A stretch of DNA of 64,000 nt from Streptomyces sp. B21-083. Its GTDB lineage: Bacteria; Actinomycetota; Actinomycetes; Streptomycetales; Streptomycetaceae. This document shows positions 1-64,000 of the stretch, one piece after another. The notes beneath the pieces were generated by a model. That model did not search any database. It saw nothing but the letters and a program-made list of their open reading frames with translations, and had not been told where the DNA came from. The position numbers and the translations under genes are program-made. The stretch lies in NCBI RefSeq assembly GCF_036898825.1, contig NZ_JARUND010000001.1, forward strand, positions 124,001 through 188,000, read 5' to 3'. Each line of letters opens with the position of its first letter. The first letter of the stretch is position 1.

Positions 1-2085
1 GCCTGGCTGGCCTGGCCACCAGGCGGGCAGACGGAACTGACCGAGCTGTTCCGCGGGTGTGTGCGGGAGTTGTGGGCGTGTCTGGATGCGCTGGTGACGG
101 AGTCGGCTGAGGCGTTCAGTGCGCTGCAGCGGCTGCGCAGGCCGGAGTGTCCCCGGTTCTTTCCGGTCGCTGATTCTCTCGAGGGGTTCAGGGCGTCGCT
201 GGCCGAGTCGTGCATGGACGGCACCCTGCGCTCGCACGTGGCGATGGTGGAGGATTGCCAGCCCTTCCAGGACAGCGCCGGCGACGAGGTCATCGACAGA
301 ATCCGCCGCGGGCTGGGCCATCTGCTGGAGTGGGAGGCGGCGCTGGATTCGGGTGCGGTGATGGGCGCCTGGGCGACTCCCATCGAACCGCAGGTCCATG
401 CCGCGGCGCCCGCGGTGGTCGAGAGCGTGGAGGCGGCGGAGCCCGGTGCGCTCGACGGACAAGAGCGTGTCCTGGCCCGCTACCGGCTGAGCTCCTACCA
501 GAGCGGGTGCGCTGTGAACGCGCAGGCCGGCACCTGGGTCGATCTGTGTTTCACCGAGGGGTTCGCCCCGGCCGATGACGAGGACACCTTCGATCAGCGG
601 CTGTCGCTGGTGATCGAGGCGGTCACCCGGTTCGCCACCTCGTTCGCGTGGCTGTCCAGCCAGGTGCCGGGCAGCCGGCGCGTGTTGTCTGCCGGACGCA
701 TCGGCGCTACGGATACCTGGATTGAGGCCACGCGCTCGTCGAGGCACTGGTCCGCCGAGGAACTGGCCGCGCTGGCCTCCTCGGACATTGGCCTGGGGCG
801 GGTCCAGGACGCCGACACGCTCACGCTGATGGTGAGCACGCCCGGCGGTGTGTTCGAGCGGGTCGTCCCGCACGCGACACCCCTGCGCCACCACGACCGG
901 CGGGGCACGGCCGCGGAGACAGCCGTCAAGGATTCGGCCGCCACCTGGGGCCTGCCCGATTTTGTGATGGCCCCGAGCGTGGAGCGTAAAGGCCGTGGGG
1001 TGCGGGAGATCAGTGACGGACTGCTGGTGGTCGGCGACCGCGGTGTGGTCGTGCAGATCAAGGCCCGCGAGGGTGAACCCGCCACCGTGGAGCGGGAGAC
1101 GTCCTGGGTCCTCAAACAGCTGACCGCGGCGGGCAAGCAGATCCACGGCACCGTACGCCGGCTGAAAACGCAGGGCGTGCAGATGGTCAACGGACGCGGC
1201 CATCGTCTCAGCATCGACAGCCCGGCCATCGACTGGGTAGGCGTCACCATCATCGAACACCCCGCTCCCCCGCAGGAGTTGGCTGTTCCCGAACACCATG
1301 GGAACACGCCGGTGATCGCCCTGCTGCGGCGTGACTGGGAGTTCCTGTTCAACCAGCTTCGCTCCACCCACGCCGTCGTCGGCTATCTGCACCGGGTCGG
1401 CACGTCGGCGCCCGTTCTGGGCGGCGAGCCGGAGCGTTACTACGATCTAGCCGCTGCGGATGCCGAGGCAGCACTGGAAGAGGCGGACCCGTCCTGGACT
1501 CGGCGCGGCGGACAGCCGCACAGCGTGCCGCTGTTGCCCGCCGCCCCGGCCGGCAGTGACGACGACGAGGCTCACACCATGGTCCGCGTCATGCTCGAGG
1601 ACGTAGCTACCAGCCCACTGGCCCCGGACGAGTGGGATACCCGGCAACGCGTCCTGGCCTCTCTCGACAGCCTGCCGGTCGGATGCCGCACAGATCTGGG
1701 CCGATTTCTGTTGGACGCGCTGGCCGCGGCCGCTGAGCCTGAGACAGGCACCACGGTATGGCGGATGCGCACCTTCATCGCCGGGCCTGACCTGGATCAG
1801 CTTGGCTTCGCCGTCTGTTCCGCCCTGACCGACCACACCCGCGCCGCGTTCTCCGCCTGGCTTCAGTTGCGTCATCACGAACGCGGCGAGCATGCGAACC
1901 TCGCCCAGCTCATGTCGGTCGGTGTGCTGCTCACTCCCCGCGCAGACGGCTACCGGGAATGGGACACCACCATGAGTGCCATCAGCGGCGACCCGGAGCT
2001 GACCGGTGAGGAACTACGCGCCTATCAGGATCTATTCAATACGCCCAACGGCCTGGCAGGCACAGCCTCGAGGCCATCGCCCTGA
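1..2085 (+). CDS. PD-(D/E)XK nuclease-like protein (5' end outside window)
   Basis: The frame is open from base 1 and reads as coding sequence before the first in-window start (GTG at 61), so the true start lies upstream; about 694 residues are visible. The N-terminal half is unrecognised. Around bases 930-1130 there is a restriction-endonuclease-like core: a glutamate-containing helix (TAAETAVKD), then REISDGLLVV with a candidate metal-binding Asp at about 1015, then a beta strand ending in QIK (about 1054-1062). This E-D-QxK order is typical of PD-(D/E)XK enzymes. The C-terminal 300 residues look helical and match nothing I know. It lies upstream of a same-strand helicase/TerD operon but is separated from it by an insertion sequence and minus-strand genes, so membership of one system is only possible. 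Confidence 0.7.
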   Translation, partial: AWLAWPPGGQTELTELFRGCVRELWACLDALVTESAEAFSALQRLRRPECPRFFPVADSLEGFRASLAESCMDGTLRSHVAMVEDCQPFQDSAGDEVIDRIRRGLGHLLEWEAALDSGAVMGAWATPIEPQVHAAAPAVVESVEAAEPGALDGQERVLARYRLSSYQSGCAVNAQAGTWVDLCFTEGFAPADDEDTFDQRLSLVIEAVTRFATSFAWLSSQVPGSRRVLSAGRIGATDTWIEATRSSRHWSAEELAALASSDIGLGRVQDADTLTLMVSTPGGVFERVVPHATPLRHHDRRGTAAETAVKDSAATWGLPDFVMAPSVERKGRGVREISDGLLVVGDRGVVVQIKAREGEPATVERETSWVLKQLTAAGKQIHGTVRRLKTQGVQMVNGRGHRLSIDSPAIDWVGVTIIEHPAPPQELAVPEHHGNTPVIALLRRDWEFLFNQLRSTHAVVGYLHRVGTSAPVLGGEPERYYDLAAADAEAALEEADPSWTRRGGQPHSVPLLPAAPAGSDDDEAHTMVRVMLEDVATSPLAPDEWDTRQRVLASLDSLPVGCRTDLGRFLLDALAAAAEPETGTTVWRMRTFIAGPDLDQLGFAVCSALTDHTRAAFSAWLQLRHHERGEHANLAQLMSVGVLLTPRADGYREWDTTMSAISGDPELTGEELRAYQDLFNTPNGLAGTASRPSP

Positions 2086-2217
2086 CAAGGCGGCAAGACG
2101 GACAGCGGCAAGTTGCCTGCTACGGCGCCGGCTGGCGGCAAGCAGCTGGAGCAGAGCGTCAGTTGAAGGGGGGATCTGCGATCAGTCACGGCGCCCCATG
2201 CGGTCTGGCAGGGCTAG

Positions 2218-2340
2218 TACTCCAGCAGTACTTCGTGGCTTGACCTGGGGAAACGTCGAGCGGTGGGAGTGTAGCGGGCAGTTGGCCGTCACGGGCGGCT
2301 TCTGCCCGCCCACCCCTCGAAGGAGTGCCCGCGACGGCGG
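2218..2340 (+). repeat. Left 123-bp terminal inverted repeat of the IS701 element
   Basis: Base-for-base reverse complement of 3659-3781 by direct reading. The repeat is far longer than the usual 15-40 bp IS termini and includes GC-rich self-complementary stretches (ACGGGCGGCTTCTGCCCGCC). The alternative C-terminal frame of the transposase runs into it. Confidence 0.93.
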
Positions 2341-2392
2341 TAGTGGCAGCGGCGGGCCACCGCTTGGCGTCGTCGGCGCCAGTGCGACCAGC

Positions 2393-3628
2393 TCAACGCG
2401 TGGGTGTGGGTGCGAAGGTCTCGGGGTGCGTGAGCTGCCAGGAGTCGCCGCACTTCCGCCACGGTGAGCTCGATGACCACGGCATCCTCATCGGTGGATC
2501 CCCTTTTTCGGCTGCTCGTGCGCTCATCGCCGCGAGGAAGGCGTGGGCGAGCATGGCCAGGGTGATGTGCCGGTACCAGCCGACGTAGCGGCGGACTTCG
2601 TACTCGTCCAGGCCGCACTCGTTCTTCGCCGCCTGGAAACACTCCTCGATCGCCCACCGGGCGCCGGCGACCCGCACCAGTTCGTCCACTGCGACATCCA
2701 GCGGTGCGTATGCGAGGTAGTAGGCGATCTCGTCCGGCCGGCTCAGGCTGCGCCGTGCCAGCGCCCACCGCCGACGGATCAACACGCCGTCCTGGTGGTC
2801 GTACTCGGCCACGGGGCGCAACTGGAGGGCCGCCCAGTCGTACTCGCGCTGCCCCTTCGCTCCCGCGCCGCAGGAACGGCGTTCCCATGCCTGGTCGGGG
2901 GCCTGCTCGAAGACCCTGTCGATGCGCGGGCCGGCCAGGGAGAACTGGGACTTGGGGACGGCCAGGACATAGCCGACGCCGGATGTCTCCAGCATCCGGC
3001 GGAAGCGGTTGTCCTGTCCGTAAGCAGCGTCCGCCGTGACCCAGGCGACCGGCAGTGGCGAGGCCACAGCTCTGCGGACGATCGTCGCCGCGAGGGTGTT
3101 CTTGGTCGCGAACTCCCGCTGATCGGGGACCTTGGCCGCGCGGCATCGGTCACGGTCGTCGGTCCAGGACTTCGGCAAGTACAGCTCCCGGTCCACCAGG
3201 ACGCGGCCGGCGGAACTGGCATAGGCGGCGAAGACGCCGATCTGGCAGTTCTCGGTGCGGCCGGCGGTGCCGGAGTACTGCCTTTGGACTCCGGCGGAGG
3301 TGGTGCCCTTCTTCAGGAACCCGGTGTCATCGATGATCAGTACCCCGTCGGGGCGGCCGAGGTGTTCGGCGACGAAGGTCTGCAGGTCGTCGCGGATGTC
3401 GTCGCAGTTCCAGCGGGCTCGGGAGAGCAGGTGCTGCAGACCGTCCGGGGTTGCGTGGCCGGCGTGCTCGGCCAGTTGCCAGCTGTTCTTGCGGGCTACC
3501 GGTGCGAGCAGTGCGCGCACGTAGTCCCGCATACGGCGGCGGGGTTCGACGCGGCCGAAGCGGTGTCCGATGGTGGTGAAGAGGTCGTCCAGGTCGCGGT
3601 CCCAGGTCTCTGCCTGTTCGATGGTCAC
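2393..3628 (-). CDS. IS701-family DDE transposase, 3' end frameshifted
   Basis: Cuts and joins the flanking element. The 411-residue product carries the IS701 layout: GVLIIDDTGFLKKG near residue 97 (first catalytic Asp region), WVTADAAYGQD (second Asp) and ARWAIEECFQAAKNECGL (Glu region). After AARAAEKGD the frame continues in an arginine/serine-rich tail that does not look native. A -1 shift at an AAAAAGGGG run (minus strand, bases 2500-2508) instead gives a tail containing VIELTVAEVRRLLAAH and ALSWSHWRRRRQ, the expected end of these transposases, stopping at 2289. This is either a programmed frameshift or a one-base indel. The two cannot be told apart from the sequence. Confidence 0.9.
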   Translation of the reverse strand: MTIEQAETWDRDLDDLFTTIGHRFGRVEPRRRMRDYVRALLAPVARKNSWQLAEHAGHATPDGLQHLLSRARWNCDDIRDDLQTFVAEHLGRPDGVLIIDDTGFLKKGTTSAGVQRQYSGTAGRTENCQIGVFAAYASSAGRVLVDRELYLPKSWTDDRDRCRAAKVPDQREFATKNTLAATIVRRAVASPLPVAWVTADAAYGQDNRFRRMLETSGVGYVLAVPKSQFSLAGPRIDRVFEQAPDQAWERRSCGAGAKGQREYDWAALQLRPVAEYDHQDGVLIRRRWALARRSLSRPDEIAYYLAYAPLDVAVDELVRVAGARWAIEECFQAAKNECGLDEYEVRRYVGWYRHITLAMLAHAFLAAMSARAAEKGDPPMRMPWSSSSPWRKCGDSWQLTHPETFAPTPTR

Positions 3629-3658
3629 ACTCGGGGGCTTCCCCGCACAGATGTGCTG

Positions 3659-3781
3659 CCGCCGTCGCGGGCACTCCTTCGAGGGGTGGGCGGGCAGAAG
3701 CCGCCCGTGACGGCCAACTGCCCGCTACACTCCCACCGCTCGACGTTTCCCCAGGTCAAGCCACGAAGTACTGCTGGAGTA
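3659..3781 (-). repeat. Right 123-bp terminal inverted repeat of the IS701 element
   Basis: Perfect inverted copy of 2218-2340, followed directly by the CTAG target duplication. It lies just upstream of the transposase start (3628), so it probably also contains the transposase promoter. Confidence 0.93.
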
Positions 3782-3999
3782 CTAGTGCGTCCCGCACTGC
3801 GAACACCGTCAGCGGTCAGGCGCCGCTGAGCGATCTTCGCTATGCCGTTGACTACGCTGACGGCCACGGTCACCGCCGCTGCGACGATCACAGGATCCAT
3901 GCCGTACCTTCCCCTTCCGGATGGCTTGCTCGGTACCGCCCGCGCATCGCACGCACCACAACCGTGCTGATTTCTCCGGACGTTGTGACATCTGGCTGG

Positions 4000-4500
4000 T
4001 CACAGGGCTATCGCTGCTCCGATTCCGTGCGCCGCGCACGGTGGCGCGCGGGAAGGCTCGCCGCCCGGCCGCGGGAATGGGTAGATGCGCCGGCCAAGAC
4101 AGGCATTGGCGTACCCCGCCGCGGTGCAGCTTGTGGACGCCGCGCTGCGGTCGCCTTCGGCCGTTCGGTGATCGGCCGGGCCCCCGCTGTGGTCCTGCGT
4201 GGGACCTTCAGGGCTGGGGAGGTCGGGGGGAGACGGGGTCCTGCCTTGCACCAACAGCTCTACCGCGGGCGGAGGATTGAGAAACTCTGCGAGTACTTCC
4301 TCGAGCACGTTGCGACAATCCGAGTTGATCAAGGTGTCCCATGCGCCCGGGCTGAACATGTTGAGCGTCAGCGTGGTGCCGTCGTAGAAGAACACGCTCG
4401 CGTTCTGGCTCAGCAGAATCCAGGCGAACCGCATCCGCTCTTTGACGACTTGCAGAAGCTGGGGCCACAGCTCCTGTGTGTCTGCCGTCCCGTCCGTCAT
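4000..4500 (-). CDS. Orphan DnaX (gamma/tau) C-terminal-domain-like protein
   Basis: A 166-residue product starting ATG at 4500 (MTDGTADTQELWPQ). Residues about 10-75 have the spacing of the C-terminal domain of DNA polymerase III gamma/tau: a tryptophan-containing helix (ELWPQLLQVVKE), a short strand (NASVFFYDG), a second strand (TLTLNMFSPG) and a helix (NVLEEVLAEFL). There is no AAA+ ATPase part, so it is not a clamp loader; it may be a stand-alone peptide- or nucleic-acid-binding module. The last 60 residues are low-complexity and proline/glycine rich. It precedes the small hydrophobic-peptide gene now cut by an IS. The family assignment rests on pattern similarity only. Confidence 0.6.
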   Translation of the reverse strand: MTDGTADTQELWPQLLQVVKERMRFAWILLSQNASVFFYDGTTLTLNMFSPGAWDTLINSDCRNVLEEVLAEFLNPPPAVELLVQGRTPSPPDLPSPEGPTQDHSGGPADHRTAEGDRSAASTSCTAAGYANACLGRRIYPFPRPGGEPSRAPPCAAHGIGAAIAL

Positions 4501-4923
4501 GGCACGCTCCCCGTGTGCTGCCCCACCAGCAGCGCAGGAAGAGACACCGGCCGTCAGAGGCGGATCGCTGCTGCCGTTACCCGTATGCCTGAACTCCGTC
4601 CCCACGGAGGGGACTTGGACTGGCCGATCCAGAACTCGCCGCATCCGCACGGTCTCGACCAGATGGCCCGTCGGACCAACTCCTCCGGCCCCGGTTAGAG
4701 ATGCGGCAGCTCGCGCTGTGCGGAGGGGCCGTAGCTCAATCGGTGTGCTGTTCTGGAGAATTCTGCGCCCGACCGGGGGCTCCGCGAGAGGATGCACTGG
4801 GTCGGTGGGCAGTACGCAGTGGGTCACCGAAGACGCATGGTTCCCGGACCGGCCGAACCCCAGCATGTCTGTGGGGGGGGTAGATGGCGGTGGACGCTGC
4901 GGGAGTGGGATGAGCGGGGGGAC
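4501..4923. other. Intergenic region between divergent genes
   Basis: About 420 bp between the minus-strand DnaX-tail-like gene and the plus-strand three-gene operon. Reading frames here lack normal composition or ribosome sites. It should hold two divergent promoters, but no convincing -35/-10 pair stands out. A G-run (about 4869-4876) and an AGCGGGGGGAC ribosome site lie just before the downstream start at 4924. Confidence 0.5.
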
Positions 4924-5520
4924 ATGGCGAAGTGGTTCGAACGTATGGCAGCGATTCCTGGTGTGCGGTTCACCGGAAGCCCTGGTGTCGTCCGCGAAGC
5001 GCTCGCAGAGGCCCGCGTCCGTCCGAAGGTGTCGTACGGCTCGCTGACGTGGCCGTCTGCTGAGGGCCGTACGTCGGCAACGCCGGCCAGTCGGCATGTG
5101 CCGGTGGAGGCGAGCGGAACGGACCTGGTCACCCGGGTCTGGGAGGCGCTGGAGCTTCCCGGTGGGGCGATGGACTACCACTTCGTCCTCCAAGGCGCGG
5201 TGGACCGCTTGTGGAGCGGCAGACGCTCCTACCCTGACGGGCTTGAGCTGCTTGAGGTGTTCGCGCTGCTGGACTTGGAGTTGATGGAGGCTGCCCCGCA
5301 GGCCGTCTCCTTTGACACCGGCTCCGTCCCGACCTCGTTCGTTCACGTGACGTCCGTTCCCCGGCTGGTGATGCTGCTGGAACGCGAAGGCGCCTTCACC
5401 GACGCCCTCGAAGTGGCGCGACGGCTGGCCCGTTTCGAGCAGGGTGAGGATGCGGTGGACCGTCTCTCGGGGAAGATCGGCGCACTGGCGGCCGAGACGA
5501 CGGCTGGCGGGGCGGCATGA
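4924..5520 (+). CDS. Hypothetical protein, first gene of helicase-TerD operon
   Basis: A 198-residue product from ATG at 4924, chosen because GCGGGGGGAC precedes it closely and the upstream in-frame codons read as non-coding. No recognised domain. The C-terminal 100 residues are predicted helical and leucine-rich (DGLELLEVFALLDLELMEAA; VPRLVMLLEREGAFTDALEV), resembling a repeat scaffold. The stop overlaps the next start as ATGA (5517-5520), so translation is coupled to the nuclease-helicase. It is probably an accessory or regulatory subunit of that system; no enzymatic motif is visible. Confidence 0.72.
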   Translation: MAKWFERMAAIPGVRFTGSPGVVREALAEARVRPKVSYGSLTWPSAEGRTSATPASRHVPVEASGTDLVTRVWEALELPGGAMDYHFVLQGAVDRLWSGRRSYPDGLELLEVFALLDLELMEAAPQAVSFDTGSVPTSFVHVTSVPRLVMLLEREGAFTDALEVARRLARFEQGEDAVDRLSGKIGALAAETTAGGAA

Positions 5521-7589
5521 GTGCCGGGCTGGAGCGGCTGCTCCCCTCGACGTCCTACCTGGAAGAGGCCTTCCTGCGCTGGGTGCTCACTCCAGCCGCG
5601 CAGCGGGGCATCGTGGCGCATGTGCACAGTCAGCATCCGGTGACGGTCAACGAGCGCACCTACCGGCTGGACTATCTGATCGCTGGCGAGTCGCTGCATC
5701 TGGCCGTGGAGTTGGACGGGTTCGCCTTCCACAGTGACCGTGCCGCCTTCACCTACGACCGGTTGCGGCAGAACGACCTGGCGGCCACAGGGCTGACGGT
5801 GCTGCGGTTTTCCTACGATGCGGTGCGCCTGGACACCGCACGCTGCGTCGCGCAGTTGCAGGCGATGCTGCGCCAGGATCCAGTGCTCTCGCCCCTGGTC
5901 ATCGCCGCGCCGCGCGTCGAGGTCCCGGAGATGGTGGGCGATCCCCTGCGGGCGGCCGATCCGCCTCGGGGTACCCGGTCACCGGATGATGAGGCCTACT
6001 TCGCCGGTGTGCGCGCTCAGGTGACCCGAGAGCCGTTGCGTACCTGCCAGGACGAGGCCCTGGCCGCGCTGGCCAACTACTACGCTTCCGGCGGTCGGCA
6101 TGCGGCCACGGTGATGGCGGTCGGGGCCGGCAAGACCGCGCTGGGGGTGGCGGCCGCGTTGTCCTTCACCAGGCGGCGAGCGCTGGTGGTGACTCCGGGC
6201 TCGGTCATCCGCGGCACCTTCGCCAAGGCACTCGACCCCGGTGTGCCGGGCAATGTCCTGTACGGACTGGCGGGCGGGCCCCTGCTGCCGGGTGCCCGGC
6301 CGCCGGCCACACTGGTGCTGGACGCAGAGGACGGGCAGATCAGCCAGGTGAGTCGGCAGCGGTTGCTGGCTGCGGACGTGCTGGTCACCAACTTCCATGC
6401 GCTGGGTACTGGCGACAAGGGCGGGGACCTGCTGGCCAAGCTGGAGCCGGGCGATGTCGACTTCATCGTTGTCGACGAGGCCCATATCGCGGCCAGCGCC
6501 TCCTATCAGCGGCTGTTCGCCCACTTCCGGGATGCGCGCACGCTGTTGATGTCGGCGTGCTTCCAGCGTCTGGACGGCAAGCCGATCGACGCCGATGTCG
6601 TCTACCGCTACCGGCTGGTGGACTCCATCGCGGACGGCTCGGCGAAGAACCTGCGCGTGCACCGGTTCGCCCCGGACGCGGCGACGACGGTGTACGAGGC
6701 GGTGTGGCCCGACGGGCGACGCGAGCAGATCACCGGCCGCGATGCGCTGTTGGCCGCGTTGGGCGACGAGCGGAGGATGGCCCGCATCACCGCGCAGTCC
6801 GATGCCTCGATCCGGCAGGTGATGATGGTGACGCGGGCCTGTCTGGATGCGCAGGCCAAGCTGCTGGCTCCGGTCAAACCCCGGGCGCTGTTTGCGGCGA
6901 TGGGTGAGGCCCACGCCCGGCAGATCGCCCGGATCGCCGAAGAGCACGGCATTCCCTGCGCCACGCTGCACCACAGCATGTCGGCGTCGTCGATCAAAGC
7001 CACCCGGCGGCGCTTCGAGTCGGACGCGGGTGATCTGCAGGGCATCGTGCAACTGCGGATGCTTGGCCAGGGCTACGACTTCCCGCCCATCACCGTGGTC
7101 GTGCCCGTGCGTCCCTATGGCAGTTTCGGCGAGTTCTACCAATTCATCGGACGTGGCGTGCGGGTGCTGCGCCAGCCGGGTCTGGCAGCCGATCAGCAGT
7201 ATCTGGATGTGGTCTGCCATGCCGAACTCGGCCTCGAGGACCATCTGGAGGCCATGTGCGCGGACAACGACATGGATCCCGCGCTGCTGCTCGGCGTTCC
7301 CTTGATCGACACCTCCACGCTGGAGGCGGACTTCGCCGGCGGTAACGGCCTCGGGGAAGGTGACTCTGACAGTGCGCTCCCGGGCGGAGTCGACGCGTTC
7401 GTGCTGTACGAGCAGGGGCGTGTTGAGCAGCGGGTCGTGCATGACCTGGACCGGGTGGAGGCCCGGCGGGCGGAGCGGGAAATGCAGCTGATGGCCCAGC
7501 GCTACGCCGTCTACGCGCAGAACACCGCGACCCCGATGCCGTTTGAGCAGTTCGTCGACTACATGCGGAGGCTGACCGGTGGCCAGTGA
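5517..7589 (+). CDS. DUF559-type nuclease fused to SF2 DEAH-box helicase
   Basis: 690 residues. Residues about 15-125 form a VSR/DUF559-like endonuclease: RLDYLIAGESLHLAVELDG (candidate Asp52 and Glu65), a histidine at 72, then a conserved strand TVLRFSYDAV. Residues about 185-600 are a superfamily 2 helicase: a Q-like segment RTCQDEAL, motif I AVGAGKT (201-207), motif II VVDEAH (318-323), motif III LLMSACF, and motif VI QFIGRGVRVLR. It probably unwinds or translocates on invading DNA while the nuclease cuts it. It overlaps the preceding gene by 4 bp and the following gene by 11 bp. The C-terminal 100 residues are less defined and coiled. Confidence 0.92.
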   Translation: MSAGLERLLPSTSYLEEAFLRWVLTPAAQRGIVAHVHSQHPVTVNERTYRLDYLIAGESLHLAVELDGFAFHSDRAAFTYDRLRQNDLAATGLTVLRFSYDAVRLDTARCVAQLQAMLRQDPVLSPLVIAAPRVEVPEMVGDPLRAADPPRGTRSPDDEAYFAGVRAQVTREPLRTCQDEALAALANYYASGGRHAATVMAVGAGKTALGVAAALSFTRRRALVVTPGSVIRGTFAKALDPGVPGNVLYGLAGGPLLPGARPPATLVLDAEDGQISQVSRQRLLAADVLVTNFHALGTGDKGGDLLAKLEPGDVDFIVVDEAHIAASASYQRLFAHFRDARTLLMSACFQRLDGKPIDADVVYRYRLVDSIADGSAKNLRVHRFAPDAATTVYEAVWPDGRREQITGRDALLAALGDERRMARITAQSDASIRQVMMVTRACLDAQAKLLAPVKPRALFAAMGEAHARQIARIAEEHGIPCATLHHSMSASSIKATRRRFESDAGDLQGIVQLRMLGQGYDFPPITVVVPVRPYGSFGEFYQFIGRGVRVLRQPGLAADQQYLDVVCHAELGLEDHLEAMCADNDMDPALLLGVPLIDTSTLEADFAGGNGLGEGDSDSALPGGVDAFVLYEQGRVEQRVVHDLDRVEARRAEREMQLMAQRYAVYAQNTATPMPFEQFVDYMRRLTGGQ

Positions 7590-10311
7590 ACAGCCGCGCT
7601 GGTGGCACCCCGCTATCGATGCCTCTCCCAAAGAGGCGCTTGCCCTGGAGGCAGCTGCCGGGCAGCAGCAAAGGTTCACTCAGCTCGACACACTCGCCGC
7701 CCGGCTGCTGACTACAGCGCTCAGGGGCCAGCTCATGGTCTCGGTGGTCCGCGGCATCGGACCGCAGGCCGCGGACAACGTCGAGGTGCTGGGGCTCAGC
7801 TCCCAGGAAAAGGCGTGGTGTGCTGAAACGTTCGGGGTGCCGGAGCAGCAGCGGCGTGGTGCCTGGTACCTGCCGCAGAAGCTGTCACTGAAAGCCGGGG
7901 CGGTGAACCTGCCCCAGCTGGTACGCGAACGCCCAGCCCATGCCCTGACGCTGGCCGCGGACGACTCGGCCAGCGTGAGCCTGGTGGACGGCGCAGCCGA
8001 CGCGGTGCTGCTGTGGGCAGTGCTGGTCCCGTTGTTCGAGACACTGATCGAACCGATCCGGGTTCGGGCAGCGGGGTCTGGGAAGACGACCGACGACCAG
8101 CGGCAACTGTGGTCCGGCATCGAGGAACGCTACCGGCTGCTGGGCATCGCCGGCGATGTTCTGGAGGCCTTCCGCTTCGGCGGCGGATGGCACCGGCTGG
8201 ACCGGCACGGTCAGCAGCACGCCCGCCTGCGCCTCCTGGACGCTTTGGCCTCCGTTGATCCGCTGCAGCTCGTCACCCGCCATCGCATCCTGCAACTGCA
8301 GGCGCTGATGGCCGGATTCGCCAAGAAATCCAAGACCGGCACCGCCCTCGCGCGCCGGGTTGCGACGCGCGCACTGCAGCCGGTTGTCTCCGGCTACTTC
8401 GCCGGCGACTGGCTGGCCACGCTGGACTACCTGCAGGCGCCGCCGCACCCGGACGAGGAGGTCATCACTGCGCTGCCCGAACCGCGCCTGTATGTGGGAA
8501 TGTCCGCCCAGGCGGCCGACATGGCAGCCGAGGCAGGCATCCCAGAGGACGAGATCCACGCGATGCTCGCGGCCTTCCTCGGGGGCCCGACCTCCCTCTC
8601 CCCCGTCGAAGAACGCGTGGCGGCTCTGCGCGAGTGGTGGACGGCCTTCGACCAGGCGCACGCCGTCCAAAGACCCGGCATGCGGCCGCTGTGGGGGCTC
8701 GTCGACGACAACATCATGGCGTTTTCCTGGCAGGACGAACACGGCTTCACCCAGCAGCTGTACCGGCAGGTGCTGCCCGCTTCCGTCAACGAGCAGGTGG
8801 ACCGGCTGTGGCACTCGGTGACCCTGCAGCGGCACGCCAAGAGCCTCGTCAGCAACCCCCGCCCCCACCAGCTGATGGCCGAAGCCCTCGGCCCCGCCCT
8901 GGAGTTCTGGCACGGCGTCGCGCTGACCGCCTGGTTCGTGTGCGAAGGCCCCTACTCCCGCGCTCCCCTGTCCGGTGTGGCCGACCACTACAGCCGCACC
9001 CTCACCGCGCTGACCGCCGCCAACTGCCCCGTCTCCCCGGACCTGTTCGAGGAACTGCGCATCGCTGAACAGCACCTGGGCCCTGAAGAGATGATCGTCA
9101 ACGAGCGCACAGAGCTCCCGGTGGACAGCACCATCGGCGCCTTCACCATGACGTCGACCATCAGCGGCGGCAGCCGCCGCGAAGGGTTCGAACGCATCCG
9201 CGACATCATCACCCGCCATCGTCGTGCCTGGACCGAGCAGCACCTCGACACCTACCTGCAGCAGCGCTGGCGCACCGCCTTGGAGGGCGTCGCCCAGGCG
9301 CACCACCGGTTCGTGGCCGCGAAGGGCTGTCCGCCCACCCTGATCCAGTTCGCCCAGTTCGCCACCGCCGCAGCCAACCAGTGGACCGGCGGCGACCTCG
9401 GCGCTCTCTACACCGCGATCGGGGAACCCGCACCCGCCCAGCAACTGCACCCGGTCCGTCTGCTGTCCGGTGACGGCTATGACGTCGCCCAGCGCGTCTA
9501 CACCGCGCTCGGCGGCACCGCGGTCGACAACGACCTGCGCATGAACCAGCCCGAAGAAGCCCGACGGCAATGGCAACTCAGCCGCCTAGCCGTCGAAAGT
9601 CTGCGATACCTGCAGCTCCACGAAGCGCTCGGACAGCCCCCGACGGGCAAACAGTTCGGCTCTTCACGCCTGGCCTGGCCATGGCCCGGAGAGGAAGCTG
9701 AGGGCTGGCCGCTTTTCCAGCACACCCTCGCCGCTCTGACCAATACCAGTCCACCCGCAAGTGAACCTGCCGCAGGGACGGCCGAGGCCGCCCCAAGCCT
9801 GCTGGACAACACCAAGCACGTGCTGGCCAAGGGAGCCAACGCCCCTCTGCGAACCGAATCGGTAGCGGTGCGCCTCATCACTACCGGCGTGCCAGTCGAT
9901 GTCTCTGCCGTACTCCTCACCAGCCACGGCAAAGTACGCAGCGACCACGACCTCGTCTTCTACAACCACCCGCACCACGACGGAGTCCGCACCAGCGGCA
10001 ACACGGTCACCGCAGATCTGCCCCACGTGCCCGACGACGTCCACACCGTGGCCGTCATCGCCAGCATCGACCTCGAAGCCCAACCCACCGCCTCCTTCGA
10101 CCAGAACACCACCTGGCACGTCGAGGTCACCCAACCCACTGGCGGCGGACTCGCCTTCACGCCTGCCCCCTTCGTCTCGGGTGAGACCGTCACCATCGCC
10201 ATGGAGATCTACCGGCACACTTCAGGCTGGAAAGCGCGTGCTGTCGGCCAGGGCTACGACACCGGGCTTGCCGGCCTGGCCGCGGACTACGGCATCAGCG
10301 TCGACCCCTGA
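7579..10311 (+). CDS. Large protein with C-terminal TerD domain
   Basis: 910 residues, starting GTG at 7579 inside the helicase gene. Residues 1-700 are helical and unrecognised. Residues about 754-910 match the TerD fold: DVSAVLLTSHGKVRSDHDLV then FYN, a DDVHTVAVIASI strand, AMEIYRHTSGWKARAVGQGY and a final YGISV. TerD domains bind calcium and occur in tellurite/stress and phage-related Ter systems; the usual paired acidic residues are only partly kept here (DVSA, DHD). Fusion of TerD to a long helical body and coupling to a helicase-nuclease suggests a membrane- or stress-linked sensor or scaffold for that enzyme. The fusion is seen directly; the role is inferred. Confidence 0.85.
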   Translation: MASEQPRWWHPAIDASPKEALALEAAAGQQQRFTQLDTLAARLLTTALRGQLMVSVVRGIGPQAADNVEVLGLSSQEKAWCAETFGVPEQQRRGAWYLPQKLSLKAGAVNLPQLVRERPAHALTLAADDSASVSLVDGAADAVLLWAVLVPLFETLIEPIRVRAAGSGKTTDDQRQLWSGIEERYRLLGIAGDVLEAFRFGGGWHRLDRHGQQHARLRLLDALASVDPLQLVTRHRILQLQALMAGFAKKSKTGTALARRVATRALQPVVSGYFAGDWLATLDYLQAPPHPDEEVITALPEPRLYVGMSAQAADMAAEAGIPEDEIHAMLAAFLGGPTSLSPVEERVAALREWWTAFDQAHAVQRPGMRPLWGLVDDNIMAFSWQDEHGFTQQLYRQVLPASVNEQVDRLWHSVTLQRHAKSLVSNPRPHQLMAEALGPALEFWHGVALTAWFVCEGPYSRAPLSGVADHYSRTLTALTAANCPVSPDLFEELRIAEQHLGPEEMIVNERTELPVDSTIGAFTMTSTISGGSRREGFERIRDIITRHRRAWTEQHLDTYLQQRWRTALEGVAQAHHRFVAAKGCPPTLIQFAQFATAAANQWTGGDLGALYTAIGEPAPAQQLHPVRLLSGDGYDVAQRVYTALGGTAVDNDLRMNQPEEARRQWQLSRLAVESLRYLQLHEALGQPPTGKQFGSSRLAWPWPGEEAEGWPLFQHTLAALTNTSPPASEPAAGTAEAAPSLLDNTKHVLAKGANAPLRTESVAVRLITTGVPVDVSAVLLTSHGKVRSDHDLVFYNHPHHDGVRTSGNTVTADLPHVPDDVHTVAVIASIDLEAQPTASFDQNTTWHVEVTQPTGGGLAFTPAPFVSGETVTIAMEIYRHTSGWKARAVGQGYDTGLAGLAADYGISVDP

Positions 10312-10644
10312 CGGCGATGCCAGCGCTGGCCGCTAGGGTCGATTCTGTGATCAGCAGTCACGAGCCAAACCCGGCGTCCGGCAAGGACGCGGCAGGAGAC
10401 GGTCCATCCATCGTCTTCCTCACGCGAGTGCAACCGTGACCGAAACCCACGTCGTGTGTCGGGTAGTGCTGGAACTGCTGTGATCGCAGGAGCCGTCCGT
10501 CACCCCGCGCCTGCCGGTTGCTGGCCGGCTGGGAGGCCTGACTGCTGATGGGATGGCGTGCCCGCCGGGCAGGTTCGGCGTGAGCACTGGATCCACTAGG
10601 GCGCGAGTTGTGCCTTTCGTTGGCTGCGCAAGTTCCGCACGAGA
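10312..10644. other. Intergenic region after the TerD gene
   Basis: About 330 bp with no convincing gene. A perfect 12-bp palindrome GCCAGCGCTGGC (10319-10330) lies eight bases after the TerD stop and may take part in transcript ending, though it has no loop or T run. The rest is unremarkable up to the IS110 fragment. Confidence 0.4.
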
Positions 10645-10814
10645 GTGAAGGGTTGGGTGCCGATGCTGTTCATTGGCAACGACAGGGCCGAGGACCACCA
10701 CGACGTCGAGCTGCAGGACGCGACGGGCCGCAGGCTGGCCGCGGCCCGGCTGCCCGAGGCGTGAAGGGCATCGCCAAGCTGCACACCCTGATCGCTACCC
10801 CATGGGATGCCTGA
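10645..10814 (+). pseudogene. 5' fragment of an IS110-family transposase
   Basis: From GTG at 10645 the frame reads MLFIGNDRAEDHHDVELQD followed by ATGRRLAAARLPEA, the N-terminal DEDD-type motif block of IS110/IS116/IS902 transposases. It then hits a stop (TGA at about 10762). The expected continuation GIAKLHTLIA is found in another frame a few bases on and ends at 10814. Only about 55 of some 400 residues remain, so this is a dead remnant of an earlier insertion. Confidence 0.8.
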
Positions 10815-10882
10815 CCAGCACAAACCTAGCTGCCCAGACCACGCAGCCATAGCGAAATCCTGAGCCGATCACCATGTTCCGA

Positions 10883-11029
10883 AACGATCACTAAATCTGC
10901 ACCTCAGAGCCTGCCTTCATTCCAACTGTCCCAGGAAATCCCAGGTCAGATCCATGCCACACCACAGCAAGAGATCCTGAAACGATCACTAGATACACAT
11001 GACAGCGCATCATCCACCTAGTGATCGTT
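10883..11029. repeat. Three copies of AACGATCACTA(G/A) at the end of a truncated recombinase
   Basis: AACGATCACTAA occurs at 10883-10894 and AACGATCACTAG at 10981-10992. The inverse CTAGTGATCGTT lies at 11018-11029, where it forms the last codons and TAG stop of the recombinase remnant. The 10981/11018 pair is a perfect 12-bp inverted repeat around a 25-bp spacer. It could be a recombinase core/arm site, the end of a lost mobile element, or an operator. No T run supports a terminator. Confidence 0.7.
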
Positions 11030-11965
11030 AGCGGATTTGTCACACGGCCGGCCGCGGGAGGGGCCGTGCAGGCCGACCAGGAACATCCCGTGAACGGACT
11101 GGGCGGGGTACTGGGTGGTGATGTACTCGAAGTAGGTGTGGATCATCGCCGGGCTCGCCCGGCGCACCGTCCCCCCGCACACAGTGCTGTCCTGCCAGGC
11201 CCAGGGGGTCTTCGTCTTGACCCGGGCCCGGTTGGCGTTGTCCTCACGGTGGCAGATGTGCACATGCGGACCCCGGCACTGACCGCACGCGGCCTGCTCA
11301 CGCAGGTGAAGGTCGACCAGACGCAGCCCGCACAGCTCACCGATCCGGAAACCGCCGTCGGCCAGCCACGTGACCACCAGCCGGTCCCGCGCGCACGACA
11401 CCGCCCCCAGCAGCAGATCCCGGGCTCCCTCGGGCAGCATCTTCGGATGCCGGCGCACCCGCTCCGCCGGAGCCAGAGGGTTCGCGGGCATGCTGTGCAG
11501 GACGTGCCCGAGCATCGCCCGCCGCCGATCCACCCGCGTCGGCAACCGTGTTGCGCGCAGCGCCTCCGCAAGCGCAGGGTTCACGCCGTGGATGCCCAGG
11601 CGGAGGTAGAAACCCTTCAGACAGGCCGCCGCGGTCTTCAACGCGCTGTGCCCGTACGGGCGCTTCCCCTCCCTCCACGGCAACCCGAACGGCCCCGGAT
11701 AATCCGCCCCCAGAGCCGCCATGTAGTGCCGCAGATCCTCGAGCGACACCGACCCTGCGTCCAGCCCCGCGAACCGCAGCCACCGCAGATGATCCACCAG
11801 CACATACGCGTACGTACGATCCGTACCCGCCCGGCAGGAACGCAGGAAGCCGTCCGCCTCCCCCACCACCGAGCAGTCCGTGTCCACGACCGTGTAACAG
11901 ACCCGGCCGTCCCCGCGGACGATCTCCTGCACGCGTAACTCACCCACCACCAACCGACCACCCAC
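11018..11965 (-). pseudogene. Tyrosine recombinase (integrase) lacking its C-terminal catalytic part
   Basis: The 315-residue frame has the N-terminal core-binding helices (TYAYVLVDHLRWLRFAGLD), the first catalytic arginine in GGFRIGELCGLRLVDLHL, a CxxC/H-type insert (ACGQCRGPHVHICHRED) and the beta-strand lysine region (RVKTKTPWAW). The HxxR and terminal tyrosine boxes are absent: the frame stops after GLHGPSRGRPCDKSANDH, where homologues continue for about 80 residues. The stop lies inside the AACGATCACTAG repeat, so the end was probably replaced by a rearrangement there. It should be inactive as a recombinase. Confidence 0.82.
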
Positions 11966-12001
11966 CCGCGCCTCGCCCCCTCCAGACCCAGGGCCGCCCC
12001 G

Positions 12002-12544
12002 TCAGCGGCACCTTCCGGCCCCGAGTCCACACCCCTCCCCCGGCCCCGCGGACCACTCCACGCGAACTTCCCACACACCCAAGTGACGGTTGGTAAAGTC
12101 GGCGATCACCAGGTCCCAGGGGCCAAGTCCGTGCTGGTCGTGGGCGTCCCGGATGCGGTGCAGCGAGTCGTAGGTGGCGAACACGGTGACGGGGCCGCCC
12201 ACCCGCATCGCGCGGGCGATCGCCCGGGGGTAACGGGTCATGACCCCCTCGCGGGGCGCGAGTCCGCTCTGTCTCTGGCTCAGGGAGCACACGCCGAGCA
12301 CCAATCCCGGCTGGCCGGCCTCGCGCCAGCGGCGGATGGTCTGCGTCACCAGAGCTTTGGTCGGCATCAGCACCAGTACCGTGCCCTGCGGGGCCAGACG
12401 CCGTGCGGCCTGCTGCGCGATCAGGGTCTTGCCGGAGCCGCAGGCGGACACCACCGTCATGCGCGGCTGTCCCTCGGCGGCAGCGGCCTCGATCGCGGCG
12501 AGCGCCTCGGTCTGGTGACTGCGTAGCCTCAATACCGCCCCCAA
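12002..12544 (-). pseudogene. 5' fragment of an SF2 helicase, cut at the DEAH box
   Basis: The 180-residue frame begins MGAVLRLRSHQTEALAAIEA (Q-motif-like), then motif I SACGSGKTLIA, motif Ia VLVLMPTKALVTQT and motif Ib (VTVFATYDSL). It reaches the strand before motif II (WDLVIAD), but the expected EAH is replaced by FTNRHLGVWEVR and an unrelated glycine-rich tail. The junction lies near base 12085 and the rest of the helicase is missing, so a deletion joined it to the DNA upstream of the recombinase. It was probably part of the same lost element. Confidence 0.8.
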
Positions 12545-12800
12545 CCCTGCCTACGGGTCCCTTGAGATCGCGAGAATGTACCGGCTCGCCACGATCAAGC
12601 GGGCACGCGATGGACGCTTTTCGGCCAATGCCTGAGCCCTGCAGGACGTGATCGGAGGAACGGGACGCGGACGCCCGTATGAATCCGTAGAGAAAGACGG
12701 GAAAGGGCGGGCCGCCGGGCGGGACACGCTGGTGTGGTGAGTGATCCGGTAAGCGGCTCCGGGCGGATGGCCGTGCCGAGGGCACGGCGGCGAGGAAGGC

Positions 12801-13958
12801 ATGCGGCGGATGACGGCAGCCCGAGGGTCCGGCAGCGGCACGGCCAGGTCCCGTCGTACGAAGACCTGGCGGCCGGCAAAGCGGCTGGGACTGTCGAAGC
12901 TGGCGTTCATCGGCGGCGAGTCGACCGGCTCGTACACGCGGCGCCTGGCGGACCTCAACACCATCCCGTACGACGAGTTCTGGCACATGTTCGGTGCGCC
13001 GCTACGCAAGGACCGCGGGGTGGGTGATCCGCTGTGCAGCGACGGCTACCTGAACCGGACCGCGCTGGAGCGACTCGCCGTCATGTCCAACAGGCCGGTG
13101 GCCCAGCTGCAGTTCGCGCTGCCGAACCTGCGCAGCCACCGGCTTCTGGAAGGTGACGGGCCGCCGGTGTGGGACTGGCCCTGGGATGCGCGCGGCTGCT
13201 TCCTGGTACGGGTGTGCGCGCTGTGCGCCCAGAGCAGGGGAACGAGCCCGGAGGCGTATCTGGCCAGCGACGCGACCTGGAACGTGTGCCTCCGGCACGA
13301 GCGCTGGCTGGACAACCGGCGCGAGGCGGGAGCCGACGCCATCGATCTCACCCCGCTGCCCGAGGTCGTTCAGGCTCACCGGTTGAGACTGCAACTGGAG
13401 CGGCGACTGGGCGCGGGCGGCCGTGCGATGTTCGCGGACGCCTACGCCATCACCTCGTGCTGGTGGAACATCCCCGCCCTCAACCCGCCCGTGTGGCAAG
13501 CCCGCAGACGTGTGCTGGGCCGAGCCGGGCGCGACGAACTGCGTGTCGCACCGCTCATGTTCTACCCCGAGACGGTCCGCCTCGCCCAGGCGCTGGCCGC
13601 ACGGGAGCGACGGCGCCTGCGGCGCACCCTCACCCCCGACGAGGACCGCGCCTGGATGGAGCAGGTCACGCATCTCGTTGGCTCATGGGGCATGCCAGTG
13701 GCTGAGGCATCCAGCCTGGTCGGCATCTGGACATTGCACCATCCCCTGCTGCCATGGCCACGACGCACGAGACCGGCCGCAGCGCCACCGCCGGCTCACG
13801 GCCGCTGGCGGCGCCTGCCGTCGGCCGCCCCGCACACCGACCAGACGTTGGAGGCGAGGCTCGGCGAGCGGTCCTGTCTGCCGTGGAAACTCGGCGAGAT
13901 GATCACCACCGAGCTGCTCCCCGCACCTGGAGGGTGGAGCCTGCGCGGCCGCGTTTGA
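12801..13958 (+). CDS. TniQ-family zinc-finger protein
   Basis: 385 residues. After a basic leader it has GGESTGSYTRRLADLNTI, the ESxxSYxxRLA pattern that opens TniQ/TnsD proteins. A zinc-finger pair follows: CALC (about residue 137) and VCLRHERWLD (about 160). TniQ proteins pick the target for Tn7- and Tn5053-like transposases. The C-terminal half is helical and arginine-rich, ending in a proline-rich tail. No TnsA/B/C genes adjoin it; the nearest are 30 kb away in another element that has its own TniQ. It may be a leftover targeting protein or a repurposed DNA-binding protein. The start is uncertain; ATG 12801 is the longest choice. Confidence 0.72.
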   Translation: MRRMTAARGSGSGTARSRRTKTWRPAKRLGLSKLAFIGGESTGSYTRRLADLNTIPYDEFWHMFGAPLRKDRGVGDPLCSDGYLNRTALERLAVMSNRPVAQLQFALPNLRSHRLLEGDGPPVWDWPWDARGCFLVRVCALCAQSRGTSPEAYLASDATWNVCLRHERWLDNRREAGADAIDLTPLPEVVQAHRLRLQLERRLGAGGRAMFADAYAITSCWWNIPALNPPVWQARRRVLGRAGRDELRVAPLMFYPETVRLAQALAARERRRLRRTLTPDEDRAWMEQVTHLVGSWGMPVAEASSLVGIWTLHHPLLPWPRRTRPAAAPPPAHGRWRRLPSAAPHTDQTLEARLGERSCLPWKLGEMITTELLPAPGGWSLRGRV

Positions 13959-14094
13959 TGGCGGCCCCGGCTGGGATGTCAGATGTTCAAGGTGTGGAGC
14001 AGCGTGCCTACACAGTCGTTGTCGATGGTCTCGACGGAAGCGGTGTATACGGTGCCGGGGTTGGGGGGTTGTGGAGTGCTGGCGGCTGTGTCGC

Positions 14095-14754
14095 TCACTT
14101 CGGATGTGCGGGTTGCGAGCAGGTCGTAGAGGTTGGGCATGTCGGCTCCGTGGTATCGGGATGGGTGGTGCTGTGCAGAGTGCACAGCACTACGGTGAAG
14201 AAGATCAGAGCAGAGGCAATCGCGAGCATCGCTGCATCCCGGAAGACGGTGAGGAAAGTCCTGACGGTCTCTTCGCCGATGCTGACGTACTGGACGTATC
14301 CAGCGGCAAGTTGCTTCTGGACGGGCGGGGTCCCCTGAGCCGTCAGGGCGGTGTCCATCCGGCCCAGGACCGCTCGTCCGGTCAGAACCGTGGCGGCTCC
14401 GGCAACCGCCAGGACGGCAAGGAGGCATGACAACGCCCAGGCCGCGATCAGCACCCAGTGTTCGGAGAGCACCGCCTGTGACCTGGCGGTGATGGCAGCG
14501 GTCAGGGCAAGGGAGACCGTGGCCAAAGCGCCGGCCCGATTGCGGATGCGGTCCAGGTCTGTTGCTTGCCGGTCGAATTGGCGGCGGCCTTCTTCGATCA
14601 GCAGGGTGAGATCCTGCGGCTGAAGGTGGTCGAGGCTGCCGGTGCAGGGGGCGGGGTCGGCGAAGGTGGGCAGCGGTCGCCCTGGGTGCAGCACTGCCGC
14701 GCAGTACAGGAGGTAGAGGCGGGGTTCGGCGAACGGGCCGGTGACCGTCGGCAT
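14095..14754 (-). CDS. Three-helix membrane protein, last gene of ATP-grasp operon
   Basis: 219 residues. A cytoplasmic N-terminal part contains a charged helix (LTLLIEEGRRQFDRQATDLD). Three hydrophobic helices follow at about 73-92, 99-125 and 185-207, with an amphipathic segment between the second and third. The layout, a charged helix leading into a membrane hairpin, recalls the SLATT-like and 2TM effectors of nucleotide-triggered defence systems, but no diagnostic motif is visible. It starts one base after the stop of the ATP-grasp gene, so the two are co-translated. It may be a membrane-disrupting effector or an anchor for the ligase. Role inferred only from context. Confidence 0.75.
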   Translation of the reverse strand: MPTVTGPFAEPRLYLLYCAAVLHPGRPLPTFADPAPCTGSLDHLQPQDLTLLIEEGRRQFDRQATDLDRIRNRAGALATVSLALTAAITARSQAVLSEHWVLIAAWALSCLLAVLAVAGAATVLTGRAVLGRMDTALTAQGTPPVQKQLAAGYVQYVSIGEETVRTFLTVFRDAAMLAIASALIFFTVVLCTLHSTTHPDTTEPTCPTSTTCSQPAHPK

Positions 14755-14755
14755 G

Positions 14756-15772
14756 TCAGTCGTCCTTCAGCCAGCCGGCCAGGCGGTCAGCGATCTGAGC
14801 GGTCATGCTGTCGGGCAGGAAAAGCCACTGTCCGCCGGGGTTGAGGTCGAGGAAGGCGGGCCCGGCCGCATCAACAATCCAGTCCTGGCATGTGAAGCCG
14901 GTTCCCAGCCGCTCAGCCAGTTCGAGCGCGGCCCGTTCTGTTTCTGGCCACCGGGAGGAAGGACGGAAGGCGTGGTGCGCCGTCATGGACTGGCGCCAGT
15001 CCAACGGGAGCCCGTCGGCGTCGAGTTCGGCGCTCCAGGCTCGGTCGCCGACGGTGACGATCCGCAGGTGGGTGCGGGCGGTGAGGTGTTCCTGCGCCAG
15101 GAAGGGGGCGTCGAGCAGGTCCGTGCCGGCCAGGTCGGCGGCGGTCACGGTCTGGGCATGCACGACGCGCTCGTGGCCGTCGGCATCAGTGAAGTTGCCC
15201 GGCCCCAGCGGTTTGAGGACGAACCGCTCGCCGAGGACGCCGGCCAGGGCCGAGGGGTTGGCGCTGATGACGGTGTTGGGGGTGCGCAATCCTGCCGCGC
15301 GGGCCGCCCGGTACTGAACGATTTTGTTCTCCGCGGCAAAGAGCGCGTCGACGTGGCACAGCCAGGTGAGTCCGTCATCCCGCAGCAGGGTGGCCAGAAG
15401 CGCCGTTCGCGCGGCGAGCCGGGCAGCGGCGTGGCTGCCCAGAACGGCGCCCGTGTCCCATCCCGCGGGAGCAAGGCGTCGGATCCAGCCGCGGGCGGGG
15501 TGTTGTACACGCAAGCAGACTGGTTCGCCGGTTCGGTCGAGCAGCGTGCTGTACTGGAGATCAAGATCACGCAGCGTGCTGGACAGCGAGGCGGCGTCAA
15601 CGGCGACGGTGCCGCGCCGGGGAAGCCGGTCAAGGACTGCGGCCACGTGCGGGTCTGCCGGGTCGCCGACGAGCAGAATGGACAGAGGTCTGTCCGCAGG
15701 GGACGGCAAGCCGGAGGGGCAACTGTCTTCCTGGGACGAGGACGATCTCACAGAGCAATCGTATATGCGCAC
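14756..15772 (-). CDS. ATP-grasp ligase of the MvdD/TgmB type
   Basis: 338 residues from GTG at 15772; GTG at 15751 is an alternative. It shows the grasp-ligase order: an N-terminal Rossmann-like part (LSILLVGDPADPHVAAVLD), the ENKIVQYRAARAAGLRTPNT linker, the lysine strand RFVLKPLGPGNF, then FLAQEHL, a TCQDWIVD strand and the metal-binding FLDLNPGGQWLF near the end. This form is closest to ligases that make side-chain ester or amide links in small peptides (graspetides). The gene upstream codes for a 49-residue peptide and the one downstream for a membrane protein, so peptide modification within the operon is a reasonable hypothesis. Substrate unproven. Confidence 0.85.
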   Translation of the reverse strand: MRIYDCSVRSSSSQEDSCPSGLPSPADRPLSILLVGDPADPHVAAVLDRLPRRGTVAVDAASLSSTLRDLDLQYSTLLDRTGEPVCLRVQHPARGWIRRLAPAGWDTGAVLGSHAAARLAARTALLATLLRDDGLTWLCHVDALFAAENKIVQYRAARAAGLRTPNTVISANPSALAGVLGERFVLKPLGPGNFTDADGHERVVHAQTVTAADLAGTDLLDAPFLAQEHLTARTHLRIVTVGDRAWSAELDADGLPLDWRQSMTAHHAFRPSSRWPETERAALELAERLGTGFTCQDWIVDAAGPAFLDLNPGGQWLFLPDSMTAQIADRLAGWLKDD

Positions 15773-15810
15773 GCCATTATGCTTGCTGCCTGTGCCGACG
15801 AGGTGGCTGA

Positions 15811-15960
15811 TCAGCGCCGCCCGAAGCCGGGCGGCTGACTCGAGAGCTCCAGAGCCGTGAGCAGTTCCGCCGGTGCTGAGAACTGCCGCGGATACAGCTT
15901 GTCCCCCAACGTGTCGATGGTGGAGAGGTCAGTTGGTGCCAAAACAATGGCCCGCCCCAT
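15811..15960 (-). CDS. 49-residue peptide, candidate ATP-grasp substrate
   Basis: ATG at 15960, 16 bp after the stop of the 1,020-residue gene; stop at 15811, 38 bp before the ATP-grasp start. The peptide begins MGRAIVLAPTDLSTIDTLGD and ends SSQPPGFGRR. It is rich in Thr, Ser, Asp, Glu and Lys, the residues used for macrocyclic links by grasp ligases, but it lacks the repeated core motif of known graspetides. The ribosome site is weak (GAAGCGG). It may instead be a small adaptor. Support comes from position, sensible codon use and the match to operon spacing; there is no homology I can name. Confidence 0.5.
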   Translation of the reverse strand: MGRAIVLAPTDLSTIDTLGDKLYPRQFSAPAELLTALELSSQPPGFGRR

Positions 15961-15976
15961 GCCGCTTCGGTGATCG

Positions 15977-18900
15977 TCACCAGGTGAACGGGGCGGTGTG
16001 CTCGACGTCGTCCGTCCAGTACCCGTAACGGTCACCCAGGACTGCCAACAGTGCCCGTGGATCGAGAGGGCCACGGCGGACAACAAGGCCAAGGGCGCGT
16101 GCCGTGCTCACAGCGGCCATGGACAGATGCGACCGCAGAGTACGTTCCGTGAAGGCTTCCAGAGGAACAGGCGGATCTTCGGGGTGCTCGGGTGCCTGCA
16201 TGACGCCGAGGATCTGGGCCCGGCGATCCTCGGAATCGCCACGCGACGGGCTCAGCCCCTGCTGTTGGGCGCGATGGTTTCCGACCACGTTGGCGATGGC
16301 GGTCAGCAGGTGCCAGTCGCGCCACCCCTCATCCCGCAGTTGCCTGGCCGTACGCCGGAAGTCGGGGTCCGCGGTCAGCCGGGGAAGGGTGTGACGCACG
16401 CTCGGGAGCATGACGGCGTAGCGGTTGCGGACGGTGTCGAGGGCTCTCTGATGCTCGTAGCCGGGGCCGGGGCCGTTCCGGGCCGGGAGGGTGGCTGTCT
16501 TCGCCGGGCCGCGGGGCGTGCCGGCCCCGACGGCTGGATCGGTCAGTGCCGCCATCGCCTGGTAGTCGTCGGGCGAGAGGAAGGCGGCCAGTTCGTCATA
16601 GGGGCGGGCGACGAAGACCTTGTGCCCCAGCCCGCTCGCGAACGTCTGCTCGATGAGTTCCATGAAGGCCTCGTGGGGCAGCAGCGACTGGGAGAGCACC
16701 ACCCGGGTCAGGGCGGCAATGAGGTGGGAAGGCTCTGCGTGAAGATCCGCAGGGTCGGCCGCGGGCAGACCCACGGTCCACCGGTTGGTGTCCGGGTCGG
16801 TGACCTGTTCGCAGGCTGCGGGACGATCCCTTGGCGCGGTGGTGTCCACGCGGATCTCGGCCGTGAGACGGCCGGGCAGGAACACGGGGTCGTGCAGGGC
16901 GAGTTCGGCGAGAAGTACCTGGAGTGCCGCGGTATAGCGTTCGGCGGCGAGTACCGACGGGCGGTCGTTGGGGCAGGTGATCTCCCAGTCGACGCCGAGT
17001 GCATTCCAGGTGTAGCGGCGTGTGGGACCGGCGTCGCTGAAGGGCCGTCCCACGCCTTGTTCGTCGGCTTCGGCGGTGTACGACTCTTCGGTCGCCGCGG
17101 GGGCGCCGGCGGTCGGGGCGAGCATGTCGTCGAGGATCGTGTTGATGCCCACCGAGCCGGTGATCGCGCGGAGCACGGGGACAAAGCCGGGCCGCACTTC
17201 GGTGGCTGCGCGCAGCGTGAGCGCCTGGTCGGCCATGGTCTCCCAGACGTACGGGTAGCGGTCGTGGTTGTAGGGCTCGTCGCAGTAGGCGTCCTGTGCC
17301 GTGAGGCCGATGCAGAACAGGCGGGTGGCGGAGATCCAGTTTCCGGCCTGCCGGTCGTAGTGGGCGGCGAGGATGATGCCGCGGGGGATGAAACAGTTGA
17401 GTTCCGGGGCGGGTGCGGACTTCGCGGCGGTAGCGGCTGCGAGCGCGTACTGCTTGGCGGCGATGGACAGGCCGAGTTCGCTGTAGAGGCGCGCGCACAG
17501 CAGCAGCATGATCAGGCCGCCCTCGAGGGTGTCGCCGAGCAGCCAGTTGGTCTTGGCCTCGTGGATCTCCTGGAGTGCTTGCGGGATGCGGCCGCCCTTG
17601 ATCAGGGCGTGGCCTCGGGTCTGGGCGCGTTCGCCTCGTGCCGCCTGGCCGTTGACCCGGTCGGTTGCCGCGTCGAGCAGGTCACGGACCTCCCGGTACA
17701 GAGGGTGGTCCACCAGAACCGGGGTGAGGTAGTCGAAGAGGTCGGCGGTGTGTTCGATGGGGAACAGCGGCGCGTTGTCCAAGTGGCGGCCCAGCCGGAG
17801 CAGCGTGTGCATGCCGGTGTCGAGGTCCGTGAGCGGCGGCGCCGTCTGCAGAGCAGGCACCTGCTCACCGGCTTCCGCCGCTTCGAGGACGCGTGCGGTG
17901 ACCTCTGCGACGCTCGGCAGGTCCTCGGGTACCACGTGGAGGTCTGCGGTCATGTCGGTGTGCAGGGCCAGGCGGGCCCGCATGGCCAGCAGATGGGCCA
18001 TCGCGTTGGGCGGCGGGTCCGCGTCCAGCAGGCGGTCGATCTTGTCTGCCAGCAGCCGCTGCCAGCCGGACAGGTCCTCTGTGGTCAGGGCGGTGAGGTC
18101 GCGGACCAGTGCCCCGAACCCGTACTGGAGGAGCACGACGGCGTCCTCGAGGATTCCGGGGTCGGTGAGGGTGTCGTCGGCGGTGAGGGTGTCGAAGAAG
18201 TCGCGGGCCAGCTGGTCCGTCGGACGCATCTCGCCGAGTCCTCGCAGGGTTGCCACGACGATCTCGTAGCGGGCCCGCAGCGCGATGTCCTCCCCCGCGG
18301 CGGCGTCCAGCAGGGCGCGGGCGTGGTCGATCCATTCCGGCAGGTCGGCCCGGGCCTCGTCGTGGAAGGTGGCGTGGCGCAGCGGGCCCCGCAGGTCCAC
18401 CAGGTCGCCCAGGGTGCGGCCGGGCTCGTCGTTTGCCTGCCACCGCTGGCGGGCTTCGGTATACCAGTCGGGCAGTTCACCGGCGCCTTCCGGGCGGGGC
18501 GGAGCAAGGTCGGAGGGCAGGTGAAGGTACTGGACAGCGAGGTAGAACAGGTCGTAGTCGGCAAGGTGGAGGGCGAGGGCGGCGGCGTCCAAGATCTCCA
18601 GTTCCACCTGGTGTGTCCGGGCGGCTTCGTCGATCAGGTCGTGCCGCTTCCTGGTGGGTAGGGCGGTCACGGTGAAGTAGATGACGCGGTCAACGGGTGT
18701 GCCCTGCCCGCAGATCGAGGCGAGGTCCTTTCGGATCTTGCCCGGGACACCGGTGCTCTGGATGGTGCAGGCCATCACCACCCGCTGGGTGGAGGCCAGT
18801 GCAACGAAGCAGGAGGTGTTGGGCAATTCGCGGGGGATGTTGGTCCAGTGGCTTTCTGCGTCCCGGCCCTGGTCGCCGCCGCTGCTGACGGGGCCGGTGG

Positions 18901-19039
18901 CCGGGAGCAGGTTGCTGGTGATCCTCCGGCGTGCCAGGCCCAGGCACAGTGCCTCGAACTCGTGATGGCTGTTGCTTTCGCCGAGGGTGCCCAAGGCGAA
19001 GCGGATACGCTTCTCAAGCTGGACGGCATCATCGCTCAC
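15977..19039 (-). CDS. REase-like N-terminus with helical repeats, first gene of ATP-grasp operon
   Basis: 1,020 residues from ATG at 19039. Residues about 20-120 look like an Mrr-type restriction fold: HEFEALCLGLARRRI, then PVSSGGDQGRDAES with a candidate Asp, then a strand VVMACTIQST. The usual QxK is QST, so cleavage activity is uncertain. Residues about 190-650 are alpha-helical with TPR-like spacing. A final domain (about 700-1020) contains FMELIEQTFASGLGHKVFVA and a WRDWHLLTAIANVVGNH block. It is followed by the peptide, ATP-grasp and membrane genes on the same strand with short gaps, so it probably acts as the recognition or nuclease part of that system. Confidence 0.8.
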   Translation of the reverse strand: MSDDAVQLEKRIRFALGTLGESNSHHEFEALCLGLARRRITSNLLPATGPVSSGGDQGRDAESHWTNIPRELPNTSCFVALASTQRVVMACTIQSTGVPGKIRKDLASICGQGTPVDRVIYFTVTALPTRKRHDLIDEAARTHQVELEILDAAALALHLADYDLFYLAVQYLHLPSDLAPPRPEGAGELPDWYTEARQRWQANDEPGRTLGDLVDLRGPLRHATFHDEARADLPEWIDHARALLDAAAGEDIALRARYEIVVATLRGLGEMRPTDQLARDFFDTLTADDTLTDPGILEDAVVLLQYGFGALVRDLTALTTEDLSGWQRLLADKIDRLLDADPPPNAMAHLLAMRARLALHTDMTADLHVVPEDLPSVAEVTARVLEAAEAGEQVPALQTAPPLTDLDTGMHTLLRLGRHLDNAPLFPIEHTADLFDYLTPVLVDHPLYREVRDLLDAATDRVNGQAARGERAQTRGHALIKGGRIPQALQEIHEAKTNWLLGDTLEGGLIMLLLCARLYSELGLSIAAKQYALAAATAAKSAPAPELNCFIPRGIILAAHYDRQAGNWISATRLFCIGLTAQDAYCDEPYNHDRYPYVWETMADQALTLRAATEVRPGFVPVLRAITGSVGINTILDDMLAPTAGAPAATEESYTAEADEQGVGRPFSDAGPTRRYTWNALGVDWEITCPNDRPSVLAAERYTAALQVLLAELALHDPVFLPGRLTAEIRVDTTAPRDRPAACEQVTDPDTNRWTVGLPAADPADLHAEPSHLIAALTRVVLSQSLLPHEAFMELIEQTFASGLGHKVFVARPYDELAAFLSPDDYQAMAALTDPAVGAGTPRGPAKTATLPARNGPGPGYEHQRALDTVRNRYAVMLPSVRHTLPRLTADPDFRRTARQLRDEGWRDWHLLTAIANVVGNHRAQQQGLSPSRGDSEDRRAQILGVMQAPEHPEDPPVPLEAFTERTLRSHLSMAAVSTARALGLVVRRGPLDPRALLAVLGDRYGYWTDDVEHTAPFTW

Positions 19040-19248
19040 GTCGTTCCCCCTGGTCTCGCTGCCGCACTCTTACGCACGCCCAAGTGTCCAGCACCCCACT
19101 GACATCTCGGGGGCCCCGCCCGCGTTGGCGGGTACGCGTGCCGTGAGGGTCAGTTCAGCAACCCGGCCCGCGCTCGCGCTCCAATCAGGAGGTACTGGCG
19201 CCCCGTGTGGGCAGGGCAGGTACGCACGCGCTGCGCGAGGATGGGGAA

Positions 19249-19647
19249 ATGTCCGACGACCCCACTGCTCCTGGTGCGCACCCGGTACAGATCCCCGCGC
19301 GGATACACGCGGTGGGACCGGGCTGGCGGCAACTGCTGGAACATCTGCATGAACAGATCTGCACTGAATTCCCCGGCTACCGTCTCCTCGACCTCAAAGA
19401 GAAGCTCGGCGGCCTGCGTGTCCATGTAGACAGGCCAGCGGGCAGCGGCGACGCCCTGCGGGCGCTGATCGCCTCCGCGGAAGCGGAGTCGGAGCGCACC
19501 TGTGAGTTCTGCGGCGCACCCGGCCGTATCCGCACCCGCGATGACCAGCCGGGAGGATGGCGCAAAGCCGCATGCAGCACCTGCCATACCGCCTGGTCGG
19601 CGCGTCGAATCATGATCGTCCAGGGTGTCGTGCGTGAGCACGGGTGA
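19249..19647 (+). CDS. Small zinc-binding protein of unknown function
   Basis: 132 residues from ATG 19249, preceded by GAGGATGGGGAA. It contains GPGWRQLLEHLHEQICTEFP and the conserved EKLGGLRVHVD segment, then a zinc ribbon with CEFC (about residue 87) and CSTC (about 112). Proteins of this pattern are common in Streptomyces and are often annotated only as hypothetical. It stands alone on the plus strand between two minus-strand conflict operons; no partner is evident. Confidence 0.75.
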   Translation: MSDDPTAPGAHPVQIPARIHAVGPGWRQLLEHLHEQICTEFPGYRLLDLKEKLGGLRVHVDRPAGSGDALRALIASAEAESERTCEFCGAPGRIRTRDDQPGGWRKAACSTCHTAWSARRIMIVQGVVREHG

Positions 19648-19797
19648 GACAACCAACCCGGCGGTGTACCGGACGGACGCGTGTGGGCCTGTCCTGCAAG
19701 CAGGAACGTGATCAACTGCTCGCTGCGCCTGCCGGAGTCGGCGTTGGACGTAGTCGTTGTCGACCACCAACAATGCCGCGCCCTGACGTACGACGCT

Positions 19798-22029
19798 TCA
19801 CACCAAGCCGATCTGCCCCAACAGGCGGCGTGTGTCGGGAGAGGTGTCTTCGAGCGTGTGGCCGTGTTCGAGGCTCTTGAAGACCACGGCGCCCTTGGGG
19901 ACGCGGTCGGCATGGAAGGTGGACCAGGTGCGGCAGGTTGGGCAGTCCCGGCCGATCAAGAACGGGCGCAGCAGGTGCAGTGCGCCGTCGGTGTCGCGAA
20001 GGTAGAGGCTGCCGGTCTCCAGTTCGTTGCTGGTTGAGATCATGGTGCGGGTCGGGACGACGGGGTGGTCTCCGGCCAGTTCCCGGTATTCCACGCGGGC
20101 GCTGCGCGCGAAGGTGTCCCAGCGGACGTCGGTGATTTCCAGCAGGGGCAGGTCGGCCAGGAAGCGGGCCCGTTCGACCAGGCGGGTCAGGTCGGCGAAG
20201 GCGACGTCGATGGCGTGGGGCAGATCGGTAGGGTCGACTCGCCGCAGGTGGGCCTGGTTGTTGCGGCGCTCGCTCAGGGCTTGGCGGGCCTTTTCGGCGT
20301 CCTGGTGTGCCAGCAGGGTCCGGATGTCGTTGAGTGGGTGGGCTTCGGGAAGGTTGTTCAACTGCTTGCTGGCCGCGGCTTCATTGAGCACATTGGCCCA
20401 GTCGCCGAACCCGGGCCCGCTGCGGCCGCCGGCGAGTTTGTCCCGGATCGCCGTCACGGAGCCCAGGGTGACCTGTCGGGCGTGGGTGAGGGCGAGGACG
20501 AGTTGGGCGACGTAGCACAGCAGTTCCTCGGCCGTGTCGAGGATCGCGGCGTAGGCGGCTTGGGCGTCACCGGCGCTGATGCGGGCCTCGGTCTCGCGCC
20601 AGCGGTAGGCGATGGGGTAGGGGAAGCGGGTGCGGACGCTGTGTCCGAGGTCGTCGAGCAGTGAGGCTGCTTCGACGCGTAGCCGAAGTGCGCGGCCTGA
20701 GTCGATGACGCGGGCGCGGGCGCGGGCCGCGGTCTTCTCCAGGAAGACGGATTCGATCACCGAGTCCGCCTCCTGCTCCCACCGTTTGAACTGCTGTTTG
20801 GCAGCCGTGAGTTCATCAAGGGCCTTGGTCAGTGCCTCATCGGGCTGTGGGACGGGTAGCGCGGACAGCGCTTCCATGCTGGTGATGGCCAGTCGTGGCC
20901 CGGCCAGGGTCAGGGCGAGCGGTGTACGCAGGAACATGCTGATCAGGCGGGCCTGCGGCCGGGAGAGTGGCTTGATGGGCCGCAGGATCACCACTTGTTC
21001 GGAGGCGGCGGCGGGCAGGTCCTCTTCCCTGACCTCGGCGGTGAAAAAGCCGTGCGGGGGCACTGTGAACGGGACGTTCATGCGGCGGATCACCAGGTCT
21101 CCCGCGGCGAGTTGCTGGTCCGCAGGGATGGTCGCCCACAGAGTTTCCTCCGACGGTGGGGCGATCGTGCCGTCCCTGGCGATGTCACGCGGCCGGATCA
21201 TGCGCACTGCGCCGGGCCCCTTCGGGGACGTCAGCTGCTTGCCTCTTTTGAGGGCCGCGTCGCTGAAGGGGGCGCGGCGGAACGTGAAGAGATCACCCAG
21301 AGCGTTGACGGCCCCGAAGCCGGCGAGGTCCTCGCGGCGTTGGAGGATGTGCGGGTCGAAGCGGTCGAAGTAGAGACTCTGTTGCGGGCCGGGGATCTCC
21401 CGCAGCACATAGCCGTGCTCCCCCCTGCCGCCCTGACGCTCCAGCAATCGCTCGAAGTCCTTGACGACAGCCATCTCGTCGGAGCGGGGGCGCGGCACCT
21501 GGAAGAGCTTCAGGACGGGCCGAGTCTGCGCCCGCGCCCGCAGGAAGACAAGCGCCGATTCCGCGTGCGCGGAAATCTGCGTCAGCATGCCGGTCCCGTA
21601 GGCGAGGAGCAGGATGTCCCAGTGCTCGGCAATCTTGGTGCGCATCTCGACCGCCCAGGGCTGATCCGACACCCATGGGTGTGCCGGCAGCAGCACCGCC
21701 ATCACAGCGTCAGGTGATGGCGGCCGGCACGCGGCCATCACCTCGACGTAGTAATCCGGGGGACCAGCTGCACGGCGCCGATCAGGTTCCGTCCTGCGTT
21801 CCCAGGTCGGTACCAGGAGCAACGGCTGCTGGGTGAGCAACTCTGCGGCACGCGGGGCCAGTTGCTCCCACGACGACTCGCTCACGCTCTGCCAGCCTTC
21901 CGGTGCACTGAAGGTCAGCTCGCCAGCCAGCGGGGAGCTGCTCAGCACGGCCGGCGCGCCCTGGGCAAGCCGCTCGAAACCGATGCCGACCAGCCGCTCA
22001 CTCAACGACGACAACCGCGCGGTCTCCAT
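19798..22029 (-). CDS. HsdM/HsdS-like protein with a HEPN ribonuclease motif
   Basis: 743 residues from ATG at 22029 (GGGGGAACG upstream). Residues 80-200 resemble the post-catalytic part of type I methylases (MAVLLPAHPWVSD, then MLTQISAHAESALVFLRAR), but no SAM-binding or NPPY motif exists. Residues 290-420 resemble an HsdS recognition domain (GDLVIRRMNVPF, PAAASEQVVILRP, then a helical KQQFKRWEQEA spacer). The C-terminal helical part holds RNNQAH (about residues 589-594), the RNxxxH signature of HEPN RNases, followed by CPTC and a KSLEHGHTLED tail. It looks like a DNA-sensing module joined to an RNA-cutting effector. It follows a 165-residue gene on the same strand. Confidence 0.75.
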   Translation of the reverse strand: METARLSSLSERLVGIGFERLAQGAPAVLSSSPLAGELTFSAPEGWQSVSESSWEQLAPRAAELLTQQPLLLVPTWERRTEPDRRRAAGPPDYYVEVMAACRPPSPDAVMAVLLPAHPWVSDQPWAVEMRTKIAEHWDILLLAYGTGMLTQISAHAESALVFLRARAQTRPVLKLFQVPRPRSDEMAVVKDFERLLERQGGRGEHGYVLREIPGPQQSLYFDRFDPHILQRREDLAGFGAVNALGDLFTFRRAPFSDAALKRGKQLTSPKGPGAVRMIRPRDIARDGTIAPPSEETLWATIPADQQLAAGDLVIRRMNVPFTVPPHGFFTAEVREEDLPAAASEQVVILRPIKPLSRPQARLISMFLRTPLALTLAGPRLAITSMEALSALPVPQPDEALTKALDELTAAKQQFKRWEQEADSVIESVFLEKTAARARARVIDSGRALRLRVEAASLLDDLGHSVRTRFPYPIAYRWRETEARISAGDAQAAYAAILDTAEELLCYVAQLVLALTHARQVTLGSVTAIRDKLAGGRSGPGFGDWANVLNEAAASKQLNNLPEAHPLNDIRTLLAHQDAEKARQALSERRNNQAHLRRVDPTDLPHAIDVAFADLTRLVERARFLADLPLLEITDVRWDTFARSARVEYRELAGDHPVVPTRTMISTSNELETGSLYLRDTDGALHLLRPFLIGRDCPTCRTWSTFHADRVPKGAVVFKSLEHGHTLEDTSPDTRRLLGQIGLV

Positions 22030-22141
22030 CACGTTCCCCCATACCCGCCCTACGCTCCCCTGCGAAAGGAAGCCTAGAGGTCTGCCGATCACCAGCGCAC
22101 TTCGGCGCGGCAGTGCGCATACCGGCACCTGGCGGCAGAGT

Positions 22142-22639
22142 TCAGCCATCCGTACCGCGCTCGCACCGGATCACGATGTCAGCGCCCCGCATGGGCAGGG
22201 TCGGCGGCGGCCGTCCCGGAGGGAATCTTCGGGCTGGAGGAGCAGCACAGCTCATGGGGCCGCCGTGTCGGGACCAGTCCTGGCTGTCGCGGTGTCGCCT
22301 GTGTAGCCAAAGTGGTATCCGGCTGACCGGTTCTCGCCACGCGTCCAGGAAACGGTTCAGGTCTGCAGCGAGCCTCGTGCCCAGCCCCAGCACCCTGCTG
22401 GCGGGCTCGAATCCCGCAAGTACGTGGGGCGGCACGATCAGGACAGCTTCCACCCCGTCTCCGAGCCGGTTACCGGAGAGCAGTTCCGCGTCTTCGACGT
22501 CCGTCAGCAGCGCGACGGCCTGGCTGTTGCCCTGCTCGTACATCAGGAACGCGGTCTGGGCCAGGACGAGTTGCACGGCATCCGCCGTCGGCCCGGCCTG
22601 CTCAGGGGCGGGACCGGCTGCCGTGACGGCGACGGACAT
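22142..22639 (-). CDS. Hypothetical protein upstream of the HEPN-motif gene
   Basis: 165 residues from ATG 22639. The N-terminal 100 residues are well-behaved protein (AVQLVLAQTAFLMYEQGNSQ; VEAVLIVPPHVLAGF); the last 45 are arginine/proline rich and may be poorly conserved. No family recognised. It is 112 bp upstream of the HsdM/S-HEPN-like gene on the same strand and could be its partner, for example an antitoxin or a recognition subunit; this is position only. Confidence 0.55.
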   Translation of the reverse strand: MSVAVTAAGPAPEQAGPTADAVQLVLAQTAFLMYEQGNSQAVALLTDVEDAELLSGNRLGDGVEAVLIVPPHVLAGFEPASRVLGLGTRLAADLNRFLDAWREPVSRIPLWLHRRHRDSQDWSRHGGPMSCAAPPARRFPPGRPPPTLPMRGADIVIRCERGTDG

Positions 22640-22854
22640 CTGAACCTGTCGTCCGGCGGCCCTGCGGCGCAGCGTCCGTGCTCCTGCCGGCCGGGGGAAT
22701 ACGGAAGCGCCAGCGTCTTGCCGGTACGCGGCGGGCGGCTTGGGACTCGATTACTGGCCATCGGTGTCAAAAGGCCGGTAACCGACGGCACGGTGGCGCG
22801 TTGCCCAGGCGGGAGCAGTGCGCCGACTGCCACGAATCCACATCAGGGAGGAAC
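22640..22854. promoter_or_regulatory. Divergent promoter region
   Basis: 215 bp separate two genes reading away from each other, so both promoters must lie here. A strong ribosome site (GGGAGGAAC) sits directly before the GTG at 22855. No clear -35/-10 or operator palindrome can be called by eye. Confidence 0.4.
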
Positions 22855-24927
22855 GTGTCCTACCGCCGCGATACCGGCATCCCGGCCGCGCTGCCCGTTC
22901 AGCACGCCGCGTTGCAGCAGGACGGATCGCCGGAGCCGGCCGGAGCCGGCCCCTACTCCACCGGGGGTGGCGGGACCGTTCTGGAGCACCGCTATGGGGC
23001 GGTGCTGTTGTCGCATCTGCTGACCGGAACGCCGGTGCCCGGCCTGGGGGATGCCGTGACGCCGGTCCGCATCCGCTTTCAGGGGCGTTCCGTCAGTCGC
23101 GTGGACGACATCGTGGTGGTCGGAACGGCGCCCAACAAGAAGGAGGTCGTGCTGTCCATCGGAGTGCGCAGAAAGCCGAAGCTGGTGCCGAGCGAGGCGG
23201 ACTCCGTCAAGCTGATCGGCGACTTCCTGCACGTCGCGCGCGCCCAGCGGGCGCTGGTGGACAGCGGCCGCTGGAAGCTCGCCCTGGCCGTCGTGCCCTC
23301 CTGCATTCCCGCTCAGCAGCTCAGGGCGCTGGCCGAGATGGCTTCGGCCACGGGCAGTTGGACGGAGTTCCAGGACCGGCTGCGCCGTCCGGGCAGCCTG
23401 CAGACAGCGGTGCGCAACCGGCTGACCCAGCTGGAAGCGATCGTGGCGTTGCTGGCCCCCGAGCCGTCGGCTCAGACGGCGCGGGAAACCTGGCGACTGC
23501 TGTCGGCCCTGCGTCTGGTCGAGATGCGCCTGGAAGGCGCCGACTGCACGGACCGGACCTACAGTGTCGAGCGTCTGCGTGCCGTGACGCCGCAGCGCAG
23601 CAACGAGGCGGCGCACGCCCTGTTCGCGCATCTCGCGGAGCAGGTGGGTGCTTACGCTCCAGGCGGCGCGGTGGTGGATCTGTCCCGGCTACACGCCGAC
23701 CTGCAGGGTCTGGACTGCTTCGCCCCGTCGGGCCGACCCTCCCCCGCGGCCGCTGTGCCTGCCCGGACGGCGACGGTCAGCAGACCACGGCCGGGCCGTC
23801 GCCGTGCGCATGCCAGGCTGCGGTGGGAGGTCCGCCTGGTGACCGGGGCGGCACACCAGCCCCAGGTGCACGACGGCACTGTGGTGGTGGTCGACGACTG
23901 CTGGACGCTCGCCTTCGACGCGGGCTCCGGCGACCAGCGCTGGGGCAAGAAGGCCGGCAGCGGACAGAGGCCGGTGGTCGCCGGTGGGGCGTGCTTCGCC
24001 TCCGACTTGCTGGGCCATGCCCGGGCGTGGGATCTGAGCACCGGTCAGTGCAGCGCGCCGCTGGCTCTGCGCATGCAGGACGGCCTGGCCTCGGTGTCGG
24101 ACGGTGTGCTGTTCGCCGGGCACCCCGAAACGGGGCTGAGTGCCTGCGACGTCACCTCGAAAGCGATGCTGTGGTCGGGCGCCGGAGACCGGCTGCAGGT
24201 CACGGCTGCGCCCCAGGCTTATGGCGGCATGGTGTTCGCGCTGCTGCAGGATCGGGCAGCATCCGCGCCCGGGCAGCAGGTTCTTGCTGCCTTCGGAGCG
24301 AGGAGCGGGCACACGGTGTGGCGCTGGCCGAGCGGCTCGTGCGCCATCGCGCACTGGAGCGCCGGCGACCAAGTTCTCGCCACTGTTGTCGACACTCCGG
24401 ACCGCACGCAGGAGATCGTCGCACTGGACCGTGCCGACGGAGAGGTGCTGTGGCGCCACGAGCTGCCCGGCGAGGCGGCAGCCGCGCCCGTGCATACGGG
24501 TACGGCGGTTCATCTGACCACCCGGTGCGGCCGGGCGCTGGCCTGGGATACACGGGAGGGACGCCTGCGGTGGGACGTTCAGGCCGCCCAGCGCATCCGT
24601 GCGGCTCCCCTGGTCACCGGTGACGGCGTCAACATCGCCGCGTTCGCCCCGGGCCGGCTGGTGGTCCTCGATCCGCACTCTGGCGGCGAGTTGTGGAGCA
24701 GGCCAGCGGGCGGCGCCTTCACCACCACGCCGTTCATGTGGGGGGATCGCATCTGGGCCGGCGACCGTACCGGGGTCCTGCACGCCTGGGATCCGCTCAC
24801 CCGCCGGAGTACGCAGCAGTTGCCGGTGCGGTGGAGCGAAGAGGGCGGCGGGTGGCCGGCCGTCGAGGACCGCAGGATGTTCGTCTCCACCTGCAGCGGC
24901 TGGCTGCAGGCGTGGGAACTGCCCTGA
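22855..24927 (+). CDS. Nuclease-like N-terminus with C-terminal PQQ beta-propeller
   Basis: 690 residues from GTG 22855 (GGGAGGAAC site). Residues about 35-110 follow a PD-(D/E)XK/Cap4-like pattern: GGGGTVLEHRYGAVLLSHLL (Glu44), RVDDIVVVG (Asp84/85), then VLSIGVRRKPKLV (Lys107), though the usual Q/ExK is RRK. A helical region fills about 120-300. Residues about 325-690 are a PQQ-type propeller with repeated blade ends: LAFDAGSGDQRWG, ARAWDLSTGQ, IVALDRADGEVLWRHELPG, ALAWDTREGRLRWDVQ, LVVLDPHSGGELWSR, LHAWDPLTRR. The propeller is probably the sensor and the N-terminal part the effector. No ATPase is present, unlike the STAND proteins nearby. Confidence 0.8.
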   Translation: MSYRRDTGIPAALPVQHAALQQDGSPEPAGAGPYSTGGGGTVLEHRYGAVLLSHLLTGTPVPGLGDAVTPVRIRFQGRSVSRVDDIVVVGTAPNKKEVVLSIGVRRKPKLVPSEADSVKLIGDFLHVARAQRALVDSGRWKLALAVVPSCIPAQQLRALAEMASATGSWTEFQDRLRRPGSLQTAVRNRLTQLEAIVALLAPEPSAQTARETWRLLSALRLVEMRLEGADCTDRTYSVERLRAVTPQRSNEAAHALFAHLAEQVGAYAPGGAVVDLSRLHADLQGLDCFAPSGRPSPAAAVPARTATVSRPRPGRRRAHARLRWEVRLVTGAAHQPQVHDGTVVVVDDCWTLAFDAGSGDQRWGKKAGSGQRPVVAGGACFASDLLGHARAWDLSTGQCSAPLALRMQDGLASVSDGVLFAGHPETGLSACDVTSKAMLWSGAGDRLQVTAAPQAYGGMVFALLQDRAASAPGQQVLAAFGARSGHTVWRWPSGSCAIAHWSAGDQVLATVVDTPDRTQEIVALDRADGEVLWRHELPGEAAAAPVHTGTAVHLTTRCGRALAWDTREGRLRWDVQAAQRIRAAPLVTGDGVNIAAFAPGRLVVLDPHSGGELWSRPAGGAFTTTPFMWGDRIWAGDRTGVLHAWDPLTRRSTQQLPVRWSEEGGGWPAVEDRRMFVSTCSGWLQAWELP

Positions 24928-24931
24928 CGGC

Positions 24932-24951
24932 CCGCCGGCCAGCGCCGGCGG
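24932..24951. terminator. Bidirectional hairpin between convergent genes
   Basis: CCGCCGGC-CAGC-GCCGGCGG, an 8-bp perfect stem with a 4-base loop, five bases after the stop of the propeller gene and ahead of the convergent minus-strand stop at 24990. It lacks a T run, as is common in Streptomyces. Confidence 0.55.
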
Positions 24952-24989
24952 CCATGTCCGGGTCGCGGGTACCACCTTGGCCCGGCCGG

Positions 24990-25461
24990 TCAGCGCTCGA
25001 TCGACAGCGGCACGCGCAGGTAGGTGGTGAGCCCGGCCTGGATCGCGGGATCGATGCAGTCCACGTCGGCCATCGGCCCGGTGACGATCACGACGCCGCC
25101 GCTGTCGGCGACAGCGCGCTGCCACGTGGGCCCGGACGGCAGGGAGGCGTCGTAGAGGTGGCTCGTGTCCGGGAAACGGATCACGAGGGCCCCCTCGGGC
25201 AGGCGCAACTCGGCGCTCCAGCCCCGGGTGTGCTGGGGAGTGGAAAGTGACATCGTGGTGAGCTGTTGTCCACCCGCCTGCCGCACCAGGAACTCCAGGG
25301 TGTCGGGGATCTCGACCTGGTCCTGGGCGTCACGGACCTGCAGGGTGTGGAGCTGCAGGATGAAGATCGCTGGTTCGCGGCCAAGTGCCCGCTCGCCGCC
25401 TGGAGTTGCATCGCGGCGACGCCTGGAGACCGGGCGACAGCGGGGTGTCGTGATGGTTCAT
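24990..25461 (-). pseudogene. Hypothetical gene with an apparent frameshift near its start
   Basis: The coherent frame (QLHTLQVRDAQDQVEIPDTL ... VIVTGPMADVDCIDPAIQA, ending LSIER) is open from about 25451 to 24990 but has no start codon near its beginning. A good start with an AGAGGAGAC site (ATG 25461, MNHHDTPLSPGLQ) lies in another frame that stops after 41 codons. A one-base shift around 25405-25425 joins them into a protein of about 155 residues. It is the third gene of a minus-strand run and follows the 158-residue gene by 46 bp. The function is unknown. A sequencing error would also explain it. Confidence 0.6.
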
Positions 25462-25507
25462 CGCGTCTCCTCTGGTCTCCTCTTGCGCGTTCATAGGGGT
25501 GCGGGGG

Positions 25508-25984
25508 TCACTGGTAGAGGAAGTCCGCCTGCCACCGAGACAGGCCGACGACGAGGGTGACAGCGGTGTCCGCCGCTTCGCGGCGCTGTGCTGTTGTGCG
25601 GTGGATGCAGGCGGTGTCCTTGATCCACCCGTGTGCACCGTACTGCCGGGCCAGTGCGCGGAAAGTGGCCGAGGCGCGGAACGGGGCGCCTGGCGGCTCG
25701 GTGCCGGCGACGAGCTCCGGCGGAATGCCGCAGTAGGTTTCCGACGTCAGGAAGCAGGCCCAGGACACCAGCTCCAGCGTCGCTCGCGCATCACCCGCGA
25801 CACGGTCCAGCAGGGCGGGCCGGCACTGCCGGCAGTCGTCCAGCGTCGCGTAGGTCAGCTGGTCCAGTACTTCGGGAAACGGCGCGGGCAGTTCGCATAT
25901 GAGGTGTGCCCGGGACGGCGGGACGGACCGTAACCTCTGCGCCGCGGCATCGTGCTGATGCTCCGCTCGGCTCGTCTTGTCCAT
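25508..25984 (-). CDS. Hypothetical protein
   Basis: 158 residues from ATG 25984, with GGGAGAG placed ahead as the ribosome site. Mostly helical, with a CRQC pair at about residues 50-53 (LDDCRQCRPALLDRV) and other single cysteines, but no family I recognise. It lies between two same-strand hypothetical genes (26194-27006 upstream, 24990-25461 downstream) and opposite the propeller protein, so the three may form a small unit of unknown role. Confidence 0.65.
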   Translation of the reverse strand: MDKTSRAEHQHDAAAQRLRSVPPSRAHLICELPAPFPEVLDQLTYATLDDCRQCRPALLDRVAGDARATLELVSWACFLTSETYCGIPPELVAGTEPPGAPFRASATFRALARQYGAHGWIKDTACIHRTTAQRREAADTAVTLVVGLSRWQADFLYQ

Positions 25985-26193
25985 GGACTCTCCCGCAACA
26001 GGCCTGCTCCTGGGACCACGGCTCATCCTTCCGGGCCTGCCCGCCAGGCGGCGGGAAAGTCACGAACCCACCCTGCGGCGGCAGATCTTGCGGTAAGAGG
26101 CACTGGTGCTGCTCGGGGCGCGGGTGCGCAGGCCGTCCGCAGCCTCCGTGACGAGGCGATCACTCACGCGGATATGCGGACTGCCGGCCGGGA

Positions 26194-27006
26194 TCAGTCG
26201 TCTGCGTGCAGCAGGACAGCGCTGCCCGACCATGGGGTCCACTGATCAGTGAAGGGAGCCAGTGCATCAGCGGGTGCAGGCGTTCCGACCGGTGCCGTGT
26301 ACGCCCGCACCGTGTGCTCCCAGCAGGTCGACGTCAGCACGACCTCCCGGTCGAACAGTGCTGCCGGGAGCCCGAGAAGCCCGGCAGCCTGGAGAGCCCG
26401 GACGTAGTTGAGGAGTTCGATCGCCTTGACCATGACCCAGGCGACCAGAGGCACCGCAGCACGGAACCGTTCGGACAGGCCAAAGGGATCGGCCTCTTCG
26501 AGGAGATCGGTGTCGTGGTGAACCACGTCGCCGTAGATCCATGCCGTGGCCAGCTTGCGGTCGTCGAGTTCGGCGGTCCAGCCCGTGACGTCGTCTCCGA
26601 TCATGACCTGGTAGCCGCCGTCCTCCCGTGAGGCATTCGAGTCCGCTCGCGTCCGCCACTCGACCCGCGCAGCTTTCACCCATGTCGCGTCGTGCGGCTC
26701 CCGGCAGAAATACCCCAGCGCGGCCAGCGCTTTCAGATATGAGCAGGCGTCATTTTCCAGCAGCAGCGGCCTGACCCGTGCGGCGGCCGACTCTACGACC
26801 TCCTCGGCCGGGTACTCCTGCCTGATCTGTGCCTCACCGCCGCCGAGGGCCGTCACCGTATACGGTGCGCCTGCCAGAGCGACCAGCGCGTCCCAGTCCG
26901 CTGCCAGGGAGTGTGCTTCCACCCGGCGGGCGCGCACCACGAACGCCTCAAGTCGGCCACGATGCGGCGCCGCTGGATCCGCCCCCGCTTGACCGTGGGT
27001 CCCCAT
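26194..27006 (-). CDS. Hypothetical protein
   Basis: 270 residues from ATG 27006, preceded by CTGGAGGGGCTC. Reads as a folded soluble protein: RRVEAHSLAADWDALVALAG, CSYLKALAALGYFC, and a C-terminal half rich in aromatic and small residues (VVLTSTCWEHTVRAY). No motif recognised. It is the first gene of the minus-strand group that ends at 24990 and is divergent from the 138-residue membrane protein gene at 27195. Confidence 0.65.
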   Translation of the reverse strand: MGTHGQAGADPAAPHRGRLEAFVVRARRVEAHSLAADWDALVALAGAPYTVTALGGGEAQIRQEYPAEEVVESAAARVRPLLLENDACSYLKALAALGYFCREPHDATWVKAARVEWRTRADSNASREDGGYQVMIGDDVTGWTAELDDRKLATAWIYGDVVHHDTDLLEEADPFGLSERFRAAVPLVAWVMVKAIELLNYVRALQAAGLLGLPAALFDREVVLTSTCWEHTVRAYTAPVGTPAPADALAPFTDQWTPWSGSAVLLHADD

Positions 27007-27194
27007 GAGCCCCTCCAGGAGTAGGTGAACCGCCTGGCCCGGAACCGCACGGCTTCAACAAGCATGACGCGGTAGCCACACCAACAGCAATCCGATTCAG
27101 GGCAGTTGACCAGACACCCTGTACTCGGGCAGCGGATCCAGCATCGGGCAGGCGGGGCGGCGGGGATGTCAGTCCCCAATGCGATGATGCGCGT

Positions 27195-27611
27195 GTGACG
27201 GGACGGCTGAGGATTGTGATGTGGCTGCTGGCGGTGCTGTGCGGCGCGGCGGCGGTGGGGCTGGGTGTCGTCGCGGCTCTTGCTGATCTCGACACGGCTG
27301 GACAGGTAGCGAGCGTGGCTGGTTCGGTCGCCAGCCTCGTCGGGGTTGCGTTGAGTTGCTACGCACTTGTACGGCCGTCTGCGGCCGGCGGCCACGGGGC
27401 GGCTGTGACAGTGTCGGGAGCGCGTTCCGTCGCGGCTGGCGGCAGCATCGGACGCGTGGTCACCGGTGATCGCGTCACTCTCACCGCACCCCCTGCGGCG
27501 CCCCCGACTGCAGCAGGGACGTCCGGTTCGGCACAGGCGATGGGCGATCGGGGCGTCGCAGCGGCCGGCGGGGTCGGCGAGGCCTTCACCGGAGATGACG
27601 CGCGCGCATGA
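27195..27611 (+). CDS. Two-helix membrane protein with SVAAGGSI...TGD motif
   Basis: 138 residues from GTG 27195. Two membrane helices (about 7-29 and 38-58) are followed by a glycine/alanine-rich tail holding SGARSVAAGGSIGRVVTGD and, near the end, a degenerate second copy, MGDRGVAAAGGVGEAFTGDD. The same motif opens the next protein (NB-ARC/TPR). Such segments are seen in many actinobacterial NTPase proteins and may mediate partner contact or assembly. The gene lies 65 bp upstream of the NB-ARC gene in the same direction. Its likely job is membrane anchoring or signalling for that ATPase. Confidence 0.7.
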   Translation: MTGRLRIVMWLLAVLCGAAAVGLGVVAALADLDTAGQVASVAGSVASLVGVALSCYALVRPSAAGGHGAAVTVSGARSVAAGGSIGRVVTGDRVTLTAPPAAPPTAAGTSGSAQAMGDRGVAAAGGVGEAFTGDDARA

Positions 27612-27676
27612 AACCGTAGCAGAGGAAGACCAAACCAGCTCCCGGACCGCAGAACTCGCCTGCTGACCGGCAGTCC

Positions 27677-30028
27677 TTGAGGCCGGACGCCGACGTGGCG
27701 GCATCCGGCCTGCGCTCCGTTGCGGCCGCCGGGAGCATAGGTGCAGTCACCACGGGCGACCACAGCCCTCTGACGGTCAGCGTGTACCCGTCCGCGCCGG
27801 CGCCGACCGCGTTGGCCTCCCTTCCCGCTGCGCCCTCAAAGCTCAGCGGCCGGGACACAGAGGTGGAGCAGGTTCTGTCGGTCCTCCGCCCGCGCACCAA
27901 GTCACCGCAGCAGGAAGCGAACCGCTCAGGGGCAGGGCTGATCGCTGCCGCGGCTGCGGATGATGTCGTACCGCCCGTGCTGGTGACCTCAGTCGCCGGG
28001 CTGGCTGGTGTGGGCAAGACGGCACTTGCCCTGACCTGCGGGCATGTCGCTGCCGAGGCCGGCTGGTTCACCGGCAGCCTCTTCATCGACCTGCATGGAT
28101 ACGACGAGAGCCCGGTGCAGCCAGGTCAGGCTCTGGAGGCGTTCCTGCGGGCCCTCGGCGTCGACCCGGCCGACATTCCTGCAGCGGCTGAGGAACGGGC
28201 AGCGTTGTACCGGTCCGCGCTGGAAGGCCGGGCCGATCAGGGACAGCGTCTGCTGATCGTGGTAGACAACGCCGCCAGCGCCGACCAGGTCCGTCTCCTT
28301 CTCCCGGGCAGCCGTCGGCACCAAGTCCTGATCACTTCCCGGCACACTCTGCCGACACTCGACGCGCGGCTCGTGGATCTTGCTGTGCTCAGCCCCGAGG
28401 CGGCGGCGGCACTCCTGCGGCATGCCCTGCAGAGAGCCAACCCCGCGGACCGACGCGTCGTCGACGCCGCAGACGGCGTTGAGGAACTGGCCGGTCTGTG
28501 CGGGTACCTGCCGCTGGCTCTGCACATCAGCGCCGCCCTGCTGATCCTGGAACCCGACAGAGCCGTCGCCGAACTCGCGGCCGAGCTCGCCGCGGCCCGG
28601 TCACGGCTGAGCCTCCTGGACGACGGAGAGGAGGCTGTCCGTGCCTCCTTCGATCTCTCCTATCGTCGGCTTCCCCCGGATCATGCCGAACTCTTTCGTC
28701 TCCTGGCGCTCAACCCCGGCCCCGACATCGGCCTTGAAGCAGCGGCAGTCCTGGCTGCCCGCCCGCTGCTGGCCGTCCGCACCATGCTCCGCGCTCTCGT
28801 CCAAGCGCACCTGCTCGATTGTGTGAACAGGCGCTGGTCGATGCACGACCTCGTCCGCGACTACGCCACCGAACTCGCGCACGACACCCAACAGGCTGCA
28901 GCAAACGGTGCCGGAGGAGATGACGCGCCGGGTGCGGCAGGGACTCACACTCAGGCACGCAGCCGACTCCTCGAGCACTACACCACAACTGCTCTCGCAG
29001 CGAGCGCATACCTCACCTCGGGGGCACACACATCTGCGCGAGGCGGATTCGCCGATCTAGACGAGGCGCTGGCCTGGCTGGACAGCGAGCGTGTCAACCT
29101 CACCGCGTCCGTGGCCGCCGCAGCCGCCATCCAGCACCAGGACATCGCTCTCCAACTCCCGGTGATCCTCTACGACTACCTCATCTGGCACGGGTACTTC
29201 GACGACTTGATCACCGTGACGACAATCGCGTGCGGCGTCGCCCACCAAGCGGGAGCGCTCGCCGCCGAGGCAGGAGCGTGGAACAACCTCGGCATCGCCC
29301 TGGCCGAGGCCTCACGCTACGAGGAAGCTGGCCTTGCCCACAGGCGTGCCGCCGACCTCTTCGCCTCAGTGGACAACCACAATGAACGCGGCAAGGCACT
29401 CAACGGACTCGGTTCGGCCCTGCGCGATTCGGGGAATCCCGCCGACGCACTACAGATCCACCAGGAAGCCCTGGCAATCCAGAGGACTTGTGAAGACCTG
29501 CAGGAACAGGCTGCGGTGCTGAACAGCCTGTCCCTGGACGACCAGGAGCTGGGGAACGTCGCAGCGGCGTGCGCCGCAGCAGAAGAGGCCTCCTCGCTGT
29601 TCCAGCAACTCGGCGACTCCATCAACGAAGCGAAAGCACTGTGCACGGCAGCATTCGCACTCCAGACGTCGGGACAGTCCAAGGAAGCAAAGGCGGTCTG
29701 CGAGCGGGCCATCGAGGCCGCCAGCCGCACCGTGGGCAATCCCCATGACGAAGCGGCAGTCTTGATGACCTGTGCCGAGTTGCTGACCGGCCTCACGCCC
29801 CAGCAACGGATCGCTTACCTCCTGCAAGCTCTGACAGCATGCGAACGCGCCAACGCGCACGGTCTGTACGCGCACGCGCTGGGTGCCATCGGCCGGGCAT
29901 GGATCACCGCGGGCGACAGGAACCAGGCCGCCGCTCACCTCACGCGTGCAGCAAGCATGTTCGAAGACCATGGTCTTACCAGCGAAGCGGCCGATGTTCG
30001 GGAGCTGCTCGCATTGCTCCAGCCCTGA
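27677..30028 (+). CDS. NB-ARC ATPase with TPR repeats
   Basis: 783 residues from TTG 27677; GTG 27695 is a plausible alternative. Residues 9-28 carry SGLRSVAAAGSIGAVTTGD, shared with the preceding membrane protein. The NB-ARC module has the P-loop VAGLAGVGKTALALT (about 106-120), Walker B RLLIVVDNA, the RNBS-B-like HQVLITSRHTLP, GLxLPL-type LCGYLPLALHI, and an MHD equivalent WSMHDLVRDYA. The C-terminal 300 residues are TPRs (EAGAWNNLGIALAEASRYEE; ERGKALNGLGSALRDSGNPA; EAKALCTAAFALQTSGQSKE). This is the architecture of signal-transducing STAND ATPases. It has no obvious effector domain, so the upstream membrane protein may supply that function. Confidence 0.92.
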   Translation: MRPDADVAASGLRSVAAAGSIGAVTTGDHSPLTVSVYPSAPAPTALASLPAAPSKLSGRDTEVEQVLSVLRPRTKSPQQEANRSGAGLIAAAAADDVVPPVLVTSVAGLAGVGKTALALTCGHVAAEAGWFTGSLFIDLHGYDESPVQPGQALEAFLRALGVDPADIPAAAEERAALYRSALEGRADQGQRLLIVVDNAASADQVRLLLPGSRRHQVLITSRHTLPTLDARLVDLAVLSPEAAAALLRHALQRANPADRRVVDAADGVEELAGLCGYLPLALHISAALLILEPDRAVAELAAELAAARSRLSLLDDGEEAVRASFDLSYRRLPPDHAELFRLLALNPGPDIGLEAAAVLAARPLLAVRTMLRALVQAHLLDCVNRRWSMHDLVRDYATELAHDTQQAAANGAGGDDAPGAAGTHTQARSRLLEHYTTTALAASAYLTSGAHTSARGGFADLDEALAWLDSERVNLTASVAAAAAIQHQDIALQLPVILYDYLIWHGYFDDLITVTTIACGVAHQAGALAAEAGAWNNLGIALAEASRYEEAGLAHRRAADLFASVDNHNERGKALNGLGSALRDSGNPADALQIHQEALAIQRTCEDLQEQAAVLNSLSLDDQELGNVAAACAAAEEASSLFQQLGDSINEAKALCTAAFALQTSGQSKEAKAVCERAIEAASRTVGNPHDEAAVLMTCAELLTGLTPQQRIAYLLQALTACERANAHGLYAHALGAIGRAWITAGDRNQAAAHLTRAASMFEDHGLTSEAADVRELLALLQP

Positions 30029-30054
30029 CCCAGCCTCACGCACGTACGGGGCGC

Positions 30055-30072
30055 TGCGGCATCCGTGCCGCA
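30055..30072 (+). terminator. Hairpin downstream of the NB-ARC gene
   Basis: TGCGGCA-TCCG-TGCCGCA, a 7-bp perfect stem and 4-base loop, 26 bp after the NB-ARC stop. No T run follows. It lies in the 200-bp gap before the Avs-like gene and would separate the two transcripts. Confidence 0.45.
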
Positions 30073-30229
30073 ATGCAGCCGATTGAACGGCGGTCGGCGC
30101 TCCGCTCTTGCCCCGGCCGGTCACCACGGCCGCCGGATTCCGTGCCCACCGCCACGTGGGCGGCGAGGTTAGGGTGGCTGCGGTGGCCCGGGGTGGGCAC
30201 CGCGTGAACAAGGCGCGATGGAGGTGAGC

Positions 30230-33200
30230 ATGGGGTTGCGCCCGACCCACCTCGGCTACGCCTACCAGGACCTGCTCACCGCGCTACGCCTGGTAGACCT
30301 TGCGGTGGGACGCACGACATCGGTGCTGGTCGACACGAAGCTGTTCACCGGTGACCGGTTCGACGACATCACCTGCGAGTGGGGCACCAGCAGCCGCGAA
30401 CGGCTGCAGATCAAGCACACAGACCATGACCGCGCGTTGTCGCTGGAGAGTTTCACGAAGGATAACCGAGGCCTACGTCTGGATCTTCTCTTCTCCTCCA
30501 TGGAACACGACCTCACCTCGCATCCCGGTGCCTCGCACCGCCTCGTGGTACGCGACACGGAGCCGGAGGATCCCGAGCTGACCCGGGTGCTGCGGCCGGT
30601 CCACACGAACGCCGATCCCGGGCCTGCACTGCACGGCCTGAGCAGCAAGCGGTTCCGATTCGACGCCGCCGCGCTGCGAGCACACGCTCCGTGGAAGGAG
30701 ATGCTCGCCAAGGTCGATGACGACCTGCTCAGCCGCGCCTGCGCCTCCCTGGTCGTCGACACGAATCTTCCGGCATGCTCGCTCAACATCCGAGAGCCCG
30801 GACCAGCTGAAGCGGCCTTGCTGCACCGCATCACCGAAGAACTCGGTGCCGGACGGCCGCCGAACCGGCACCGCACGCCCGAGGAAGTGGCACTGACCCT
30901 GATCGAGACGGCCAAAGCGGCTCGCAGCCGGGCGGGAACGGTGACGGTCGAGGACCTGCTTCCCCGTCTGAGCCTGGAAGTCGACTTCGGAGCGGTCCGT
31001 GAGGGCCACCCCGTGGACCACGCCACCGAGGTGCACCGTCCCACGGTGCTCACGGGCGTAATCGCGGCCGTGAAGGGCGCCGCGCAGCAGGGGGGTGTCG
31101 TGGTGGTCACCGGCGCTCCCGGCATCGGCAAGTCGTGGCTGTGTGAGCAGCTCGGGGAGGCGCTGCGGGAGACCTGGCTGGCGGTGCGACATCACTGCTG
31201 GCTCGGCGCCGCGGACATCGACCGGGAACAGCGTGTGCTGACCGAAGTCGTGATCGGCAGCCTGCTCAAGCAGCTGGAGGTGGCCGTTCCGGAGGCGTTG
31301 GCGCAGGTTAGGCCCCGCTACGCGGCCACTCCGGAGACTCTCGCGGCCACGGTCACGGCCGCGCGCGGCCTGGCTCCGGACCGGCCGATCGCGCTGATCG
31401 TGGACGGCATCGACCACGTCAGCCGGGTTCTTGGATACACCGCCGGCAGCGCCTTTCGTGCACAGGTGGACCCGGCGGCCCAACTCGTCGCGGACCTCAC
31501 TGCCCTCGAGCTGCCGCCTGGTGTCGTGCTCGTCCTGGCCAGCCAGCCCGGCCCTCACCTCGATTCCGTCGACGACGGTGCCTTCCGACTCATCGTTGCC
31601 CCACTCAACCGCGGCGAACTGCATGCTCTGGCGGAGCGTCTGGGCGTGCTGGTGGCCCTGGCGTCGTCGCCCGCCGGTGAGGGGCTGGATCCCGCTTCGC
31701 GGGCGGAGGCCGCGGTTGCCCTGATCGAGGAACGCTCACGCGGCAATGCTCTGTATGCCACCTATCTGTGCCGGCAGGCCGTCGGTCCCCTCCCGGCCCT
31801 GGGAGCGGCGCCCGCGCCGGATGGCACCGGCGATCCTCTGGAGAGGCTGCGGACCATTCCGTCGTCGGCGCACGACCTCGACGACTACTACGCCTATCTG
31901 CTGGCCGGTCTGAGCCCCGGGCAGCGCTCCGCTGTCAGCATGCTCGCGGTCTGCGACTTCGCCGTGACCGCACAGGAACTCGAGGAGATTTTCCCGCTGC
32001 CCGGCATGCAACTCGGTGCCGCGCTGACCAGCGTGGCACCGATCATCGCGCAGCAGCCGGGCATCGGTGGACTGAAGATCCACCATGAGAGTTTCAGCCG
32101 CTTCATCCGCCGGATCGACGGCGACGGCGGGTGGGTCGATCAGGTCCGGTCCCAGGCCGTCGACTGGTTGTCCCGGCGGGGCTTCTTCACCGATCCCCGC
32201 GCCTTCCGGCATCTGCCCGAACTGCTGGCCGTCTTGGGTCGCGACGACGAACTCGCTCTGCTGATCGGGCCCGATTTCCTCGCCCGTGCGATTGCCGGGT
32301 TGCAGCCCCCGCAGGCCGTCGTGCACACCCTGGCTGTTGCCGCGCGGCGGGCGGCGGCCCGCAGTGACTGGCCCACGCTGGTGCGCTGCATCGAACTGAG
32401 CCGGGCGCGGGCGAACTACGAGGACGAAGGCCTGCCGGGTTCCCTGGTGCCGTATGCGGATGTGCTGGTGGAGCTGGTGGGAGCCGACCGCTTGGCGGCA
32501 AGCCTGATGTATGAGGGTGTGCCCACGATGCCGGCTCGGTGGGGCCTGCAACTGTGTGCGGCGGTCGACCGGGCCGGTTACGCCGCCCCGTGGGAGGCCT
32601 ACCTGACGGCCTGGGACGACGTACGCAACGACGAACGGGTCCACTACGGTTCCCAGAGCGACGAGTCGGTGGCCTTGGCGGAGCTGCGCGGACGGATCCG
32701 ATTGCCGGCCCGGGCCAGCGATGATGTCGAGCCCGAGCAGGCCCCACGCACGCTCGCTCAGCGGGTGGCCCGATTCCTCAACCAGGAGGCTCTGACATCG
32801 CCCGAGCTGGCCCTCGATGTGCTGCTGGACTGTCTCGGTTTCGTGCCGCTGTTGGACAGTACCGAGCACATCGAGCGGCCCGACCGGCGCACTGCCCTTC
32901 TGCTGCATCTTGCCGACGCCCGCGACCGTGCACACGGCACGCTGCCGTCGGCGCGCACGCTGGCCACGGCGGCATGGGCCAGCGGACCGTGCGACCCGCG
33001 GCGCTTGCTCCGCCATGGTCTGATGGTGGCGGACCTGGCTGATGAGGTCTTCTCCCCGAACATCACCACTGTTCTCACAAAGGCGACGCTCGAGGTGCTG
33101 ACCGACCGTCCCGGCGGTCTGTCGGGGCCGGTGAGCAGGTGGCTTGCGCTACTGGCCGTGGCCCACGCGGCCGACCCACAGACGCCCACCCGGCTGCTCC

Positions 33201-35491
33201 CTCATCTGGAGGGAGACGGCTTCTACCGTGCCTGGCTGCGCTTTGCCATTGCCACCCTCGGCCTGCGCCAGGACGTCGAGGCGGGCAAGCTCCCGGCCGC
33301 GACCGCCTCCGCCACCGCCCGCGTGGCGCTCGAGCAACTGGCCCAGCACACGGCCCCCTTCACCGGCCGTCCCAGCGCCAGTGACCTGATCGACATTTAC
33401 CAGCTCGTGCGTCAGGTCCTGCACGACGCCGTCGCCCTGCTGCACGGCGACGACGTCGCGCTGGGCATTGCAGCCCTGCAAGCCGTCAGCGAAGGAACCA
33501 CCACCTCTCTGATGGGCATGGCCGGAACCGGCCCTCTGATCACCACCGACCTGCTGTCCTTGCTCGCTGCGAGCGTCGGCCAGCCCGGGGTCGACGTGGC
33601 GCGCGAACTGATGCGCGCCCTGCGCGCGGCGCACGCCGGGTACCGTGCGTTGTATACGGAGAGCGCCGACTTCGAACTTGAGATGGCCCGCGTGAGTCTG
33701 GCCTGCGGCGACCCGCAGGAAGCGCAGCGGTGCTGGGACCGCGCCGCCCGCTACATGGGCGCCTACGGCAGCCACAAGGACATCACCATCGAGGAGCTGC
33801 TGGATCCGCTGCCCCAGCTCATGCAGGCCGATCCCGTCCAGGCGCGGGTGCGGCTGGCACGTACACAACCGCTGGTGTATCTCGTCGCGCACGGCACCGA
33901 CGGGCGGGGCACCGGAGGATTTCCCAGCCGCTGGTGGCAGTTGCTGGCCCGTCTAGACCCGTGGGCTGCCGCACAGTTGGGCGCCCAGGTGCTGCTGACG
34001 GAGCCTGGGCTGCCCGATCACCGGGTGGCTACCGCTCACCAGCAACTGCTGGCGACCCAAGCGAACACGGCAGACCCCGTCATCCTCGCCGCGGTGCGCA
34101 TCGCGGCAGGAGGCGCCGGCCACAACATCAAGGGGGACATCGCCCTGCTCGGCAGGCTCGCCGAACTGCCGGCCGACGACGCGGCCCGCTCAGTGCGCCT
34201 GCTTCCGGTGCTCGCCAACGCCATCACCTCCACCTACGACGACCAGACGCTGGCCGCCGCACCGCACGCAGCCGGGAACGAGCCCGCCGCAGTGCTCACC
34301 GCCGCAGCACACCGCTGCGGCGGTGAGGGCCCGCACTGGGTCCCCCGGCCCGTGCCGACCAAGACCTCCCGCGACTGGTCGAGCCACAGGCGCCCTGCCA
34401 CCCATGCCTATCTCCACGCCCAGCAGCGCCCCACCCTGCCCCCGGGCGCTGCCGGCGCGCTGGCCGCGATCCGCGACCGCAGCAGCAAGGCATACAGCGA
34501 CCCGCCGGGTCCCCGGTGGTCACGGGACGCCCTGGCCAACGCGGTCGGATGGCGGCTGCTGGAGATCCTCCACCGTCAGGGAGCCGACGCCGTCACCCAG
34601 CTACTGCACCAAATCCCCGAGGAGATGAACCTCTCCAATCCCCTGGAGCTCCTCGCCGACATCGCCGTCGGCCTGCGCCTGCGCCACGACACCGACCCCG
34701 GCGTCTTCGGCCCGCTCGCCGCAACAGCCGGCATGCTCGCCTACACCAAGACTCGAGGCGGCGGCGGATGGCGCGTCTTCGCCGGCAGCGACCGACTGGA
34801 TCTGTGGCAGCAGGCGCACGCAGCCGACACCACCACCGCAGCCCGCATCCTCGCAGACCAGGTGGCCCAAGCCATCGCCAACCCAACCCACAACCGCACC
34901 ACCGGCGTCAGTCAGGCGCTGGTCTCGGCCTTTGCGATCCAGTCCCCGGATACCTCCCAGCACTCCCCCGCCAGCGCGCTGGCCTGCTGGGACGCGGCGT
35001 ACGACGTCATCGCGCACCGGCTGCCGGGCGACGCCGGCCTCGGCCATGGGGCCTACCACCCACAGCCGGGGCCGGCCACGCAACACGACATTGACACCGC
35101 GCTGTGCCGGCTCTTCCTGGCCACCGTCGCCCTGCCTGAACGCGGCGACAAGCGCCGCGCCTTGATCGCAGCAACCGCTCTCCTGGCCAGCCGTCCCGCC
35201 CAGGCCCAGGCCGCATTCGCGCACGTCTTCTCCTTCGACCTGGGCGCTGGCCCGCTGACCTGGCTCATGTCCGTCCTGCACAGCCACCTGCCCGAGGGCC
35301 CCCTCGATGCCAGCCTACGAGAGCAGCTCGAGGCCCTGTGTGGCAGCGGCATGCTGTCCGTACGCGCCGAAGCTGCTGCAGTCCTCACCCGCGCGGGATG
35401 CCAGCCACCCTCCCCTCCGGCGACCGCCGCCCATCCGACACTCGCACGCGCCATCTCCGCCGCGCTCTCCAGCACCGAGGGCAGCACATGA
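30230..35491 (+). CDS. Avs-like STAND ATPase with Cap4/DUF4297-like nuclease domain
   Basis: 1,753 residues from ATG 30230, chosen over ATG 30218 because GGAGGTGAGC precedes it. Residues 1-200 follow the Cap4/DUF4297 dsDNA-nuclease pattern: GYAYQDLLTALRL, DRFDDITCEWG (Asp45/46), then LQIKHTD (Gln60-x-Lys62). The STAND ATPase follows with Walker A GAPGIGKS (295-302) and Walker B IALIVDGIDHV (387-397). The remaining 1,200 residues are a long helical sensor array. A nuclease, STAND core and giant C-terminal sensor is the layout of Avs antiphage proteins, which tetramerise on phage terminase or portal proteins and cut DNA. The next gene overlaps as ATGA. Subtype not assignable by eye. Confidence 0.85.
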   Translation: MGLRPTHLGYAYQDLLTALRLVDLAVGRTTSVLVDTKLFTGDRFDDITCEWGTSSRERLQIKHTDHDRALSLESFTKDNRGLRLDLLFSSMEHDLTSHPGASHRLVVRDTEPEDPELTRVLRPVHTNADPGPALHGLSSKRFRFDAAALRAHAPWKEMLAKVDDDLLSRACASLVVDTNLPACSLNIREPGPAEAALLHRITEELGAGRPPNRHRTPEEVALTLIETAKAARSRAGTVTVEDLLPRLSLEVDFGAVREGHPVDHATEVHRPTVLTGVIAAVKGAAQQGGVVVVTGAPGIGKSWLCEQLGEALRETWLAVRHHCWLGAADIDREQRVLTEVVIGSLLKQLEVAVPEALAQVRPRYAATPETLAATVTAARGLAPDRPIALIVDGIDHVSRVLGYTAGSAFRAQVDPAAQLVADLTALELPPGVVLVLASQPGPHLDSVDDGAFRLIVAPLNRGELHALAERLGVLVALASSPAGEGLDPASRAEAAVALIEERSRGNALYATYLCRQAVGPLPALGAAPAPDGTGDPLERLRTIPSSAHDLDDYYAYLLAGLSPGQRSAVSMLAVCDFAVTAQELEEIFPLPGMQLGAALTSVAPIIAQQPGIGGLKIHHESFSRFIRRIDGDGGWVDQVRSQAVDWLSRRGFFTDPRAFRHLPELLAVLGRDDELALLIGPDFLARAIAGLQPPQAVVHTLAVAARRAAARSDWPTLVRCIELSRARANYEDEGLPGSLVPYADVLVELVGADRLAASLMYEGVPTMPARWGLQLCAAVDRAGYAAPWEAYLTAWDDVRNDERVHYGSQSDESVALAELRGRIRLPARASDDVEPEQAPRTLAQRVARFLNQEALTSPELALDVLLDCLGFVPLLDSTEHIERPDRRTALLLHLADARDRAHGTLPSARTLATAAWASGPCDPRRLLRHGLMVADLADEVFSPNITTVLTKATLEVLTDRPGGLSGPVSRWLALLAVAHAADPQTPTRLLPHLEGDGFYRAWLRFAIATLGLRQDVEAGKLPAATASATARVALEQLAQHTAPFTGRPSASDLIDIYQLVRQVLHDAVALLHGDDVALGIAALQAVSEGTTTSLMGMAGTGPLITTDLLSLLAASVGQPGVDVARELMRALRAAHAGYRALYTESADFELEMARVSLACGDPQEAQRCWDRAARYMGAYGSHKDITIEELLDPLPQLMQADPVQARVRLARTQPLVYLVAHGTDGRGTGGFPSRWWQLLARLDPWAAAQLGAQVLLTEPGLPDHRVATAHQQLLATQANTADPVILAAVRIAAGGAGHNIKGDIALLGRLAELPADDAARSVRLLPVLANAITSTYDDQTLAAAPHAAGNEPAAVLTAAAHRCGGEGPHWVPRPVPTKTSRDWSSHRRPATHAYLHAQQRPTLPPGAAGALAAIRDRSSKAYSDPPGPRWSRDALANAVGWRLLEILHRQGADAVTQLLHQIPEEMNLSNPLELLADIAVGLRLRHDTDPGVFGPLAATAGMLAYTKTRGGGGWRVFAGSDRLDLWQQAHAADTTTAARILADQVAQAIANPTHNRTTGVSQALVSAFAIQSPDTSQHSPASALACWDAAYDVIAHRLPGDAGLGHGAYHPQPGPATQHDIDTALCRLFLATVALPERGDKRRALIAATALLASRPAQAQAAFAHVFSFDLGAGPLTWLMSVLHSHLPEGPLDASLREQLEALCGSGMLSVRAEAAAVLTRAGCQPPSPPATAAHPTLARAISAALSSTEGST

Positions 35492-36672
35492 ACAATCCTC
35501 GGGAGTTCGCAGCCGACCTCGTCGACCAGTACCTGGGCGCCCGCCTCGACGCCGCCGACAGTCCGGCCGGGCTCCGCGAGACGGTCGTCGACCTTGTGAC
35601 CGACGCCTTGGCCGCCGGGCACGTCGAGACGTTGATGACTGCCCAGTTGGACGCGTTGGCCCACCCCAGCCGGACTCAGTACCCCGACGCCTACCTCGCC
35701 GCCGAGGCCGCCGCCGAAGACGCCCTGCAGCAGGCCGCCGCCGGCCTGCGAGTCGTATTCGCCCAGGCCGGGCACCTCGCCCCCGCCCACACTTTTGAAC
35801 GCAATGCGGCCGCGCGACTGCGCGACGACCCCCGCGCGGCCTTGCGTGCCGAACTCGCCCGTGTTCCCCGCCCCCTCGCCCGCCCCGAGGCGCTGGCATG
35901 GTCACTCAATCCCGCACCCTGGTTCAGTGACACCCGGCAGGAGCAACTGCCCTGGCCCCCTTCCGGCTTGGCATCGGTCGCGGGCCTGCGGGCCCTGCCG
36001 GGAGGCGCCACTGCCCTTTCTCACGTTACGGACGGGCCTCACGCAGGCTGGGTACAGGTCGGCCTGATCGAGCAGCACCACACCCCCGCACGCCGCCACC
36101 CGAACCAGCCCGCCCGCCATGTACGCGTCGCGCTCGGGCTGGAGGCCGTCAACGACGATCCGCCGCCCGGCACGCTTCCCCTCGCCCAGGCTCCCTGGCA
36201 GCTGTGGACGCGCCCGCTCCGGCGCCTAGCTCCAGGACTGACCAAGGCCGAGACGGCAGCCGAGCACATCCGCACCAAGAACCAGGCCCTCGTGGCACTC
36301 ACCGACGCCGGCACCACCATCATGGTCGACACACCCCACCGCGACAGCGGCCTTGGCCTGCCCCTCTACGTACTGGCACCCGCCGCCAGCGTCGTGGCAA
36401 CCCTCGGACTCGAACCCACCCTCGGCATCTGCGGGTTCAGCCTCAGCGACGCCGCAGGAGAAGCACTGGTCTGCCGCCAGTGGCACGGCCACCTCGTCCA
36501 CGACGGAAATTACGAGCCTCTCCTGCCCGCGATCGCAGGCGCAGATCTCCTCATCCGTCCAGACCTGTTCACACGCCTGTGCGACACGATCGGCCCCTCC
36601 CGCTGCCGAACGGGCATCAGCGTCCGCCACATGCCAGCAACTCACGACGACGCCCCCCACAGCGGAGACTGA
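35488..36672 (+). CDS. Hypothetical partner of the Avs-like ATPase
   Basis: 394 residues from ATG 35488, sharing an ATGA overlap with the STAND gene, so the two are translationally coupled. The N-terminal 130 residues are helical and alanine-rich; residues 150-350 are mixed alpha/beta (WVQVGLIEQHH; ALVALTDAGTTIMVDTPHRD; LGICGFSLSDAAGEALVCRQ). No family recognised. Coupling to an Avs-like protein, which commonly act alone, makes an accessory, regulatory or immunity role worth considering. About 140 bp after its stop lies the second IS701 element, so any third gene of the operon may have been lost there. Confidence 0.75.
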   Translation: MNNPREFAADLVDQYLGARLDAADSPAGLRETVVDLVTDALAAGHVETLMTAQLDALAHPSRTQYPDAYLAAEAAAEDALQQAAAGLRVVFAQAGHLAPAHTFERNAAARLRDDPRAALRAELARVPRPLARPEALAWSLNPAPWFSDTRQEQLPWPPSGLASVAGLRALPGGATALSHVTDGPHAGWVQVGLIEQHHTPARRHPNQPARHVRVALGLEAVNDDPPPGTLPLAQAPWQLWTRPLRRLAPGLTKAETAAEHIRTKNQALVALTDAGTTIMVDTPHRDSGLGLPLYVLAPAASVVATLGLEPTLGICGFSLSDAAGEALVCRQWHGHLVHDGNYEPLLPAIAGADLLIRPDLFTRLCDTIGPSRCRTGISVRHMPATHDDAPHSGD

Positions 36673-36810
36673 TAACACCTCCCCGAGAGGCTCAGATCAA
36701 CCACCCGGTCAGCCATCGCGAGCCACATCGGGCAGTACCCCGCCCCACCTCTCAAGATCAACTGCATCGCGGCCACAACTTACGTCCAAGCCATAAAATT
36801 GTGCGTCTAG

Positions 36811-38230
36811 TAGGACTCCGTTAGGTTGCTCTGGCTCTGGGGTTGTGGCTGGTGGGGGTTGTTCTGGGCAGGGGGCGGTGGCAGGTGGTACAGGTGCCGG
36901 TCCAGCAGTTCAGGAGGTCTTGGATGGTGTCGAGGGTCTGGTAGAGGGTGAGTCCGCTGTATCGGCTTTTGGGGCCAGGCGCTGTTCGGTGAGGTATGCG
37001 TGGGCGGCGGTGACCAGGGTGACGTGGTGGTGCCAGCCGTTCCAGGAACGTCCCTCGAAGTGGTCCAGGCCGAGGCCGTGTTTGAGTTCGCGGTAGTCGT
37101 GCTCGATGCGCCAGCGGATCTTCGCGAGGCGGACCAGTTCGGCGACCGGGGTGCCTGCTGGCAGGTTGGACAGCCAGTAGTCAGTGGGTGCCTCGGCGCC
37201 TATGGGCCATTCGACCAGCAGCGTGACCTCGGGCAGGACACCCTCCCAGCCGCCCGGGCCGGCGGCTGCCTGGGCCAGGCGACGGGATTTGATCCCGGCC
37301 GGCCGCACCCGCAGGGACAGGAAATGTGAGCGCATCGGGCCGTGGGAGCCTTCCCGCCAGGTCACGTCGAACGCCTGCCGCCCATGACCGGCCGCGAGCG
37401 CGGCGACCGGCAATGGCTTGTCGCGGTAGCGGGGCTGGGGCTTGCGGCCGTTGCCGGACCAGGTGGGGGTCGTGGGCTGCGCGTCGTGCGGGTGGACGGT
37501 CACGTCCGAGCGGATCGCCACCACGTAGCCGATACTCCGGCGTTCCAGTCCGTCGCGGAAGTCGGCGTTCTGTCCGTAGCCGGCGTCGGCCACCACCGCC
37601 GGCGGCACCAGACCCCATCCGGCCAGTTCATCGATGGTGTCCAGGGCCAGGCGCCACTTCTCCCGATGCCCGATCTCCTCCGGGATCCCGGTCTTGCGGC
37701 GGCGGACCGGATCGTCCGCCCACTCCTGGGGCACGAACAGGCGCCACTGCAGCGGACAGGACGCGGTGTCGGAGACCGCGTGCACACTCACCGCGACCTG
37801 GCAGTTGGCCTGCTTGCCCAAAGCGCCGCAGTACTGGTGGGCGACCGCCACCGACATCCGGCCGTCCTTGGGAAACGACACGTCATCGACCGCCCAGGCG
37901 TCCGGGCCCACCTTCGGCACCATCCGCTGCGCGATCCGCCGTCTCACCGGCACCGGATCCCACGTCGACTGGTTCACGAACTGCTGCAGGTTCTGCTCGT
38001 TGCCGTCCGGCAGCCGCGCAGCCATCGGCTGGATCGACTTGCGCCGCCCGTCCAGCATCAGCCCCCGCAGATAGCAGTCACCCTTGGCCCGCTGATCCTT
38101 CCGCGGCACCGAGGTGAACACATCAGCCACGAACAGCGCCAACTTCGCCCGAGCACGGTTCACTTCATGTGCGTCCACACCATTAACGTGCCCCCGAACA
38201 GCACCGAGAGACAGACGTAACGGAGTCCTA
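36811..38230 (-). mobile_element. Second IS701-family insertion sequence
   Basis: A 1,420-bp element bounded by 13-bp perfect inverted repeats TAGGACTCCGTTA (36811-36823 and 38218-38230) and flanked by a CTAG duplication (36807-36810, 38231-38234). Its single minus-strand transposase is intact. Its repeats and protein differ clearly from the element at 2.2 kb, so the two are not copies of each other, but both chose CTAG. Confidence 0.93.
36910..38178 (-). CDS. IS701-family DDE transposase
   Basis: 422 residues, apparently full length. N-terminal part: VFTSVPRKDQRAKGDCYLRG and a NLQQFVNQSTWD segment. Catalytic signatures: DAWAVDDVSFPKDG (first Asp), PPAVVADAGYGQNADF (second Asp), and IRWRIEHDYRELKHGLGLDH (Glu). 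The C-terminus contains GWHHHVTLVTAAHAYL. The gene fills the element between its 13-bp repeats. Divergent from the transposase at 2.4-3.6 kb. Confidence 0.95.
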   Translation of the reverse strand: MDAHEVNRARAKLALFVADVFTSVPRKDQRAKGDCYLRGLMLDGRRKSIQPMAARLPDGNEQNLQQFVNQSTWDPVPVRRRIAQRMVPKVGPDAWAVDDVSFPKDGRMSVAVAHQYCGALGKQANCQVAVSVHAVSDTASCPLQWRLFVPQEWADDPVRRRKTGIPEEIGHREKWRLALDTIDELAGWGLVPPAVVADAGYGQNADFRDGLERRSIGYVVAIRSDVTVHPHDAQPTTPTWSGNGRKPQPRYRDKPLPVAALAAGHGRQAFDVTWREGSHGPMRSHFLSLRVRPAGIKSRRLAQAAAGPGGWEGVLPEVTLLVEWPIGAEAPTDYWLSNLPAGTPVAELVRLAKIRWRIEHDYRELKHGLGLDHFEGRSWNGWHHHVTLVTAAHAYLTEQRLAPKADTADSPSTRPSTPSKTS

Positions 38231-38387
38231 CTAGTTACGGCATCCTCTGTCTACTCACAACACCACAGTTCACAGACCTTCCAACTGCCTGGCTTTGAAC
38301 GAGTCTGTTGGCCCCACCCTCGCTGCGGATCACGGATCCGATCCACGAGGGCTATGTCACGGGGCGCCGGGATGGTTCAGCGGCGGG

Positions 38388-39695
38388 TCAGCAAGGCAAT
38401 GGTCGCGCGTCCGTGTCGCTGTCCGGAGCCACCGGATGGTCCGGAGTCAGGGAGTGGATGCGTGGTATTGGCGAGGGCAGCAGCCAGAGCAGCGACAGCG
38501 TTCCGCCGACGGCCCCGATGAGGAGGGTCACCCGGAGGCCGATGAGGGTAGCGAGGAGGCCGCCGAGGACGGCGCCCACAGGGCGTAAGCCGTAATTGAT
38601 CGTGCTGAACGCGCCGGCGACTCGACTGCGCATGCCATCGGGGATCACGTCCGCCTGAAGGGAGTTGAGGTTGACGTCGAAGAGCATGACGCCGACGCCG
38701 GATAGGAACTCGGCCAGGGCCAGGGCTCCGGCGCGAGCCCAGAGGGGGCCGCCCGCGGCAGCGGCGATGGCGATCGGTGCCGGGAACAGCACAGCGCCCA
38801 CGACGATGCTGCGGCCCACGCCGAGTCTTTGCGAGATCTTCGGGGCAATCACCGCGCCAAGGAGCGCGCCGGTGGCGCCGATCCCGAGCGCCATGCCAAT
38901 GACTCCCGCGGTCAGTCCGAGGTTTCGGCTGGCGAACAGCACGATCAGTCCACTGCCCGCGATGAAGGTGAAGAAGTTGACGGTCGCCGCGCATCCGAGA
39001 CTCGCCCGCAGCACCGGGTGACGGACGACGAACACCAGTCCCTCCCTGGCACGCCGCTGCAGGGAGGGTGCTGCTTGGTCAGGGGCGGCTGGCGGTTCGT
39101 CGATCGAAACCCGACCGACCAGAACCGCAGACGCCAGGAACGTCAGGGCGTCGACGACGACGGCGACGGGAGCGGTCAGCGCCTGGACGAGAGCACCACC
39201 GATCGCCGGTCCGGCGACGTATGACGCGGAACGGCTGGCACTGAGCTTGCTGTTCGCGTCGATGTAGGACGACCGGGGCACCAGGTGGGCGAAGAACGGC
39301 GGATAGGCGGTGTTGAACAGCACCCCGGCCGCACCCGTCAGCAAGGCCACGACATACAACTGGCCGAGCGTTACTGCCCCCAAGAGATAGGCAGCTGGGA
39401 GAGAGAGCAGTACTGCGGCGCGCACCAGGTCGGCGAGAACCATCAGGCGCCGCTTGTGGACGCGGTGGTCGACCCAGGCACCGAGGACGATCGCGAGCAG
39501 GTTCGGGGTCCAGATGAGCGCGGTCAGCCACGCCACCTGATTGGCCGAGGCGTGCAGCGCCCCCACCGCGATCAGCGGCAGGGCCAGTTCGGTGATCCGG
39601 TCGCCAAACTGTGAGATCGAATTGCCGGCCCAGAAACGACGGAACCGCTGATCACGCCACAGCGATACGGGTAAGGACTGGTCTGCAGCGCTCAT
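38388..39695 (-). CDS. MFS drug-efflux-type transporter
   Basis: 435 residues with about twelve hydrophobic helices and the MFS-DHA motif A region AIVLGAWVDHRVHKRRLMVL in the loop between helices 2 and 3. It opens LWRDQRFRRFWAGNSISQFGD, typical of actinobacterial MFS permeases of the macrolide-efflux/enterobactin-exporter (MefA/EntS-like) group. It should use the proton gradient to export a small molecule. Its start overlaps the ArsR-type regulator gene by 4 bp, so the pair is one operon, very probably repressed by that regulator. Substrate unknown. Confidence 0.9.
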   Translation of the reverse strand: MSAADQSLPVSLWRDQRFRRFWAGNSISQFGDRITELALPLIAVGALHASANQVAWLTALIWTPNLLAIVLGAWVDHRVHKRRLMVLADLVRAAVLLSLPAAYLLGAVTLGQLYVVALLTGAAGVLFNTAYPPFFAHLVPRSSYIDANSKLSASRSASYVAGPAIGGALVQALTAPVAVVVDALTFLASAVLVGRVSIDEPPAAPDQAAPSLQRRAREGLVFVVRHPVLRASLGCAATVNFFTFIAGSGLIVLFASRNLGLTAGVIGMALGIGATGALLGAVIAPKISQRLGVGRSIVVGAVLFPAPIAIAAAAGGPLWARAGALALAEFLSGVGVMLFDVNLNSLQADVIPDGMRSRVAGAFSTINYGLRPVGAVLGGLLATLIGLRVTLLIGAVGGTLSLLWLLPSPIPRIHSLTPDHPVAPDSDTDARPLPC

Positions 39696-40300
39696 GGCGT
39701 CCCGCCGGTCTGCTCCTCGGCGCTCTCCGGCAGGGTGTAACGCAGGAGCCGGACGCCGCGGCCGTCGGCCGGACGCGCGGCCTCGTCACGCATCACGTAG
39801 GGCGCGAGAATGCGCTCGATCGCGTCCTCGATGGCGGCGAGTTCGTCGGCGGAGACGACGACGCGGGTGTTGGCCAGACCCGCAAGGCGCCGCCATGCCG
39901 GTTCGAGCTTGGGCTCGGCCTCGGCAGCCCACCGGTTCGGCAGGTCTCCCGAGCGCAGGAACATCTCCCGGGACAGGACCCGCGCGGCCGACCTGCCCTC
40001 CTCGTCGTCCGGATCCTCCGGCGCTTCGAACCGGAAGCCGCGCGCCACCGCCTCCCACCGCCGCTGGCGACGGTCCGGGCCGGGCTCGGCATCACGGACC
40101 AGCCCGAAGCCCGCCAGATGCCGCAGATGCCAGCTGGTCACCGACGGAGTTGCTCCCACATCGGGCGCGAGTTGCGTCGCCGTCGCCGGCCCGTACCGCT
40201 GCAGGCGTTCGAGAATCGCCAGCCGCACCGGGTGCGCCAGCGCCCGCATCGCCTGCGGATCAGTGATCTCGATATCGCCCAGACGATTACCAGAATCCAT
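39692..40300 (-). CDS. ArsR-family transcriptional regulator
   Basis: 202 residues from ATG 40300 (MDSGNRLGDIEITDPQAM). Winged-helix HTH: MRALAHPVRLAILERLQRYG, then ATQLAPDVGATPSVTSWHLR (recognition helix) and a wing ending RRWEAVARGF. The C-terminal part is a helical ligand/dimerisation region. A GTG at 40321 would add seven residues but lies inside the operator, so 40300 is preferred. It overlaps the MFS gene by ATGA. Two palindromes immediately upstream are its likely binding sites, giving autoregulation and control of efflux. Confidence 0.88.
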   Translation of the reverse strand: MDSGNRLGDIEITDPQAMRALAHPVRLAILERLQRYGPATATQLAPDVGATPSVTSWHLRHLAGFGLVRDAEPGPDRRQRRWEAVARGFRFEAPEDPDDEEGRSAARVLSREMFLRSGDLPNRWAAEAEPKLEPAWRRLAGLANTRVVVSADELAAIEDAIERILAPYVMRDEAARPADGRGVRLLRYTLPESAEEQTGGTP

Positions 40301-40303
40301 AAC

Positions 40304-40345
40304 GTGAGAGTTTCCTCTCACATATTGTGAGAGTCAAGTCTCACA
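40304..40345 (-). promoter_or_regulatory. Two operator palindromes of the ArsR/MFS operon
   Basis: Site 1 (40304-40321) is GTGAGAG-TTTC-CTCTCAC; site 2 (40326-40345) is TGTGAGA-GTCAAG-TCTCACA. Both share the half-site GTGAGA and lie 4-45 bp upstream of the regulator start, overlapping where its promoter must be. The arrangement fits autorepression by an ArsR-type dimer binding twice. Confidence 0.8.
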
Positions 40346-40392
40346 TCTCCGGTGCTGGGCAGCCGCCGTGCGTCCCAGCGGACAAGGTGTGA

Positions 40393-41187
40393 TCAAGCGC
40401 TGAGGGCAGCCTGCTGGCGGGCTTTGGTGTGGGCGAGGCGGTAGGAGTCGCTGCCGGTTTCGATGATGTTGCCTCCGAAGGTGAGGCGGTCCACGATGGC
40501 CGCGCAGAGCCGGGGGTCGGTGAACGTCTTGGTCCACGAAGAGAAGGACTCGTTGGAGGCGATGGCCATACTGTTCTTTTCCTCGCGCTCGGTCAGAACC
40601 TGGAACAGCAGCTCGGCTCCGCGCCGGTCCAGCTCCATATAGCCCAGCTCGTCGATGCAGAGAAGATCGACCCGTCCGTAGCGGGCGATGGTCTTGGTCA
40701 GCAGCTTTTCGTCGGCGGCCTCGACGAGCTCGTTGACGAGTTTGGTGGCCAGGACGTACTTGACCCGGAAGCCGGCCATCGCGGCCTCGGTGCCCAGCGC
40801 GATCAGCAGGTGCGACTTGCCGGTCCCCGAGTCGCCGATCAGACACAGCGGCAGCCCTTTGCGGACCCAGTCGCACGAGGCCAGGGTATGGATGGCCGCC
40901 GGGTCGATGGCGGAGTTCGCGGCGAAGTCGAACGTGCGCAGAGCCTTTTCGCGGGGGAAGCCAGCGGCTTTGATCCGGCGTTCGGAGCGGCGGCGGTTGC
41001 GGTCGTCGCACTCGGCCATCAGTAGCTCGGCCAGGAACCCGCGGTAAGTCATCTGGTCACGGGCCGCGGCGTCGGCGAGCTCGGAGAACTGGCCCCGCAT
41101 GGTGGGCAGGCGCAGGTTGCGGCAGGCCGCGTCGATGGCGGCGTCGGCGGCGGGCTCGGTCAGACCGCGGGGACGGGTAGAGCTCAT
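40393..41187 (-). CDS. istB: IS21-family helper ATPase IstB
   Basis: 264 residues, full length for IstB. DnaC-like AAA+ ATPase with Walker A LIGDSGTGKSHLL (about residues 105-117), Walker B VDLLCIDELGYMELD, and sensor region MAIASNESFSSW. It loads target DNA for the IstA transposase. The start lies 12 bp after the istA stop. No lesion seen. Confidence 0.95.
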   Translation of the reverse strand: MSSTRPRGLTEPAADAAIDAACRNLRLPTMRGQFSELADAAARDQMTYRGFLAELLMAECDDRNRRRSERRIKAAGFPREKALRTFDFAANSAIDPAAIHTLASCDWVRKGLPLCLIGDSGTGKSHLLIALGTEAAMAGFRVKYVLATKLVNELVEAADEKLLTKTIARYGRVDLLCIDELGYMELDRRGAELLFQVLTEREEKNSMAIASNESFSSWTKTFTDPRLCAAIVDRLTFGGNIIETGSDSYRLAHTKARQQAALSA

Positions 41188-41199
41188 GGCGGGACTCCC

Positions 41200-42835
41200 C
41201 TAACTGGTGGGACGTTCGGCCGGAGGCCGGTTGTGACGAAGAAGCTGGTCGTAGGCGGCCACCGAGGGCAGCGGCCTGGGGTCCGGAGGCAGCGCGGCCA
41301 TCCTGCGCGCGGTCAGCGACACCACCGGAGAGGCGATACGGCTCAGCGCCGTGTCCGGGCCCGGCTCGCCAGGAGTTTCGCCTTCGGCGGCCAGGCGGGC
41401 TTCCAGGGCCACCGCGTCTGCGGTCAGGGCCCCGGCCCGCAGAGCGGCGGCGATCCCGGCGACGACGTGGTCGTGGCTCATGTGCCGGTGCAGCAGCAGA
41501 ACCTCGATCAGCGCACGGGTGCCGGCCGCGTCCCCGTGTGCGCGGCGGGCGTTCTCCCACCAGGCGTCGTGCACGGGGGTGAACTTCCCCGCCGCGCGGG
41601 CCTGGTCCAGTGCGGTCGCCCCGGGCAGCGCGCCGGGCTTGCGTAACAGTCCTTCCAGATAGTGGTCCAGGTCCAGGCGGCTCCCGCCGCGTGTGACGAG
41701 GCGCTCGTGCCGGGCGACTTCGGCGCGGCCCTCGTAGACCACCACCTCGGAGGCGTGCAGCAGGACGCGGACCTGGCGGCCGATCAGCCGTACCGGCACC
41801 GAGTAGTGGTTTTGCCGCACGGTGATCTGCGCGTAGCGGTCCACCCGCGGGGTCAGGAGCCGCCCGGTCTCGAAGTGGTCTTCGGGCAGCGGCTGGAGCA
41901 GGGGTTTTTCGATGGCGAAGTACTCGCCGACGGTGCGCGGGCGCTCGCCGATCCGGCGCTGGTCGTCCTGCCGGTCCCACTCATCGATCCGGGCGTTGAG
42001 CTCGGCCAGGGTGGTCACGTCGGGGACGGGGACCAGGCGATTGCGGCGGAACCGGCCGACTTCGCCCTCGACGCCGCCCTTCTCATGCGCGCCGTCGATG
42101 CCGGGCCGGCAGTAGAAGGCGTCCAGTCCCACCCAGGAGCGGAACGCGGTCCATCGGTCCGTCTCCACCCGGGCCCGGGTGAAGCCGAGCACCCGGGCCA
42201 CCGCGGAGGTGAGGTTGTCGTAGCGGACCTTGCCCCAGGGCAGTCCGCCCAGCACCTGGAAGGCATGGACATGGCCCTCGAAGAAGGCTTCCTGCCCTTG
42301 CGAAGCCGATGTGATGCACGGCCTTCCCGGAGAAGGAGAGCCGGAAGACGAACAGGTAGCACAGGGTGCGAACGCCATCGAGGGTGATGTAGACGTCCCC
42401 GAAGTCGACCTCGGCCTCCTCGCCGGGGCGGTGCGTCTGCGGGATGAACACGCTGGGCGGTCCGCGGCCCTCCTCCACCCAGATCTCGGGCCTGCGGCGC
42501 CTGATGTAGTCACGGACCCGGCCGTAGGAGACGTTGTCCATGCCGTGCTCGTCCACCAGCCGGTCGAAGACCCGCTTAGCGGTGTGGCGCTGCTTGCGCG
42601 GGGCATCCAGATCAGCACGCAGAATCGCGTCGATCAGATGCTTGTAGGGGTCGATCACCGAAGGCCGCGGAGGCATCGGCTTGTGGGGCGTCGGCCATGG
42701 GGACGTCAGAGCTTCGCGTACCAGACGCCGATGCACGCCGTAGCGGCGCGAGAGTTCGTGGATCGACAGCTTCTCGGCACGGGAGTCGCGGCGGATCGCC
42801 GCGAAAAGCTCAACCTTGGTTCTCGGGCCGTCCAT
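41200..42835 (-). pseudogene. istA: IS21-family transposase IstA, frameshifted
   Basis: From ATG 42835 (MDGPRTKVELFAAIRRDSRA) the frame gives the HTH (IHELSRRYGVHRRLVREAL), and GEEAEVDFGDVYI with the first catalytic Asp, up to FSGKAVHHIGFA near base 42305. The next expected block, GQEAFFEGHVHAFQVLGGLP, is in another frame, which then runs to the stop at 41200 and contains KVRYDNLTSAV (second Asp) and GVEGEVGRFRRNRL (Glu). One or two bases have therefore been lost or gained around 42290-42305 (GCAAGGGCAGG on the minus strand). Neither part alone has a full DDE triad. Confidence 0.88.
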
Positions 42836-43013
42836 GCGGGCCCCCTGACTGTCGGAAGCACATCGATGCTCCCACTGCAAGACCGCCCCTGGGGCCACTT
42901 CTGACGAACACTCAAACTGCGATCAAGCCCCTGGGGCCCAAAGGTTCGTTCCGCTGGAGCCAGAGAAGTCGTTCATAGCCAAACTGCCCCTGCGCATGAC
43001 GCTCTTGACGAAT

Positions 43014-43091
43014 TGTCCCGTCTCTGATGATCTGGTCCTGATCTCAGTCGATCTGGTCCGATTCGCACGTCGTCTCAGTTGATCTGGTCCG
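43014..43091 (+). repeat. Left end of Tn7-like transposon with TnsB-type binding repeats
   Basis: Begins TGTCCCGTCTC and holds three spaced copies of GATCTGGTCC (43029-43038 in the form GATCTGGTCC after GAT, about 43050-43059, and 43081-43090). Each is preceded by a CTCAGT- or CTCTGAT-like element. Repeated 20-22-bp sites near the ends are expected for TnsB binding. Confidence 0.82.
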
Positions 43092-43097
43092 ATTGGG

Positions 43098-43697
43098 CTA
43101 CTCGTAGATCTTGGCTGCCGAGAGCTGCAGGGCTACTGATCGCCAGGTGACCGGTTCGAGTTGGGCGTGGAATGGCGAGGTGGCGCCCACCCAGGCGGCC
43201 CAGGCGTCGAGCCAGTCGTAGAGGGTGCTGTGGGCCCAACTGCCTCCGTCGCCCGCCCATTCGCCGCGGCTGATCTTCGCTTGGCGTTCGCGTTCGTCCC
43301 GGGCGAAGTCGGTGGCAAGCGTCGCCGCGTACATCCGCAGGTCGCGCACGGTGTTGACCTCGTCCGAGGTGGTGCCGGAGTCGGCGAGCGCGCAGTTGAA
43401 CGCGGGCGGGGTTGTGCGGACGATGTCGAGTTGGTAAGCCAGGCCCGGCCATCCGGGCTGGTCGGGAGCTTGTTCATGCAGGAGGTCGGTGCCGTCGATC
43501 CTGCTTCCCAACAGGCGGACCCAGCCCCATAGGAACGTGTTGATGCTTCGGTGGGTCCAGCGCTCAGCGGCGGGCGAGTGCGGATCCTGATCGGTGCACG
43601 CCTGCTCGCAGTCGGCGGCCAGTCTGCGGAGGTAGGCGGCGAAGTCCGCTCGGGAGTCCACCTGCTGCCAGGAGTCGATGTTTCGGGATGCGGGCAC
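43098..43697 (-). CDS. Transposon cargo: DUF7660-like hypothetical protein
   Basis: 199 residues from ATG 43697. The opening DSRADFAAYLRRLAADCEQA followed by WTHRSINTFLWGWVRLLGS resembles the short DUF7660-type pattern (v-sr-dF-xFL-xxL ... W-n-sl-xyL). The second half contains SWAHSTLYDWLDAWAAWVG. It lies between the transposon's left-end repeats and tnsA, on the opposite strand, and is the only gene not needed for transposition, hence cargo. Function unknown; possibly protective for host or element. Confidence 0.75.
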   Translation of the reverse strand: MPASRNIDSWQQVDSRADFAAYLRRLAADCEQACTDQDPHSPAAERWTHRSINTFLWGWVRLLGSRIDGTDLLHEQAPDQPGWPGLAYQLDIVRTTPPAFNCALADSGTTSDEVNTVRDLRMYAATLATDFARDERERQAKISRGEWAGDGGSWAHSTLYDWLDAWAAWVGATSPFHAQLEPVTWRSVALQLSAAKIYE

Positions 43698-43850
43698 GTC
43701 GAGAGGCTACGAGCCCCACTGGCCTGCGTCGACCACATTGCCTGAGACGGGTTGTCACTCTTTCGGGTGGCGTCGCCGGACTCTGCCCACGGGCCCGGAC
43801 GACGTGTCCCACGCTCGCATTGACAGGAGACACGCAGTGCGGAGGGCTGA

Positions 43851-44621
43851 GTGGACGGTTCCGCGGCGGCCTCCGCCCGCGAGTACACCGCAGACCTTGA
43901 AATCGGGGACATCGAGGTCGGGTTCGTCGATGCCGACGGAGTCGAGCGCTCCGGTCCGCTGACGCGCTGGTGGGCCGAGCCGTTCGAGCTCGCCTCGCCG
44001 GTGCGGTCGTTCAACGCGTTCAAGGGGCAGAAGAACTTCACCGGTGAGTACTGGGCGGCGATATCGGGTTCCCTGGTGGGCTACGAGTCGTGGGTGGAGC
44101 GGGACGCGGCGATGGCGCTGGACTTCGATCCGGCGGTGGTCGCCCTGGCGTCCCAGCCCTTCCGTCTCCTCTGGTCGGACAGGGGACGCGAGCGCGGGCA
44201 CACCCCGGACTACTTCGCACGGCTGGCGGACGGCACCGGCGTCGTGGTCGACGTCCGTCCCGAGGGCCTGGTGGACGAGGCCACCGCCGAGGTCTTCGCG
44301 TTCACCGCGCGGGTCTGCGAGGCGGTGGGCTGGCAGTTCCGGCAGGTCGGCGACCTAGGCCAGCCCTACCGGGCGAACCTGCGCTGGCTGTCCCGCTACC
44401 GCCACGGCCGCTGCTGTCACGAGCCGTCGGCTGACCGGCTGCGGGATGTCTTCGCCGAACCCCTGCCCCTGCTCGCCGGGGCCGAGCAGGTCGGCGACCG
44501 ACTGGCCGTGCTGCCGGTGCTCTACCACCTGCTCTGGCAGCAGGAACTGACGGCGGACTTGCTGAGGGCCCCGCTGGGCACCGACACCCTGGTGCACCTG
44601 GCCTCCCGGGGGCGGCGGTGA
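43851..44621 (+). CDS. TnsA-like endonuclease subunit
   Basis: 256 residues from GTG 43851. A TnsA-type restriction fold: VGYESWVERDAAMALDFDP (Glu79), GHTPDYFARLADG (Asp120), and a strand VVVDVRPEGL where Tn7 TnsA has QVK. TnsA nicks the 5' ends of the element so that, with TnsB, it leaves the donor by cut-and-paste. Its stop overlaps the tnsB-like start by 4 bp. Presence of TnsA argues for excision rather than cointegrate formation. Confidence 0.85.
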   Translation: MDGSAAASAREYTADLEIGDIEVGFVDADGVERSGPLTRWWAEPFELASPVRSFNAFKGQKNFTGEYWAAISGSLVGYESWVERDAAMALDFDPAVVALASQPFRLLWSDRGRERGHTPDYFARLADGTGVVVDVRPEGLVDEATAEVFAFTARVCEAVGWQFRQVGDLGQPYRANLRWLSRYRHGRCCHEPSADRLRDVFAEPLPLLAGAEQVGDRLAVLPVLYHLLWQQELTADLLRAPLGTDTLVHLASRGRR

Positions 44622-46732
44622 ACTCCGCGCGGCCCGGGCGGCTGCGGCTCGGTGACCGGGTCAGGTTCCAGGAGCACACCTATACCGTGGTCGGCCTGAC
44701 CGGGATGCAGATCCGGGTGGCCGACACCCACGGCACCGGGATGCTCGTCGACCAGGTCCACCTGCAGTCGGCCGAGGACTTCGCGGTCCTGGGGGCCGGT
44801 GACCGCACCGCGTTGGGCTCGGCCGCGCTGCTGGATCGCCTGCCCGGGCCGGTGGCGGAGCGCGCCCTGTGGTGGCAGCGGCACCTGGTCGAACTCCTCA
44901 CCGGCCTGCCGCCCGACGCGACTGCGGGGGTCCGGGTCAAGCCCGAGTACGACCCGGCTGGCCGTTCGCTGGCGCAACGCGAGCGGGCGAAGGCGGATGA
45001 ACTGGTCGCGCTGGGCGAGGAGATCACGGCGCGGACGGTCAAGCGCAAGCGCCAGCAGTACGAGGCCGGCGGGATCGCGGCGGTGGTGGACCACCGGCTC
45101 GCCCCGCACGCCTCGCTGACCGGGCGGGCCGACCCGCGGGTGGTGGCCGCGATCCGCCAGGCGATCGGCGAGAGCGTCCCGGCCTCCACCCGCACGATCG
45201 AGCACGCACGCTGGCGGACCGAGCGGATTCTGGAGGCCGAGTACGGCCAGGGCGTGGTGGAGATGCCCTCGCGCCCGACGTTCTACCGGCTGTTCGACAA
45301 GCTGTCGCATGGAGTCCACGTCACCGGCTCGGCTCGCACCCGCCGCTCGTTGGCCGACCAGCCCGAGGGGCCGTTCCGCTACGAGTCGGTCGCCGCCCCC
45401 GGCGAGCTGATGCAGATCGACTCCACCCCGCTGGACGTGCTGGTGCGGTTGGACCACGGGGTCCCCGGCCGGGTGGAACTCTGCGCCCTCATCGACCTGG
45501 CGACGCGCACCATCGCCGCCGCGGTGGTGCGGCCCACCACCAAGTCGGTGGACGCCTGCCTGCTGCTGGCCCGCGCGCTGACCCCGGAGCCGATGCGGCC
45601 CGGCTGGGTCCAGGCCCTGGCGATGTCCCGATCGGTGCTGCCGCACCGCAGACTGCTGACCCTGGACGAGCGCCTGGAGCACGCCGCGGCCCGGCCCGTG
45701 ATCATCCCGGAGACCATCGTCTGCGACCGGGGCAAGGCGTTCATCTCGGACAACTTCCGCTCCGCCTGCCGCACCCTGGAGATCAACTTCCAGCCCTGCC
45801 ACCCACGCTCCCCAGCGGAGAAACCTCATATCGAACGCACACTCGAATCAGTGGCCACGCTGTTCTGCCAGTTCCTCCCCGGCTACCTCGGCCGCACCGC
45901 CGAGCACCGCGGCCGGGACGTGGACGATGAGCCGCTGTGGTCGATGCTGGAGATCCAGGAATTCCTCGATGAATGGCTTGTCGCGAAGTGGCAATCGAGG
46001 CCCCATGACGGGCTCCGCGACCCGGGCGTCCCGGGCCGGACCTTCACCCCGAACCAGAAGTACGCCGCGCTGGTCGAGAGCGCCGGCTACGTCCCCCTCG
46101 CCCTGGGCGGCGACGACTACGTCGAACTGCTGCCCGCGACCTGGCGGGCCGTCAACTCCTACGGCATCAAAATCAACAACCGCATCTACGACTGCCCCGA
46201 CCTGGCCCCGTTCCGGCGCCAGCCCTCCGGCGTCACGCGCAAGCGGAACCTGTGGGAGATCCGCCGCGACCCCTACGACGCCGCCTGGATCTGGATGCGC
46301 CACCACTGGGAGACCGGCTGGATCCCGGTCCCCTGGAAGCACCTGGGCAGCGTCCCGCAGCCCTTCGGCGACCTGGCCTGGGACCATGCGGCAGCCGACC
46401 TGCGAGGCAAGGGCAACCCGACACCCACCGAAGAGGAGACCGCCCAGGCTGTCGCCAAGCTCCTGGTCAGAGCCAGCCAGGGACCGGCCGGCCAGAGCGA
46501 TGGACCGGCCTCGCGGCCGTCCAAGCGCGACCGGCGCGTCGCCGCCCGGACCCGAGCCGCCGCCGAGAGCCCCGGACCGCGTCCGCCCAGGCCAGAGCCG
46601 CCTCCAGTCGTCGAGGATCAGGCGCATCTCCACGGTGATGAGGCGGTGGACGGCACCGATGACGAGCCGATCGCGAAGGTCATTCCCCTCGGCGTCTTCG
46701 ACCCCTTCAAGGAGGCGGACAAGCGATGGTGA
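44618..46732 (+). CDS. TnsB/TniA-like DDE transposase
   Basis: 704 residues from GTG 44618. After an N-terminal DNA-binding region it has a retroviral-integrase core with the DDE triad at about Asp268 (LMQIDSTPLD), Asp370 (ETIVCDRGKAFISD) and Glu406 (SPAEKPHIERTLES), then a Mu-transposase-type C-terminal domain (NRIYDCPDLAPFR). The tail (about residues 600-700) is low-complexity, as expected for contact with the TnsC-type ATPase. It catalyses 3'-end cleavage and strand transfer. Overlaps the next gene by 7 bp. Confidence 0.93.
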   Translation: MNSARPGRLRLGDRVRFQEHTYTVVGLTGMQIRVADTHGTGMLVDQVHLQSAEDFAVLGAGDRTALGSAALLDRLPGPVAERALWWQRHLVELLTGLPPDATAGVRVKPEYDPAGRSLAQRERAKADELVALGEEITARTVKRKRQQYEAGGIAAVVDHRLAPHASLTGRADPRVVAAIRQAIGESVPASTRTIEHARWRTERILEAEYGQGVVEMPSRPTFYRLFDKLSHGVHVTGSARTRRSLADQPEGPFRYESVAAPGELMQIDSTPLDVLVRLDHGVPGRVELCALIDLATRTIAAAVVRPTTKSVDACLLLARALTPEPMRPGWVQALAMSRSVLPHRRLLTLDERLEHAAARPVIIPETIVCDRGKAFISDNFRSACRTLEINFQPCHPRSPAEKPHIERTLESVATLFCQFLPGYLGRTAEHRGRDVDDEPLWSMLEIQEFLDEWLVAKWQSRPHDGLRDPGVPGRTFTPNQKYAALVESAGYVPLALGGDDYVELLPATWRAVNSYGIKINNRIYDCPDLAPFRRQPSGVTRKRNLWEIRRDPYDAAWIWMRHHWETGWIPVPWKHLGSVPQPFGDLAWDHAAADLRGKGNPTPTEEETAQAVAKLLVRASQGPAGQSDGPASRPSKRDRRVAARTRAAAESPGPRPPRPEPPPVVEDQAHLHGDEAVDGTDDEPIAKVIPLGVFDPFKEADKRW

Positions 46733-47793
46733 CCGTGACCGGACCCACCCCCGGCCAGGACTCGGACCCGGGCCGGCAGTACGGATGGCGAAGCGCCCTG
46801 GAACGCGAGGACCTGCACCGCTACCTCACCACGCTGGAGGGCTGGCGGGAGTTCACCATCCAGGACCCGGTTCCGCCCGACCTGCTGCCCGCACCTGCGC
46901 TCGCGGACCTGGACCCGGACGAACGACTGGACTACGACGACGACCGCCTCGACTACCACACCCGTCTGACCGTGGCCGCGACCTCCACCTTGCGCACCGT
47001 CGTCCACGCGGGCAGGCGGTTGACCCTGCTCAACCGGCACGCGATCAGCGCCCGCCGGGGCCTGATCCTGTCCGGCGCGGCCGGGACCGGAAAGACCACC
47101 GCACTCACCCAGTTCGGCAAGACCATCGAGGTCATCGACCGGCGCCAGCACCCCGGCATCGACGGCCGGATCCCGGTGGTCTACGTCACCGTCCCGCCCG
47201 CCGCGACCTCGCGCATGCTGGCCGTGGAGTTCGCCCGCTTCCTGGGCCTGCCCGTCACCAACCGCGCCAACATCACCGATGTCATCGAGGCCGTCTGCGG
47301 CGTCCTGATCGACGCGAGAGTGAGCGTCGTATGTGTCGATGAGCTCCACAATCTCTCGCTCACGACCAGGAACGGCGCGGAGGTATCGGACACGCTGAAG
47401 TACTTCTCGGAACGGATCCCGGCCACTTTCGTCTACGCCGGAGTGGACCTGGAGGCGAACGGGCTGTTCAACGGCACCCGCGGCCGACAGATCGCCGGGC
47501 GCTTCGCGGTCATCGACACCGTTCCCTTCCCCCGCACCGCGGAATGGACCGGCCTGGTCAGCACCTTCGAGGAGGCCCTGCGGCTGCACCACCACAAGCC
47601 CAAGACCCTGGAAGGACTGGCCGGCTACCTCCACCAGCGCACCGGCGGCATGATCGGCAGCCTGTCCCACCTCATCCGCGGGGCCGCCATCGACGCCATC
47701 CTGGACGGCACCGAGAAGATCACCCGGAAGTCGCTCACCGGCGTCAAGCTCGACCGCGCGGCCCAGACCCGCAAACCCGGACCCGCCGCTTGA
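46726..47793 (+). CDS. TniB/TnsC-like AAA+ ATPase
   Basis: 355 residues. Walker A RGLILSGAAGTGKTTALTQF (about residues 107-126) and Walker B SVVCVDELHNLSL (about 196-208); a sensor region TFVYAGVDLEANGLF; C-terminal helical lid MIGSLSHLIRGAAIDAIL. TnsC-type ATPases polymerise on target DNA chosen by TniQ and recruit the transposase. Overlaps tnsB by 7 bp and the tniQ-like gene by 4 bp. Confidence 0.92.
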   Translation: MVTVTGPTPGQDSDPGRQYGWRSALEREDLHRYLTTLEGWREFTIQDPVPPDLLPAPALADLDPDERLDYDDDRLDYHTRLTVAATSTLRTVVHAGRRLTLLNRHAISARRGLILSGAAGTGKTTALTQFGKTIEVIDRRQHPGIDGRIPVVYVTVPPAATSRMLAVEFARFLGLPVTNRANITDVIEAVCGVLIDARVSVVCVDELHNLSLTTRNGAEVSDTLKYFSERIPATFVYAGVDLEANGLFNGTRGRQIAGRFAVIDTVPFPRTAEWTGLVSTFEEALRLHHHKPKTLEGLAGYLHQRTGGMIGSLSHLIRGAAIDAILDGTEKITRKSLTGVKLDRAAQTRKPGPAA

Positions 47794-48935
47794 GCACCGA
47801 CGGCAGCGACGGTGACCGGCCCAGGTTGCTGCCGGCCCGTCCCCGCCCCAAGGCCGGGGAGACCACGGACTCCTACATCCGTCGGCTCTCCCGAGCCAAC
47901 CATCTCAAGCCCAGCTACCTGCGCGGCTATCTGGCGGGACCTCCCAACTGGCTCGGCCGCCCCCGCGCCGAACGACTCGCGGCCCTGACCGGCCGACAGC
48001 AGACCGCTCTGGAAAAGGCATTGGTGGACCTTCTCCCACCCGCACGGACGAAAACCGTCAAGCGGACCACCCCTCAAGAGACCACCGCCCGCAGGACGGA
48101 CAGATCCGCGCTCTTCTCCGCGATCCGCCAAGACGCCCGCGCCGAAGGGCTGTCGCTTCGCGCACTCGCCGAACGCCACCATGTCCACCGCCGCACCGTC
48201 CGTCACGCCCTCGACTCCCCGACACCCCCACCGCGGAAACCTCCACCCGCCCGTGAGAGACCGGCCCTGGATCGAGCCCGTCCCGTCATCGACGCGATGC
48301 TCGACAACCACGCGGAGGCAAACGACGGTCAGCCCCTGACCACCCGCTTCATCTGGGAGCACCTCCTGGACGAACACGACTCCGAGGTCTCCTACGCCAC
48401 CGTTCGGGACTACATTGCCCAGCTCCGGCAGCAGACTCTCGAAGACGATGCCTTCCCCGTCCGTGAACGGAGACGTCGCTCTGGCAACATTCTCTCCACC
48501 AGCGCCGGCACGACTCAGGGGCCCGTCATTCAGCACTACCGGGAGTTGCTCGCGGCCGTGGGACAACGGCCGTCGGCCCACGGTCTCGACGGAACCTACG
48601 CGTCCATGACCGCCTTCGTCCTCGGCTGCGACGCCGGAAATTCAAACGGCATGCTCGCCGGCTTCCGCGAATGGCTGGTCGTCCGCCTCGACCACGGCAA
48701 CAACCTCGCCTGGCCCTCTCTCGTCCGGCATCTCGCCCCCAACGGCTTCGTGCACCCCCTGACACCGGCAGCCGACACGGCTGCCGTCGGCGCCCTCTTC
48801 CAACTGCTCGACGAGTTCCTGGAACTACGCGAAGGTCGCGACGGCCCTCTCAAGATCTACGGCGCCTACCAAGCGTGGCTGAACGCCCAGAACTGGTATC
48901 ACCCAGATCCGTCTCCGACGGACCAGATCAACTGA
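47790..48935 (+). CDS. TniQ-like N-terminus fused to an IstA-like HTH region
   Basis: 381 residues from TTG 47790 (overlap TTGA with tniB). Residues 15-60 follow the TniQ opening pattern: PRPKAGETTDSYIRRLSRAN. Residues about 105-225 resemble the N-terminal HTH half of IS21 IstA: RSALFSAIRQDARAEGLSLR, ERHHVHRRTVRHALDSPT, and VSYATVRDYIAQLR. The rest is helical (LAGFREWLVVRLDHGNN). No TniQ zinc fingers are visible. It probably specifies the insertion target. The fusion to an IstA-type DNA-binding region is unusual. The C-terminal DQIN and stop are coded by the right-end repeat. Confidence 0.75.
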   Translation: MSTDGSDGDRPRLLPARPRPKAGETTDSYIRRLSRANHLKPSYLRGYLAGPPNWLGRPRAERLAALTGRQQTALEKALVDLLPPARTKTVKRTTPQETTARRTDRSALFSAIRQDARAEGLSLRALAERHHVHRRTVRHALDSPTPPPRKPPPARERPALDRARPVIDAMLDNHAEANDGQPLTTRFIWEHLLDEHDSEVSYATVRDYIAQLRQQTLEDDAFPVRERRRRSGNILSTSAGTTQGPVIQHYRELLAAVGQRPSAHGLDGTYASMTAFVLGCDAGNSNGMLAGFREWLVVRLDHGNNLAWPSLVRHLAPNGFVHPLTPAADTAAVGALFQLLDEFLELREGRDGPLKIYGAYQAWLNAQNWYHPDPSPTDQIN

Positions 48936-49062
48936 GACGACGACCCGCATCCACACCTGCGGGACCAGATCAACTGAGAAACCCGGCATCCTGGCGTCTC
49001 AATCCATCTGGTCGTCGCTGGTCACAGCCCTGCCCGCAGACCAGATCATTTGAGACGGGACA
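48921..49062 (-). repeat. Right end of Tn7-like transposon with TnsB-type binding repeats
   Basis: Contains GACCAGATCAACTGAG at 48921-48936 and again near 48962, GACCAGATCATTTGAGACGG at the terminus, and a further ATCTGGTC copy in the opposite orientation near 49007. These are the inverse of the left-end repeats. The first copy overlaps the last codons of the tniQ-like gene (DQIN then stop). Confidence 0.82.
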
Positions 49063-49167
49063 CGAATCACAACAAACCATTGCTGGTCAGATGCCATACC
49101 AGACAAGATCACAGAAACCCTCTCCACACCTCCAACACCGCAGTTCACCGCCATGTTGCTGTCGTAA

Positions 49168-49731
49168 CTAGACGGAAGACAGACACCCGAGCAGCGGTGT
49201 ATAGATCGCCACGTCGGGGTCATCGAGCAGCATGTTCGTGTCGACCGCCACACGCACCGCCCAGGCGTCATCCGGCAGGAGCTCGCCCAGCTTCCGGAGC
49301 GTGGCCACGGCCACCTTGACCTTGTCGACGGCCTTGTCGACGGCCTTGTCGACGGCCTTGTCGACGGCCTTGTCGATGCTTGCCGGCACGGGGGTGTCCC
49401 GGGGCCGTACAAGCCAGCGCTGCAGCAGGGCAAGGCTCCCGTCGAGGCGCTTGGTGACCTCCGGAGTCGGGTGCGGGAACAACAGCCGGAACAACGGCTC
49501 CCACTCCCGTACGCGCCCAAGGAGTTCCATCCTTCGTGTCTCGAGCTCGGGGCCGCTGGGTACCCAGCCCCACTTCGCGGCACCGAAGTGCACGAAGCCG
49601 CCGGACCGACGGTTCGGGTCGACGTTCCGGATCTGTGAGTCCGCAAGGATTTTGAGGAAGTCCGCTTCGATCCGGTCCAGGTCGGACCGGAGGCGTTCCA
49701 GGTACGTCGGCGGGGCTTGTGTGGCGGCCAT
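49168..49731 (-). pseudogene. PIN-domain gene cut after its first motif
   Basis: 187 residues from ATG 49731 (MAATQAPPTYLERLRSDLDR). The N-terminal two thirds are helical and include an AVDK tandem (about residues 117-135). Near the end comes AVRVAVDTNMLLDDPDVAIY, the start of a PIN ribonuclease domain with its first catalytic Asp, but the frame stops eight residues later (LLGCLSSV). The remaining three acidic residues of a PIN site are missing. The break is 106 bp from the right end of the Tn7-like transposon, so earlier rearrangement around this insertion site probably removed the 3' end. Likely inactive. Confidence 0.7.
49321..49377. repeat. 12-bp tandem repeat coding for AVDK
   Basis: Four perfect copies of CTTGTCGACGGC (49321-49368) plus a partial fifth unit. 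On the minus strand it codes for repeated AVDK inside the truncated PIN gene, giving a short heptad-like helix linker. Such an array can change copy number by slippage. Confidence 0.9.
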
Positions 49732-49977
49732 CTGCCGATGATGCCGCACACCTCTGACAACCCATTCCCGTTCCGCCCGGGATCTTCTCCGTTACTACTT
49801 CCCCCACGAGCCCACCGCTGTGTCGCGGGCTACCACAGGGCTCGCCAATGCACACGGTCGGGACGCCCCGAACTCCCGGCTGCGTCTGCGTCACGCCCAC
49901 CGCCGGGAGTTCGGTGTGCACCGAGCACCAGGTAAGACGCCCCACAGCATCACTGGGGGCGTCTTACCGCACACGCG

Positions 49978-50403
49978 TCAGGAGGTGAGTACGAACCAGT
50001 CGTCGGCAGGCGGCCACCTCCGCGGGCGCATCACATCCCGGATCCGCAGGAGGTCGGCGCACCGGCCCTCGATCGCGTCCACGGCCTCCGGCGGCGTGTG
50101 ATCGGTGAGCCTCAGGACGCGGATCCGGGCAAAGGTCCCGCGTTTCGCCGGGTTGTTGTCGTGCCTGTCCAGCCGTCCGAGCAGGCCGTCCGCACGGTTG
50201 GCCTGCCCCAGCCAGCGGAGACGGTGCTCCGTGTCTGAGATCAGGTAGATCGCGGTGGTGATGTCCAGTTCCTCGTACCGCCACCGCTCGGCCCAGCGCA
50301 CGGGCCGGAAGAGAACCTCGTCGAGGTACCGGCCGGCTGCTCGGGGCAGTGCGCCCAGGCGGCCGTCGGTCAGGACCGGGCCGGTCGGCAGGGCTCCGCG
50401 CAC
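49978..50403 (-). CDS. GIY-YIG-like small protein
   Basis: 141 residues from GTG 50403, overlapping the end of the upstream gene by 34 bp. The stretch TTAIYLISDTEHRLRWLGQA followed by NRADGLLGRLDRHDNN resembles a GIY-YIG nuclease core (strand, short loop, W/Y-x-G-Q, then R and H in the following helix), ending in a conserved-looking strand TFARIRVLRL. The C-terminal part has WPPADDWFVLTS. The catalytic Glu is not evident, so activity is uncertain. It is translationally linked to the 646-residue protein and the two probably act together. Confidence 0.65.
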   Translation of the reverse strand: MRGALPTGPVLTDGRLGALPRAAGRYLDEVLFRPVRWAERWRYEELDITTAIYLISDTEHRLRWLGQANRADGLLGRLDRHDNNPAKRGTFARIRVLRLTDHTPPEAVDAIEGRCADLLRIRDVMRPRRWPPADDWFVLTS

Positions 50404-52310
50404 AGGGCGTCACCCTCCTCCGTGAACTCTTCCTCGAACTCCGCCAGGTCGTCGTCCTCGTCGGAGTCGCTGGCCTCCGTGAGGAACTTCTCCGACGCGG
50501 ACTCCTCGATGGTCGGGTTGCCGTACTGCATGTCGATGATGGCCGACTTCAGCATGCCCACGTCGGAGTGCACCACGGACAGAGCGCGGAGAAGAGCGGC
50601 GATTTCCTGCTCCACGGCTCCGTGCAGAGGCCGCTGACCGGCCCCCTGCGCGTCGGACAGAAGGGACCGCGCTGTCTTGAGCACCTCGACCAGGGCCGCG
50701 GGCAGATCGCCGGTGACTGCGTCGTAGAAGCGGCCACGGGTGTCGTTGAAGATCTCCAGGGGAGTCGGGTCCGGAGGCTGCGGGGTCGTCCCATCGGTGC
50801 TGCTGCCCCGGGGCGTGAACGCCGGCGGGCGCTTGGTCTGGGCCTTCGGGAAGACCGCGTCGAACCATGACTTGTCCGCCTTGGTGTCTTCGATGGGAAG
50901 GCCTTCGGGGTCCACCTGCCGGGGCGTGGTGTTCTTGGCCGTTGCCCTGGCGAGCTCGTTCATCAGCCCGACCGTCCGGCGGGGCTGGCTGAGCATGGCC
51001 TTGCGGGCGTTGATCGTGCTCCGGCGGATCTTCTTGTCAGCGACGGTTTCGCCGTCCTCGAGCTCCCCGCTGCCGCTCTGTGCACCGATCGACCCACGGT
51101 CCGCCTCGATGATCTTGCACTCGGCGAGCCAGTGGATGCCGCGGGTAGTCAGGAAGCGGTCGAGCGCATCGAGATCGAGCGGCTGACCGGCGGTACTGAC
51201 GGTGCCGATCACTTTGTCCCACGCGGGTTCCTCGGCGAGGTGCCCCTGGGACTTGATGAAGGTGCTGCTCAGCAGGCCGTCCAGGACGCGAGGATTCCAG
51301 CGGAAGCTGTATCCCTCGCCGATCACCGAGGAGACCATGCGCAGGCGGTGCCAGACGTGGTCCTTGCTCGTGGCGTAGCGGGCCGGCTCGCCCAACACCC
51401 GGCGCAGGGCCCTGGCCCGGGCGGGGTCCTTGGGGAAGACTACGGCGTACAGAGCGCGGTCGCGCCGGTCGCGGGCAGTGACGATGGCTTCGCCGGGACG
51501 GTGCTCGGGATCGCGACCCTCCCCGGCGAGCCAGGCGCGCTCCTCCTCGCTGATCCATCCACGCTGCTTCGCATCCCGCAGAACGGCACGCAGGTCGGAG
51601 GCCGCCTTCTCGACCAGGGTGTAGCCCAGGGGCGGGCGCCGGTGGTCGGCCCTGTTCGGGTCGAAGACGACGTTGTGGAAGTCCTCCGGGGCGGAGGTAC
51701 CCACAATGATCTGCATCCTGACCGTGGCGACCATGGCGGCCTGCTTCGCCTGGCCATGGAGAGAGTGCCGTTCGTCGTCGAAGGCGACGCGCAGCCTCTC
51801 CGCGAACGCCGGCACCCACACCGCAGGGTCGGCCACCTTCGCGGGAACGCCGTCGACACCGTCGAGTCCGAGGAGACCGCGATCGATGCCGAAGATGATG
51901 TCCTTCGGCACCAGGCCGTGAAGCGCGAGGCGGGCCCGGCTCCGGTTCGCGCCCTTGACGGCGGTCGCGTCGAGAACCCGGCGCACCTGGGCAGTGATGC
52001 CACCGTCCAGTTCCTTGACCGGTTCCCGGACCTGACGCAGCAGCAGGGCGTGCAGGGTGGTCTCGTTTTGCCCGTAGACCTGCATGTCGTCGATCAGCTT
52101 GTAGCCGCGGTCTCCGTCGGCCTGGTCGAGGGCATCGGTCATGGTGCCGATCAGCCCGCTCAGCGTCTGGCTGTCCACCGGGGCCGCGGTCGTCAGGAAT
52201 GCCGCCGGCAGCGCGCCCTCGTGTCGGCCAGTGACCAGGCGTGGAAGCATCCGAGCCGGGTCAGGTTGTATGTTCAGCGATGGGGGGTTGAACTGCCTCC
52301 GGCAGACCAC
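50370..52310 (-). CDS. Large hypothetical protein with acidic C-terminus
   Basis: 646 residues from GTG 52310; ATG 52250 is an alternative. No recognised domain. Readable blocks: RARLALHGLVPKDIIFGIDR, VRMQIIVGTSAPEDFHNVVF, RRVLGEPARYATSKDHVWHR, WLAECKIIEADRGSIGAQSG and KSAIIDMQYGNPTIEESASE. The extreme C-terminus is strongly acidic (DSDEDDDLAEFEEEFTEEGD). The upstream flank is an ISL2 insertion and the frame is open only about 75 bp beyond the GTG, so the gene may have lost 5' sequence. It is co-transcribed with the GIY-YIG-like gene. Function unknown; a nucleic-acid-related or defence role is only a guess. Confidence 0.7.
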   Translation of the reverse strand: MVCRRQFNPPSLNIQPDPARMLPRLVTGRHEGALPAAFLTTAAPVDSQTLSGLIGTMTDALDQADGDRGYKLIDDMQVYGQNETTLHALLLRQVREPVKELDGGITAQVRRVLDATAVKGANRSRARLALHGLVPKDIIFGIDRGLLGLDGVDGVPAKVADPAVWVPAFAERLRVAFDDERHSLHGQAKQAAMVATVRMQIIVGTSAPEDFHNVVFDPNRADHRRPPLGYTLVEKAASDLRAVLRDAKQRGWISEEERAWLAGEGRDPEHRPGEAIVTARDRRDRALYAVVFPKDPARARALRRVLGEPARYATSKDHVWHRLRMVSSVIGEGYSFRWNPRVLDGLLSSTFIKSQGHLAEEPAWDKVIGTVSTAGQPLDLDALDRFLTTRGIHWLAECKIIEADRGSIGAQSGSGELEDGETVADKKIRRSTINARKAMLSQPRRTVGLMNELARATAKNTTPRQVDPEGLPIEDTKADKSWFDAVFPKAQTKRPPAFTPRGSSTDGTTPQPPDPTPLEIFNDTRGRFYDAVTGDLPAALVEVLKTARSLLSDAQGAGQRPLHGAVEQEIAALLRALSVVHSDVGMLKSAIIDMQYGNPTIEESASEKFLTEASDSDEDDDLAEFEEEFTEEGDALCAEPCRPARS

Positions 52311-52474
52311 TGTGCGGTGCAGGCGCGTCAGTGGCCGAGCACGGAGGCCTCCGGCCGACGCTCAACCCGAAGCACCGGCTCCGATGCCGGATGCCGCCGC
52401 GCCGCCCTAGCCCGCCCCACCCTTCTCTCATTCGGGCAGGGACAGCGGCAACAGAGGGGATGTCAGCACCCACT
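52311..52474. other. Gap between hypothetical gene and ISL2 element
   Basis: 164 bp with no gene. It should contain the promoter of the 646-residue gene. The adjacent IS insertion at 52475 may have removed or altered it. Confidence 0.4.
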
Positions 52475-53363
52475 GAGCCTTTTCCATCCTCAGTCTGAGC
52501 TGGTCAGATGGAGGGTGAGGACAGCCTGGACGAGGCTCGTGATTCGGGTCGTCGAGCAGCGGAGCTTGCGCAGGACCCGCCAGGACTTGAGGGTGGCGAT
52601 GGCCTGTTCGACCAGTGCCCGCACCTTTGCGTGGGACCGGTTGACGGCCTGCTGACCGGCGGACAGCTTCTCCCATCGGCCACGGTAAGGGAGGCGGACC
52701 GTGCCGCCCGCGCCCTGGTAACCCTTGTCCGCCCAGCAGTTGATGCCGGCCTCGGCGAGAGCATCGATGATGCCGTGCTCGCGTGCGGCCCTGACGTCAT
52801 GGACGGCACCGGCCAGGGCTGGTGAAGCCCACAGGAGACGACCCTTCGGATCGGCTATGACCTGCACGTTCATGCCGTGCTTCTTGTGTTTGCCCGAGTA
52901 GAAGGGCCGGTCGGCGGCGATCCTGTCGATCGGCAGAAGCGTCCCGTCCAGGAGCAGGTACGCCTTCATCGACGCGGCCCGTACTGCTTCGGCGAGCGTG
53001 GGGGCAAGGGCGGCCAGGAGCTCAACGGCCTCCGTGATGTAGCGGTAGGCGGTGGTGGTGCCGATCCCGAAACCGGCCGCGAGCTGGGCGTAGGGCTGGC
53101 CGTTGCGGAGGTGGGCGAGGGCGAGCAGGGCCTGTCGGCCCGCACTCAGCCGCCGCCATCGGGTTCCGAGAGCGTGGCGGTGTTTCCTCAAGCGGGCGGC
53201 GAGGAAGCGGAGGGCAGAGCTGGACACGTCGACGCCGGACGGGTAGACAAGCATGCGAAGCCTCTGGTGGAGACGGTTCTCTTCGTCGAAAACCCATCTA
53301 CCAGGGGCTTCACCCGTTTGTGAGGCCAACTACCCAGCTGGTGCGGGAGGTTGGAAAAGGCTC
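52475..53363 (-). mobile_element. IS5-family (ISL2-group) insertion sequence
   Basis: An 889-bp element whose ends carry GAGCCTTTTCCA in inverted orientation (52475-52486; 53352-53363). It is flanked by the direct repeat ACT (52472-52474; 53364-53366), which fits the ANT 3-bp duplication of the ISL2 group. It holds one intact transposase gene on the minus strand. Confidence 0.88.
52490..53329 (-). CDS. IS5-family (DDE_Tnp_4) transposase
   Basis: 279 residues. N-terminal HTH_Tnp_4 helix-turn-helix: LRNGQPYAQLAAGFGIGTTT, then AYRYITEAVELLA. Catalytic core: KAYLLLDGTLLPIDRI (first Asp), FYSGKHKKHGMNVQVIADP, CWADKGYQGAGGTV (second Asp) and HAKVRALVEQAIATLKSWRV (Glu). Full length for the group and fills the element. 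Confidence 0.95.
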   Translation of the reverse strand: MASQTGEAPGRWVFDEENRLHQRLRMLVYPSGVDVSSSALRFLAARLRKHRHALGTRWRRLSAGRQALLALAHLRNGQPYAQLAAGFGIGTTTAYRYITEAVELLAALAPTLAEAVRAASMKAYLLLDGTLLPIDRIAADRPFYSGKHKKHGMNVQVIADPKGRLLWASPALAGAVHDVRAAREHGIIDALAEAGINCWADKGYQGAGGTVRLPYRGRWEKLSAGQQAVNRSHAKVRALVEQAIATLKSWRVLRKLRCSTTRITSLVQAVLTLHLTSSD

Positions 53364-53561
53364 ACTATCATGCACAAACTAGCTTCTGATCAGGCCAGTT
53401 GAAAGGCTGGCCACGGGACCACCCCAAAGGGCCCACGGCCGCCTCAGCTCTGGTCCGCTACGACCTCCACCTGGCAAAAGGCACCACGCCGTCGCGGACA
53501 ACTGCAACCATCTCGACAGCAAGGTCGCCACAGCCCATCGCCCAGACGGAGGACTTCACAG

Positions 53562-54467
53562 ATGACTCAGGGCACTCCGCCTCCACAACCAGCCAGCCCT
53601 CAGCCGCCCTCACCTTCTGGGACGCCTATCGACTGGAATTCGCTCTTCCAGTCACTTGCTCTACCCATCATTCTGGGTGGCTTTGGGGCCGTAGCCACCT
53701 GGTTCATTGACCTTCCTGACGAAATTCACCCCATCATGCTCAGCCTGCTCGCCGCCTGCGCTGCAATGTTCTATTGGCTTAACACCCGGGCTGACCAGCC
53801 AATCCGCCCAAATCTCACCCCAGAGCAGGCACAGACAGAGACCGACGAGCGCTCCAAAGTACGGCGCCGCAGCATCATCGCCACATGTGCCAGCCTCCTC
53901 GTTCTGGTCGTACTCGCTGTCTTATGGACTGTCCCCTCCCTTAACAAACAGAGCTCCAACAAGCAGGACGTATCCGATACCAAAAGCGGAGCGACTCTGA
54001 CAGAAATCCAGTTGGCGAAGGCGGCAGACCGCCTCGACTACAACTACCCGCCCAACAACGAGAATGTTTCTCGCTGTTTCCAAGTCCAGGGAGCTGGAAC
54101 TATCCCTCACGGTTACGCCCTGTGGGTCGTTCATCAAAACAACAAGAAGAACCCAGAGGGCGACGACGAACCCGCCCCCGGCGCCTACTTCGATCTGATG
54201 AGGGCTGATTACCCTGGGGATTCAAGCGCTTGGGAGACGGACATCATCCGCGTCGGAAGTGAGAAGCCAAGTGAGAACGGCAAGTACTACTGGGTCAGTG
54301 TCTACCTCGTCCCCCCGGTGACCGACACCCTTCTCCTGGGAATCGGAGGCGCCAAAGGCGGTCTCACCATCAGTTCCTCGCCCAAGAAACTCAGCGACTC
54401 CATCCACGCCCCTGCCGTACGAATTAAACAGGTCAAAATCCACCGCACATCAGGAACCACTTGCTAA
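53562..54467 (+). CDS. Membrane protein of unknown function
   Basis: 301 residues from ATG 53562, preceded by GGAGGAC. A proline-rich start (PPPQPASPQPPSPSG) is followed by two close membrane helices (about 28-49 and 57-74) and a third at about 104-126, then a long extracytoplasmic domain of about 170 residues with VSRCFQVQGAG and a Cys at the C-terminus (TSGTTC). The coding GC is visibly lower than its neighbours. This suggests an origin different from the flanking ISs. No family recognised. Single-gene unit followed by a hairpin. Confidence 0.75.
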   Translation: MTQGTPPPQPASPQPPSPSGTPIDWNSLFQSLALPIILGGFGAVATWFIDLPDEIHPIMLSLLAACAAMFYWLNTRADQPIRPNLTPEQAQTETDERSKVRRRSIIATCASLLVLVVLAVLWTVPSLNKQSSNKQDVSDTKSGATLTEIQLAKAADRLDYNYPPNNENVSRCFQVQGAGTIPHGYALWVVHQNNKKNPEGDDEPAPGAYFDLMRADYPGDSSAWETDIIRVGSEKPSENGKYYWVSVYLVPPVTDTLLLGIGGAKGGLTISSSPKKLSDSIHAPAVRIKQVKIHRTSGTTC

Positions 54468-54768
54468 ACGTGATCGGCACACCAGCCTGGCCGATCTCTG
54501 GGTTCACTAAGGACGGACTTCCCTCCGCTACCGGAGGGTTGGGAGTCAGCGGGTGCTGGTGTAGGCCCGTATGGCGGGAGCGAGCAGGCGCAGGACGCCT
54601 TCTAGCCTCGATCTTTCGTGACGGTCCGTCGGTTCTTTCGGTGGGCCGTTTCGGCTTGTCGCACGGATTGTGGGCAGGGGTGCGGCCCGGCTGTCGTGCC
54701 GGGTGAACGCCGGTTTCCACGGTTCCGGCGGGAGTGCTGCTGGTGCAGGGACGGGCTGTTGTGCCTGG
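54468..54768. other. Gap before the IS1380-family transposase
   Basis: About 300 bp. It holds a hairpin at 54521-54538 and then, from about 54600, the likely 3' end of the IS1380-family element (CCTCGATCTTTCGTGACGG near 54606). No matching inverted copy was found on the other side, so the element's ends are unresolved. No gene seen. Confidence 0.4.
54521..54538 (+). terminator. Hairpin after the membrane-protein gene
   Basis: CCCTCCG-CTAC-CGGAGGG, a 7-bp perfect stem with 4-base loop, 53 bp after the stop at 54467. Only two T follow. Likely transcription end. Confidence 0.5.
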
Positions 54769-56145
54769 TCAGCCTGGGTTTGGAAGGGCGGCGAGTCGCC
54801 GGACAGCGTCGGTGATCACGTCGGTCCAGGGCCAGTGACGGGCGAACCGGAGGTGCCGCCGACGGGCAGTGCTGACCAGCTGAGCGGCGGCGGAGAACAG
54901 CCGCAGCCGCAGTCTGCGGGGCTCCCAGAGCCGGGGCTTGCCGGCCAGCGCGAGCATGGGCAGCCAGGCCAGCAGGTCGAGTGCGAGCTGGACGATCTCC
55001 AGCCAGATCTGGTTCTGGGCGGTGTCGTGCAGGGGCAGGTTGCGCAGGCCGGTGGCACGCGCATTGCGGATGCGGTCCTCCGCCCTGGCTCGTCGGCGGT
55101 GCCGCAGTTCCAGGTCCGTGATCTTCCCGTCCGATGTGTTGGTGGCGAAGCAGGTGAGCCGTAGTCCGTCGGCATCGGTGAAGCGCAACTGGGCGCCGGG
55201 GTGCGGCCGTTCCTTGCGGACCACCAGCCGCATTCCCCGGGGCCAGCCCTTGAGGACGTCGCCGTCGAGTTCGGCGGTCCAGGCGCCCTCGCGGATCTCG
55301 CCGCCGGGTTCGACGGCGGGTGTCCAGGCGGAGGCCGGGACCTTCAGCACGGCCTGATGGATGGCGTCGGTGATGGTCATCCCGACCGAGTACGACAGCC
55401 ACCTCCCGCGCTTGGAGAGCCAGGCCAGGAACTCGTGAGTACCGCCCGCGGAGTCGGTGCGGATCAGTGTGGAGCGGCCTCGCCGATGCCGTTTCGGGAG
55501 CTGGGCCAGGGCGAGCCGGGTGGTGGTGATGTGGTCGGCCGCGGTGTTGCTGCCCGCGTTCCCCGGCCGCAGCAGGGCCGCGACAGGCTCTCCGGTGCCG
55601 CCGCTTCCGTGATCGACGAAGCCCATCAACGGGTGGTGGCCGAAGGACTTCTTCCAGGTCGCAGCCGCGTCCTGCTTCTCGGAGTGCGCCAGCACCAGCA
55701 CACCGTCCAGGTCCACGATCACCTCGCCCGCGGTATCCGGCGACGACGTCCCGGCCAGCTTCCATACCCGCGCGCGTACTTCGGACCGCGCGGCACGGAT
55801 CGCATCCAGGGCCTTCGGGCCGGCCGTGGCGAGGGTGTCGACGAGCCGCGAGACGGTCGGGTCGGAAGCCACCGGCCCGAACACCGCCGGCTCGGCCCGC
55901 AGCATTCCCACATCCGCCAGACAGTCCCCGCCGAGCGCGACCGCCAGGGCCACATCCAGCAGTATCTTCCCCGGATCGTGCACCGCCCGCGGCTTGCGCC
56001 ACGGTGTCAGCGCCGCAGATATCTCCTGGTCCAGCCCAGCCTTACGGGCCGTCTCCACGAGCAGGACGCCTCCCGCCTGCGAGACCACTGCCCGGCCACC
56101 ACCCTCGACACGGACACGCGGGTAGGACCCGATACGCTTCTTCAC
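54769..56145 (-). CDS. IS1380-family transposase
   Basis: 458 residues from GTG 56145 (VKKRIGSYPRVRVEG, the usual start of actinobacterial IS1380 transposases), with GGAGG 11-15 bp ahead; an ATG at 56196 would add 17 residues. Signatures: EVIVDLDGVLVLAHSEKQDA (first Asp), STLIRTDSAGGTHEFLAWLS (second Asp), and a C-terminal AEDRIRNARATGLRNLPLHD with the Glu. Full length. The ends of the element could not be defined, so its mobility is unknown. Confidence 0.93.
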   Translation of the reverse strand: MKKRIGSYPRVRVEGGGRAVVSQAGGVLLVETARKAGLDQEISAALTPWRKPRAVHDPGKILLDVALAVALGGDCLADVGMLRAEPAVFGPVASDPTVSRLVDTLATAGPKALDAIRAARSEVRARVWKLAGTSSPDTAGEVIVDLDGVLVLAHSEKQDAAATWKKSFGHHPLMGFVDHGSGGTGEPVAALLRPGNAGSNTAADHITTTRLALAQLPKRHRRGRSTLIRTDSAGGTHEFLAWLSKRGRWLSYSVGMTITDAIHQAVLKVPASAWTPAVEPGGEIREGAWTAELDGDVLKGWPRGMRLVVRKERPHPGAQLRFTDADGLRLTCFATNTSDGKITDLELRHRRRARAEDRIRNARATGLRNLPLHDTAQNQIWLEIVQLALDLLAWLPMLALAGKPRLWEPRRLRLRLFSAAAQLVSTARRRHLRFARHWPWTDVITDAVRRLAALPNPG

Positions 56146-56748
56146 CTGGGAAGTGCCTCCGACGGTGGCAGGAACAAGGACCTCGACAATCCTCATTCTT
56201 GCTGGTCAGAGGCGCTTTCTGCTTTTCTGGCCACCCGTCGGACAACCTGCACCGGCGACTCCTCGAGGTGAACTACGCGGAGCCGACCATGTGAAGGTGA
56301 CGAGGCAAACGACCCTGTCCGCACCCCGGGTCCCGTTCTTTACCGTGCGGGCGACCTCATCATTGCGAGCATAAACGGTCACGGGAGAGCCGCCGGGAAG
56401 CCCCAAGTGGATGGCGACGTGCCGCTTCACCTGGGAGGTGCTTCCTTGCTCGCACCCAACAGGACCCTCGACAAGCCCCAATCGCACTGGCCAGAGGGCA
56501 TGTCCCCCGGCTGTGCTCAAGCCTGGACAGCCCGGCTGGTGAAAGCCCGAGGCTAGGCCGAGGCCGATCGGCTTGTGTGTGGAGGGGGGCCAGCAGGGCT
56601 GCCGCACCCTGACGAGGTGAGGCGGCTGGTAGTCGAGGCCTTCCCCGAGGGGTGAGGGGGAGCCGGGGCTGGTGTAGGCAGCAGCGCACTTGGCCGCGGC
56701 CGCTGGGATGGGGCCAGAGACATTTGCGGCGAGGCACTCGGCGCGCTG
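56146..56748. other. 600-bp region with a partial duplicate of the IS1380 leader
   Basis: No convincing gene. On the minus strand, bases about 56430-56475 (TCGAGGGTCCTGTT, then CACCTCCCAGGTGAAG) resemble the leader and start of the neighbouring IS1380 transposase (56143-56190: TCGAGGTCCTTGTT, then CACTTCCCAGGTGAAG). The sequence after the duplicated start is unrelated to the transposase, so this is a fragment of a second related element or a rearranged end. Confidence 0.45.
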
Positions 56749-56997
56749 ATGTCCGGCGTGGCCTGGGCGCCGGTCGCCAAGTCCGCGAGCCGGGGCGGGC
56801 GCGAGGGCACCCTGGAGAGCTGGTGCGGGCAGACGCGCGTCGACCCACTCGCCCGCCTGTCAGCGGCCGACGAGGCGGAGTTGGCCGCCGCGCGGGATGC
56901 GTGGGGGCGGATTCTCGCCGGGCGGCACGTTCCCGAGCCCCACATCCACTCCACGGGCTGCGTCGGCAAGACGCAGCCCGCCGTCGAGTACTCCTAG
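56749..56997 (+). CDS. Small hypothetical protein or gene remnant
   Basis: 82 residues from ATG 56749. The second half looks like genuine protein (VDPLARLSAADEAELAAARD, then AWGRILAGRHVPEPH). The frame is open upstream of the ATG without a ribosome site, so it may be the 3' end of a larger gene cut by mobile elements. A strong hairpin lies within its last codons, which is unusual for coding DNA. No family recognised. Confidence 0.4.
   Translation: MSGVAWAPVAKSASRGGREGTLESWCGQTRVDPLARLSAADEAELAAARDAWGRILAGRHVPEPHIHSTGCVGKTQPAVEYS
56954..56980 (+). terminator. Strong 11-bp-stem hairpin
   Basis: CGGGCTGCGTC-GGCAA-GACGCAGCCCG, a perfect 11-bp stem with a 5-base loop. It overlaps the 3' end of the small frame 56749-56997 and insulates the SIR2 gene from upstream transcription. 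No T run. Confidence 0.55.
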
Positions 56998-56999
56998 CG

Positions 57000-57140
57000 G
57001 CACGAGTCGACGTAAGACGTCATGTAGTGGCTGCCCACCCGATCACCCACATTTATCGTCAATGTGACGTTAATCTTGGTAGAGTCGGTCCCGAGACACC
57101 GGGTCCCCGGCCCGGCAACAGTCCAAGAAGGAGCGCCGCC
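57000..57140 (+). promoter_or_regulatory. AT-richer upstream region of the SIR2 gene
   Basis: A locally AT-rich stretch (57048-57080) with a small inverted repeat CGTCA-ATG-TGACG (57057-57069) and a further ACGTAAGACGT upstream (57010-57020). This suggests a regulated promoter. A canonical -35/-10 with 17-bp spacing is not evident. The start at 57141 has an AAGGAG site. Confidence 0.35.
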
Positions 57141-58949
57141 ATGCCGTCGAGCAGTACACCAACAAGCCCAGGTGCACTGGTGGTTCCTCCGGGCAGCGCC
57201 CTCGACCCCATGGTGGTCCTGGCCACCAGCGTGCACGCCAGTCCGCGGGTCTACGCCCTTCTCCTGGGCGCTGGCGTCTCGATGGGGGCCGGGATCAAGA
57301 CCGGGTGGGGCGTCGTCACGGACCTCGTGCGCAGGGCGGCCGCTGCGGACGACCCGAATTCCGAGACCGCGAGCGAGGACGCCGCGCAGGATCCGCAGGC
57401 CTGGTGGGAGGCCAAGGGAGCCGGCCCGCTCGGCTACTCCGCGCTCCTTGCCGCACTCGGGCCAACCCCGGCTGCACGGCAGACCCTTCTGTCGGGATAC
57501 TTCGATGCCGATCCCGACGACGCGGACGACAAGCGGCCCGGCGCGGCGCATCACGCCATCGCGGAACTCGTACGCCGCGGGAGCATCGGGGTGATCATCA
57601 CCACCAACTTCGACCGGCTGACCGAGCGCGCGCTGGAAGAGGCCGGCATCACGCCCGAGATCATCCACCGGCCCGACGAGTACGCCGGCACAGCGCCCCT
57701 CCAACACCGCAGGGTGGCGGTCATCAAGGTGCACGGCGACTACCTGGACCACGAGTCGCTCAACACCGACGAGGAACTCAGCACCTACCCCAAAGAGCAG
57801 GCCGCCTTCCTCGACCGCGTCTTCGACGAGTACGGGCTGATCATCTGCGGATGGTCCGCCGACTGGGACAAGGCCCTGGTGCAGGCCATCTCCGGTATCC
57901 GCACACGCCGCTACCCGATGTTCTGGTCGCAGTACGGCACCCAAGGCGACAAGGCCCAGGATCTGGCGGCGCGTCACAACGCGGCCATCATCACCGGGGC
58001 CACCGCGGACGAGTTCTTTCCCGACCTCGTACGGCGCCTCGAAGCCCTCGACAAACTCGCCGAGCTTCCCCCCACCCGCGAGATGGCCGTCGCCCAGCTC
58101 AAACGCGCACTGCCCGACCCGGTACGCCGCATCGATCTGGACGACCTCCTCACCCGCGCCACCGACCTGGTCATCGGCCGGGCGACACCCGACAACTACC
58201 CGCTGCACGGCGACGTGTTCGAGCAAAACGCCACCGGCTACCGCCGCGACGCCGACACTCTCCTGCACCTCCTGGCCGCAGGAGTCTTCCACGACGACGG
58301 CACACACGACGCCCTGTGGGTACGCACCGTCCAGCGACTCGCCCGCCTACGCCAGACACTGCCCCCAAGCCACACCGGGGACCTTGAAGCACTACGCCAC
58401 TACCCCGCCCTGCTCGCCGCATGGACCATGGGAGTCGCCGCAGTGATCGCCGGGCGCGAGGAGTTCATCGGGACCATCCTCACCAAGCCCGTCTTCAAAT
58501 CACCCCTTCGCCAGGACCCTGAAGAGGCAGCCATCTTCCTCAACTCCTGGGACGTACTGCCCAAGAACAGCCTCGACCGATTCTGCCGGCTCAACCCCCA
58601 GCAAGCGTGGAAGTACCCCGCCTCCCACTACCTGCGCCAGGAAACCGTGGAAGTCCTCCGCACGATCGAGCCGGACGATGCAGCTATCGACGCCGCCTGC
58701 GACCGCTTCGAGTTCCTGGCGTCACTGTTCACGTACGACAGCGCGGCACCGCGTCGTCGCGGGATGCCCTGGCCAGGACGTTATCTGTTCGAGAGCCGCT
58801 GGGGCGAAGACGGCCGCGGCTTGTTCGCCGAGATCTCCGCAGACGCTGACTTGCGTGCCCGACTGGAACCGGCACTACGGAACACCACCATGGACAAGGC
58901 ACTCACCGAACTGGCCGAATGGCGCCAGCGATACCACAGCGACTTCTGA
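57141..58949 (+). CDS. SIR2-domain protein (predicted NADase effector)
   Basis: 602 residues from ATG 57141 (AAGAAGGAG ahead). Residues about 35-330 are a SIR2 fold: YALLLGAGVSMGAGI (NAD-binding GAGxS, 43-47), GVIITTNFDRLTERAL (Asn156 and Asp158), AVIKVHGDYLD (catalytic His198) and LIICGWSADWD. The C-terminal 270 residues are helical and unrecognised (EEFIGTILTKPVFKSPLRQD). In antiphage systems (Thoeris ThsA, DSR, SIR2-Argonaute and others) such domains deplete NAD+ to abort infection. It is 148 bp upstream of a hydrolase/caspase-STAND pair in the same direction. It may belong with them or stand alone. Confidence 0.88.
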   Translation: MPSSSTPTSPGALVVPPGSALDPMVVLATSVHASPRVYALLLGAGVSMGAGIKTGWGVVTDLVRRAAAADDPNSETASEDAAQDPQAWWEAKGAGPLGYSALLAALGPTPAARQTLLSGYFDADPDDADDKRPGAAHHAIAELVRRGSIGVIITTNFDRLTERALEEAGITPEIIHRPDEYAGTAPLQHRRVAVIKVHGDYLDHESLNTDEELSTYPKEQAAFLDRVFDEYGLIICGWSADWDKALVQAISGIRTRRYPMFWSQYGTQGDKAQDLAARHNAAIITGATADEFFPDLVRRLEALDKLAELPPTREMAVAQLKRALPDPVRRIDLDDLLTRATDLVIGRATPDNYPLHGDVFEQNATGYRRDADTLLHLLAAGVFHDDGTHDALWVRTVQRLARLRQTLPPSHTGDLEALRHYPALLAAWTMGVAAVIAGREEFIGTILTKPVFKSPLRQDPEEAAIFLNSWDVLPKNSLDRFCRLNPQQAWKYPASHYLRQETVEVLRTIEPDDAAIDAACDRFEFLASLFTYDSAAPRRRGMPWPGRYLFESRWGEDGRGLFAEISADADLRARLEPALRNTTMDKALTELAEWRQRYHSDF

Positions 58950-59097
58950 CGGGACTTACCCAGATCCGTTCAGTTGGGCCGACGTCCGTGCCCTGTCCAG
59001 ATGCTGGCCCACGGCTCGCCCGTTTCGGCTGTCGACCACCTCAGCAAGGCCTACAGTGCTGGACAAGCATGTGGGGGCAAGTTCGGGGGCACGGGTC

Positions 59098-59967
59098 ATG
59101 GCGCGCGTGGTGGCAGTACACGGGATCGGCAAGCAGACGCTCGGCGAGGGCACGCTCCGCAAGGAGTGGTTGCCAGCCCTCAACGACGGCCTCGCGCGTG
59201 CGGGCAGTGCTGACGGTCTCGCTGAGCCGGATGTGGCGATGGCGTTCTATGGCGACCTCTTTCGCCCGCAGGGCGAGTTCCTCGCGGTCGGGGACTCTCC
59301 CTACACCGCGGCCGACGTCGCCGAGGGCTTCGAGCAGGAGTTGCTGCTGGCCTGGTGGTCGGCGGCCGCCGCGAGTGATCCGGCTGTGGTACCGCCAGGC
59401 GCGGACACCCTGGTGTCCATGCCGCGCTCGGTGCAGGCGGCACTGCGGGCCCTGTCTGGCTCGCGGTTCTTCGCCGGCATCGCGTTGCGAGCGATGGTCT
59501 TCGACCTGAAGCAAGTTCACGGCTATCTCACCGATACGGACCTGCGCGCGCAGGTTCTGGCCCGGGTAGCCGACCAGATCCGCGAGGACACCCGGGTCGT
59601 TGTCGCGCACTCACTCGGATCGGTCGTCGCCTACGAAGCCCTGTGCGCGCGGCCCGGACACCGGGTGCGCGCTCTGGTGACGATCGGATCTCCCTTGGGC
59701 ATCCCCAACCTGATCTTGCAACGCTTGCAGCCCCCGCCCGTCACGCTGGATGGTCCGCCACACGCAGTGTGGCCCGGCAACGCGGACCTAGTGTGGACGA
59801 ATCTCGCCGATGACGGGGACATCGTTGCCCTGGTGAAGGATCTGCGGCCGGCGTTCGGTGAGGAGGTGCGCTGCGCGATCGTGCACAACGAAGCGCGTGC
59901 TCATGATGCGACGGCGTATCTGACGGACACTCTGTGCGGGCAGGCCATCATGAACGGCCTGGTATGA
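59098..59967 (+). CDS. Alpha/beta-hydrolase coupled to caspase-STAND gene
   Basis: 289 residues from ATG 59098 (MARVVAVHGIGKQTLGEG). Lipase/esterase-like fold: an HGIG oxyanion strand, nucleophile elbow VVVAHSLGSVVAYE (Ser172 in GHSLG-type context), and later ADDGDIVAL and NEARAHDATAYL supplying candidate Asp and His. Its stop overlaps the next start as ATGA (59964-59967), so it is translationally coupled to a caspase-like STAND protein. It may be a zymogen effector activated by the caspase or an independent lipase-type effector. Catalytic triad assignment beyond the serine is tentative. Confidence 0.8.
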   Translation: MARVVAVHGIGKQTLGEGTLRKEWLPALNDGLARAGSADGLAEPDVAMAFYGDLFRPQGEFLAVGDSPYTAADVAEGFEQELLLAWWSAAAASDPAVVPPGADTLVSMPRSVQAALRALSGSRFFAGIALRAMVFDLKQVHGYLTDTDLRAQVLARVADQIREDTRVVVAHSLGSVVAYEALCARPGHRVRALVTIGSPLGIPNLILQRLQPPPVTLDGPPHAVWPGNADLVWTNLADDGDIVALVKDLRPAFGEEVRCAIVHNEARAHDATAYLTDTLCGQAIMNGLV

Positions 59968-62900
59968 CCGGGTCCACCGCGGGCTCGCAGGGCGGAGAGG
60001 GGCCCCGGCGCTATCTGATCGCGACTGCTGTATCCCGCTACCCGAAGTGTGCGGAGTGGGACCGTCCCGGACTGGTCCAGGCCCGTGAACAGATCGTCGA
60101 GTTGTTCACCGAGAAGCTCGGCTACCGCCTTCACACCGCGCTTGGTCTCGACCCGACGCGGGTGCAACTGACCGATCAGTTGCGCGCGTTCTGTACCGCG
60201 GACGAGCGCCGAGAGGACGATCTCGTCGTTGTCTATCTCTCCGGTCACGGCGAGGTTCTCGAAGACGGCAACGAGCACGTGCTGCTGATGACCGACACCG
60301 ACCCGGCCGATGTCACCTACACCGCGCTGCCGACCGCGGAGCTGGTACGGGTTCTGCGCGGCACTCGCATCCGCCGGCTCCTGCTCATCCTGGACACCTG
60401 CTACTCAGGGCAGGGCGGCAACGAACTCGCCGCTGCGGCCCTCGAGCGCCTCGGCGGGCAGTGGGGACGGGGTAAGAGCAGCTCAGGGCTGGTCATCATG
60501 TCCTCCGCCCAGCCTCACCAACAGGCACAGACAGGGCTGTTCCCCAATCTGCTCGACGAGGCAGTGCGCAGCCAGGCCACCGCCGGACACGCTCCCACCC
60601 ACCTGTCGGTGTCCGCAGTCGTGCAACAGATGAACGACCACGCCGACAAACCCGGCTACCAGCACATCAGCCTCTCCCTGCTCGGGCTGACCGGCGAACC
60701 GCCCGACTTCCTCACCAACCCCCGCCACGACGTCCGCCTCACCGACGTCGACCTCGCACTGCAAGACGCCGCCGAGTTCGACGCCTACGCCCTGCAAAGA
60801 GACACGGAGTTCACCTCCCGCCTCCTGGTCCGTGCCATGGGCTACCACGGAGACGCCGCGCAGGGCTGGTGGTTCTGCGGCCGCTATCAGGCCCTCGCCG
60901 AACTCGCCGCCTGGCTCAACCAGGACGGCAACGACGCCCAGGAGGAACTGTTCCCGCGCGATGGCGCGGCGGGAGAGTGCGTGCGGATCGTCACGGCTGG
61001 CCCAGGCTCGGGAAAGACAGCGGTCCTCGGTCTCGTGGCTGCCCTCACCATGCCCGAACGCCGCCGCACCGTGCCCGTCGCCGCCCTGGGCCTCGATCCA
61101 GACTGGATCCCAGGCGAGGGAAGCATCGACGTCGTCATGTACGCCCAGAACCTCACCAACGCCCAGGTACTGTCCGGCCTCGCGGCCGCCGCTGGCTTCA
61201 AATGCGCGACCGTCGGCGAGTTCCTCAACGCCCTCGAACAGCGAAACGACAGTCGCGGCCGACCCTTCACGATCCTCATCGACGCCCTCGACGAAGCCGC
61301 CACCCCCAACACCCTGTGCTCACAGATCGTGCGCCCTCTCATCGAGCACTCCAATCGACGCATCTGCCTCCTCCTCGGTACCCGCCCCTACCTACTGGAC
61401 CGGCTCGGTATCAGCAGCAGTCCAGAGCACCACGACAATGGGGTCATCGACCTCGACAGTCCCCGCTACGCCGACCGCGAGGCGCTGCTGGCCTACACGA
61501 TGCGCAACCTCCTCCAAAGCCGCAGCGACTCCCCCTACAAGTCAGCCGATCCAGGCCTGCTACGGGATGTCGCCCAAGCCGTGGGCGACGCCGCAGGCAC
61601 ATCCTTCCTCGTCGCCCGCTTCGCCGCTTACACCCTCGCTTCCGCAAAAACGGTCGTCACAGACCCGGACAACGCAGATTGGCGGGCCAGCCTGCCCCGC
61701 CATGCCGGGCAGGCCATGCACGACGACCTCGTCCGGCGCCTCGGCCCCGAGGCCCAACGCGCCGCGGACCTTTTGCGGCCGCTCGCGTACGCCGAAGGCC
61801 AGGGCCTGCCGTGGGAAGGCATCTGGGCTCCCCTCGCCTCCGCCATCTCCGGCCGCGCGTACACCGACGAAGACCTCCTGTGGCTACGTCGAAACGCCGG
61901 CTCCTACGTAGTCGAAGCCACCGAGAACGGCCGCTCCGCCTACCGCCTCTACCATCAGGCCCTCACCGAACACCTCCGCGAGAATACCGACGACGCGGCA
62001 GTCCATTCCGCGTTCGTCGACACCCTCACCGAGGACGTCCCTTACCGCGGCGACGCCACCCGCGACTGGTCCCGCGCCCACCCGTACGCCCTCAACCACC
62101 TCGCCACTCACGCTGCGGCAGCACACCGCGTGGACGGCCTGCTTTCCATACCCGAATACCTGGTCCACGCCGTCCCGAACAGCCTCACCCCCTACCTCGA
62201 CGATGCCGTAGGCCAGCAAACCCGGCTGACCGCAGCGGTCTACCGCACCTCTTTCGACTGGCACGTCGCCGCACCCGCCCCCGTACGTCGCAGCATCCTC
62301 GCGCTCAACGCCGCCCGTGCCCAAGCAGCCTGGCTACTCAGACAACTCAACTCCGACACACAGACCGAATGGGTCCCCGCCTGGGCTACAGGCAACGACT
62401 TCAGTCCGGCGCTACGCCACACCCTCACCGGATTCGATGCTCAAGTGTCCGCCGTAGCGTGCACGATCCTCGACGATCGCCCCGTCGCCGTCATCAGCAC
62501 AGCAAACGGCCGTGTGTACGTGCGGGACGTGGCCACCGGCCACCCCATCGGCCAACCCCTCACCGGATTCGCTGGCCAGGTATCGGCCGTGGCCTGCACC
62601 GTCCTCAACGGCCGCCCCGTCGCCGTCATCAGCAGCGATCCTGGAGACGGCCGCCGCGTGCATGTGCGGGACGTGGCCACCGGGCGTCCCATCAGCGAAC
62701 CCCTCACCGGATTCAACCACCGGGTGACCGCAATCGCATGCGCCGTCATCGACGGCCGCCCCGTCAGCGTCATCGGCACCGCTGGCGGCGCCGAATCCCA
62801 CGACGGCCGCTTCGTGCACAGCAATCGTGATGACGGCGGCCGCGTGCATGTGCGGGACGTGGCCACCGGGCGTCCTATCGGCGAACCCCTCACCGGATTT

Positions 62901-63185
62901 ATGGGCCGGGTATCAGCAGTGGCCTGCACTGTCCTCAACGGCCGCCCCGTCGCCGTCATCAGCAGCGGCACTGGCACTGGCAGCAAACAGAGCCGTAACG
63001 GCGGCCGCCTCATTGTTAGCGACTTGGCCAGCGGATGTGCAATCGGCAAGCCCCTCACCGGATTCGCAGGGCCGGTCACCGCGTGGCCTGCACTGTCCTC
63101 AACGGCCGCCCCGTCGCCGTCATCGGCACTGGTGGGATCCGCGGCCGTGTGTATGTACGGGACATTGCTCACGGACAGCAGATAG
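59964..63185 (+). CDS. Caspase-like peptidase / STAND ATPase / beta-propeller, frameshifted in blade 5
   Basis: As encoded, 1,073 residues from ATG 59964. Residues 1-230 are a C14-like caspase: VVVYLSGHGEVLEDG (His95) and LLLILDTCYSGQGG (Cys146). The STAND/NACHT part has Walker A VTAGPGSGKTAVLG (about 343-356) and Walker B FTILIDALDEA (about 435-445). From about residue 825 come propeller blades with the repeat VSAVACTVLNGRPVAVISS, then VRDVATGRPIGEPLTGF. Near base 63082 (GTCACCGCGTGG instead of GTC-ACC-GCN-GTG-GCC) one base is missing; the frame then runs 30 codons of non-native sequence. The other frame resumes the blades to 63547. Protease and ATPase should still be made, but the propeller sensor would be cut. 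Confidence 0.88.
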   Translation: MTGSTAGSQGGEGPRRYLIATAVSRYPKCAEWDRPGLVQAREQIVELFTEKLGYRLHTALGLDPTRVQLTDQLRAFCTADERREDDLVVVYLSGHGEVLEDGNEHVLLMTDTDPADVTYTALPTAELVRVLRGTRIRRLLLILDTCYSGQGGNELAAAALERLGGQWGRGKSSSGLVIMSSAQPHQQAQTGLFPNLLDEAVRSQATAGHAPTHLSVSAVVQQMNDHADKPGYQHISLSLLGLTGEPPDFLTNPRHDVRLTDVDLALQDAAEFDAYALQRDTEFTSRLLVRAMGYHGDAAQGWWFCGRYQALAELAAWLNQDGNDAQEELFPRDGAAGECVRIVTAGPGSGKTAVLGLVAALTMPERRRTVPVAALGLDPDWIPGEGSIDVVMYAQNLTNAQVLSGLAAAAGFKCATVGEFLNALEQRNDSRGRPFTILIDALDEAATPNTLCSQIVRPLIEHSNRRICLLLGTRPYLLDRLGISSSPEHHDNGVIDLDSPRYADREALLAYTMRNLLQSRSDSPYKSADPGLLRDVAQAVGDAAGTSFLVARFAAYTLASAKTVVTDPDNADWRASLPRHAGQAMHDDLVRRLGPEAQRAADLLRPLAYAEGQGLPWEGIWAPLASAISGRAYTDEDLLWLRRNAGSYVVEATENGRSAYRLYHQALTEHLRENTDDAAVHSAFVDTLTEDVPYRGDATRDWSRAHPYALNHLATHAAAAHRVDGLLSIPEYLVHAVPNSLTPYLDDAVGQQTRLTAAVYRTSFDWHVAAPAPVRRSILALNAARAQAAWLLRQLNSDTQTEWVPAWATGNDFSPALRHTLTGFDAQVSAVACTILDDRPVAVISTANGRVYVRDVATGHPIGQPLTGFAGQVSAVACTVLNGRPVAVISSDPGDGRRVHVRDVATGRPISEPLTGFNHRVTAIACAVIDGRPVSVIGTAGGAESHDGRFVHSNRDDGGRVHVRDVATGRPIGEPLTGFMGRVSAVACTVLNGRPVAVISSGTGTGSKQSRNGGRLIVSDLASGCAIGKPLTGFAGPVTAWPALSSTAAPSPSSALVGSAAVCMYGTLLTDSR

Positions 63186-63547
63186 GTAAACCCCTCACCG
63201 GATTCGGCAGCCGGGTCAGCGCCTTGGCGTGCACTACTCTTGGCGACCGCTCCGTCGCCGTCATCAGTACTGGGACTGGCACCAACGCCCGGGTATATGT
63301 GCGGGCTCTAGATACTGGTGACCTCGTGGACGACCCCCTGCCCGGATTCAACAGCCGGTTCACCGCGGTAACGTGCACAACTCTCAGCGGACGCCCCATC
63401 GCTGTCACTAGTAGCAGCGACCGCACAGTGCGCGTATGGAACCTGCTAGAGAACACCCATCCATCCCTGATAGGCGAAATGCCCGCCAGTACGCGAGCAA
63501 TTGTCAAATCCTGTGGATCACCGCGAAGAGCCTCAATCCAGCCGTAG
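63082..63547 (+). pseudogene. Detached 3' part of the caspase-STAND gene (blades 5-7)
   Basis: In the frame one base away from the main gene: VACTVLNGRPVAVIGTGG, VYVRDIAHGQQIGKPLTGFG, SRVSALACTTLGDRSVAVIS and a final blade VTSSSDRTVRVWNLLENTHP. With the four complete blades and half blade upstream this makes seven, a full beta-propeller. No start codon or ribosome site, so it is not a separate gene. A sequencing error at about 63082 would restore one protein of about 1,194 residues. Confidence 0.85.
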
Positions 63548-64000
63548 CCATTGACCAAGGACTGCGAAGTCCTGGTCGGTGAGGCCGCGGGACGACGCAA
63601 TGCGATGGAGGAGGGCTGGTGCCGGGTGGCGGGTGGACACCCAGTCCCGATCGGCGTCGGTGATCTCGTCGTCGACCCAGGCGAACGGGCGTCCGTCCGC
63701 CCATGCCACGAGGGTTCGGGTCTTCCAGTGGAGCCCGAACCACTGGTCTTCTCGTTCGTGGGCGGCGGAGGGCTCCGGCCAGTTCACGACCGGCAGTTGG
63801 GGCAGGCCGAGCCGCGGTGCCAGCTCGATATTCGCCTCCTCTTCCCAGGTCGTGGCCCAGACCAGGTCGCACGGCAGCGCCGCGAGCCGCGGCCCGGCCT
63901 GTGGGACGAGCCGCGCCAGGTGCGTGTCCGATGCGGTGCCCGCCGGCTCGCGCTGCGGGCCATCGCCGAACGGCAGGAGCGGCCCGTCGACGTCCAAGAA
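63533..64000 (-). CDS. HAD-like protein (5' end outside window)
   Basis: 156 codons are open to the window edge; the true start lies to the right. It begins FLDVDGPLLPFG, the DxD nucleophile motif of HAD-superfamily phosphatases, followed by CDLVWATTWEEEANIELAPR (HAD motif II-like W-A-T/S-x-W). The stretch AWVDDEITDADRDWV gives the late acidic residues. Such single-domain proteins are common in Streptomyces as 'HAD domain-containing protein' with unknown substrate. It is convergent with the caspase-STAND gene, overlapping its 3' end by about 15 bp. Confidence 0.85.
   Translation of the reverse strand, partial: FLDVDGPLLPFGDGPQREPAGTASDTHLARLVPQAGPRLAALPCDLVWATTWEEEANIELAPRLGLPQLPVVNWPEPSAAHEREDQWFGLHWKTRTLVAWADGRPFAWVDDEITDADRDWVSTRHPAPALLHRIASSRGLTDQDFAVLGQWLRLD

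Follow-up and report, generated by a model that had tools for sequence, protein, structure and literature searches.

A likely graspetide cassette and its membrane partner next to a defence-like gene in Streptomyces sp. B21-083

We describe a probable three-gene graspetide cassette in Streptomyces sp. B21-083 that comprises a precursor peptide, an ATP-grasp ligase, and a dedicated membrane protein, and that lies beside an apparently independent gene, here called BigP. We assign this interpretation a probability of roughly 0.78. It is drawn from the observed gene content, conservation, and family placement of the ligase, membrane protein, and precursor set, together with the observation that BigP belongs to a separate family and that BigP and the cassette occur apart. 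The cassette apparently represents a new graspetide subfamily with its own membrane partner. The DNA analyzed, hereafter the window, is the whole stretch of 64,000 nucleotides at positions 124001-188000 of contig C1 (NZ_JARUND010000001.1), in a genome of 10.5 Mb; its relevant features are collected in Table 1. It forms a mobile island rich in conflict genes, with TnsA/TnsB/TniB-like genes (43851-47793) as well as REase-helicase, TerD, STAND NTPase, and caspase-AAA genes.

Table 1. Positions, strands, and assignments of the five reading frames discussed, numbered from the first letter of the window.
Feature	Position	Strand	Remarks
BigP, 1020 aa	15977-19039	-	REase-like N-terminus, TPR-like solenoid; separate module
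49-aa ORF (from ATG)	15811-15960	-	proposed peptide; most likely no gene
Peptide ligase with ATP-grasp fold, of graspetide synthetase type; 338 aa when read from first GTG	14756-15772	-	
Membrane partner, 219 aa	14095-14754	-	homologues beside ligase in other loci
Graspetide precursor gene (likely), 53 aa, MPNLYDLLATRTSEVSDTAASTPQPPNPGTVYTASVETIDNDCVGTLLHTLNI	13979-14140	-	leader NLYDLL, core TVYTASVETIDND

Results

Reading frames of the window and family placement of the ligase

Four minus-strand ORFs, from BigP to the membrane gene, had been described in an earlier note on this DNA as separated by gaps of 1-38 bp, and we reproduced both the coordinates and the gaps (16, 38, and 1 bp). Third-position GC supported coding for the three long ORFs; the script has an 80-aa floor, below which the 49-aa frame falls. 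Pfam gave no match for any of the four ORFs at E up to 1.

The same note had likened the ligase to those of graspetide clusters, a resemblance that held in profile comparisons. Its closest NCBIfam model is TIGR04187 (ATP-grasp ribosomal peptide maturase; 101 bits), with MvdC at 69 bits and MvdD at 60 bits; the protein is placed in the MvdC/MvdD/tgmB superfamily of ATP-grasp ligases and, since all these scores lie below the curated cut-offs, assigned to no named subfamily. Among solved structures, the ligase profile matched AMdnB (7m4s, 96 bits), 5ig8 (82 bits), 5ig9 (68 bits), CdnC (7mgv, 61 bits), and 9bou (51 bits), with a weak match to 7drm (24 bits). The entries 5ig8 and 5ig9 are listed just as 'ATP grasp ligase'. 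An alignment of 26 rows (A1) largely keeps the segments ENK, KPLGPG, HLR.VTV, and DLNPGGQWLFLP. The second GTG of the gene (15751) is the likely true start, since a relative has a stop just upstream. Judged by its sequence, the ligase is a member of the graspetide superfamily and of the predicted peptide-modifying type.

A profile search of 392 genomes of the genus found matches at 1e-20 in 57 of them, and only the window's own genome (G000) and genome G007 scored as members of the ligase family (>500 bits; next 104). The closest named relatives among the matches listed are from Streptomyces. A midpoint-rooted tree with some long branches separated the 43 rows of the ligase family (100/100) from 26 further Streptomyces ligase matches of graspetide type, which are provisionally labelled tgm-type. 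For comparison of gene neighbourhoods, we used 17 loci from a contig scan with the ligase alignment, one Streptomyces plasmid locus, and G007 (locus L028). These fetched loci are mostly from Actinomycetota and extend from Streptomyces to uncultured Acidimicrobiia.

The precursor peptide

Small Thr/Glu/Asp-rich peptides around the ligases were noticed by ORF reading, and the matching ORF in the window shares 46 nt with the end of the membrane gene and has CGGAG upstream of its ATG. It carries a leader motif and a single core (Table 1). Between the window and G007, this ORF aligns with zero indels over 162 nt; the codon differences comprise 10 with and 6 without an amino-acid change, and the core NPGTVYTASVETIDND is identical.

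A core pattern defined after the peptides had been seen, T.{1,2}[TS].{2,4}E[TS].[DE].[DE], i.e., T-x(1-2)-[TS]-x(2-4)-E[TS]-x-[DE]-x-[DE], gave 36 matches, four of them overlapping, in the span from -1000 to +1300 around the ligase (63 kb) in 19 of 20 loci, which are not all independent since L027 nearly duplicates L022 and L028 is closely related to the window. All 36 matches lie on the ligase strand, and the other 290 kb contained one match. The single locus missed, L014, has the weaker core ETTDEA (VETTDEA). Applied as a DNA pattern to the window's own genome, the pattern matched once.

Altogether, 26 precursors from 19 loci were compared, with L027 excluded. An L[YF] leader motif was found by script in 25 of them, 21-42 residues ahead of the first core-like match, and by eye in the other one. 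Inspection by eye also indicated one to three cores per precursor; 7 of 19 loci (L015, L016, L018, L019, L020, L023, and L024) have a precursor with repeated cores. Up to three precursor genes occur in tandem, as in L017, where three stand in a row; L011 and L012 each have one precursor ahead of the ligase and another behind the membrane gene. No relevant Pfam or NCBIfam model was found for the six precursors tested. With an N-terminal leader motif and a core of Thr/Ser and Glu/Asp close to the ligase, the 53-aa ORF of the window is likely the graspetide precursor, which the earlier note overlooked.

The 49-aa frame upstream of the ligase had been taken for the modified peptide. Read from an upstream TTG, this frame extends to 93 aa, and tblastn over all fetched loci matched it only in copies of the same genome. 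Comparison of the stretch rests on L028, the sole comparable fetched relative, the other fetched loci being without it; there the frame is not conserved, as it is broken by four indels (two of 3 nt and two of 1 nt, one 1-nt indel at the ATG), its identity is below that of the flanks, and the flanking genes align cleanly. Such a lack of conservation is an outcome that the earlier note had listed as refuting its reading. The frame was rejected as a precursor because of these indels in the single relative open to comparison and because precursors turned up elsewhere, and it is most likely not a gene. A bench test on the 49-aa peptide would target the wrong peptide, given the corrected precursor call.

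The membrane partner

The membrane gene follows the ligase, with stop/start overlap in several loci. A tblastn search placed a homologue next to the ligase in 13 of the 18 fetched loci, and ORF reading added L022, L023, and L027; neither approach found the gene in L021 and L032. Six ligase/membrane pairs have neighbouring locus tags. When contigs were matched on size, using the best 120 of 387 ligase hits and all 119 membrane hits, there were 18 agreements between ligase and membrane homologues (one being the window's own contig), compared with 0 or 1 in shifted controls. The view that the membrane gene belongs with the ligase is thereby supported.

Fifteen aligned membrane proteins share the invariant residues E55, R57, Q63, R73, A74, Y153, G160, and T163. 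Their Pfam matches were weak and scattered (12 families listed, E up to 10). A SLATT/PycTM identity, suggested by the look of the protein, found no support among these 12 families. The structural model (mean pLDDT 80) predicts three long helices, at residues 46-90, 100-125, and 143-195. Fold searches of the PDB returned only helical bundles of other kinds and no convincing relative, although such a search is uninformative for long helices and says nothing for a new fold. Three long helices, as modelled, would be few for a transporter, which counts against an export reading.

BigP as a separate neighbour

The BigP model (pLDDT 83) predicts a REase-like N-terminus, a helical solenoid at about residues 190-660, and an alpha/beta C-terminal part. 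Strand-helix-strand elements are present in the modelled N-terminus, where residues 39-85 fall below pLDDT 50 and are unreliable. Conserved N-terminal residues (alignment A3), namely E29, GGD56..RD60.E62, T92xQ94, and K101, look catalytic. They may reflect the acidic and Lys pattern of a PD-(D/E)xK restriction endonuclease; no restriction-endonuclease family was among the Pfam hits of BigP, and several of its better Foldseek matches are TPR proteins. CHAT, HEPN, restriction, and Shedu genes occur in the vicinity of the plasmid copies of BigP. The natural reading of BigP is that of a putative defence gene.

The earlier note had cast this large REase-like protein as the sensor of the same system, a role that its distribution does not support. 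By tblastn, BigP was absent from the 18 ligase loci outside G000 and G007, some of which have little upstream sequence (~1 kb for L013), and the ligase was absent from four other BigP loci (G110, G132, and plasmids of S. laculatispora and M. gordonae; ~6-11 kb on each side). At E 1e-40, a 295-genome sample of the genus contained the ligase in 2 genomes and BigP in 5 (two only as fragments), with both in the window's own genome only. In G007, the nucleotide match covers a TniQ-like gene, the precursor, the membrane gene, and the ligase, and ends inside BigP; of that protein, no more than the final 80 residues or so match, upstream of the ligase, and the cassette is intact. The break adjoins a transposase-like frame (IS3-type by eye). 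The matching of contigs on size gave zero agreements between BigP (best 120 of 378 hits, without the window's own entry) and the ligase or membrane homologues listed. Ligase matches were found in 11 plasmid records and BigP matches likewise in 11; coverage was at least 80% in one of the former and in eight of the latter.

As BigP and the ligase were found apart in both directions, the idea that the system requires BigP was rejected. It appears to be an independent, defence-like restriction/TPR gene that lies upstream by happenstance. There may be a recent tie between BigP and the cassette within Streptomyces, since the cassette sits downstream of BigP in both the window and G007.

Discussion

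In the pathway that we propose, the precursor, ligase, and membrane protein would be expressed together, and the ligase would dock the N-terminal NLYDLL helix of the precursor. It would then phosphorylate Glu/Asp side chains in the C-terminal core, and attack by Thr/Ser of the same core would close at least two side-chain ester rings in each core, with the predicted linkage pattern T-x-x-T...ETxDxD. The modified peptide would act at or through the membrane partner, which most likely exports the peptide or protects the producer.

Several other interpretations of the locus can be weighed against this pathway. A four-gene operon in which the 49-aa peptide is the substrate, BigP the sensor, and the membrane protein the effector, as put forward in the earlier note, would be consistent with the common strand, the short gaps, the ligase type, and the presence of the BigP C-terminal remnant upstream of the ligase in G007 too. 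However, the 49-aa frame is not kept in the one comparable relative, BigP and the cassette occur without each other, and in G007 BigP is cut beside the transposase-like frame while the cassette is intact; this reading is largely refuted and extremely improbable. It is very unlikely that the ligase tags or polymerizes something else, in the manner of RimK-like amino-acid ligation, with the ETxDxD peptides serving as regulators or binding partners. Some sources do name relatives 'RimK family alpha-L-glutamate ligase' and the RimK model matches at E 0.008, but peptide maturase models score much better, and a leader followed by cores that are rich in Thr, Glu, and Asp and often repeated is what characterizes graspetides (PMC8939145).

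A further interpretation is that the cassette is an intracellular conflict module, either anti-phage or toxin-antitoxin-like, whose cross-linked peptide would keep a membrane-disrupting three-helix effector silent or would trigger it upon infection. We consider this unlikely. In its favour, the long polar helices of the membrane protein run into membrane helices in the model, unlike a transporter-like bundle, the window DNA is mobile and defence-rich, and two Nocardioides share a relaxase-bearing stretch at 96% identity. At least 2 of 17 loci (L020 and L023) carry DrmA and DrmB close to the cassette, firm matches that come from 10 hand-picked proteins at E 1e-5, out of 116 ORFs of at least 150 aa that include cassette ORFs and exclude L027. 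Against it, the ORFs around 17 other Streptomyces ligase matches, taken as presumptive control loci, also match PADLOC models at 1e-10; the 25 families listed, of 26, include neither DrmA nor DrmB. This control was scanned unlike the cassette side, using 90 ORFs of at least 300 aa picked by eye and script from 186. Two of 17 loci, against none seen in 17 controls, is too little to count. An SMC/PtuA-like match in L016 (2e-18) was discounted as a defence link because similar matches surround control loci (mad3 in 4 and single PtuA models in 1 of the 90 proteins). Searched for a known anti-phage system, the window ligase matched no PADLOC model and the membrane protein matched only Unk_04 (E 0.23); SLATT/PycTM is likewise missing from the Pfam families listed above, and viral contigs contain core-pattern matches but no relative of the ligase or BigP. 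The control gave no support to a defence role of the cassette, which stays hypothetical. Quite unlikely, too, is a cell-suicide or defence switch, spread on mobile islands near DISARM and other defence genes, in which a dedicated three-helix membrane effector would be bound and gated by the graspetide. No use of graspetides as the control part of such a switch was found in the literature among the matches listed, and nothing relevant on graspetides in connection with phage defence, SLATT, or membrane proteins appeared there.

Our preferred reading, a graspetide cassette with a membrane partner, can be compared with the known graspetides. The thuringinin motif is TxxTxxxExxDxD. The T..T...E..D.D arrangement fits many of the cores found here, with a single core in the window. 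The thuringinin-type peptides (groups 3/5/6 of Lee et al., as cited in PMC8939145; precursor cluster 13) share with the cassette loci the Thr/Glu/Asp core arrangement, several core repeats per precursor in some of these loci, and one ATP-grasp ligase. PMC8939145 describes an uncharacterized membrane protein, cluster 18, as specific for thuringinin loci, which are mostly without a known transporter, and guesses at peptide transport; the cassette likewise has a membrane protein. This likeness is one of description, and any kinship of ligase, leader, or membrane protein would be putative; the fetched cassette loci are mostly from Actinomycetota.

The microviridin-type synthetases AMdnB and CdnC resemble the cassette ligase in superfamily and conserved segments, and are among its best solved-structure matches. 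The cassette differs in having one ligase, in its leader, with LYDLL in place of PFFARFL, and in its core, from which the microviridin TxKxPSD is absent (motifs as given in PMC7823629). The tgmB-type maturases and graspimiditides of Actinomycetota, such as fuscimiditide, are close in that TIGR04187 is the nearest model, whereas the tree separates the cassette family from the Streptomyces rows labelled tgm-type. Fuscimiditide has a methyltransferase (PMC12291112); no methyltransferase was found among the four minus-strand ORFs described above, which include a membrane partner instead.

By sequence, the locus is of a known kind, a graspetide cassette, for which we found no curated model at cut-off and which carries a conserved membrane partner. 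PMC13097080 recognizes 43 graspetide groups (24 earlier and 19 new) with 21,584 predicted graspetides, and some cassette loci may already fall within these 43 groups. According to PMC8939145, all graspetides characterized so far are protease inhibitors; a role has been assigned to only a minority of the predicted ones. With its precursor, ligase, and one conserved membrane protein, the minimal cassette would offer a small system for testing product, partner, and role jointly.

Genes surrounding the cassette

The putative graspetide cassette (precursor, membrane partner and ATP-grasp ligase) and BigP, the REase-like/TPR protein encoded upstream of the ligase, are accompanied by further genes in the window and in relatives (see table). 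The stretch upstream of BigP is kept together with it in another genome, G110, where the locus (L029) matches window positions 15980-19648 at 84%. It holds a divergent plus-strand frame of 146 aa with CxxC motifs, which may be the true gene there. Compared by eye, the N-termini of the two large STAND-type proteins, from the window and from locus L015, are similar. The TnsB-like gene of the Tn7-like group encodes an rve/Mu C-terminal region. In the Streptomyces relative G007, a 785-aa helicase-like frame (L028 6345-8702) adjoins the same cassette as in the window.

Features of the window, source genome (G000; contig C1) and ligase-bearing loci (L015, L020, L023)
Feature	Location	Strand	Remark
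REase_MTES-helicase gene, then 910-aa protein	window 5517-10311		C-terminal TerD domain in 910-aa protein
Helicase fragment, 180 aa	window 12002-12544		
Stretch upstream of BigP	window 19150-19773 / 19207-19647		includes divergent + frame
Large STAND-type protein, 1757 aa	window 30218-35491		
Tn7-like transposition genes	window 43851-48935	+	consecutive: TnsA-like, TnsB-like, TniB-like ATPase
1083-aa protein	window 59934-63185		Caspase domain fused to ATPase-like region
Large STAND-type protein, 2164 aa	L015 5653-12144		adjoins cassette in unrelated MAG
DISARM DrmA + DrmB	L020 3776-9336		start within about 4 kb of cassette
DISARM DrmA + DrmB	L023 10895-16392		start within about 4 kb of cassette
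Second ATP-grasp peptide-ligase-like gene	G000:C1:4179159-4179818 (L002, L074)		far from window
Third ATP-grasp peptide-ligase-like match	G000:C1 658832-659476 (L003)		weaker

Possible transfer of cassette loci

The L023 ligase clusters with Acidimicrobiia ligases in the tree, though its MAG is labeled Terriglobia, a mismatch reflecting either a mislabeled contig or transfer. Loci L022 and L027, from two Nocardioides species, carry cassette-bearing stretches of 20.9 kb; that of L022 includes a TrwC relaxase match. Since these stretches are 96% identical, recent transfer is likely.
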